From Mya arenaria (lineage: Eukaryota > Mollusca > Bivalvia > Myida > Myidae), in NCBI RefSeq assembly GCF_026914265.1, contig NC_069125.1, positions 68,829,046 to 68,893,045 of the forward strand: 64,000 bases of DNA, written 5' to 3'. Below the pieces are notes generated by a model. That model saw nothing but the letters and a program-made list of their open reading frames with translations. It had not been told where the DNA came from and did no database searches. How positions within the stretch are numbered: position 1 is the first letter of the stretch; every line of letters begins with the position of its first letter. The position numbers and the translations under genes are program-made. This document shows, in pieces, positions 1 to 64,000 of the stretch.

Positions 1-640
1 TTGCCTAACAAAGTGGGTATTGATATCACGTCCCTCAAAGTGGGTATGGATATCACGTCCCTCAAAGTGGATATGGATATCTTGTCTCTCAAAGTGGATA
101 TGGATATCTTGCCTCTCAAAGTGGGTATGGATATCTTGTCTCTCAAAGTGGATATGGATATCTTGCCTCACAAAGTGGGTATGGATATCACGTCCCTCAA
201 AGTGGGTATGGATATCACGTCCCTCAAAGTTGGTATGGATATCTTGTCTCTCAAAGTGGATATGGATATCTTGCCTCTCAAAGTGGGTATGTATATCACG
301 TCTCTCAAAGTGAGTATGGATATCTTGTCTCTCAAAGTTGGTATGGATATCACGTCTCTCAAAATGGGTATGGATATCTTGTCTCTCAAAGTGGTTATGG
401 ATATCACATCCCTCAAAGTGGGTATGGATATCTTGTCTCTCAAAGTGGATATGGATATCATGCCTCTTAAAGTGGGTATGGAAATCACGTCCCTCAAAGT
501 GGGTATGGATATATTGTCTATCAAAGTGAATATGGATACCTTGCCTCTCAAAGTGGGTAAGGATATCACGTCTCTCAATGGGGTGTGGATATCTTGCCTC
601 TTAAAGTGGGTATGGATATCTTGTTTTTCAATTTAGGTAT
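1..640. repeat. 27-bp minisatellite array, cut by the window edge
   Basis: The unit is about 27 bp, typified by ATGGATATCACGTCCCTCAA followed by AGTGGGT. Two main variants (ACGTCCC and TTGTCTC or TTGCCTC) alternate irregularly. Because 27 is a multiple of three, several frames stay open on both strands (a 9-residue repeat such as MDITSLKVG on plus). Nothing else suggests coding: there is no splice context, the variants drift as DNA rather than as protein, and both strands are equally open. It lies upstream of the GH63 exons and may be inside an intron of that gene. Confidence 0.9.
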
Positions 641-860
641 GGGTATTTTGTCTTTTAAAGAAGGGGTATGAATGTCTTGAAACACTTTGAGAGAAAAGAT
701 ATCCATATCGGATATTTTCTCACTCAAGGTATTTTTTCTCAAAGAGGGTATGGATATCTTGCTCTCAAAGTATTTTCTCTCAAAGAGGGTATGTATATCT
801 TGCTCTCAAAGTATTTTCTCTCAAAGAGGGTATGTATTTTATGTCTTCCAAAGGGGAAAT
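641..860. repeat. Degenerate repeats related to the 27-bp array
   Basis: About four imperfect copies of a longer unit carry TATTTTCTCTCAAAGAGGGT and TATGTATATCTTGCTCTCAA. They share the TCTCAAAG core with the 27-bp array on their left. This looks like the decayed right edge of that array. From 860 to 1087 there is only AT-rich sequence. Confidence 0.7.
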
Positions 861-1087
861 TGATTTCTTAATTGTCTTGCATTTGGAATATTGATGTCTT
901 GTTTTGAAAATAGTATCGGTAACATATGATCATAATAGTCAGAATCATACTGACAGTTTATGGTTGCCTTACACACTCTTAGCATGCCACCTGAACACAT
1001 TATTTTAGAAGAGGCTTACATACTATGACATTTATATTGAGCATCATGATAAGTAACCATGTATACAAGAACCCCGTGTACTCACAG

Positions 1088-2721
1088 ATATCATTCATGA
1101 CGCGGGGCACGCACCAGGAGGGATCGCTGCTGCTCTCCGTCATCAACAAGGAGAAGCTCGTCAAGATCCTCAGTCACATGCTGGACGAGGAGAAGTTCCT
1201 GTCGCCCTATGGCATCCGCTCTCTCTCAAAGGTGAATAGTGCATTTAAGCCCGCCTTTAGTGACAGAGATTCAGCTTTTGTAAATGGTTCATGTCTGGTG
1301 TGACCTTTTTTATGCCTGTTAAAATGACAAGCGTTGGTATTTAAGCATACTTGGTCTTCAAATGCCGGGGCTTATCTCTCACTTACACTTTTCAATGTTG
1401 CTCATTCATATTTTGAAAGTTCTCGTGACTTATTGTGTAGTCCGTCTTGCTGTAACCCCCACCCTCATACAGGAGCACCAGTCCCACCCATACGAGCTTC
1501 ACGTTGGAGGCACGTACTACAGCGTGCAGTACGAGCCCGGGGAGTCAAAGACAAAACTATTCGGCGGCAACAGCAACTGGCGGGGACCCATCTGGCTGCC
1601 CAGTGAGAACTCTGACGTTTCTGAGTCATGTTTTATTTTGTAATTATTGCTAGTTTAAGTACATTCAGTTCAATTGTCTGATATATTCAAAGCTTATGTA
1701 GTTTTTTTTATTTATTTATTTTTTAACCGTGCAAACAATGTTTCAAAGTCTGCTTTACATTATGTTTTCATAAAGGCAGCTAGTGATCAACAATAGAAAA
1801 GCAAAGTGATTCCTATACATATCGCAAAACGACTGAGGCTATCAATGCGGTCAACAAATCCTATGTCCATGGTGACTGTGTATATTTCTTTGTTCAGTGA
1901 ACTACCTTTTAATCGAGAATCTGGAGCGGCTCGACTACTTCTACGGGGACGAGTTGAAGGTGGAGTGTCCCACGGGGTCGGGTGTGACAATGCGCCTGGG
2001 GGAAGTGGCACAGAACCTCGAGCGCCGCCTCGTCAACCTTTTCATGCCGGACGCCAAGGGCCGGCGTCCTTGTCATGGTAGGCAACGCTTATTGCGACAT
2101 ACAATGTTAAATGTTTTATAGATGATATACTATTGAAGATGGTAAACAAACTGCTCATTTGTTTTCGAACTTGTTTCGTTTGCTATTGTTCAGTCACAGA
2201 ATGCTGGTTAATGCTGCATAATGTATTTAAAGACGTTAAACACTGGTATGGAGCTGTTATAGGAAATATATTTCCACTATTTCTTATATCAACTAGTCTG
2301 TATTGTATTGTTTACCATTTATCCATTACATGTTCACATTTTATCGTTGTAGGGAACGACGAGGTATATGCCAAAGATCCACATTTCAAGAAGCTGTGCC
2401 TGTTTTACGAGTATTTTAACGGGGACACTGGCCGGGGCTGCGGTGCCAGGTACGATAGTAATCAAGCTCCATACCTTACTTTCAACATAAGAAAAGGTTA
2501 TGTTGAACGTTTGGTCTGTATATATTTGTGTTTATATATATATTGTAATTATAACGCGCATGCATTATTACAGATATGTAGGATACTCCTAATAACCACA
2601 ATTTTTATATCTTATATATGTCTGCAGTCACCAGACGGGATGGACGTCGCTGGTAGCGAACATTCTGGAACGGAACATTGATGTGGAGGAGGGCTACGAC
2701 AGTGCCGACAGCCTCGACTAA
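1088..2721 (+). CDS. GH63-type glycoside hydrolase, C-terminal five exons (5' partial)
   Basis: Exons: 1088-1231, 1473-1602, 1898-2077, 2353-2449 and 2628-2721 (stop TAA). All introns are GT-AG and phases join cleanly. The first acceptor, after ACTCACAG, is the least certain point. The product is the C-terminal (alpha/alpha)6-barrel part of a family 63-like glycosidase of the YMR196W/MGH1-like type: FLSPYGIRSLSK, FGGNSNWRGPIWLP, a PTGSG segment, FYEYFNGDTG and SHQTGWTSLVA. The Glu in FYEYFNGDTG is a plausible catalytic carboxylate by family analogy, which is inference. The natural substrate of this eukaryotic subfamily is not something I can state. The protein ends in a short acidic tail (EEGYDSADSLD). 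Upstream exons are either left of the window or beyond the minisatellite. Confidence 0.85.
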
Positions 2722-3795
2722 AAGTTGTGGTTCCGGGCGGAGTCGACGGACCGGTTACCCACGCCGGGCCCTCATTGTGATGGTGGAGGAAGTTAACATT
2801 AAAGTGTTGGGTCGCCTCGGCAACTTGTTTGACTAGGGGATAATTGAGCACGAGTTATAAAGAGGACATTTGCTTGCAAAGAGAAAACGGGCACCTGCTA
2901 GGCTGCTTTTACCGGCCAGTTGGAACACCACAGTGAAACCTTGACCCAAAATTGGAAAGAATATATGTATGTACAGCCAGCTTTATGTACTGGTGTTATG
3001 ATGTAATGTAATACTGTAATTCCTTGACGCTAAATTTGTGCCATATTTGAAATGTATTTTAACAAAAAGTATGAATTCGGATATTTTATAGCGGTATTTT
3101 GCTTAACTTTGTGTGATATTCAACAAGTATAAACATGTTATATTTTTATAATTGTTTATATGTGAAAACAAAAGGTGGTGCCTTCAAAAACAAGTATTAC
3201 TTCTCAATATGTTTGTATTATTTTACATGTATGTGTTTGTGTATGTTTGATGTGAACGAATATATTATAAGAAATATATATGAATCGTGAACCATGAAGA
3301 TGCTGTTTAAGACATGTATGAGTGATGTATTTCAAACATTTTGCAATGTAAAACATTTCAATTTATTACAGGTAAATACATAAAAGTTCATTATGTTAAT
3401 GTCAAGTCTTATGTCAAATAATCATGCACTAGGTGTAGTTCGATATGGCATTACTTGAAATGATATCTTTTCAGGCACGTAAGCATTTCCTATTTAATAA
3501 ATTTCAATTCACTTTATATATAACAGCTTAAATTGCCATCGTTAGCTGCATGAATATAATATTTGTTCGCTCATTTAAGTGTGTCCGTTTGTGAAACATT
3601 GGGCTCACTAAAAGTTGAAGGATCTAACATGCTTACAACCATATTTTATTTTATTTTTTATTTTCAAAAGTGTTTATGTTTATAAAATAAAACCAACACA
3701 CGCTTCAGATGCTTTCATTTTATTTGCAAAGTTAAACATCAAATTGGTTAATGTCTTTATTTCAAATTATGACTAAAACTTTCAGCGGTCAAAGT
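2722..3795 (+). other. 3' flank / likely 3' UTR of the GH63-type gene
   Basis: AT-rich sequence after the stop, with no recognisable exon. An AATAAA hexamer at 3686-3691 could end a long 3' UTR, but there is no direct evidence for it. Confidence 0.35.
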
Positions 3796-3799
3796 AAGT

Positions 3800-4240
3800 T
3801 TGCGTCGACCAACATACCCGGCAGAGAAGATTATCTTTGAAACAGCCGACCGAGAAGGTTATCTTTGATATAGCCGACCGAAAAGGTTTTCTTTGAATTA
3901 GCCGACCGAGAATGTTATCTTTGATATAGCCAACCGAGAAGGTTTTCTTTGAATTAGCCGACCGGGAAGTTTATCTTTGAAACAGCCGACCGGAAAGGTT
4001 ATCTTTGAAACAGCCGACCGAGAACGTTATTTTTGAAACAGCCGACCGAGAACGGTACTTTTGAAATAGCTGACCGAGAAGGTTATCTTTGAAACAGCCG
4101 ACAGAGAAGGTTATCTTTGAAACTGCCGACAGAAAAGATTATCTTTGAAATAGCCGGCAAAAATCTTTGAAATGACCGACAGAGAAGGTTATCTTAAAAA
4201 CTGCCAACAGAGAAGGTTATCTTTGAAAAAGCAGAGAAGG
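3800..4240. repeat. ~28-bp tandem repeat
   Basis: About 14 imperfect units share GCCGACCGAGAAGGTTATCT followed by TTGAAACA. Copies vary at CCGACCGAGAA / CCGACAGAGAA. Two outlying copies with the TAGGTTATCTTTGA motif appear at about 4850-4905, beyond the foldback element at 4690-4840. The foldback may therefore have inserted into a once longer array. Confidence 0.85.
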
Positions 4241-4689
4241 TTTGATACAATCTCAGATAAGTATATCCAAAAATTTAACCATGGTAGAAATTCTTATCTT
4301 GCCCACGGGCAAAGATTAAACAAGTACCCGTATATGGAACTCCATTTTCATGGTCATCACATTGTCATTACCTCCCTTGTTGTAGACCGTCGTATGTAGC
4401 ATCATAGAAACCTTGTCTTATGGCAATATTTAGGATGCTAATTAGTTATTTCTCGCTTTAAATGTCGTCATAAAACATTTTTCACTCACCTTTCAAGAAA
4501 TAATGCTTCACCCTCCTCAGAACTATTAAAAGACCGATTTGACTATTAACATAAGCTGAATCATTGCGCGCATATCCATGACAGCCACGAATTATCGCAT
4601 ATCCATACGCAATTAATTTCACTAAGCACAAAAGAGTTCCAGCAAAAAAATATTTTTTACTTAATTTTGTTTAACTGAGGTGGGAGAAA

Positions 4690-4840
4690 AAGCATCTACC
4701 ATAGCCGCTCGTGTAAGATAGGTTCATCCCGACCCTCGCGCAGGGTGTTTTGCGGAAACTCGGTAAACCTCGTTTCCGCTAAACACCCTTCACTTTGGTC
4801 GGAATGAACTATCTTACACTCTCGTCCATGGAAGATACTT
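4690..4840. mobile_element. Foldback / MITE-like element, ~150 bp
   Basis: A near-perfect inverted repeat. The left arm has GTGTAAGATAGGTTCATCCC (from 4711) and GGTGTTTTGCGGAAAC. The right arm has GTTTCCGCTAAACACC and GGTCGGAATGAACTATCTTA, ending near 4819. Weaker pairing extends to about 4690 and 4840. There is no coding capacity. A partial copy of the left arm occurs at 7850-7925, so this is a dispersed element. Confidence 0.75.
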
Positions 4841-4905
4841 ATAATCTTTTACCCGGCGGATAGGATTATCTTTGATTTACCAGGCGAAGTAGGTTATCTT
4901 TGAAA

Positions 4906-5248
4906 TTAAGAAGAATAGTCAAGGCTTCCGGGTAACTTCACGTCGTTAGGCCGCTTACTTGTAGTGCATTACCGAAGCATCAACATAGCCTTTACGCCGT
5001 TCTGTGAAGGATTGCATTCTATCTCTCAGATAATCAGATTTATGATTTAAAATGAAGAGTTCTATAAAATAGTCAGTGCCATAGTTTGATTGCAGTTTTA
5101 TTGTCAATTAAGTACTATTTAAAGCCTATGTCTACGCAGTTTCGGTCAACTCTATTTACAAGTTAATAAAATGTATATGATGGCAAATACCTGTCTTCTG
5201 TGGTTGAAAGCTGGTTATATGTTGCATTCAGTTCATAGGCGTCGTACA
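4906..5248. other. Non-coding stretch upstream of the protease gene
   Basis: AT-rich sequence with no recognisable feature. In-frame ATG codons occur upstream of the chosen protease start, within about 70 bp, so a longer N-terminus cannot be excluded. Confidence 0.4.
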
Positions 5249-8200
5249 ATGCAGGGCACGCAGGAGACGTTGTGTTTCGTGTTGTTGATATTAGTGTTTG
5301 TTCATGTGCGAGGTAAGTACTTATTTTTTAATTAAAAAAAATATCGATGCCAGACTTTGATTTGTGACTGCACTTATGCTGAATGATATGTTATAATAGG
5401 AAATGATAAGTTACACCTGAGAGACATATCAACTCCTTGCGCACGAACCCTAAGGTCCGTCTGCATGCACGTGAAATATGTTAAAAGTCGTAGAAACTGT
5501 GAGTAAAATGAAAATGATTTAAACATAAATTATTATTGATTCCTTCGTAAATCTGCAATCCATTATTTATCAAACACCCTTATTGTATTTTCACAGATTT
5601 CAAAAAATACTTAATTGACATTCAGTGGCTTCACTATTTTAAATCCTTGATGTGGGTGCATCGTTATTAATGATAAATTACCGATCAGGCGATAACTAGC
5701 ATGGGTATCTGCGATAATTTGCCCATTGTATTGTCATTAACTGAGTGACGTAGATGATGCACTGCATAAGATCGGCGCATGGATAATCTGCAGACAATTA
5801 AGGATCGCAGTTTTGATTACTTGTTTCTTTTTCAATATGAATATCCACAAAATTAAGTACCAACGAAAATGTCCATTTTCGAAAAACCACGAAATTTTCA
5901 AGCCCACGAATATTAATTATTTCACAGTATAACATTTTTCGCATACGCTTACTTTTATAGCAATGTTTTGATTAACTAAAGCACCGCCCCCTGCCCGAAT
6001 AATCAATGGTGAAGACGCGGCTCCGGGGTCGCACCCCCACCAGGTGGCGCTACACTGGGACCGGAACGCCTACTACGGCATCAGCGGCCAAGACTGGCGT
6101 TTCGTGTGCGGCGGATCCGTCATCGGTGTCCGCGTCATTCTCACCGCCGCCCATTGTGTCGACTTTGCGTAAGTACTGACAAGTCAAGGGTTAAGAGTAC
6201 AGTTTCAAGTCCCGTTTTTCGTGAGTTCATCTATGTAACCCTTTACTTAATGGCATACGATAAACATGATAAGAACACTTACCCACAACATCATATAGTA
6301 GTTCTCTGGTTCCACTGTTTCAGACCGGACAACCAATTCCGGGTAGTGATAAACGATCACGTTCGTAATGTGGACGAAGGCGCCGAACAGATCATTGGTG
6401 TGGACAAAATCATACTGGTAAATGTCAAATTGGGTTAGTTTATTGTATGAAGAGTTCCTACAGGCTCCTCGTGCACATACATGTATAGCATAAGCCTATT
6501 CAAATTGTGTGGACGTTTACCAACGGCACAAGTAATATAGCACATTTTAAAGACAACATACCTGAAATATGGCTGAACCTGGCGAAAATATCAACAAAGA
6601 AGAGCAAAGAACATTTTGTTAGATTTGTGGCTTACTGGTTGATACGCATTAAAAAATAAAACATATGTAGACAATGTGTATGGGGTAATGGCTCTTCCGC
6701 TCTTTCCTGTTGTAAGGATGGTAGAAAGTCTTCCGCTCGTTCCTGTTGTAAGGATGGTAGAAAGTCTTCCGCTCTTTCCTGTTGTAAGGATGGTAGAAAG
6801 TCTTCCGCTCTTTCCTGTTGTAAGGATGGTAGAAAGTCTTCCGCTCTTTCCTGTTGTAAGGATGGTAGAAAGTATTCCGCTCGTTCCTGTTGTAAGGATG
6901 GTAGAAAGTCTTCCGCTCTTTCCTGTTGTAAGGATGGTAGAAAGTCTTCCGCTCTTTCCTGTTGTAAGGATGGTAGAAAGAGTGTTTCCGGTGATATCGA
7001 TACTGTCACGAGAGTTTGTCACGAGTGATACAAAATGGCTCTATTTCTTCGAGACGACCAGAAACAATATAACAAAATATGGGTGAATATAATCCGTATA
7101 TTGTGATTGCTTGGCACACCAGGAATATTATACGGGTCAAGTACGCTATATAATTTTAAACAGCGACCAATTCATAGGCCTAATCCCAGTACCTGGGCAA
7201 AGTAGTGTTATGGGCATATTTTATAGGGACCCTGTTCTCTCTGCTTTTACTGATCACTATAGTACCAAGCGCCCTAGTATTTATGTGTCAAGTCGTTGTA
7301 TTATGTTGCTGCCGCGCATCTCTCTGCACGTGTGACTACTGGTTTTTGTGACGACTGTCATGTTGCACAGTGTCTTTGGAAGCGACTTATACCAGACGTG
7401 TATGCACACTATACCAAGACTTGAGTTCACAAAGGCATTTTCAGACTAGAGTTCTAGGCTCAAAGAGACTGTGTGGACGCCCAGTGGGATACTGGGAGGG
7501 AGGGGCGGTATTAAAGGAAAGGGAAATATACTTAAAGCATATATATGTTATAAAAACATTATTGATCAAGTTATTTGCAATTCGATTATTTTCTCATTGA
7601 TTGCTACTGAGATAAGACGTGAAATTGCCTATTTTCCAATCTCTCAATGCCGAAGCATATACATTGACAAGCATTGTGCGGTTATGAAAAAAGCGAGTCC
7701 GTGTACATGTATATAACATGAAGTTGAGGTTCTATGTTATTTTCCATTTTACTGAGCATTTGAAGAACCCTCGTAATAAAGGTTATTGTTTCTATTTGTT
7801 TTTCATCTTACAATAACTCTTTATGCTGTATGCATGATAAGTACATTCTATGGCCGCTCGTAAAAAGATAGGTTCATACCAACCCAAGCGTAGGTGTTTT
7901 GCGGAAACGAGGTTAAACGGCACGTGTTAGATACCTTTTGTCCCTCCTCAGTCAAACAGAATATAGTAAAAATGTATTTTAATTTACTTTTTTTTATAAA
8001 AGTTATTTTTTCAATTTGCCCGTTGTCAAGATACGTATTTTCCAAATGGCCAAATATTTGGATCTATTTATCTGGGTAGGGAGAAAGATGTCTTCCGCGT
8101 TCAGATTTCAATCATTACAAACGCTAAACATTTTAGCACGAGCAATACGTGGGCGGCCTGGACTACACGAGATCGGCTTACCCGAATGACATCGCCATCC

Positions 8201-8892
8201 TCGTGCTGGCCGCGGACGTGGGCGACACCTCTACTATCATTCCTCTCGATGACGGTTCTTCCGGGGACCGTGTTGATGAGAAATGCGTCATCTCAGGCTG
8301 GGGACGCAATGGTAACTCGTACAGATATATGTAAATACAGTGTAGTAGATTTCATAGAACGTTCATTAAAATGTTACGCGATCTAAATCCGTTCGTGTTC
8401 ATATCTGAAAGTTTCTGTCATATTCCTCGAGCAGACACGGACGGGGATCTGCCATTGACGCTGCAGGAGCGGGAGATGACGGTGCTAGCGGAGTTTGTGT
8501 GCACCCTCTATTGGGGGAGTTCAGTGTTCGCGGGACACATCTGCGTCTACGATGGCTCCAATAGCACAACTGGAGGTTCGGCCTGCAATGTACGTGCACA
8601 GGTTTATAAGCCGGGTCAAATTTTCGTCTGTGTAACAAAAAAACTCAGAATATTCGTGCTCTCAACACTCTTACTTGGCCTGTATTTGAAATCTATTTTG
8701 ACGTATGTATAGGGTGACAGTGGCGGTCCACTGGTGTGTGGCGGTCGGCTGGCAGGCGTGACGTCATGGGGGATTGACGGATGCCGACTGGCGGACACGG
8801 GCGAGTTCCTGCCCTCTGTGTACGCACGCGTCACCTACTATCTCCCCTGGATAGAGATCACGCTCAAAAGATTCACTTCCGGCAGGGGGTAA
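5249..8892 (+). CDS. Secreted chymotrypsin-like serine protease (S1 family zymogen)
   Basis: Six exons: 5249-5312, 5982-6168, 6324-6417, 8137-8311, 8435-8589 and 8713-8892 (TAA). They join in phase to 284 residues. Residues 1-21 are a hydrophobic signal sequence, and this ATG was chosen because it gives the cleanest one. A short propeptide ends PPPAR, then [18 protein letters not shown] begins the mature enzyme (activation after R27). The catalytic triad is complete: H79 in LTAAHC, D133 in YPNDIAIL and S228 in GDSGGP. CVISGWG is also present. The residue six before the active serine (S1 pocket, position 189 in chymotrypsin numbering) is Ser (GSACN before GDSGG), not the Asp of trypsin. This suggests chymotrypsin/elastase-like specificity. 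The Gly usual at 226 is Ser (LPSVYARV). Intron 3 (6418-8136) holds a 36-bp minisatellite. A digestive or immune role is possible; the sequence does not decide. Confidence 0.92.
6690..6985. repeat. 36-bp minisatellite in protease intron 3
   Basis: About eight copies of a 36-bp unit carrying GGTAGAAAGTCTTCCGCTCT followed by TTCCTGTTGTAAGGAT. Copies are nearly identical, with a few CGCTCGTTCC variants. The period is a multiple of three, so frames stay open on both strands. This is not coding, because it lies between protease exons 3 and 4. Confidence 0.95.
7850..8100. mobile_element. Partial copy of the 4690-4840 foldback element
   Basis: 7850-7925 repeats the left-arm motifs of the foldback element: GGCCGCTCG, AAGATAGGTTCAT and AGGTGTTTTGCGGAAAC. 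The right arm is absent or replaced. A short piece at about 8074-8097 (GGGAGAAAGATGTCTTCC) resembles the element's outer end, so the interval may be one copy interrupted by unrelated sequence. It lies in protease intron 3. Confidence 0.5.
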
Positions 8893-9225
8893 AAGGACTT
8901 GCGACCTGATGTTATGTTATTATGGACAACATTGTTAGACGTTTGTCAAGCGATTATTATTAAATTACTTTGGCAATATATTTGTTTTGTTTTTAAATGA
9001 ATCCGTGTCGTTCGTGCGCCACCAAATTGGTTTTATGTCAATTTCAAAATGAACCCACTCGTGACTGGAGAAAGCATGGGCTTTTATCCATTACCTGTGT
9101 ATCAGCTTTTAATGAATGTTTTGCATTCACACGGGACTGCGGGGCCACATGGAAGGTAAAAACGCGGCCCATTTCCCCCACTATACCCCCAAACCAGGGG
9201 GAATTACGTATGTAACGTACACTTG
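8893..9225. other. 3' flank of the protease gene
   Basis: TATTAAATTACT at about 8959 could serve as a weak polyadenylation region. A GC-richer stretch with runs of C and G lies at 9130-9210. No gene is recognised. Confidence 0.35.
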
Positions 9226-9229
9226 AGGT

Positions 9230-12200
9230 ACTTTTGCGTATATTGCCATGCATGTACACATACATGTACATTATAGGTCTGTACCTACACCTGGGGTACA
9301 TGTGCGTATATTGTCATGCATATACAGATAGATGATGTACATTGTAGGTCTGTACCTACACCTGGGGTACATGTGCGTATATTGCCATGCATGTACAGAT
9401 AGATGATGTACATTGTAGGTCTGTACCTACACCTGTGGTACATGTGCGTATATTGCCATGCATGTACAGATAGATGATGTACATTGTAGGTCTGTACCTA
9501 CACCTTGGGTACATGTGCGTATATTGCCATGCATGTACAGATAGATGATGTACATTGTAGGTCTGTACCTACACCTGTGGTACATGTGCGTATATTGCCA
9601 TGCATGTACAGATAGATGATGTACATTGTAGGTCTGTACCTACACCTGGGGTACATGTGCGTATATTGTCATGCATGTACAGAGAGATGATGTACATTGT
9701 AGGTCTGTACATACACCTGTGGTACATGTGCGTATATTGCCATGCATGTACAGATAGATGATGTACATTGTAGGTCTGTACCTACACCTGTGGTACATGT
9801 GCGTATATTGCCATGCATGTACAGATAGATGATGTACATTGTAGGTCTGTACCTACACCTGTGGTACATGTGCGTATATTGTCATGCATGTACAGAGAGA
9901 TGATGTACATTGTAGGTCTGTACCTACACCTGTGGTACATGTGCGTATATTGCCATGCATGTACAGATAGATGATGTACATTGTAGGTCTGTACCTACAC
10001 CTGTGGTACATGTGCGTATATTGCCATGCATGTACAGAGAGATGATGTACATTGTAGGTCTGTACATACACCTGGGGTACATGTGCGTATATTGTCATGC
10101 ATGTACAGAGAGATGATGTACATTGTAGGTCTGTACATACACCTGTGGTACATGTGCGTATATTGCCATGCATGTACAGATAGATGATGTACATTGTAGG
10201 TCTGTACATACACCTGTGGTACATGTGCGTATATTGTCATGCATGTACAGAGAGATGATGTACATTGTAGGTCTGTACATACACCCGGGGTACATGTGCG
10301 TATATTGCCATGCATGTACAGATAGATGATGTACATTGTAGGTCTGTACATACACCTGTGGTACATGTGCGTATATTGTCATGCATGTACAGAGAGATGA
10401 TGTACATTGTAGGTCTGTACATACACCTGGGGTACATGTGCGTATATTGCCATGCATGTACAGATAAATGATGTACATTGTAGGTCTGTACCTACACCTG
10501 GGGTACATGTGCGTATATTGCCATGCATGTACAAATAAATGTACATTGTAGGTCTGTACCTACACCTGGGGTACATGTGCGTATATTGTCATGCATATAC
10601 AGATAGATGATGTACATTGTAGGTCTGTACCTACACCTGGGGTACATGTGCGTATATTGCCATGCATGTACAGATAGATGATGTACATTGTAGGTCTGTA
10701 CCTACACCTGTGGTACATGTGCGTATATTGCCATGCATGTACAGATAGATGATGTACATTGTAGGTCTGTACCTACACCTTGGGTACATGTGCGTATATT
10801 GCCATGCATGTACAGATAGATGATGTACATTGTAGGTCTGTACCTACACCTGTGGTACATGTGCGTATATTGCCATGCATGTACAGATAGATGATGTACA
10901 TTGTAGGTCTGTACCTACACCTGGGGTACATGTGCGTATATTGTCATGCATGTACAGAGAGATGATGTACATTGTAGGTCTGTACATACACCTGTGGTAC
11001 ATGTGCGTATATTGCCATGCATGTACAGATAGATGATGTACATTGTAGGTCTGTACCTACACCTGTGGTACATGTGCGTATATTGCCATGCATGTACAGA
11101 TAGATGATGTACATTGTAGGTCTGTACCTACACCTGTGGTACATGTGCGTATATTGTCATGCATGTACAGAGAGATGATGTACATTGTAGGTCTGTACAT
11201 ACACCTGGGGTACATGTGCGTATATTGCCATGCATGTACAGATAGATGATGTACATTGTAGGTCTGTACATACACCTGTGGTACATGTGCGTATATTGTC
11301 ATGCATGTACAGAGAGATGATGTACATTGTAGGTCTGTACATACACCTGGGGTACATGTGCGTATATTGCCATGCATGTACAGATAGATGATGTACATTG
11401 TAGGTCTGTACATACACCTGGGGTACATGTGCGTATATTGCCATGCATGTACAGATAGATGATGTACATTGTAGGTCTGTACATACACCTGGGGTACATG
11501 TGCGTATATTGTCATGCATGTACAGAGAGATGATGTACATTGTAGGTCTGTACATACACCTGGGGTACATGTGCGTATATTGTCATGCATGTACAGATAG
11601 ATGATGTACATTGTAGGTCTGTACATACACCTGTGGTACATGTGCGTATATTGTCATGCATGTACAGATAGATGATGTACATTGTAGGTCTGTACATACA
11701 CCTGGGGTACATGTGCGTATATTGTCATGCATGTACAGATAGATGATGTACATTGTAGGTCTGTACATACACCTGGGGTACATGTGCGTATATTGCCATG
11801 CATGTACAGATAGATGATGTACATTGTAGGTCTGTACATACACCTGTGGTACATGTGCGTATATTGTCATGCATGTACAGATAGATGATGTACATTGTAG
11901 GTCTGTACATACACCTGGGGTACATGTGCGTATATTGCCATGCATGTACAGATAGATGATGTACATTGTAGGTCTGTACCTACACCTGGGGTACATGTGC
12001 GTATATTGTCATGCATGTACAGATAGATGATGTACATTGTAGGTCTGTACATACACCTGGGGTACATGTGCGTATATTGCCATGCATGTACAGATAGATG
12101 ATGTACATTGTAGGTCTGTACATACACCTGGGGTACATGTGCGTATATTGTCATGCATGTACTGATAGATGCACATTGTAGGTCTGTACATACACCTGTG

Positions 12201-13545
12201 GTACATGTGCGTATATTGTCATGCATGTACAGATAGATGATGTACATTGTAGGTCTGTACATACACCTGGGGTACATGTGCGTATATTGTCATGCATGTA
12301 CTGATAGATGCACATTGTAGGTCTGTACATACACCTGTGGTACATGTGCGTATATTGTCATGCATGTACAGATAGATGATGTACATTGTAGGTCTGTACA
12401 TACACCTGGGGTACATGTGCGTATATTGTCATGCATGTACTGATAGATGCACATTGTAGGTCTGTACATACACCTGTGGTACATGTGCGTATATTGCCAT
12501 GCATGTACAGATAGATGATGTACATTGTAGGTCTGTACATACACCTGGGGTACATGTGCGTATATTGCCATGCATGTACAGATAGATGATGTACATTGTA
12601 GGTCTGTACATACACCTGTGGTACATGTGCGTATATTGTCATGCATGTACAGATAGATGATGTACATTGTAGGTCTGTACATACACCTGGGGTACATGTG
12701 CGTATATTGCCATGCATGTACAGATAGATGATGTACATTGTAGGTCTGTACATACACCTGGGGTACATGTGCGTATATTGCCATGCATGTACAGATAGAT
12801 GATGTACATTGTAGGTCTGTACATACACCTGGGGTACATGTGCGTATATTGTCATGCATGTACAGATAGATGATGTACATTGTAGGTCTGTACATACACC
12901 TGGGGTACATGTGCGTATATTGTCATGCATGTACAGAGAGATGATGTACATTGTAGGTCTGTACCTACACCTGTGGTACATGTGCGTATATTGTCATGCA
13001 TGTACAGATAGATGATGTACATTGTAGGTCTGTACATACACCTGGGGTACATGTGCGTATATTGTCATGCATGTACAGATAGATGATGTACATTGTAGGT
13101 CTGTACCTACACCTGTGGTACATGTGCGTATATTGCCATGCATGTACAGATAAATGATGTACATTGTAGGTCTGTACATACACCTGGGGTACATGTGCGT
13201 ATATTGTCATGCATGTACAAATAAATGTACATTGTAGGTCTGTACCTACACCTTGGGTACATGTGCGTATATTGCCATGCATGTACAGATAAATGTACAC
13301 TTTAGGTCTGTACCTACACATGTGGTACATGTGCGTATATTGCCATGCATGTACTGATAAATGTACACTTTAGGTCTGTACCTACACATGTGCGTATATT
13401 GCCATGCATGTACTGATAAATGTACACTTTAGGTCTGTACCTACACATGTGCGTATATTGCCATGCATGTACATATACATGTACACTTTAGGTCTGTACC
13501 TACACATGTGGTACATGTGCGTATATTGCCATGCATGTACAAATT
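9230..13545. repeat. 71-bp satellite array, ~60 copies
   Basis: Each 71-bp unit reads GTAGGTCTGTACCTACACCT, then GGGGTACATGTGCGTATATT, then GCCATGCATGTACAGATAGA, then TGATGTACATT. Variants define monomer types: CCTACACC/CATACACC, GGGG/GTGG/TGGG, TTGCC/TTGTC, GATAG/GAGAG. The order of types is not random: a run of nine monomers from about 9285 recurs from about 10560, an offset of 1275 bp. Shorter, more diverged units make up the right edge (13200-13545). Open frames on the minus strand, such as the repeated YRPTMYIIYLYMH, are period artefacts. Each unit holds inverted repeats, for example TGTAGGT-CTGT-ACCTACA. Confidence 0.97.
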
Positions 13546-13559
13546 TACATTGTAGGTCC

Positions 13560-16500
13560 TACTCATATGTTACCTAGTTCCATACCAGAGATGACATGAC
13601 AACTTTAATGTTGAACAAGTGTTTTTATTTTTCTATAAGTAAATAATACACTCAAGTGCGCTCAAAAATAATTAACATTTCTTATATCACACAGTGACAA
13701 AACATGGTTAACATTATTGGTCAGTAAACAAGGCGTACAATACATTTGTATTCAATTTTCTTGTAAAGTAAAATGCTTATCTTGCCACATGTATGGAAAA
13801 CAGTGTTTACGTAAATCATTTGCCCTAATACTGTATACATGTACTTAACAATATAACCAAGCTCTTTTTACTCAACAATAAAAAACGATCTGTAAAAAGC
13901 CCTGTCCCAGTATCACAAAAAAACTTTTTAAGTCAGATCTCAATTTAAATCTCAACTGATTTTACCACATAATATCAAAAGTTATTCAAAAGCAAACAAG
14001 AACTGTCCTATGACACCGTGCTTTGTCTTAGAAATCAATGCATTAATGATTAAAGAATATGTGCCCATCAAAAGCAATAAAGAAAAAAAGTCATATCAAA
14101 AAGTAAATAACATTTAGGATAATATGAAATTATGAAACCTAATTGTGCAATGGCTTTGGACAACTGTGGGAAGTATGGGAAGTTAGGGCAATAAAAAAGG
14201 TGTTGGAGTAATAAGTGAAAATGCCAAGTTGCCAAACTTTCTAAGTCACTCCAGGGCCACAATTTGTGTTTAGGATAGTAGTGTGTTAAGTGACTTAATT
14301 GTAGGATGGCTGTCAACAATTGTGTGAACTATGAAGTGGAATGAATGAAGGATATAGGAGTTGAACCTGACACAAACTTAACTAAAACTTTAACCTAAGT
14401 TACAAAGTCAATCAGGGGCCATAATTTGTATAATGGATGATATGGAGTTACGGAACCTAACTTTTTGATGATGCTGAACAACTGTGTGAAGTATAATGTG
14501 AATTGAAAGAATGGTATCAGAGTTACAATGTATAAGTGAAAATGCCAACTTGCCTTAAAGTGACTAGCTCATGTTTTTGGACTTAAAATTTCCCCAGTAA
14601 TGCATCTGAAAACGCATATTTTATCATTAGTTCACTCTATGATATCGAAATTGCAGAAAAAAAATACAGTAATAGCATAAAAAAGTATTTTGATTTTAGT
14701 GGGGTTTGAGCCCCACGCCAGTAAAGTCAAGGGGGGGGGGGGGGGGGGGGGGGGGTAAAAATTGACTGCTGCATAACATCAGGTGATAAAGTCAATCAAC
14801 CAATCACGCAACACCACAGCCGAAATTAACTTTCAATTGCTTTATAAACGCTAATTCTTTGAATAGTCAAGATAAAAATGTAATTGAGTACCGGGCAATA
14901 ACTCAAATATGTGTTTGCTCTAGAATGAGTTTTCTTTGAATTATTGACAAAAGGTTTTTATCAACACATTTATGAGAACAAACTATTTTAGAAAGGGTAA
15001 AAACATACTAGGTTTTAGGTTTTGAATCAAAATGTGCTTTTATGTGGTAAAATGTCTCTGGATTGGGTTTGAGATTTCACATGCACATTTTTGTGACATT
15101 GGGGCGGAAAAGACGGACTAAATTTGTAGATTGTAGCAACGATAAAAGTACACATGCAATAAAAAAAAACTTAAAAAAAAGAATTATAAAAGATGTAACA
15201 TTCACATTACATATGTTCTTTAAATATATGTCTAAAATGGGAGTAAAAAGCTTGTTAAAAACATGTGATTTCTACAAATATTTTAACATCAGTTTTCTTC
15301 ATTGCTAATGCCTCATTTCATCGTTCAAACTGCACATGTAAACTCCAAGAAGGATTTCAAAAGCAAGAGACACTTGGCCAGGCCATGGATGGACTTATAA
15401 TATCATTTCACTGAGGTAGTAAAAAATAACACTACTCAGTAAGATACAGGGGTACTTAATACAGAACACAAATTACTTACAATGGATGGAAACAAATGTA
15501 AATGAAATATCCTACTGAACAATAATATTGTAATTATATTAGATCATTTATTATAACTTAGATTTACAAATATGTTAATTGGTCACTTACAATTAAGATA
15601 TAATTCCATCATTGACATAAAATACTTTTAAAATAACAAAAAAGTACCCTATAAATAAGGCCAAAATATAATAAGATTTTTAGTCAGTTCACTGCCATAA
15701 AATATGGTGTAGATAGATCCAGATCTATGTGTTAGTGAAGGTTTGTCTTAATATTCAACTCCATAAACCATCACCATCTGGTCTGGGTACATTAACATGT
15801 CTTACAAAAACAAGAAACTTTCAGAACTTTAACCAAAAGGGAGTAACAATGAATGGTAATAAACGACAACTGTCTTGATGACAATAAAAAATAAAGTAGG
15901 TTGCAAGATCAGAAACAAACATTTTTTTAGGTTTCGCCTAAACAAAATAATGACACAACCAACATATTTGACAAAATAACAGTTAAACTAAAAAAATAAT
16001 TTCACTCTTGAAGTATATATTCAGTGCATGTTATATCCCAGGTATGATCAACAGTACCTTGAGAACAGGAGGCCATGAATGCCCTATACCGCTACCTTGA
16101 GAACAGGAGGCCATGAATGCCCTATATAGCTCACCCGAGTATTATGTACAAATGTGAAAACAAGCCTTAAAAGAACTCGACCTAGATATGGGTTTTTTAT
16201 ATAGTGGCTTATTTTTAATTTGATACTTGTTTCCAAACTTAAAATGTTAAACATTTTAACCATATTTCATTCAAATTTATAAGAAAAAAATTAAGGCCTT
16301 TTGTGAGTCAACATATGTTTTTCTGACATTTGATGAAGTGACCTGCTTTTTTTTAGCAGACATGAACAAAACATTCAATCTTCACCTAGATTTTATAAAC
16401 ACACATTTAAATTTTGACTAAACTTCATACAGATTGGACAGATATTGGAAATTCGAACATGTTAACAAGGATATTACATAAGTGTTTTTTAGCCAAAAAT

Positions 16501-17362
16501 GACCCATAGTGGAATCATAGAAGTGCTTCTGATAGCTAACTATGAGCAGTTAGGGCTAAGGGGTGAGCTAAATAAATATCATAGAAGTGAAAAATGCCCT
16601 TCAAGTGTGTGGCTAAAACAAGCAAAAATAATGGATAGTTTAAAGAGACTTCTTCACATTTCAAAAAAGTTGATTGTTATTAATTGTTTAAATAAGTGAT
16701 TGAAAATGCTCTATTTGCCACAAAACATGGCGAACTATTTTGGAAATTGATTTATGTTAGGCTTAAATTTACACAACTCTGTTTAATGAGTATCTGCTGT
16801 TCGGTGTTTGATCATAAAAGTAAGTAAAAATAAAAGATCTGTGAGAGAGTGCCTTTAACAGTAATCACTGTACATAACAATCCATAATTGAACTACTGAT
16901 TACATGAACAATATACTTCATGTAATACATCAAATTGGATTTATAAAGTGAAATCTCACTGTGCAAAGATATTATTGAAAGTCAAATAGGAGTAATCACC
17001 GGTAGAAAACACGAAGTAGAACAAACACCTTTAAGAATCACAATCTACAGGTTCATGATTCATACTACCGGTACATCTTAATATAAGAAATGAGCATAGA
17101 CTGTGTTACAATTAAAGTGAATAAAATTCGTGCTTTTTTTCTAATAATTAAACAAAATTAATGTAAACCAATACAGGGTATCACAAAACACAGGTGGATC
17201 CTTCCTGGAACAACATTCTGTCAGGAAAGGAAGAATGACATAAGACATTCCCACTACTGGATCAGATTACACTCCTTGATATCACCAACTGTAGCCCAAT
17301 ATGGACCTAAGGTAACGCTCTACATGTATATGAGATACTCCTAACTAATCTTTAAAGTCACG
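13560..17362. other. AT-rich interval downstream of spermidine synthase
   Basis: No exon is recognised. Minus-strand AATAAA hexamers occur, for example as TTTATT near 15547 and 13622 on plus, and could end a long 3' UTR of spermidine synthase. A run of 25 G lies at 14731-14755. A perfect-looking direct repeat of about 44 bp (CCTTGAGAACAGGAGGCCAT, then GAATGCCCTATA) occurs at 16054-16130. It runs into a fragment, CTATATAGCTCACCCGAGT, that resembles a dispersed molluscan repeat. Confidence 0.5.
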
Positions 17363-30800
<13,438 letters not shown>

Positions 30801-31689
30801 TTCGCCTTTCTTGCAAATTAAGCTGATATTGCCTTGGAAAATTACTTGGTTGGCGACGATGCTTTTTCTTGCAAGACGCTAAGGTTACATTACACTATTA
30901 GGTGCGGAGTAAAAGCCGGTACCCAGTATCGGTTTATGGGGGGAAATAAATATGTATAAGAATCTATATGTTATTATTATTTTATCAATCAAACACAGGA
31001 AATAAAAAAATGAAAAAAATAAATAATAGAGTTCTAAGCTAATCTGATTTAGTCATTGAAACAATTCGCTGATTATTTCATTTCTGGTTGTTGTTGAATG
31101 TGTTTCAAATCATTCTTGAATGCAGGGTCTGAGACCAGACCAACACCTTTTCACTTCATGTATTTATGATGGGTTTCAAGACCTTAGGGCATCTAGCAAC
31201 ATGGGGGGGGGGGGCTAGGAGCATGTCCGATGGAGGAATTTTTACATACGTTTTCTCTGCTCCAGAAGCATGGTTTCCGCAACAAAATTTGCAGATCTTA
31301 TAAATATCAATGATGAGGCTGCCTCCCCTCATGCGTTTGGTCAAAATACTGATTGGATCATCATCACCATGACAGGTACATCCAATTGATCCATGATAGT
31401 GAAAGTATAACGCCCGCAAGCGTAATCCGACTGTTACAGGTGTGTTGGTTTAAGGCTAACAGTTAGTGTTGATGGACATCTAGATGTGTTAGGTTGTCAT
31501 AAATTGTTGATCGTTAAACCTTGGGTATGTCATCCATCATTAGACTTACTGAAATTCAAATTACCTTTCATCATATCTGATATGGATAAACAGGCGTAGC
31601 CTTCCGGCCGTGTCCAAAGATCAGACTTTTTGAACACTTCTGTAGTAAAATGATTTATGATTTCGTTTTCTTGAATGGTCTCACCATGA
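30801..31689. other. 5' flank of spermidine synthase
   Basis: About 890 bp between the spermidine synthase start codon and the 39-bp array. It should contain the promoter and 5' UTR. No convincing TATA box or other element was recognised. A short G run lies at about 31203-31213. Confidence 0.4.
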
Positions 31690-34085
31690 ACTTACCTGCA
31701 ATAGGCGCCATATATATGAAATCGCCATGAACGTACCTGCAATAGGCGCAATATATGGGCTCACCATGAACTCAGTACCTTCAATAGGCGCCAGATATTG
31801 ACCATGAACTCACCTGCAATAGGCGCCATGAACTCACCATGAACTTACCTGCAATAGGCGCCATATATTGACTTTCCATGAACTTACCTGCAATAGGCGC
31901 CATATATGGACTCACCATGAGTTTACCTGCAATAGGCGCCATATATGAACTCACCATGAACTTACCTACAATAGGCGCCATACATGGACTCACCATGAAC
32001 TTACCTGCAATAGGCGCCATACATGAACTCACCATGAACTTACCTGCAATAGGCGCCATACATGGACTCACCATGAACTTACCTGCAATAGGCGCCATAT
32101 ATGGACTCACCATGAACTTACCTGCAATAGGCGCCATATATGGACTCACCATGAATTTACCTGCAATAGGCGCCATACATGGACTCACCATGAACTTACC
32201 TGCAATAGGCGCCATATATGGACTCACCATGAACTTACCTGCAATAGGCACCATACATGGACTCACCATGAATTTACCTGCAATAGGCGCCATATATGGA
32301 CTCACCATGAACTTACCTGCAATAGGCGCCATACATGGACTCACCATGAACTTACCTGCAATAGGCGCCATATATGAACTCACCATGAACTTACCTGCAA
32401 TAGGCGCCATATATGGACTCACCATGAATTTACCTGCAATAGGCGCCATATATGAACTCACCATGAACTTACCTGCAATAGGCGCCATACATGGACTCAC
32501 CATGAACTTACCTGCAATAGGCGCCATATATGGACTCACCATGAACTTACCTGCAATAGGCGCCATATATGGACTCACCATGAGTTTACCTGCAATAGGC
32601 GCCATATATGGACTCACCATGAACTTACCTGCAATAGGCGCCATATATGGACTCACCAAGAACTTACCTGCAATAGGCGCCAGATATGGACTCACCATGA
32701 ACTTACCTGCAATAGGCGCCATACATGGACTCACCATGAACTTACCAGCAATAGGCGCCATACATGGACTCACCATGAACTTACCTGCAATAGGCGCCAT
32801 ACATGGACTCACCATGAACTTACCTGCAATAGGCGCCATACATGGACTCAGCATGAATTTACCTGCAATAGGCGCCATACATGGACTCACCATGAATTTA
32901 CCTTCATTAGGCGCCATACATGGACTCACCATGAACTTATCTTCAATAGGCGCCATACATGGACTCACCATGAACTTACCTGCAATAGGCGCCATACATG
33001 GACTCACCATGAACTTACCTGTAATAGGCGCCATACATGGATTCACCATGAACTTACCTGTAATAGGCGCCATACATGGATTCACCATGAACTTACCTGT
33101 AATAGGTGCCATACATGGACTCACCATGAACTTACCTGTACTAGGCGCCATACATGGACTCATCATGAACTTACCTGCAATAGGCCCCAGATATAGGCTC
33201 ATCATGAACTTACCTGCAATAGGCGCCAGATATGGGCTCATCATGAACTTACCTGCAATAGGCGCCAGATATAGGCTCATCATGAACTTACATGCAATAG
33301 GCGCCAGATATGGGCTCATCATGAACTTATATACCTGCAATAGGCGCCATGCATGGACTCACCATGACGTTACCTGCAATAGGCGCCATACATGGACTCA
33401 CCATAAACTTACCTGCAATAGGCGCCATACATGGACTCACCATGAACTTACCTGCAGTAGGCGCCATACATGGACTCACCATGAGCTTACCTGCAATAGG
33501 CGCCAGCTATAGGCTCATCATGAACTTACCTGCAATAGGCGCCAGATATGGGCTCATCATGAACTTTCCTGCAATAGGCGCCATACATGGACTCACCATG
33601 AACTTACCTGCAATAGGCGCCATACATGGACTCACCATGAACTTACCTGCAATAGGCGCCATACATGGACTCACCATGAACTTACCTGCAGTAGGCGCCA
33701 TACATGGACTCACCATGAACTTACCTGCAATAGGCGCCATATATTGGCTCACCATGAACTTACCTGCAATAGGCGCCAGATAGGGGCTCATCATGAACTT
33801 ACCTGCAATAGGCGCAATACATTGACTCACCATGAATTTACCTTCAATAGGCGCCATACATGGACTCACCATGAACTTACCTGCAATAGGCGCCATACAT
33901 GGACTCACCATGAACTTACCTTCAATAGGCGCCATACATGGATTCACCTTGAACTTACCTGTAATAGGCGCCATACATGGACTCACCATGAACTTACCTG
34001 TACTAGGCGCCATACATGGACTCACCATGAACTTACCTGCAATAGGTGCCAGATATGGGCTCATCATGAATTTAACTGCTAAATA
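31690..34085. repeat. 39-bp minisatellite array, ~60 copies
   Basis: The plus-strand unit reads ACTTACCTGCAATAGGCGCC, then ATATATGGACTCACCATGA. Variants are ATACATGG, ATATGAAC, AGATATGG and CTGTAATAGG. The right part (33180-34085) mixes an AGATATGGGCTCATC subfamily. Both strands stay open for more than 500 codons because the period is 13 codons with no stop. On the minus strand almost every unit contains the perfect splice-donor sequence CAGGTAAGT, and most contain GGTGAGTCC. The array begins about 890 bp upstream of the spermidine synthase start codon, which is read on that strand. Confidence 0.95.
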
Positions 34086-34089
34086 CCTT

Positions 34090-36560
34090 GGTTTAAGTCC
34101 CATAACCATCAACGTAAGTGCATTTAATGTAATGATTTTTGACGATACAATATCAAATAATTTTATAATACATTGTATTTTATATTTGGATAACCGTTGA
34201 ATAACCTTATACAGTTTAACCTATTTATGAGAGAGTTTGTCCACACTGGCTAAAATTATTAGCCTACTTTTTGTATATTTAGATAGCAGTTGAATAACCT
34301 TCAGAAAATCTTATGTTTGAACTTATTTTAGAGCGGGTGTGTTCACATTTGCTAAAACTATCAGCAACCGCTTATACCTTTTGCGCAAAGTGCTCTTGCA
34401 CTTGTACAACATTTCACGGGTTGTAGTTCCTGGTGAGATTGGACAATATACTCAAAATATGCTCCAAGAGCCGGTCTGGGTACATTAAAAGCCCAATTAA
34501 CCTACCGTACTCCCTATCGAGTGGTCCAGACGTACTATCTTTGCTAAGGATCTATCAAACACAATGCAATGGTCCATCTAACAGAGCCAGTGGACCTCAT
34601 TCTTTATTTTATACGGTACAGTTGTGACGTGGAGTTGAAGGCTGGATTTATGGTCAACCATATTGAAAATACGTAAGTGTACTTATAAACAGTGGTTTTA
34701 TGTAAAATATTAAAGATAAATTGAAAATATGTTTTCAAGTATGTATTATGCTTACATCGCTAATAATTATATTCTCGTATAATCGTATTGGCATGGTTAT
34801 TTAAAAACTATAAACTGCCTTTGAACACATTTTAACAAGATAAATATCTTTAAAATGTATTGGTTAAATATGATTTAACACATTCGTGTATTAATATTAT
34901 TATTTATGTATTTGATTTTACTTCTGGTGATGTAATCTTTAATACAAAGTATGTGTCATGATGACGTATTTATTACCGTAATGATTCATTGTTCCCTGAT
35001 TCCTGTACATGAAACGTGTGGTTAGACATGACATTCGTTTTTTAGTATATTGCATGTATGGTATGTCGCAATAGTTCAATTTTGTCATACTCTTCATAAT
35101 TAGTATACAAATATGAATCCATTTTTATTAAGTACAAGTACTCTTAGCCACTTTGTGCGGCAATATGAGCAATTCATCTACAAAACAGTATACTTAATGT
35201 ACACTTAAAAATGAAAAAGTATAAATAACAAACACCTAACAATACAGCTGAAAGGAAAAACAAAAGCAAAAGAGAAAATCCTTAATGTAAACATCCACTT
35301 CTATTTTAATTTGTATATGACGTATATGGTGTGGCAAAAAGCAGTTAACGATTAGTATTCTTTCGGAAAACCGAGTGTAAATGGTTGTTTCATAGGGGAG
35401 TTGGGTGGGGTGGATCGCGCACAACCGTTACCTCTGATGAAGCGAGAAAACTGTTCCGACCAGGAAAGGTAGGGGTCAGCTTCGAGTCATATTTATTAAA
35501 ATCTTAAGCATGTTTTGGAAAACGTGATCAACATAATATAATTACTTTCGTCTGTCAATATTGACCTCTAGCTGCATCTCATTCTAATATGCATTATATC
35601 TTTTTAATCTTGATAGCAGCCTTTTTCTTCTTACAGTACAGTGTCACCAGCGTTAAGTTATATCAGTATTTTCATAAAGACGTACATGACCGCATCTTTT
35701 AAATCAAATTATTCCATTATTACCTAGCTGTAGCTACCATGATCTACATGTATGCCATTTTAAAATATTGAAAATAACACAGGTTAGAGGTTTTCACCTT
35801 GCCGGACGCCCTTGCTACTCTTCAAAAACATAAATAATTCATTAGTTTCACCTGAAATACAGGATTTGAAATATTGGTATAAGTCGGAAGAAATTTCGGT
35901 AATTTCGCCTTTTCCTGTTATTGCATTATGTAATAATTTTCTCCAAAGAATAAGTATAAAAATAGCAGTTTTTTAATAGTTCATATTGTTTGTTTAAACC
36001 GTAATATGGTCACTTGTTGAATCTTTTGATCGAAAGCCGGCTTGATTTTAACTTAATCTCGTTTCTCTTTTCGATACAACATCAATCCAGCATTAAGAAC
36101 CGAAGTAAACAATTTGCTTATTAGGTAGCTCAAGACAGTAATAGGTATGTAGTTTCTACGATCATATTTTACTCCCTTTGCTCTGAAAATAGGTTTGATA
36201 GTTCCAATCACCATACACTTGGAATTATACCCAATATAAAACACGGACCTATAAACCATATATATCATTGATTTAAAGTTATTATATAATTCTGTTTGAG
36301 GAGGTCCACGGGCTTTTATTTTTAGTTTTACCAGCGTGAAGTTACGACCTATATGCCTTTGGTTTATTTCGTGACTTTGATTTATTCCGTTAAAGATTTC
36401 CTAGTATATTGGAAGCGTTAAACACATACTTGTTAATGAATGAGTTCACTTTTTTTAGTTCTTATTTTCCAGGTCAAGCCGAGTTTTAAAGTAATCCGTC
36501 TTGAATTGTACTTTAATAACGTTCTTTGTTATATTTCACCCGTGCATTTCCAACCAAATA
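34090..36560. other. Intergenic AT-rich interval
   Basis: No gene, repeat array or RNA was recognised. Short open frames on both strands show no family features. Confidence 0.5.
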
Positions 36561-36599
36561 AGGGCTTGTCCTCTGAGTTGTTTTGGCACGTTAATTCCC

Positions 36600-37445
36600 G
36601 TGTGTTTGGAAAAAGAGGATATTTGCATACCGAACTAATAATATCTGTCATGTTTTTGCGGTCCGGACAGAAAAATCTGACCCGAGGGCAGCTGCGTTGC
36701 CAGGTAACGAGGTTTGCCGAGTTACCGGCTACGCAGCATGCCCATGGGTCGGATTTTTCTATCCGGACCGGACACACATGATTGATATTTTTCAAGCATA
36801 CCTTAAATTACATTTTTGTGAAAAACATTACATAGAAAAGCGCATTTTTGTACATTTCACCAAAAGGTGCGTGCGATAATGTTTACTGACGTTATGACGC
36901 GCAGTAATTTTTATCCGTTGCATACGTTAAGAAGTTCCTTCGGTATCACGTCTTTCAATGTTATCCAGTTTTGTTTTGAAGGTTTTTTGTAAAGTTAATG
37001 TTTGTGGAACTCGTCTATTGAAATCGCATAATTATGGTTACATAAGGTGTATAATAAAAGAAATAAAAAGTATTACGTCACAGCGCGTGACTCAACTGGC
37101 ATGGGGCTCCCATTCTTCATTATATGATTTATGAAAAGTATTTTATGCCTTTTCAATAAAGCACAATCAAATATACTTGTACGCAAGCCTTTAATTAAAA
37201 CGGAAAGTAAATAATCACAAAAAAACGCGATTTTTAAAGGACCTATTTGACGTCGAAAGTTAATTAAAAATTACTGCGCTTTATGACGTCCGTAAACAAC
37301 GTCGCGCGTGCTTTTTGGTGAAATGTGAAACGTTTTCTGGTAAATATTTCCACATATTGATAATTTTAGATATGCAAGAAAATTACCAATCATGAATCGA
37401 AAAATCCGACCCTCGGGCACGCTGCGTGAAAGATACCTATAGTGT
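36600..37445. mobile_element. Compound foldback element
   Basis: Outer arms: 36700-36915 pairs with 37250-37445 in inverted orientation. Shared motifs include GGTCGGATTTTTC, ATTTCACCAAAA and CGCAGTAATTTTTA. Within the left arm there is a second inverted repeat, GGTCCGGACAGAAAAATCTG (36658) against GTCGGATTTTTCTATCCGGA (36748). Open frames of 88-149 codons overlapping it come from the arms; none shows a transposase motif. Confidence 0.7.
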
Positions 37446-38338
37446 GCACTTTCAGAGAATAATTGTGCGATGTTATGAGTTATTGAATTAATACCACGTT
37501 GGGGCAGTTGATTTATGGTATCTAATGTTTGTATAAATTTACCAAGTTGTATGTTTTCAAGATTGGTTATAAACTGGTCTTTATTGTTAGTATTACACAT
37601 AGGAATAGAGTGAGTTGAATGGTCTGGGGTAAGATTGCAGTCGTTTTCGTTTTCTCCTGAGTTTACTTTCTTTTGTTGTCGACATTTTTGTTTGTGACTG
37701 TAAGTGACTGCAACGGACAATGACCATCAGAATGAAATTTATCTGCTAACAACGGTTAAAAATCATTACTAAATGGTATTAGCATGATACTTCTATCGCG
37801 TAACCAATTACCGACTTGTCATTAGACGTGAACTCGCCAATATCTCTGTCTTTTCCATACCTTCCGTTTAAAATTACTAGATTGTTGTTGCTGTTTTATT
37901 TTACTAATTTCTGAAATTTTAAGCCTAAAATTAATTATTTTTGTATCCTTTTGTTTCCGACAATTGGAGACCAATGGTTATCGCTGTGATAATCTTCATT
38001 TTTAATGTAGAATGTTTTTGTTTCATCATCAAAGCTGAACAATTCTGATGAAAACGTCTACCACAAAAATCAATTTTGTTACTAGTCCTGCCCTTTAGTT
38101 CAATAAACAAAACTATAATAACGAACTTTACATTTTGAAAACGTTTGTTATTATCTATCTGTCTTTCAATCCGATCCAAAACATGAACACCGTATGTATG
38201 TATGTTCAAAAGAGCAATGTATAACATGCAGGACAAACAAAGGTTGATAAGAACTATAAATAAAATGGTATGATGTAAGACATTATTTATTATCACGTTC
38301 TTCTTATATCAAATAGTAAACATACGTATCTGCTTACA
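37446..38338. other. 5' flank of the laccase gene
   Basis: A minus-strand open frame runs to about 37720, and another covers 37931-38296. Neither shows a recognisable family. TTACAG at 38334-38339 is a good splice acceptor just before the laccase ATG, so a 5' UTR intron with its upstream exon in this interval is likely. Confidence 0.45.
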
Positions 38339-38344
38339 GGCATC

Positions 38345-40835
38345 ATGGCTACACAGGGAAGTTTGCTGTTAGCATTGTTTGTTCTACTGGGGACTTGTTT
38401 TAAAGCCGATTGTCACTCCCACGCAGGAGATTGTACAATGGACATGGATGAGTGCGTGTTTCACCTTGACGTTGAGCACAGACTGACAATGATGGATCAA
38501 CGGACGCTCACATTTCCGTCCAACGGAAAACTTTTCGCATACGACGTCGTGAACACCTCCGACGCGTCACCTATTCCAGCTGACAATGTCATTACTGGAG
38601 ACGGGTGGGAAACTCCGAAGCTGATCACGGCTGTTAACGGGAAATTTCCTGGACCCGACATCATTGTTTACGAAGGACAAAAGGTAGTAGTTTTTGTTAA
38701 AAACCGGCTTACAAGCCAGGCGGTTACCATACACTGGCACGGACTGCACCAGGAGGGAACACCATGGATGGACGGGGTCCCATATGTTACACAGTGCCCT
38801 ATCCACCCTGGACAGACATTTAAGTACGAGTTCTACGCCAAGCCCAAGGGGACATTTTGGTGGCACTCACACATGGGAACGCAAAGAACGATGGGCGTAT
38901 TTGGAGCTTTTATTATTAAAGAAAGGCTGGAGTTTGATGTCGAAGATAAGATCATGCAGATTCAGGACTGGAACCATGACCATGATTCGGACACAGGTCA
39001 TATGAAAATGTTGTTTGGTGCTTACCAGGGAAGACAGAAATGGGCTGGATATAAATCTCTTGACGATACATTCTTCAGTATTTTCGAAATTCAATCTGGA
39101 CTCATCAATGGTAGAGGTAGATTCTATGAGGAGAACAATGTAGACCATAATGGTGCCCCACTGACTGTCTATGACGTCCAGCCTGGTAAAGTTTATAGGT
39201 TCCGCGTTATTGCTACTGGTGCTTTATACCCCTTTAGAGTCTCTGTTGACAACCACAATCTTACAGTTATTGCTTCTGACGGATACGATCTAGAACCTGT
39301 AGTGACAGAGTCTTTTATAATAAATCCAGGTGAAAGATTCGACTTCAAGATCATAGCAGACCAAACTGTTGGAAATTATTGGATAAGAGGAATTTCAATA
39401 GTTCAGGGGAGATATCACAGAGCGGACGCAATTTTAAGATACAACGGGGCCGGCGACGAGGATCCACGGACGAGCAGAAAAGTTTGTTCGCAGACTTCAA
39501 GGTGCACGGTTGTTAATTGCCCCTTTACGCAATATCCTGAAATGTATACAGATTGCATGACATTTGACCAGTTACGGTCTGCTGTTTCAAACGACCCAGC
39601 ACCGCCTTATATTGTTGGGAAATTTCAAGAATATTTCCTCAACTTTGCCTTCCCAGGAATCAAAACGTTTCCAGGGTCTGTGAATGGCCGGTCGTTTGCT
39701 ACGCCTGATGTGAACCCTCTGGTCCAGCCACAGGAGTGGTCCTCTCCTTGTACCGAGCCTAAATGCGGACCGGACAACCATTGCAGATGTACTCACGCTT
39801 TAAGCATTAGTAACGGAGACACAGTCCAGATGATATTTATGAACATGGGAGTAGGTAGAGGCTGGGCTCATCCTATCCACATGCACGGTCATTCATTCTA
39901 CGTCCTAAAAATTGGAGACGCTCAATACAACGATACAACTGGAGCATTCGTCGAACAGAATAGTGACGTGGATTGTCGTGGAAACCTGTATACAAGACCC
40001 GACAAATCCTTTTGCAATGATGCTACATGGTCAAACCCAGACTGGCTAAACGGCGAAGTTCCTGGCTTGAACCTCGACCGGGCTCCCCGTAAGGATACGA
40101 TCATTGTCCCCAGTGGTGGGTATGTCGTCATCCGCATAAAAGCAGACAATCCCGGCCTGTGGAACATGCACTGTCACATCGAGCTTCATAACATTGATGG
40201 TATGCAGATGGTCTTGAACGAGTCCTTCAGTGAGGTACCAAGCGTACCGAAAGGATTCCCGGAGTGCCACTCTTATCCTCCATCTGCAGCAAGATTGGTT
40301 CGTGAGAATGATGCACTACAATATGGAATGGAGGGAAAAAATGACGGTATGTATATGATGGTGGTGATGGTGTTGTGGTGGTTGTGGTGGTGGTTGTGAT
40401 GGTGGTGGAGGTGGTGGTGGTGGTGGCGGCGGCGGTGTTTGTGATGGTGGTGGTGGCGGCGGAGGTGGTGGCGGTGGTGCTACTGCTGCTGATTCTGATA
40501 ATGATTGTGGTAGTGATGCTGCTGCTGCTTTTGATGATGGTGGTGGAGGTGGTTATGGTGTTGTTGGTGGTGACGATGACGACGATAATGATGATAATGA
40601 TGCCCGATATAACTGTGCAGCCTGGGTTTTATGTTCAGCTAACAATTTTCTCTCAAATCTTCCAGGTATCTTCAGTGATCGGAACTATACAATCCTGTTC
40701 TACTTGATGGTAGCAGTGTTGGCCATGCAGCTTTTCGTTTTTCTCGCAATCTGCTGTGTCTGCAGGAGACAATCATCTCACAAGTCTGACTCGTTCTCAC
40801 CAGGACAGACAAACCGGGCTTTCTCCGGAAAGTAG
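38345..40835 (+). CDS. Membrane-anchored laccase (three-domain multicopper oxidase)
   Basis: Two coding exons, 38345-40346 and 40666-40835, give 723 residues. Residues 1-25 are a signal peptide. All four copper-binding segments are present: HWHG at 130-133, WWHSHMG around 174-176, HPIHMHGHSFYVL at 509-521, and HCHIELHNIDGM at 609-620, with C610 as type-1 ligand and M620 as axial residue. The spacing is typical of laccases, which oxidise phenols or similar substrates and reduce O2 to water. The second exon encodes a membrane span (YLMVAVLAMQLFVFLAICCV), then a short basic/serine-rich tail, so the catalytic part should face outside the cell. Roles in shell or byssus tanning, pigmentation or detoxification are known or proposed for molluscan laccases; the sequence does not choose. 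The intron is a GTG-type microsatellite. ATG follows a splice acceptor by 5 nt. Confidence 0.93.
40360..40605 (+). repeat. GTG/GTGATG trinucleotide-type microsatellite in the laccase intron
   Basis: It is composed almost entirely of GTGGTG, GATGATG, GCGGCG and GCTGCT triplets between donor 40347 and acceptor 40665. The open frame it creates (V/M-rich) is not expected to be a gene. Read-through of the donor would stop at 40397-40399. Confidence 0.92.
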
Positions 40836-42795
40836 ACACTGTATAATGTGAACAGTAGTTTCACACGGAAACAGTGATGTTCGGCAATGCAAAATATTGT
40901 CAAAGCTTGAAATGTGTTGTTGATGTATTAAGAATAACTTTTACTTTTCATGTTACCTAATATTACATTTTCATTTTATTTTGCCGGCCAAGAGCGTTGT
41001 AAAGGAATGTTTTTTCTTCAATTAGTTTAATATTTGTAACTTTGGCTATTAAATTTGAATGCTCTACACACGTTATGGCCATGGGAAGAGCTAAGGCCGT
41101 ATCAAAAATCGTAGATAAAACTGCTTTATTAACATGTAGAGTAGTTCTTATGTAGAGAATGCTAAATATGAATACTTTAACATTATCATGTTTATATCAG
41201 CATCGATTAACTTTTGACTGAAACTGCTCCCTCTAAAACTACTGCTAGCCATCCGTGACTGAGAAGTTTAAACACTAGCTAGATTACTAAACCAGAGGCC
41301 GTCGCTTTTCAATTCATCTCCGTCTGTTTGATCAGATAGGCAGGACATGAAGGTAATTGCCTTTACGTTTGTTTGAAATTAAACCATATAGTCATTAACT
41401 TTGATGCCGCCATGGACTACCTTTAAACGGCTGACGAAATGCCCCCTAGCGGAAAAAATCACCCTGAGGCAATTGTCACGTCTTACTACTGATAAATCTT
41501 AAAATCTGTGTTTCATTTAGATATGTTTATGGTTTCTTTCTTTGTTTAGATGTCAAACTTGTGATATATCTATTAATTGTTATATATCTTTTGATCCCAT
41601 TCAAATGTCGTTATAATGTAGAAGTTTGATTACGTAGAAGTTTGATTACGGATACATTATGACCCTGTCATTTTCACTTGTATGGCCGTAAGGTGCGCAT
41701 TGCAATCACACCTTTTCATTCCAGACACACTTATATAATTTTAAGCTGTGTTCCATTATATCAATCACTTTGAGTTTCACCAAAGTACTTTCAGTTTGCA
41801 ATACAGGATATTTCAATCACGAACTTGTGCTAGGAAGCATTTTGATAATTAACATCGGACGTCCCTAAGTGTTCTCATATATTACACAGTGGCTTGATGA
41901 CAAATGCTCATTAAAGTCACAATAAATAATTTCAACTAGCCAAAATGATATTTTATACATACTTGAACATGTATATAATCAATATAATGCATTGCCATAA
42001 ACATAAAATGAGATTTGACAAAATTCAAAAATAACCTATACTGTAATATGAAACATTACAGTATAGGGTTGTTGTTTTTTTCAAATCTTTGTCATCAAGC
42101 CATTGAGGTCTGACGGAGCACTTTCAAAACATTATTTTGAAAACTGGTTTGTCGAAGTGTTTGATGAAACTAATCGCCTTATCAAACTCCGGTAATGAAT
42201 CGAAGGCGGTGCTCTTTAAGCGGCATAGACTGCCCTTTGTTTCATTTAAAATGGTGCTATCTTTGATTTAAGTCCTTATTTTTAGCAAAATGTTGCCTTC
42301 CGACGTAGCATATATGACGTAATTTATCACGTGGTATACACACACTGTTAGTAGAGTACACAATATTTTAAACTGCACAATTCACTAGAGGATCTAGGCT
42401 ACAAACCTCCTCAACTCGTGTCCCTACTTCCTGTCAACAATTTAAATCAAATAATTTTTCATTCAGTGGAAGGGGCGCAAGTAAAAAGGTAACACCTCCT
42501 CTAACGCCTACGCCTGTATCCGCTCCTTTAATTCGTTTTGTTTTGAAACCGACTTTTAAAACTACGAATGAATCACCAAGGAAGTTATATATATTTTATT
42601 TCAGGGACGCCTTATTCCAGATTAATATAAAATAGGAAACAATATATTAACAACCAGACATGATGAAATGTCAAAACAAAGAACCAAAGAATTCATTCTT
42701 TCAGTTTCTTAAGCGTAAACATATTTCAACGGAGTACATGGGGAAAATGCTCGTTTGAAATGGGCGTACCTTTAAGTAAACAAAAAAAGCGCTAA
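40836..42795. other. Laccase 3' flank and intergenic interval
   Basis: AT-rich sequence with no gene recognised. It contains a short tandem duplication at about 41618-41650 (GTAGAAGTTTGATTACG twice). A short inverted stretch around 42040-42075 (CCTATACTGTAATATG/CATTACAGTATAGG) could form a hairpin. Confidence 0.45.
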
Positions 42796-42799
42796 ACTT

Positions 42800-44260
42800 G
42801 AACGTTTAGTCTTGATATAGACCTCCGAATAAACAATAACATATTGGTCATGTATACTGGATAATAATTTAACTTCAAACTTTTGAACGTCAGAACTTGA
42901 ACCCCACATTTTCTTCGTATAACATCTAGAAATCTATCATCGCTTTTTTGTTATTATTCTATCAGTTGAAAAACGTTTGCAGTAAATAATATTTTATGAT
43001 TCAACCCAAATCGTTATAACTACAACGTTAAATGAAGTTAAGAAGTTCAAACGATGTCATTTTTTGGTAAATACCATTTGATGTCGACATTAAACTTCCG
43101 ACAAAAATGCTCAAAGAAAACTGAATTTGACAGCAAGATAACAGTTGCATGTAAAACATCATTACGATTAATAAATACATATATCACGCCTACTGAACGC
43201 AAGCTTCACCACTTATCGGTGGTGCAAAGAAAATGAGCTGTCGACACTTTGCCATGCCCTTTGTTTATTTGAACACTCGTGAGCATGACTCATATTTCAT
43301 AAGACATTTTATTAAAAGGACATATTCGGAGACGGTGGTACCGTGTAAGAACACTTTTACTACATGATGGCTACGGCTTCGTTTCATTATTGTGTGAACT
43401 GTGTCACCAGAAGCTCTTCTCCCGATTCGGACTTGTGTGTATTTTGAGATTTGCCAGTATTTTAACAACATTTCGGCTCATAGACACACCATAAGAACAT
43501 TCTGGCTCATGCAAGTAGAACTGTGCTATATAGTTCTTACGCAAGAACACATCAAAACTTTCAAAATTTTCTTAAAAAGGAAATATGCATTTATTTAAAG
43601 TGGTGTCGCTGTTGCTCTAGTGATGGCACTGTTGAGTTGTGATGGCGCTGTCGAGTATGATTTGCGCTGGAAATTGATGATTTAACGCTTTTGAAATGAA
43701 TTCAAAATGGTGCCATTTTTACTATGTATTGTTATGCTGGTATTGCCTGTCTGTTGTGGTTACAATAGGTCATGCGAAATACCTTAACGAAAGTCAAAAC
43801 AATCACAAAAACAGTAGGCTGTGACGACAAAACTTCCCCTTTCATACCTCAAGCCCTCGAAGCGACTCGGAAGTCTGGTGTGACGGAATGTTAGGGGAAT
43901 CATGTTTTAAAATAGCTTAATAAAAAGCAATAAGAAGTCAGTATATAGATAATTTTATTTCAAAACTACATCGTATTAGTGCCCCTCGCAGGCTCGCCGA
44001 CTTACCTATAAGCCAATCAAAACATTTTATTCATTTATTTCTTCTACATTATTCATTAAACTCAATATTTGATTGGTCAACAACCTGAGTCATTTGTCTT
44101 AACTTCTAAGTCAAACTGACAAGGTTAGACAGCTATCGCCAAAAGTGCATTTCGGTATGTTTGCTCTTTTCCGAAAATCGAACTACATTGTGTTGGTTTT
44201 GATACTCCGTTTGCCCTTTAACGTTTATTTCTTATATCACTTTCAACACGTTCGTAGACG
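42800..44260. repeat. Segmental duplication, copy 1 (direct orientation)
   Basis: It matches 51075-52660 over its whole length with scattered substitutions and small gaps. Shared stretches include GGACATATTCGGAGACGGTG, GTACCGTGTAAGAACACTTT, TACTACATGATGGCTACGGC and GTTTATTTCTTAT. The copies have the same orientation and lie about 8.3 kb apart. No open frame is conserved between them, so this looks non-coding or transposon-derived. Confidence 0.85.
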
Positions 44261-47200
44261 TTTTAAAGCGATGGTTGGCCAAGTTGTTTCCGTTGAATTA
44301 GAGCATATTATTAAATATAAATATATAAATATTAAGATTTGCTGTTTTTTGGGGGTCGAGTTAATCTTCGTGTTTTTTTCGCTGTCATTTGACAGACGCA
44401 ATACAAATCATACTTTAGAGTGGATTGACGCAGTCTCAGAAAAGCATTGTTTGCTTTTACATGATCAAACATAGTCAAACGTGCTGTATCTGTTACAATG
44501 TATCTGCTCTACAATCTACGATCTTATGTTAAAATAAGTTATCATACCGATATTTTGAAATTTTGAAACATTTTAGAACTTAGTTTTCTGATCCTGAGTC
44601 TCAAATTCAGACCTATGCAAGACTAAGTGTTTGTTTGTACGAGCGAATTGAATATTGTACTTCATTTTTAAGCTGTAGGCCGCAAGGTCTGCAGATTTTT
44701 ATAACCGTATCTCGGATATCGCATCGGCAGATCGACATAACCTTTTTTTAACTTTTGGCGAATTAATGCGCGCAAGGGCGTATCAACCCCAGCGCGACTT
44801 GAACTGCGGTGGTCACCGACCTAATTTACAATAACATTTACATCGAAAATACCTAGTAAGCAATCTGCTCTAATAGCTACGGACTGCGTTCTGCATATTA
44901 ATAAGCTTGCTTTAAATTGCGCTGTAATGAGTTTTCTATCTATGAAATGCGGTTAATATAGTTCGAATAAGCTGCGTTTTGCGTAATACTCTAGTATAAA
45001 GCGATTGGAATTGTACAAAAAAGCAATCATTTTAATATCGGCGAGTTACAGAACTCAATATAAAAGCAGATTCCGCAAATAGTTTCAAAACGAACGCGTA
45101 CTGAATCAAATAAATACATGTATTATTAATTTATTAGTCAATCTTTATCATTACTCAAGATAGTACTCCAACTAAGGGACCAGTTCATAAATTGCGGCAC
45201 AATGCTTTCAATATTTTCCACGTTGCACGATAACATGTTAAGTTCATTGTGTTTAATAAAATTTACACTTTAATTGATAATGAAACCTTAAAGTATAATA
45301 GTCCTGATTATTATTGTTTTTAAATATTAAATATCTACTTTCCCCCAAATAGAAATTACACGGTACTATTACAATGTTTCTAACCCTCCTATGCAGTAAT
45401 CTCCCTTGGCGAGCAGCAAAAAAAAAAGAGTTTTTAAAATTAAACACTGAGCTTAATTATTTGTTTTAAAAATGTCACTCAAACGAATGAACTACAGATA
45501 ATTCCCTCTTAATGTATAGGTTTTTTTTCAACCCCGTTCTAGTAACTCATAAAAGTAAAATGTGTCCCACAACACAAATACAATATACAAAGCACGGAAT
45601 TCACATAACTGGGTTTTCCCATGCCGGTACAAATACAGGTGAATTTCATGCTATTGAAATTCATGTATAATGTATTAGACCAACGATATTTTTAGTATTT
45701 TATTTGTACTGGATGATTTTCTTGGGAAGACAAGAATATATATAATTCCGGGCTAAATTATTGTTACAGTAACAATATTATCAACCATTTTGTCCTTCGA
45801 ACATATGTACACCAAACATGTTATCATTGAAATAATAACTCTTTTTTGGTTATGTACATGCACGTTATTCTTCAAATTTTATTGCACCGACTTAATGCTA
45901 TGCATTATTTTTTTCCTTGTACATGTCTGTGTTTAGATTTTGATGTGCATTGTAGTTAAGAATAGAATGTGTGTCATCGCATTCGGACAGGTTAATTCCC
46001 CGGAAATAAACTCTGAGAAGTCGTTAAAACCCGGAAAAAATATGGATCGTATTATGATGCAATTAAATTCTAAATAGGCGTAAAATATCAATTCATTATG
46101 TTTTAAATGAAATTATAATACTTCATTTTATCCTGTATTCAGTATATCTTCTTGCAACCAAATATAAAAAATAGACTGGTTTATTTAAAGTTGTGGATCG
46201 GAACCTTGAGATTTTTTTTGGATACTTTCAGAAACTTGATCAAATTTCTTTAACTAGATGCATGATTAGGTGAAAATACTGGTTGCAATTGAAAGACTGA
46301 AGATTTATCTGTATGTTGGCTGCATGTTTTTGTAGCAACTTTTCGTTTAAGTGCTTTTCTTGGCATGTTTTTCGTACTCATCACATTTCGATAAAATTGA
46401 AGTTGTTTCACTTTCCTCTATTTAGGCATTTCGAGATTTTCTGACTTTGTTAAAGTAATTCATAGTTATTTTATGCTAGATAGTTGATAGGAGTGACCCC
46501 TTTGATGAATCTGAAGAAAAAAGTATATATTTTAGTTTAAATGTCATTAAATTTTGTATAGGTCAAATGACACCATAGCAGGAGCTCATTCCCACCAAAT
46601 CACTGTGAGACTATCGACCTGTTACAATTTGTGTCATAGTCATGTAATGCCGAATGAACCGGAAAGTATGTGAATATTTCTCAATTTGTCTCAGTAATTT
46701 CAGTCAAATATCTTGAGCATGTAGCATAATGCATATGCATATCTAAAACAACTGATATAAATCTATTCATTTTCTACGGGAGACATAGGTTGAGGGCATT
46801 ATAAATATACATGTACATCAAATATACAGGGAATAAATAGTATGTGGGTGATTCGATTCAGATGTATTTGGCGTTGTAGAAAGAAGCCTTAAACATTTAC
46901 CTAATTAATATGTCCAATGCATTTTGTTGGGATGCATTTGGTTTAGCTGGCATACCCTGGTAGTAAATTAAATACGCCTATGTCAAGTTTGAAGTGTATT
47001 GTAGATTTTACTAAAACTCCTTAATGCTTTATCAGTGGCAGTGCATTGTCTATGAAACCAAAGCTCAAGATAAGGTTTTATATGATATTGAGAATTACTC
47101 CAGATCGTATAAGTAACTATTTGGCGTATTCCACATTTCAAGTGACCTATACTTCATGATCTCATTGAGAATCAACATTAGACTCTAAAAGTTTTCGCGA

Positions 47201-47500
47201 AGAAAATTATAAGCGAGCTTATACCATCTTTAGATTTTTATGTTGGTAATTATATTTTACAATTACATGACTATACTCACAAAATGTTGCAGGCCGAAAG
47301 TCATTCAACGCTTTAAGCGCTTTGATTCAATAAGAGAAGCAAATCTCAAATCTATACCGTTCATAACAACGCTGTTTTGGCTTAGGTGTTCAAACTATCT
47401 GACATCTCTTAACTTGTATGCCCCATTCACTTCCATTACGTTTAATCATATGGAGAAAGGCCTAACTGTTGAGATCATCACACGAACGAAGGACAGCGCT
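44261..47500. other. Intergenic AT-rich interval
   Basis: No gene recognised. A ~75-bp segment at 45590-45665 with ACTGGGTTTTCCCATGCCGG recurs at 59355-59430 (listed separately). Confidence 0.5.
45590..45665. repeat. Short dispersed repeat with a Rel/kappaB-like core, copy 1
   Basis: It shares ACATAACTGGGTTTTCCCAT, then GCCGGTACAAATA, then GGTGAATTT...GAAATTCATGTA with 59355-59430. It contains GGGTTTTCCC at 45611-45620. Confidence 0.7.
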
Positions 47501-47513
47501 ATCAGTACGATGT

Positions 47514-47519
47514 TTTATT
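47514..47519 (-). terminator. Candidate polyadenylation signal of IL-17-like gene A
   Basis: AATAAA on the minus strand, 166 nt after the stop codon of the gene at 48437-47685. It fits the expected position, but nothing else supports it. Confidence 0.45.
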
Positions 47520-47684
47520 TTAAAATGTAAACATGTAAAATTGAAAAAAAATCTAAAAGAAGAAACAAGATTTAAATAACATATTCAAATAAACATGAAT
47601 AATATCCTTTGCAGAATGAATTGCATCAATAAAAAACTATCACACTTCGCAGGTCATGGTAAACGTAGTTATCGATGCAAACGG

Positions 47685-48437
47685 TTATCTCGTATCCATT
47701 CTCGCGATGTTTTGAATTGACTCGGCCCGATGAGAAGAAGCACAAATGCACCCAGTAGCAACTTTCTGAATGGACTTCCTGAACACATATGCATTCAATG
47801 ATGTATCACAGGTTTTTCTTAATACAGGTTCGTATGTATAAACAGGCCTACAGCGTCCTCTATGACAATGTCGACATGCACACACAGCCTTCGTCAGCCG
47901 TTTAGGTATCCGGAATTCATCATAATCTATTTCATAATTCCAAGGGCATCTAGCATTCATGTTATGATTATGAGGAGATGTTACAATTCCCCCGAACTCC
48001 GGAATATTACATTCGTTACCTGTGACGCCAATATCTTCCATGTTCCTAGATTCAGCTCCCGTGGCAAATCGACCAATGTTCACATCAGATACGTTATAAA
48101 TACAATTACTGTTTTGCTGGCATGATTCAAAACAAGGGATCTTGAACTGTGAGAATTCTGCTTCCGACCCTCCGACAAAGAGATCATAAAGAGCGATGGC
48201 GATTTGCAACTGAGAATGCTCCGGATCTCTGCATGTAGTTGGATCTGATATGACCACTGGCAAGGTCGAACCAACTACAAATCCCTGTAAAATAAATCAG
48301 AAAAAAGTTAACGTGCTAAGAAGTCGTCATTAGGTATTCTTTACAAAGTTAGTTAAAATATTAAAAATGAAAATAATTCCTTTCAAACCTATCACTAGGG
48401 GGAAATTATGCACACTTACCAAAAGAGCATACCACAT
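47685..48437 (-). CDS. IL-17-like cytokine A
   Basis: Two exons, 48437-48420 (MWYALL) and 48284-47685, are separated by a 135-bp phase-0 GT-AG intron. The product is 205 residues. Joining the exons completes the signal peptide (MWYALLGFVVGSTLPVVIS). The C-terminal half has the IL-17 cystine-knot pattern: CPWNYEIDYDEFRIP from C119, then C141, C143 and C146 (CACRHC), C151, C165, and C185/C187 in ATGCICAS. Four further cysteines before this domain (in FESCQQNSNC and nearby) may form extra disulfides. It is presumed to be secreted and to signal through IL-17 receptors in innate immunity, a family expanded in bivalves. It is related to the genes at 58189-57276 and 61834-62517. The loop between cysteines 4 and 5 is the shortest of the three. 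Which IL-17 subtype it is cannot be said. Confidence 0.9.
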
Positions 48438-48940
48438 ATTATTTTATAGTTTTGTTTAATGATTATTTCAATGAGAATTTCGTTCGATAAATGAAATGTT
48501 TATGACAACAAGTTAATCTCACCCTTTTAAATAACCATGGTTACGCCGTCGGAAATATTTGGGAAATGGCAGGAAACATGATATGTATAAATGGTGGAAT
48601 AAGAAAATGTCCAATCAATATGTTTGAAAACCCATATCTAAATCTGGCTTCTTCCGATTATTTTGAGGGTTTGTATAATGTATATACATATACCATATAT
48701 AAAACTTAAGATAATTATGACACGCTCCAACACGCTCCAATGAAGTGTGCATTAATAGGCATATTCGGGAGTAAAGCATGACTGTAAAACAAATTATTAT
48801 TTTGAATTAGTGAACCAGACATTCATTGTAAGTAAAAAAAAATATTCTCCGTTATTATATCTGTTTTTTAATGTCAAACCACTGATGAATGAGAATGCGA
48901 GTCAAGAGGGTCGCAACCTGTAGTCGGGTAGTTATTTAAA
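48438..48940. other. 5' flank of IL-17-like gene A
   Basis: Short AT-rich upstream region. TATAAAA lies only about 10 nt before the ATG, probably too close to be the TATA box. No other regulatory motif is recognised. Confidence 0.4.
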
Positions 48941-48944
48941 GCTG

Positions 48945-49380
48945 ATATCATGTTTCACCCAGGCCTTGAGTCAAGATGGAGTCGGTAGTAAAATGGTAAG
49001 CTGCACTATCACAGATTGACCTTTTTAACAACTTTTTTTTACTTTTTGTCTTGGAAAGAGCACATTTTTGCGTAAATATCTGCAAACCAATGATATAAGA
49101 TTGCTGACAAAAAAAAACAGATCGTAGATTTTCATACTTCCGTTCGAAAAAAGAACGTAAAAAATAACGTTTTATGGCTTAATTCGTTACTTACATTTTT
49201 GTAAACTTATATATAAAAATCTGCGATTTGATTTTTTGTCAACAGTATTATATAATTTGTCCCCATGGACTTTTGAAGTTTAGCTCGTTCCAAGACAAAA
49301 AATAAAAAAGTTGTCTAAATTACTTGGCTTCTCCATAGTGTTGACCATTATAACTTGAGGCCTGGGTGAAATGTTACTGC
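48945..49380. mobile_element. Foldback element whose arms contain a 70-bp satellite monomer
   Basis: The left arm (48945-49145) and right arm (49195-49380) are inverted copies. Left CATGTTTCACCCAGGCCTTG pairs with right AACTTGAGGCCTGGGTGAAA. Left TTTTTGTCTTGGAAAGAGC pairs with right GCTCGTTCCAAGACAAAAAA. Left GCTGACAAAAAAAAACAGAT pairs with right ATCTGCGATTTGATTTTTTG. The outer part of each arm is recognisably one unit of the 70-bp satellite that follows. Confidence 0.75.
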
Positions 49381-51045
49381 TATAATAATTCACCCATGCC
49401 TCGAGTCAAGATGGTCACCACTATGAAATCGCCAAGTCATTCAAAGCTGATATAATATTTCAACCAGGCCTCGAGTCATGATGGCCACCACTATGAAGTC
49501 GCCAAGTAATTAAAAGCTGCTATAATATTTCACCCAGGCCTTGAGTCAAGATGGCCACCACTATGGAGTCGCCAAGTAATTCAAAGCTCCTATAATATTT
49601 CACCCAGACCTTGAGTCAAGATGGCCACCACTATGGAGTCGCCAAGTAATTCAAAGCTCCTATAATATTTCACCCAGACCTTGAGTCAAGATGGCCACCA
49701 CTATGGAGTCGCCAAGTAATTTAAAGCTGCTATAATATTTCACCCAGGCCTCGAGTCAAGATGGCCACCACTGCTGCTTTACTATTTTCAGCCAGGCATC
49801 GGGCCAAAATGGTCACCACTATGGAGTCGGGTAGTAATGTAAAGCTGCTATAATATTTCACCCATGCATTGAGCTAAAATACTCACCACTAAGAAGACGG
49901 GTAATAATTTAAAGCTGCTATAATATTTCACCCAGGCCTCGAGGCCAGATGATCACCACTATGGAGTCGCCAAGTAATTCAAAGCTGCTATAATATTTCA
50001 CCCAGGCCTCGAGGCCAGATGATCACCACTATGGAGTCGCCAAGTAATTCAAAGCTGCTATAATATTTCACCCAGGCCTCGAGTCAAGATGGTCATCACT
50101 ATGGAGGAGCCAAGTAATTCAAAGCTGCTATAATATTTCACCCAGGCCTCGAGTCAAGATGGTCATCACTATGGAGGAGCCAAGTAATTCAAAGCTGCTA
50201 TAATATTTCACCCAGCCCTCAAGTCAAGATGGTCACCACTATGGAGTCGCCAAGTAATTTAAAGCTGCTATAATATTTCACCCAGCCCTCGAGTCAAGAT
50301 GGTCATCACTATGGAGGAGCCAAGTAATTTAAAGCTGCTATAATATTTCACCCAGGCCTCGAGTCAATATGGTCTCCACTATGGAGGAGCCAAGTAATTC
50401 AAAGCGGCTATAATATTTCAGCCAGGCCTCAAGTCAAGATGATCACCACTATGGAGTCGCCAAGTAATTTAAAGTTGCTATAATATTTCAGCCAGGCATC
50501 GAGTCAATATGGTCTCCACTATGGAGTTGAAAAGTAATTTAAAGCTGCTATAATATTTCACCCAGGCCTCGAGTCAATATCGTCACCACTATGGGGTCGC
50601 CAATTAATTTAAAGCTGTTATAATATTCCTCCCTTGCATCAAGTCATGATGGCCACCACTATGGAGTCGCCAAGTAATTCAAAGCTGCTATAATATTTCA
50701 CCCAGACCTCGAGTCAATATGGTCTCCACTGTGGGATCGCCAAATAATTCAAAGCTGCTATAATATTTCACCCAGGCCTCAAGTCATGATGGCCACCACT
50801 GCTGCTTTACTATTTTCAGCCAGGCATCGGGCCAAAATGGTCACCACTATGGAGTCGGGTAGTAATGTAAAGCTGCTATAATATTTTCCCCAGGCATTGA
50901 GCTAAAATACTCACCACTAAGAAGACGGGTAATAATTTAAAGCTGCTATAATATTTCACCCAGGCCTCGAGGCCAGATGATCACCACTATGGAGTCGGGT
51001 AGTAAGTTACAGCTGCTATAATATTTCACCCAGGCCTCGAGTCAA
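49380..51045. repeat. 70-bp satellite, subfamily 1
   Basis: The unit is 70 bp: AAAGCTGCTATAATATTTCA, then CCCAGGCCTCGAGTCAAGAT, then GGTCACCACTATGGAGTCGC, then CAAGTAATTC. About 23 copies, moderately diverged. A distinctive block (CTGCTGCTTTACTATTTTCA followed by GCCAGGCATCGGGCCAAAAT) appears at 49771 and again at 50799, so a multi-unit segment was duplicated with an offset of 1028 bp. Confidence 0.95.
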
Positions 51046-51074
51046 TGTAAATTAAACGTTCGAATAGCTGTGAA

Positions 51075-52660
51075 GCTTTAACGTTTAAATTTAATATAGA
51101 CCTCCAAATAAAGAATTACAAATTTGTCATGTATACTGGATAATAATTTAAATTCAAACTTTTGTCATCAGCTTGAACCCCACATTCACTTTGTATACCA
51201 TCTATAAATCTATCATCGCTTTTTCTGTTATTATTCTATCAATTGTCGAACATCTGCAGTAAATACTATTGGTCTTAAGGTTTTATATTTCAACCCAAAT
51301 TGAATACAGCGTTAAATGAAGTTAACAAGTTCAAACGATGTATATATTTGGTAAATAGCGTTCGATGTCGACGTTAAACTTCCGACACAAAATGCTCAGG
51401 AAAAAAAAATCCGACAGCTAGATAACAGTTGTATGTACAAAATCATTACGATTAATAAATACACAGATCACGCCTACTAAACGCAAGCTCCACCACTTAT
51501 CGGTGGCGCAAAAAAATATGAACTGTCAACTGTTGCATCTGTGCGCTTTGTTTATTTGAACACTCGTGAGCATGACTCATGTTTCATAAGACATTTTATT
51601 AGAAGGACATATTCGGAGACGGTGGTACCGTGTAAGAACACTTTTACTACATGATGGCTACGGCTTCGTTTCATTATTGTGTGAACTGTGCCACCAGAAG
51701 CTCTTCTCCCGATTCAGACTTGTGTGTATTTTGAGATTTGCCAGTATTTTAACAACATTTCGGTGCATAGACACACCATAAGAACATTCTGGCTCATGCA
51801 AATAGAACTGTGATATATAGTTCTTACGAAAGTGCAAACCAAAACTATCAAAATCTTCTTAAAAAGGAAATATGCATTTATTTAAAGTGGTGTCGCTATT
51901 GCTCTAGTGATGGCACTGTTGAGTTGTGATGACGCTGTCGAGATTGATGATTTAAAGCTTTTGAACTGAATTCGAAATTATGCCACTTTTACAATGTATT
52001 GTTTTCCTTGTTTTGCCTGTCTGTTGCGGTTACAATAGGCCATGCGAAATACCTTAGCAAAAGTGAAAACAATCACGAAAACAGTAGCCTGTGACCGTTC
52101 AACTTCCCCTTTCATACCTCAAGTCCTCGAAGCGACTGGTGTGTCGGAATGTTTGGGGATAGGGCGTAATAACTGAAAACATCATGTTTCAAACCTATTT
52201 TAATAGTTTGCACTTAAATATACCATTTCATGAATTTCACAGAAAGCTATCCAATAAAATTTCAGTATCTAAAGAATTTTAGAATTTTATTTCAAAATTT
52301 CGTCGTGTTAGTGCCCCTCGTATGATCGCCGACTTAACTATAAACCAATCAAAACGATTTATTCATTTATTTTTTCTACATTATTCATCAAACTAAATAT
52401 TTGTTTGGTCAAAAAACCTAAGTCATTTGTCTTAACATCTAAGTCAAATCTGTCGAGGTTAAACAGCTATCGCCCAAAGAATGCATTTCAGTATGTTTGC
52501 TCTGTTCCGAAATTCGAACTAGTTGAACCCATTATAATACATATGCTGAATCTCTGATAGTGATGACTTCTTATGTATCAATGTTTCATTGTGTGGGTTT
52601 TGATGTTCCGTTTGCCATTTACCGTTTATTTCTTATGTCATTATCAACACGTTCGTAGAT
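51075..52660. repeat. Segmental duplication, copy 2
   Basis: Direct-orientation copy of 42800-44260. Here it is bounded on the left by satellite subfamily 1 and on the right by subfamily 2; copy 1 has no satellite at its edges. An insertion at about 52520-52590 (GAACCCATTATAATACATAT region) is absent from copy 1. Confidence 0.85.
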
Positions 52661-52664
52661 GGTA

Positions 52665-54525
52665 ACGACTATAGAGTCGGAAGTAATTTAAAGCCGACCT
52701 CATGTTTCACACAGGCCTTTAAGTCAAGGTGTTCACAACTATGTAGTCGGGTAGTATTTAAAGCTGACCTCATGTTTCACACAGGCCTTTAAGTCAAGGT
52801 GTTCACAACTATGTAGTCGGGTAGTATTTAAAGCTGACCTCATGTTTCACACAGGTCTTTAAGTCAAGGTGTTCACAACTATGTAGTCGGGTAGTATTTA
52901 AAGCTGACCTCATGTTTCACACTGGCCTTTAAGTCAAGGTGTTCACAACTATGTAGTCGGGTAGTATTTAAAGCTGACCTCATGTTTCACACAGGCCTTT
53001 AAGTCAAGGTGTTCACAACTATGTAGTCGGGTAGTATTTAAAGCTGACCTCATGTTTCACACAGGTCTTGAAGTCAAGGTGTTCACAACTATGTAGTCGG
53101 GTAGTATTTAAAGCTGACCTCATGTTTCACACAGGCCTTTAAGTCAAGGTGTTCACAACTATGTAGTCGGGTAGTATTTAAAGCTGACCTCATGTTTCAC
53201 ACAGGCCTTTAAGTCAAGGTGTTCACAACTATGTAGTCGGGTAGTATTTAAAGCTGACCTCATGTTTCACACTGGCCTTTAAGTCAAGGTGTTCACAACT
53301 ATGTAGTCGGGTAGTCTTTAAAGCTGACCTCATGTTTCACACTGGCCTTTAAGTCAAGGTGTTCACAACTATGTAGTCGGGTAGTATTTAAAGCTGACCT
53401 CATGTTTCACACAGGCCTTTAAGTCAAGGTGTTCACAACTATGTAGTCGGGTAGTATTTAAAGCTGACCTCATGTTTCACACAGGCCTTTAAGTCAAGGT
53501 GTTCACAACTATGTAGTCGGGTAGTATTTAAAGCTGACCTCATGTTTCACACAGGTCTTTAAGTCAAGGTGTTCACAACTATGTAGCCGGGTAGTATTTA
53601 AAAATGACCTCATGTTTCACACAGGCCTTTCAGTCAAGGTGTTCACAACTATGTAGTCGGGTAGTATTCAAAGCTGACCTCATGTTTCACATAGGCCTTT
53701 AATTCAAGGTGTTCACAACTATGTAGTCGGGTAGTTATCTAAAGCTGACCTCATGTTTCACACAGGCCTTTAAGTCTAGATGTTCACAATTATGTAGTCG
53801 GGTAGTATTTAAAGCTGACCTCATGTTTCACACAGGCCTTTAAGTCAAGGTGTTCACAACTATGTAGTCGGGTAGTATTTAAAGCTGACCTCATGTTTCA
53901 CACAGGCCTTTAAGTCAAGGTGTTCACAACTATGTAGTCGGGTAGTATTTAAAGCTGACCTCATGTTTCACACAGGCCTTTAAGTCAAGGTGTTCACAAC
54001 TATGTAGTCGGGTAGTATTTAAAGCTGACCTCATGTTTCACACAGGTCTTTAAGTCAAGGTGTTCACAACTATGTAGTCGGGTAGTATTTAAAGCTGACC
54101 TCATGTTTCACACAGGCCTTTAAGTCAAGGTGTTCACAACTATGTAGTCGGGTAGTCTTTAAAGCTGACCTCATGTTTCACACTGGCCTTTAAGTCAAGG
54201 TGTTCACAACTATGTAGTCGGGTAGTATTTAAAGCTGACCTCATGTTTCACACAGGCCTTTAAGTCAAGGTGTTCACAACTATGTAGTCGGGTAGTATTT
54301 AAAGCTGACCTCATGTTTCACACAGGCCTTTAAGTCAAGCTGTTCACAACTATGTAGTCGGGTAGTATTTAAAGCTGGCCTCATGTTTCACACAGGCCTT
54401 TAAGTCAAGGTGTTCACAACTATGTAGTCGGGTAGTATTTAAAGCTGGCCTCATGTTTCACACAGGCCTTTAAGTCAAGGTGTTCACAACTATGTAGTCG
54501 GGTAGTATTTAAAGCTGATCTCATT
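52665..54525. repeat. 70-bp satellite, subfamily 2
   Basis: The unit is 70 bp: AAAGCTGACCTCATGTTTCA, then CACAGGCCTTTAAGTCAAGG, then TGTTCACAACTATGTAGTCG, then GGTAGTATTT. About 26 copies, much more uniform than subfamily 1. Unit-by-unit comparison shows the same backbone as subfamily 1 (AAAGCTG, TTTCAC-CAGGCCT, AGTCAAG, TTCAC/GTCAC, ACTATG, AGTCG). The two are branches of one family with different homogenisation ages. Confidence 0.96.
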
Positions 54526-55389
54526 TTTAACCAAGGCACCGAGTTAATGTTATCACATCGATTGAATCGCGTAATAAACTCACTGATCGGATAGTATTGA
54601 TGTATGAAAAGTCAGAACGTTTATTCAAAATAAAAATAAACACAAAACTATAAAGGCTTTGGCAGTGAACTATGAATTAAACTTGTTCAAGGACTGAACA
54701 ATTATTATGCTTAAAAAGCGCGTATGGAATCTATTTTCTTATGGTGCGATAAACTACACTGATGCTCCATTTCGGTCAGAACCCAGATGTTCCAGAACAT
54801 CACCTCTTTCGGACACAAGTGAACGCTCCCATAGTAAAGTCACTGCTGTAAAACATTACGCTATGTGCAGGAATGATAACCGTCTGAATGACAATACGCG
54901 CATGCCTATGGGGAAAGAAGTAGCTTTTAGTTTCATGTAAGGTTTCAGTGTTTGTTTGTTTTTATATCTATCTACCCTCTGGCTTATCACCATTCTCGAA
55001 ACGTGTTGTTTTAGGACGATTGTAAGCGATGGTTGATACAACATGCAAATGCAGATACAACATGAACAGAAATTAAACATTTAGACTTTGTTAAGAAAAG
55101 GCATAGACCTAGACGAGGAAAATATACTTTATCAAGCTAATGACACACCATTTGCATCGTTACCGGAAAAAGCATACATAAAGTGTGACTGTTGATGTTT
55201 GAGCTAGTAAATAGGTGAACTATGCGACAAAATGTGTTGATAACCTTATATAGGATTGGGATTGAAATGTACGAATGGAAATGCATTAATTACTTAATAA
55301 CTTAAATATTTCTCATAAATGAATTTTCTTAAATTGTATATCAGTGTAAAATGCTGAATTCTTGAGATTGTCAACTAAAACAATAAACA
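54526..55389. other. Intergenic interval between satellites
   Basis: No gene recognised. A 77-codon plus frame (54707-54940) has no family features and overlaps an equally open minus frame. Confidence 0.5.
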
Positions 55390-56920
55390 AGAAACCGCAC
55401 ACTTCTTTAGAATGACAACTATTACAATAAACTAGGAACTGCACATTTCTTTAGAATGACAACTATTACAATAAGCTAGGAACTGCACATTTCTTTAGAA
55501 TGTCAACTATAACGATAGGCTAGGAACTGCACATTTCTTTAGAATGTCAACTATAACGATAGGCTAGGAACTGCACATTTCTTTAGAATGTCAACTATAA
55601 CGATAGGCTAGGAACTGCACATTTCTTTAGAATGTCAACTATAACAATAGGCTAGGAACTGCACATTTCTTTAGAATGTCAACTATAACAATAGGCTAGG
55701 AACTGCACATTTCTTTAGAATGTCAACTATAACAATAGGCTAGGAACTGCACATTTCTTTAGAATGTCAACATTTCTTTAGAATGTCAACTATAACAATA
55801 GGCTAGGAACTGCACATTTCTTTAGAATGTCAACTATAACAATAGGCTAGGAACTGCATATTTCTTTAGAATGTCAACTATAACAATAAGATAGGAACTG
55901 CATATTTCTTTAGAATGTCAACTATAACAATAAGATAGGAACTGCACATTTCTTTAGAATGTCAACTATAACAATAAGCTAGGAACTGCACATTTCTTTA
56001 CAATGTCAACTATAACAATAGGCTAGGAACTGTACATTTCTTTAGAATGTCAACTATAACAATAGGCTAGGAACTGTACATTTCTTTACAATGTCAACTA
56101 TAACAATAGGCTAGGAAGTGTACATTTCTTTAGAATTTCAACTATAACAATAAGCTAGGAACTGCACATTTTTTGAGAATGTCAACTATAACAATAGGCT
56201 AGGAACTGCACATTTCTTTAGAATGTCAACTATAACAATAGGCTAGGAACTGCACATTTCTTTAGAATGTCAACTATAACAATAAGATAGGAACTGCACA
56301 TTTCTTTAGAATGTCAACTATAACAATAAGATAGGAACTGCACATTTCTTTACAATGTCAACTATAACAATAAGATAGGAACTGCACATTTCTTTACAAT
56401 GTCAACTATTACAATAAGATAGGAACTGCACATTTCTTTACAATGTCAACTATAACAATAAGATAGGAACTGCACATTTCTTTACAATGTCAACTATAAC
56501 AATAAGATAGGAACTGCACATTTCTTTACAATGTCAACTATAACAATAGGCTAGGAACTGCACATTTCTTTAGAATGTCAACTATAACAATAAGATAGGA
56601 ACTGCACATTTCTTTAGAATGTCAACTATAACAATAAGATAGGAACTGCACATTTCTTTAGAATGTCAACTATAACAATAAGCTAGGAACTGCACATTTC
56701 TTTAGAATGTCAACTGTAACAATAGGCTAGGAACTGCACATTTCTTTAGAATGTCAACTATTACAATAAGATAGGAACTGCACATTTCTTTAGAATGTCA
56801 ACTATTACAATAAGATAGGAACTGCACATTTCTTTAGAATGTCAACTATAACAATAAGATAGGAACGGCACATTTCTTTAGAATGTCAACTATAACAATA
56901 AGATAAATAATGTACAATCC
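55390..56920. repeat. 44-bp minisatellite array, ~34 copies
   Basis: The unit is 44 bp: AACTATAACAATAAGATAGG, then AACTGCACATTTCTTTAGAA, then TGTC. Variants: GGCTAGG/AAGATAGG, TAGAATG/TACAATG, AACGATA near the left. One truncated unit occurs at about 55757-55790. The array ends in decayed copies by 57060. It lies about 350 bp past the stop codon of IL-17-like gene B. Confidence 0.95.
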
Positions 56921-57275
56921 TTTAGAATTTCAATTATTACAATAAGCTAGACACTGCAAAAATCTTGAGATTGTCAACTTTGAACTGTAGAGTTCTTGAG
57001 ATTTCAACTATTACAATAAGCTAGGAATCGCACATTTCTTAAGAAAGCAATTGATTACAGTACACAAATAACGGCACAATTTTTTAGATTTCTGAACTAT
57101 TACAATACCTTCCTACGTTATTATTTCAATAGCACCAAAGGCATATCGGTTGGTCGTAATTTCAATGACAATTTTCCATTGCTTTGACATAACAAAAGGA
57201 ATTAATTCATTTTTCAGCTTATCTTATTAATCTGTAAACTAAACGAAGCTATTAATACAAAATATTCTGCATCCA

Positions 57276-58189
57276 TTATTCCTTATCGGTGTATACACAT
57301 GAGCAACTCGTTGCAATATTTTCAGTGTCAAGGTCATACATAAATTCGCCACTTTGATCATCACACTTCTTTCTTATAACAACAGTGGGGGCAAAACTCG
57401 GTTTACAGTGTCCTGTGGTTGTTTGCTCATTTCTACGATCATCATCTTTCTGTCTTTTGACCGGCACACGGCTAACACATTGGTCACACATGCACTGAGC
57501 CTCAAACATATCCACGGGGAACCTGTTTATGTTGTGATTCCGCTTGTACACCCACGGACAGAAGGCAATTTCGCTCTGTCTCGGAGATATGTCCCGTGAC
57601 CCAATTTTATCAGCGTATTTCAGTCTATTGCGCATCTTTTGAGCGGTAAAGAGGCCATTAATGCACAAACGTTTGATTGAATCAATATCGGGATTGTCTG
57701 GTTGTAAATTCGAGACAACATCGCGGTCAAGAATTGGAAACGTTGCGTTGAACAATGGGTTTACGGCGTCTGAATACATTTTGAGAATAAGCTCCGACAT
57801 TATGGCCATCACATCTGCTGGTTCCTTGCAGTTATCTTCAATGTCATGTGACTGTTCTAATACTGAATGGATAGTTTCTTTGCTGGTGGGTCGTCTTTCA
57901 TTTTGCTGATGTATCCGCGCTAATGCAGCTTCCACACTAAGATGGTAGGAAGATGTCGCTAATGGAAGTGATATTCCTACAACCTGGAAAACATTGACGG
58001 AATATTATTACTTGCCTTAAAAAAGGTGTATTTATTTATTTCTTATTAAACTACTCTCTTTTTAAAGGTTTAAAACATATCAGACACACTATTAATAATG
58101 TATATCGTAATAATATCACTTGATAAAGTTAGAAAAAAAATATATATAACAGAATACAAAATATTTACCAGCAATACAGTTATATCCAT
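57276..58189 (-). CDS. IL-17-like cytokine B
   Basis: Exons 58189-58169 (MDITVLL) and 57983-57276 are separated by a 185-bp phase-0 intron. The product is 242 residues, the longest of the three. The joined N-terminus (MDITVLLVVGISLPLATS) is a signal peptide. A long helical-looking N-terminal region (about residues 25-145) precedes the cystine-knot domain: CPWVYKRNHNINRFP from C149, C171, C173 and C176 (CMCDQC), C200, C214, and C234/C236 in SCSCVY. A 24-residue step separates C176 and C200, including a basic/acidic run (KRQKDDDRR); this is the main insertion relative to the other two genes. The family role is secreted immune signalling. The usual Gly before the first Cys of the last pair is Ser (ATSCSC). 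Confidence 0.9.
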
Positions 58190-61100
58190 TTCACGATAAG
58201 AAATCAGCTTAAATGATCAGTTGAATTAAACTTATACGAAAGCTTACCAAATTGGTATTTATAGGAATGCCCAGTGTCATCAGTGCCAATAAAAAATGTT
58301 TTTATTTGTAAGTTTCGCAAACGTACTTCCACTGACCTTGTCTATACAATCTCCCAATTGACGAAATAGCTGTCACAAAATCCCGGTAATGTGACTGGAT
58401 CAGATATGATTCTTCACTGAATATGAGTTTTATAATACTATTATTAATGATAGCAATTAAGCTAACAATTTCGAAAATTAAGGAAAGGAACAAGTTAGTA
58501 ATTAAATTGTCATAAAACGTTTTAGTCTTTGGTGAATATTTTGATTGATCTTCTTCCCTTATATATTTCATGGTCGAACACAGTATCTATTATCCAAATA
58601 TTGAGGGGAGGTCGTTATTTTGTAATGTAAGCGACTGTCCTCATTTGCGTTGTTGTATCGTTGACGTATGTTAAATTGATAAAAGAAATTGGTCGGAATT
58701 CAAACGAGCAATATTAAAGCCGCATCGGTCTAATTAGTCTTTTTTCTTGGAACGTGTTTGTCAAAAGAGAACACTTACGTTATATGATAACGTTTCAACC
58801 ACCGTCGCTTTCGTGTTACGCACATATTAAAACCTGCAAAAGTTGTTCGACGACGACCAGTACTGCACAAATACGTTCGTTTGGCCGGTTATTTTCCACA
58901 ATACCAGTTTAAAGGCAATTATTCATTAGAAACAATCTAATTCAGCTTCGTTGGTGGCCTTTTTCAACCCCGATTAAGAACAGTTCACTATAACACGACA
59001 GTTATGCATTTTAACAGTCTTAGCATGCAGTAGATTTGGACTCTGATAAAGCTGCACATACGCATTTGACACAGGTTTTGAATTGCTGTTGAGATTTTCC
59101 AGCCGATAGACTTCGAAAGGGTACAAGCAATTCATGAGGCTATTAAATATTTTAATCGCAGACAAACCATAGCTCATTTAATGTGTTGTAAATCATATGA
59201 TAGTCTTAATGGCACTGGAACATTTCAGATATGGGAAGCGGAAGTTTTTAAATGCATTACCTCAACAAAAACACATTTTCTAATGGAATATTTCGTATAA
59301 GTTCAATATGGATTGAAATAGCACCAATGTTGTAATCGTTAATGGATATCTAGCCCGGAATTGACATAACTGGGTTTTCCCATGCCGGTACAAATAAAAG
59401 GTGAATTTTGAGCTTTTGAAATTCATGTAACAGTCCAATGACTCTATTGTTTCCGAAGTATCGTCAAAACATATCTAATAATTGTTTTTAATGCAAAACG
59501 TTTTAAAGATATTTACTAAATATATACCCTGAGTTACATTAAAAACGCAAAACTCGAAACATGATTTTTAATAAACGAAGTATTATTCAGCTCCGTAAAT
59601 TCTTGGCCTGAAAAATCATACTCAGTGCATTAAATTAAATTTGTAAATATTGCGTTTTAATGTCTCGGTGTAGAGGGTAGACCCGGTGGCAACTCCACGG
59701 CAGCGAATTGTTGGTTTGATTGACCATTTTGGGCAAAAGTCGCCTTCTACTGGTTGTTACGTATGTTATAGAGATACAACATGTCTATCCGTAGAGTCCA
59801 GAGTGTTTAATTTGAATGGTCAAAGCAGCGCCAACTTCGGGCGTTATCCGATAATGTTGTAAGATATTGAAAACCATTTAGGTCAAAAGTCGCCTTCTAG
59901 TCGATGTTATGTTTGTTGTATATGTACAACATGTCTATCCATATTTCAGGGTTACCACCAGCAGAAACACGATGGAAATCGCTTGGAATGAAATCTTGTT
60001 TTAGTACATATCCAAACATGTGTATAAGCGAAACTAAAGTAACACAACCATATACTAGTATGCACAATTTGTTACAAACACAGCTGTTTAATAAATTTTG
60101 TTATTACTCATATTAATATAAATTCTTAATTTCTTTAAATTCGTATAGCATTATTTGATCAAAAGAATAAACCGCATACAAAAAAGGTTTTACCAGGAAC
60201 ATTTTTGACAGTACAACTAGTTCAACACAAAAGGGCATCATGATGTTGTTTTTGTCTTTTGTATGACAAATGTATAACTTTATTGCTGTGTACAAGATGT
60301 AAATCAACTTTGTTTCAATGTTCACTTGCAATTGAATTCATTGTTTGCGTACAAGGGCAGTTCAACTAAGTTGTTAAATGACTTATAACAAATAAATCGA
60401 ACGTGATGTTGGGTAAAGCGGCTATGTTGCTGCATGCGAACACAATAAACACACACAGTGACGTTGCTCTCATTTTTTTCTTATTTTTAGGGAGTTCCTC
60501 ATAGAGGTCACGTTGACAACATGATTTGTTTCGTTTTCAAAACGTGTTGAACTTGAGCAGTTATATTAGTTTGTTTGAGTAAACATTAATTGACTTGTCC
60601 TCAAGCACGGATTCTTTCTCGCTTATATAATCACATGTGTGCATAAAGTAGTTGACAGATTAGTGACTTATTTCCCGGTACTTTGGAACCATTTTATAAG
60701 ACATCGTGATTTCCAGAAGAAGAACAAAGATTTGTTTCTTGGGAATAGAATACATATACTAGTATATCTTAAGCCGGTGCTGGGGGGGGGGGGGCGTTGG
60801 CAGTGTTGCAGCTACAACTGAGGTCAATGCAGTCTCAATCAAACCGAGACTTCTATTTTCTTTCTTTGGATAAACGTTTTGGATTTCTGAAAATCAATCG
60901 TCCATGATGTAAACATGCAATTACAAAATTACAGTATATCAAGTACATAGTTTATGATTCGTTTGCAGTTCCTTTTCATGTCCAATGGTGCACATATGCT
61001 TTGTATGCGTTTGTCTGCACTTTTTATTAACTGTCTTTGAATATTTCAACTTAATTTCAAGTAATTTACATATCATATAGGAAGTTCAGTATTGCATTCG

Positions 61101-61833
61101 AGCACTTTGCAGTATCATTTTTGTTTATTTATGCAGATGGTAAATATTGACCATTACCGGACAGACTACTCTTCACGGTATTTGGAAATGCCCTGTTTAT
61201 GGCGCAATTTATTTTTATCCCGATGATGTAATGTTATGTAATGTAATGTAACTTTTATGTACTTTTATTGTAAAGTTTAATTCATTACATGCAACCTTGA
61301 ATATTCGATTAGTATTACTGTTAGATTATAATCTACTTATATGGTGTTAATTTGCTGTTAGTGAGCAAAAGACTGATTATATTAGATATAATTATAATTG
61401 ATCCCCGTTTCAATATCATAACAGATTAAACATCTATGCTTCCTTGTATGAAAACGATTTGACAGAGATAAAGCAATATCTTTTCTCCAATAGCAAACTC
61501 AATCTAAAGCAATTGTAAGTGTTTAATCACAGCTTGCCCTCCAGCTGATATGGTATTTATTTATTTAGTTATCACGGGCTTCGCCAATAGCCGAAGGCGG
61601 ACCGTTATGAAGTTTAGAAGGAGGTTATTTTCTGCCAGTCAAGTTCCCCAAGATGAACATGTTTGGGTCGGAAGTGGTGGAAGAGGAAAGCACCTTTCTA
61701 ACACATACACATCATTTGCAATGCAATGCTCTATATAATAGAGGTTTCTTAAACTGACTGTTTTATTACAAAGGTATCCAGCAAATGATATTACAAGAAC
61801 TTTTACTTATTTCAAATCTTACAATTTACCATA
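58190..61833. other. Shared upstream interval between IL-17-like genes B (-) and C (+)
   Basis: The two genes are divergent, so this 3.6-kb interval holds both promoters. It contains the 59355-59430 repeat with a Rel/kappaB-like core and an imperfect ~60-bp duplication at 59735-59800 and 59880-59940. It also has a G run at 60782-60793. No further gene was recognised. Confidence 0.5.
59355..59430. promoter_or_regulatory. Short repeat with Rel/kappaB-like core upstream of gene B, copy 2
   Basis: GGGTTTTCCC at 59372-59381 fits the Dorsal/Rel pattern GGGWWWWCCM. It lies about 1.2 kb upstream of IL-17-like gene B, inside a 75-bp segment also found at 45590-45665. Sequence match only; function is inference. 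Confidence 0.35.
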
Positions 61834-62517
61834 ATGCAATTTTCAATTTTGGTAAGTAAGTATGTGTTTGTAATTTGTCGAAATTATTTTGGTAGACGTT
61901 AAATTAATACTGGAACCAACTTACTTTATTGATTTCATTGATGGCAAAATACCAAACTAGTTATTTCTGTCTTACAGGTGGTTGTCGCTGCTGCAGTGGC
62001 TGCTGTTTACGGAAGTAATAGACACGGGTGTAAAGTTCCGTCCAACGAAAAAGAATTGAAAAGTAAAATTTCAAAGCAGATCTTCAGAGATTATTTGTTA
62101 GGACGTCCTACATTCAACGCTATACCTGAATATCGACAGAATGTAATGGACGAATTGGAGATTTCTAAAAAGAAGACGAATTACAGAGACGATGGTATTA
62201 ACTTCATAACAAAGTTGGTAGGAGAATCGAAGTGCCAAAAGGCGGCTAGAAGCATGAAGAGGGCTTGTCCGCACTATTTTGTTCTGGATTATGATGAAAA
62301 TCGGGAGCCTGCATACATTGCAAAAGCAAGCTGTTCTTGCACTAGATGCAGAAGTTACCCACTGTTTGAAGGAATAAAGGCATCAAGATGTGAGCCAGTC
62401 ATCAACTACATACCTGTCATACGGAGAGTGTGCCACACGAAAGTTAGTGAATATTACCGCTATATTCGTGATTTGGAGCCCGTTCCGGTTGGATGCACAT
62501 GCAGCATGCCCTCGTAA
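61834..62517 (+). CDS. IL-17-like cytokine C
   Basis: Exons 61834-61851 (MQFSIL) and 61978-62517 are separated by a 126-bp phase-0 intron. The product is 185 residues. The joined signal peptide is MQFSILVVVAAAVAAVYGS. The cystine-knot domain begins RACPHYFVLDYDENREP at C103, then C125, C127 and C130 (CSCTRC), C144, C158, and C179/C181 in PVGCTCSMPS, the closest of the three to the classic IL-17 ending VGCTC. It is divergent to gene B. An AATAAA follows about 400 nt after the stop. Presumed secreted cytokine acting through IL-17 receptors. Confidence 0.91.
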
Positions 62518-63326
62518 CAAAGGCAATATGACTGCATAAGACATCAACTTGTGTTCGCTTTATAAGGATACTCATTTATGAACTGCTGTAAAAGCTTATT
62601 ATCTGCCTTGTGATATACATATTTCTTACCGTTTACATTATTTGTTGAGCTTTTTATTAGGAATTAGAGACTGAGATTTTAAATTTATTTTAAACTAGAA
62701 TGCTTTTATTTTAACACATATAGGGCTGACCTGTGTACGTGATTTGTTAACGTTTAGATACGTTCAAAGGAACATTATACCATGGCTGATTTAAAGCATA
62801 TAAATTTCAGCTCATTTTCCTTTTTTATATAAAGCAATTGATATGCATTAAGATCGCTGCAATTCATTTTATTATGATCATATCGAATTAATGTAAATGT
62901 ATTTGAATTTTTTGTCCTAGAATAAATTTTTTGGTTCTTTTAAAAAAAATGTTCTTTAAGAAATTTTGCTTATATTTAAATAGATGCTCAATTTCAATCA
63001 ACTGTCTTATAAAACATTCGCAGAGTTACCATATATTTTTCCAAATTCTTTCGATGAAAAGTAGAGGTACGTCTGAATAACCATTACGGTAGTGTCGCCA
63101 AATGATCGTACATAAGTCTTCTGTCCTTCAAATAAGGATATTAAGAGGACATATACGTTTTAAAGTGATGACAAATCAGTGTCTGTATAGTTTTATCCGT
63201 CGCATTTCTAGTCATATAGTTGTGTGGATCAATATACATTTACTTCAGCATTTTATTTTATTTTACATGTTAACGTTTATATGCATTTCCTGTGTTATTT
63301 ACTAATGTCTCATTTAAGTGTGCAAT

Positions 63327-63359
<33 letters not shown>

Positions 63360-64000
63360 TGTGTTTTTGCAAAAAACATCGTAGTTATCATACATATTTC
63401 CATCCTTGTTTTTCACCGATATCAGATCAATATTTGAACATCCTGTTCATTTCCGGCATAACTTTCTTATTGACGAACCAGGATGTAAAGTTTGCGAATA
63501 ACTTCTTATCGCTCCATAATTTATTCAATACTTCATAAGGACTTTATTTTCAATAGTTTGTATACATGCGTTTTGTGATTTGCGAACAACGAATGTTTTG
63601 TTATTTATTGCGTTTATTTCGCTGAAAGGAAATGACATATATCCGCGCGCCATTTCAGTGTGCTTTATTTATTTATTTATTTATTTATTTATTTGAAATC
63701 AGCATTGTTGTTGTATTTACGTGTTTAATGCAGGGCGTTAAACGATTAAGAAATTTTGTTCAGTCTGTTGATGTTATTATATGCTTAAGTATTTTAGATG
63801 ATCAAGTTCATCAACGAAATAAATTTATTAAAAAAAAACATGTTTGTCTCTTTTTTTTTAAATATTAGGAACATAGGCACTTTCATCTCCTCAAAGTATG
63901 CGAGTATATTTGAAGCTTACTTGTGCTAATACGTTGAGAAGTGAGTGTGTTGCTTTGAATGCCAAATGAACCTTGATTAATTAGGCCCGGAACAGATCAC
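62518..64000. other. 3' flank of IL-17-like gene C and right edge
   Basis: AT-rich. AATAAA at 62921-62926 is a candidate polyadenylation signal. A poly-T run lies at about 63328-63358, and an (ATTT)n microsatellite at about 63663-63695. No gene recognised. Confidence 0.5.

Follow-up and report, generated by a model that had tools for sequence, protein, structure and literature searches.

Three genes of Mya arenaria, here called A, B and C, are very probably genes for secreted IL-17-type cytokines whose start codon lies in a coding micro-exon of 18 or 21 nt, and the intron that follows so closely upon the start is most likely an inherited one. They lie in a stretch of 64,000 nucleotides (C4:68829046-68893045), hereafter the window, and the predicted gene models are the following, with positions counted within the window.

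Gene A exon 1, 48437..48420, minus strand: predicted coding micro-exon of 18 nt, MWYALL; donor TTG|GTAAGT
Gene A intron, 48285..48419, minus strand: 135 bp, phase 0, GT-AG; acceptor score 3.49
Gene A exon 2, 48284..47685, minus strand: IL-17 domain and stop
Gene A weak TATA-like element, 48524..48531, minus strand: 94 bp upstream of the ATG; score 6.6
Gene B exon 1, 58189..58169, minus strand: predicted coding micro-exon of 21 nt, MDITVLL; donor CTG|GTAAAT
Gene B rival exon 1, 58248..58280, minus strand: 33 nt, MTLGIPINTNL; donor TTG|GTAAGC; intron of 264 bp to the same acceptor
Gene B intron, 57984..58168, minus strand: 185 bp, phase 0, GT-AG; acceptor score 2.91
Gene B exon 2, 57983..57276, minus strand: IL-17 domain and stop
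Gene B TATA-like element TATAAATA, 58256..58263, minus strand: 74 bp upstream of the ATG of the 21-nt exon; score 9.0, background fraction 0.049
Gene C exon 1, 61834..61851, plus strand: predicted coding micro-exon of 18 nt, MQFSIL; donor TTG|GTAAGT
Gene C intron, 61852..61977, plus strand: 126 bp, phase 0, GT-AG; acceptor score 3.49
Gene C exon 2, 61978..62517, plus strand: IL-17 domain and stop
Gene C weak TATA-like element TATATAAT, 61732..61739, plus strand: 102 bp upstream of the ATG; score 6.6, background fraction 0.17

Exon sizes, intron lengths and phase 0 are as a first-pass annotation of this DNA had described them, and all the introns are GT-AG. The predicted spliced proteins have 205 (A), 242 (B) and 185 (C) residues, and all three matched the Pfam IL17 domain PF06083 above its curated cut-off of 24 bits (A 48.5, B 49.7 and C 48.2 bits), which confirms the IL-17 identity proposed earlier; in each of them the domain is C-terminal. 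Nine cysteines are invariant in the alignment of the three. A profile of the genome's 14 IL-17 proteins matched 25 distinct sequences in the PDB (E 1.6e-15 to 1.8e-12), and all 25 PDB matches (E up to 0.001) are named IL-25, IL-17F or IL-17A, while the gene B protein by itself matched IL-25 at E 4.5e-6. An AlphaFold2 model, made from only three sequences, reached a mean pLDDT of 41.8 and a pTM of 0.37, values too weak for a fold search. The same genome holds the SEFIR domain PF08357 above cut-off at three places, one of them partial.

The three genes had been called a cluster of three, and as genes they stand, but the window cuts off a larger cluster with at least eight IL-17 matches in 60 kb. 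Searched with PF06083, the genome (1.216 Gb, 18 contigs) matched in at least 14 places, 13 of which are on C4 (82.8 of 1,216 Mb); the count of 14 is a lower bound, as one stretch among these places reads N and the searches score the best candidates. Within C4:68.877-68.937 Mb, A, B and C are accompanied by five further genes beyond the window (g4 to g8), and other matches lie outside the cluster (o1 to o6).

g4, C4 68.9047 Mb, minus strand: PF06083 match beyond the window
g5, C4 68.9085 Mb, plus strand: PF06083 match beyond the window
g6, C4 68.9285 Mb, minus strand: PF06083 match beyond the window
g7, C4 68.9297 Mb, minus strand: PF06083 match beyond the window
g8, C4 68.9368 Mb, minus strand: PF06083 match beyond the window
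o1, C4 21.46 Mb: PF06083 match outside the cluster
o2, C4 61.67 Mb: PF06083 match outside the cluster
o3, C4 60.74 Mb: PF06083 match outside the cluster
o4 and o5, C4 41.394 and 41.417 Mb: PF06083 matches outside the cluster
o6, C12 52.06 Mb: PF06083 match outside the cluster

A partial fifteenth match on C3 (L043), with 17.2 bits against the cut-off of 24, was left out of the count, and matches on C6, C7, C17 and near 50 Mb of C4 (E 0.3-1.9) were taken as chance.

The common plan of A, B and C might come from one local ancestor, in which case the micro-exon plan would be a trait of the cluster, an origin that we consider rather unlikely. It has in its favour that the best matches fall within the cluster: the best non-self genome matches of gene A are g4, then C and g8; those of gene B are g5, then g4 and g8; and those of gene C are g4, then g8, o6 (on C12) and A. 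The tree of 14 proteins joined C to g4 (86/74), and in the reduced-set trees a branch set A, C and g4 apart, either alone (88/92) or, in two other row sets, with outside genes added (with o5, 92/97; with g5 and o6, 82/89). An N-terminal C-x-x-P pattern, noted by eye and post hoc, is present in 8/8 cluster proteins and in 0/5 of the others covering the region, and may be older than the cluster. On the other hand, domain identities among A, B and C are just 28-37% (C/g4 47%, A/g4 45%, cluster copies in general 27-47%), the matches of gene B to A (E 0.96) and to C (E 5.6) are no better than chance, and the 14-protein tree, in which only o4 and o5 are starred, joined g7 to o3 (93/92), a gene 8 Mb outside the cluster. 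As a single clade, the cluster was mildly rejected by the AU test in three of the four row sets, with p 0.0285 for 14 rows, 0.0116 for 10 rows (B, g5, o4 and o6 dropped) and 0.0211 for 11 rows (B, o4 and o5 dropped), against 0.136 for the other 10 rows (o4, o5, o6 and g5 dropped); the tree is poorly resolved, and because its branches are long this evidence on kinship is weak.

A recent duplication of A, B and C is ruled out by domain identities of that order, so that any duplication among them is old. The first-pass annotation had inferred local duplication, and part of this holds, given the best matches within the cluster and the concentration of the family on C4, but A, B and C are not each other's nearest kin, and the chance-level match of B to A and C, the pairing of g7 with o3 and the AU tests speak against the rest. 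For the family as a whole, the comparisons make it likely that local duplication took place long ago and that copies later moved to other places on the same contig; that A, B and C arose from one another would be a larger claim than they bear out.

Gene plans vary considerably among the 14 genes. A coding micro-exon was modelled in five of them (A 18, B 21, C 18, g5 6 and g7 24 nt), that of g5 as two codons (Met-Gln) and that of g7 found by eye, with a donor below the model-search cut. In two others the acceptor is at the ATG, directly before it in o4 and 6 nt before it in g8, which would put the intron into the 5' UTR, unless in o4 it follows a 3-nt exon; a model of o4 with a 3-nt first exon and a 1463-bp intron was not taken despite scoring 6.44 vs 4.56. 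The distant genes o1 and o2, about 47 and 7 Mb off, have a strong in-phase acceptor inside the leader at the same place as the cluster genes, which counts against a trait confined to the cluster. A search of about 6 kb for their first exons gave two weak candidates for o1 and none that was accepted for o2, for which a 60-63-nt first exon, found without a hydrophobicity cut, was discarded for its poor leader (1.11). Four genes (g4, g6, o3 and o5) have an in-frame ATG with a leader and no acceptor scoring at least 1.5 within 50 bp, and o6 has several exons. Splitting g4 into two exons (34 nt, phase 1, intron 1030) scored 7.16 vs 6.54 for the single exon; the single-exon model, which has the more hydrophobic leader, was kept.

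A leader acceptor scoring at least 2.9 was present in eight of the 13 genes examined, to which g8 adds one of 2.34, and all nine are in phase 0. In seven of these nine the exon start had been chosen beforehand, so that phase is no independent test there, although a model search in all phases ranked the same acceptor first for A, B, C and g5. The phase in g8 and o4 is not demanded by the coding frame. An out-of-phase acceptor was also seen 58 bp upstream in g8 (2.91, stronger than its in-phase one) and in o5 (3.49).

The single plan described earlier is therefore common to A, B and C and does not extend to the whole cluster, three of whose eight genes were modelled without a coding micro-exon. 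Nor does it serve as a mark of the cluster, for tiny first exons also occur in the IL-17 genes of sea urchins and vertebrates, as described in the sections of the papers cited below, and for that reason the plan may be an ancient inheritance that does not have to reflect any recent relationship. We infer from this pattern one old intron across which the start codon moved, independent gains being another possible source. The four genes modelled without such an intron weaken the case for its homology throughout the family, which would reach further than the gene models themselves.

Since the micro-exons are so short, chance had to be weighed. In a null test the real exon 2 was kept and 20,000 random 300-bp stretches were placed upstream, a success being a phase-0 micro-exon whose donor and leader hydrophobicity were jointly at least as good as those observed. 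With a background of 45.5 kb of the window and 55 kb beyond it, tandem repeats included, equal or better micro-exons arose 728 (A), 457 (B) and 418 (C) times in 20,000; with 32 kb of the window, free of tandem repeats and of the IL-17 region, the counts were 695, 278 and 332, and for the other cluster genes 135 (g5) and 1463 (g7, a weak result). The chance of each micro-exon of A, B and C alone is thus 1-4%, and jointly about 1-2e-5 if they are independent. Acceptors scoring at least 2.9 occupied only 86 of 90,960 background positions, and each of the three genes has such an acceptor at the point that its leader requires, all scores coming from donor, acceptor and TATA box matrices drawn from general knowledge rather than trained on the Mya arenaria genome. 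After splicing, leader hydrophobicity, the score by which signal peptides were judged, is 2.16 (A), 2.73 (B) and 3.23 (C). Within exon 2 of all three genes, in-frame ATGs come only far into the protein and none has a good leader (best hydrophobicity 0.91, 1.40 and 0.78), which upholds the proposal that the micro-exon supplies the start codon and the first residues of the signal peptide.

It is decidedly unlikely, although gene B deserves some caution, that the real first exons are elsewhere, whether longer, further upstream or alternative, and that at least one micro-exon is a chance ATG...GT string. Gene B, where the 33-nt exon or the use of both exons would be the likeliest form of such an error, has two in-frame phase-0 candidates within 300 bp. 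The donor of the 33-nt exon is the better one (3.6 vs 2.4 for the 21-nt exon), this exon came first in the model search, in which the 21-nt exon fell below the donor cut, and a separate TATA-like element (8.8) precedes it by 154 bp. For gene C, a 67-nt phase-1 first exon came second in the model search. There is also a precedent in the sea urchin, where, according to the passage on this gene in PMC5457136, SpIL17-4 uses either of two RACE-supported first exons, one for five residues and one for just Met, and thereby changes the signal peptide. In favour of the micro-exons as modelled, A and C each have one phase-0 candidate only within 300 bp, with a chance match of 2-4% each; the TATA-like element of the 21-nt exon of gene B (9.0), at 74 bp, is within the cluster range of 62-131 bp; and the leader of B is more hydrophobic with the 21-nt exon (2.73 vs 2.33), which also leads in the null-test score. 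The strong divergence outside the cysteines might suggest that one or more of the three genes have decayed and no longer work. This is highly improbable, because in A, B and C alike the reading frame is open throughout, the splice signals are intact, the domain is complete and a leader is present.

TATA-like elements were found 62-131 bp upstream of the ATG in 8/8 cluster genes, with background fractions from 0.012 (g7) to 0.17 (A and C), and o4 and o5, outside the cluster, have none over a score of 6. A second element of slightly better score is situated just 11 bp upstream of the ATG of gene A, and the element TATAAATA of gene B falls within the rival 33-nt exon. No kappa-B site (three patterns) occurs in the 700 bp upstream of any of the eight cluster genes, so that a promoter driven by NF-kB is unsupported, and blastn among the same 700-bp stretches gave no match at E 0.01 that would indicate conserved promoter blocks.

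We therefore return to A, B and C as genes for secreted cytokines that begin in a micro-exon, and envisage their expression as follows. Each gene would be transcribed from its own start and promoter, and removal of the short phase-0 intron would join the micro-exon, with the start codon and the first 6-7 residues, to the large exon, which carries the predicted rest of the signal peptide, a variable middle and the C-terminal IL-17 domain, presumably of the cystine-knot type. Translation from the micro-exon would direct the product into the secretory path, where cleavage of the leader would release an IL-17-type cytokine, presumably a dimer acting on receptors with the SEFIR domain. The start-proximal intron would most likely be an inherited feature of IL-17 genes, and the start codon would have shifted across it in the paralogues, so that the intron may now lie inside the signal peptide, lie at or just before the ATG, or have been lost.

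Tandem IL-17 arrays, two-exon genes and tiny first exons have all been published, and the clam genes are largely an ordinary new example of them. The closest known system is that of the sea urchin, of which PMC5457136, in its description of the locus, reports eight SpIL17-1 genes and the adjoining SpIL17-10a in 59.8 kb, the first exon of SpIL17-1 coding, with RACE support, only Met and one Glu. Both clusters consist of tandem genes, with two exons and the IL-17 domain in exon 2 where so modelled in the clam, whose g5 also has a two-codon first exon. However, the sea urchin copies, in the same description, belong to one subfamily, whereas those of the clam share 27-47% domain identity and vary in intron position, and the sea urchin exons are RACE-supported whereas the clam exons are predicted. 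In mussels, the part of PMC8353272 on gene structure describes IL-17 genes that are often in tandem, most commonly with two exons, and number 29-42 per genome, compared with the at least 14 found by domain in this clam; these and other marine arrays resemble the present one, as far as those accounts go, in the expanded repertoire, tandem copies, two exons, cysteine pattern and some members without a recognised signal peptide. Vertebrate IL-17A/F genes also have a very short first exon, of 9-39 bp in the figures given by PMC8276262 (9-18 bp in some fish genes and 24-39 in others), lengths that presumably refer to its coding part, and this exon would end within the leader; according to that source they have three exons as a rule and the domain in exons 2 and 3, while A, B and C have it in one exon. 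A similar layout in unrelated proteins is that of the cuticle protein genes of Drosophila and Tenebrio, for which an excerpt of PMC1626468 gives one intron only, of phase 0 and at position 4-5, which interrupts the signal peptide in its first codons. The same excerpt states that proteins lacking a signal peptide frequently have a phase-0 intron immediately behind the start codon, and that among proteins with a signal peptide the preference is for phase 1 close to the cleavage site, the cuticle proteins of insects being an exception. In the titles and abstract openings of the literature searched, a scope outside which most subscription journals fall, we found no claim of a conserved start-proximal IL-17 intron across bilaterians, and among such titles and abstract openings no paper about the IL-17 genes of M. 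arenaria.

These gene models have a practical side, since annotation can make IL-17 proteins of this kind look non-secreted. The warning of mis-annotation given by the first-pass annotation is shared by PMC8353272, which, in the lines on mussel IL-17s without a signal peptide, offers a missed signal-peptide exon or functional divergence as possible causes. An earlier survey (PMC4517768) had, in the portion that deals with these proteins, accepted signal-less IL-17s at face value and reported no conserved exon-intron structure. Because A, B and C acquire a leader only when translation starts in the first exon, such published statements could stem from missed first exons of 6-24 nt. Re-annotation could follow a simple rule, namely to find a CAG acceptor that is in phase at the leader and then, further upstream, a short exon of the form ATG...GT. 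A broader proposal, about which we are evenly divided with a slight lean towards doubt, would be that bilaterian IL-17 genes inherited from their common ancestor a phase-0 intron a few codons from the ATG, across which the start codon has drifted both ways as signal peptides evolved, that much of the signal-less third of published invertebrate IL-17s is in fact secreted, with a micro-exon that was missed, and that the two first exons of gene B are perhaps alternatives. The re-annotation rule would also allow an old intron to be tested as a guide to IL-17 ancestry in cases where protein divergence defeats tree building, and the chief use of the clam genes is as a pointer to this overlooked, possibly ancestral, start-proximal intron.

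Minisatellites occur in the window both around the IL-17 genes A and B, two of those with a predicted micro-exon, and at a distance from them, and two further stretches resemble known protein domains. These features are as follows (window coordinates):

995-1300, + strand: glycosyl hydrolase family 63-like piece (24.1 bits against a cut-off of 22.4)
9218-13541: very long minisatellite, 71-bp unit
17599-20942: very long minisatellite, 25-bp unit
31675-34079: very long minisatellite, 39-bp unit
38279-40399, + strand: multicopper oxidase (laccase-like), single open frame of about 700 residues
49377-51045: minisatellite, 70-bp unit, between genes A and B
52686-54528: minisatellite, 70-bp unit, between genes A and B
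55359-56979: minisatellite, 44-bp unit, about 37 copies, adjoining gene B

The multicopper oxidase frame carries three Cu-oxidase domains above the Pfam cut-off, and the glycosyl hydrolase piece may represent a single exon within a larger gene. The 25-bp minisatellite contains three open frames of 776-798 codons apiece, counting flanks, and being open in three frames it gives rise to false ORFs.

The two minisatellites between genes A and B, whose 70-bp units are similar by eye, take up a large share of that intergenic space. A 280-bp probe from the array at 52686-54528 returned 10 genome matches, nine inside that array and one immediately upstream of gene A, in a search that skips very common words and whose count is no measure of rarity. 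Minisatellites also lie close to cluster genes beyond the window, with a 47-bp unit at one locus (L016) and 60- and 83-bp units at another (L018).

Across the genome, contig C4, about 7% of the assembly, holds 13 of the 14 IL-17 matches and two of the three matches to SEFIR, the IL-17 receptor-type domain. IL-17 gene o4 (locus L014, C4 41.394 Mb), which lies outside the cluster, owes its length of 415 residues to near-identical repeats, each about 22 residues long, that follow one another between the leader and the IL-17 domain. On contig C3, a candidate exon (L043, 10784238-10784336) scores 17.2 bits for the IL-17 domain, under the cut-off of 24, and encodes an aspartate-rich tract followed by a CPW motif; it is possibly a fifteenth, very diverged IL-17 exon.
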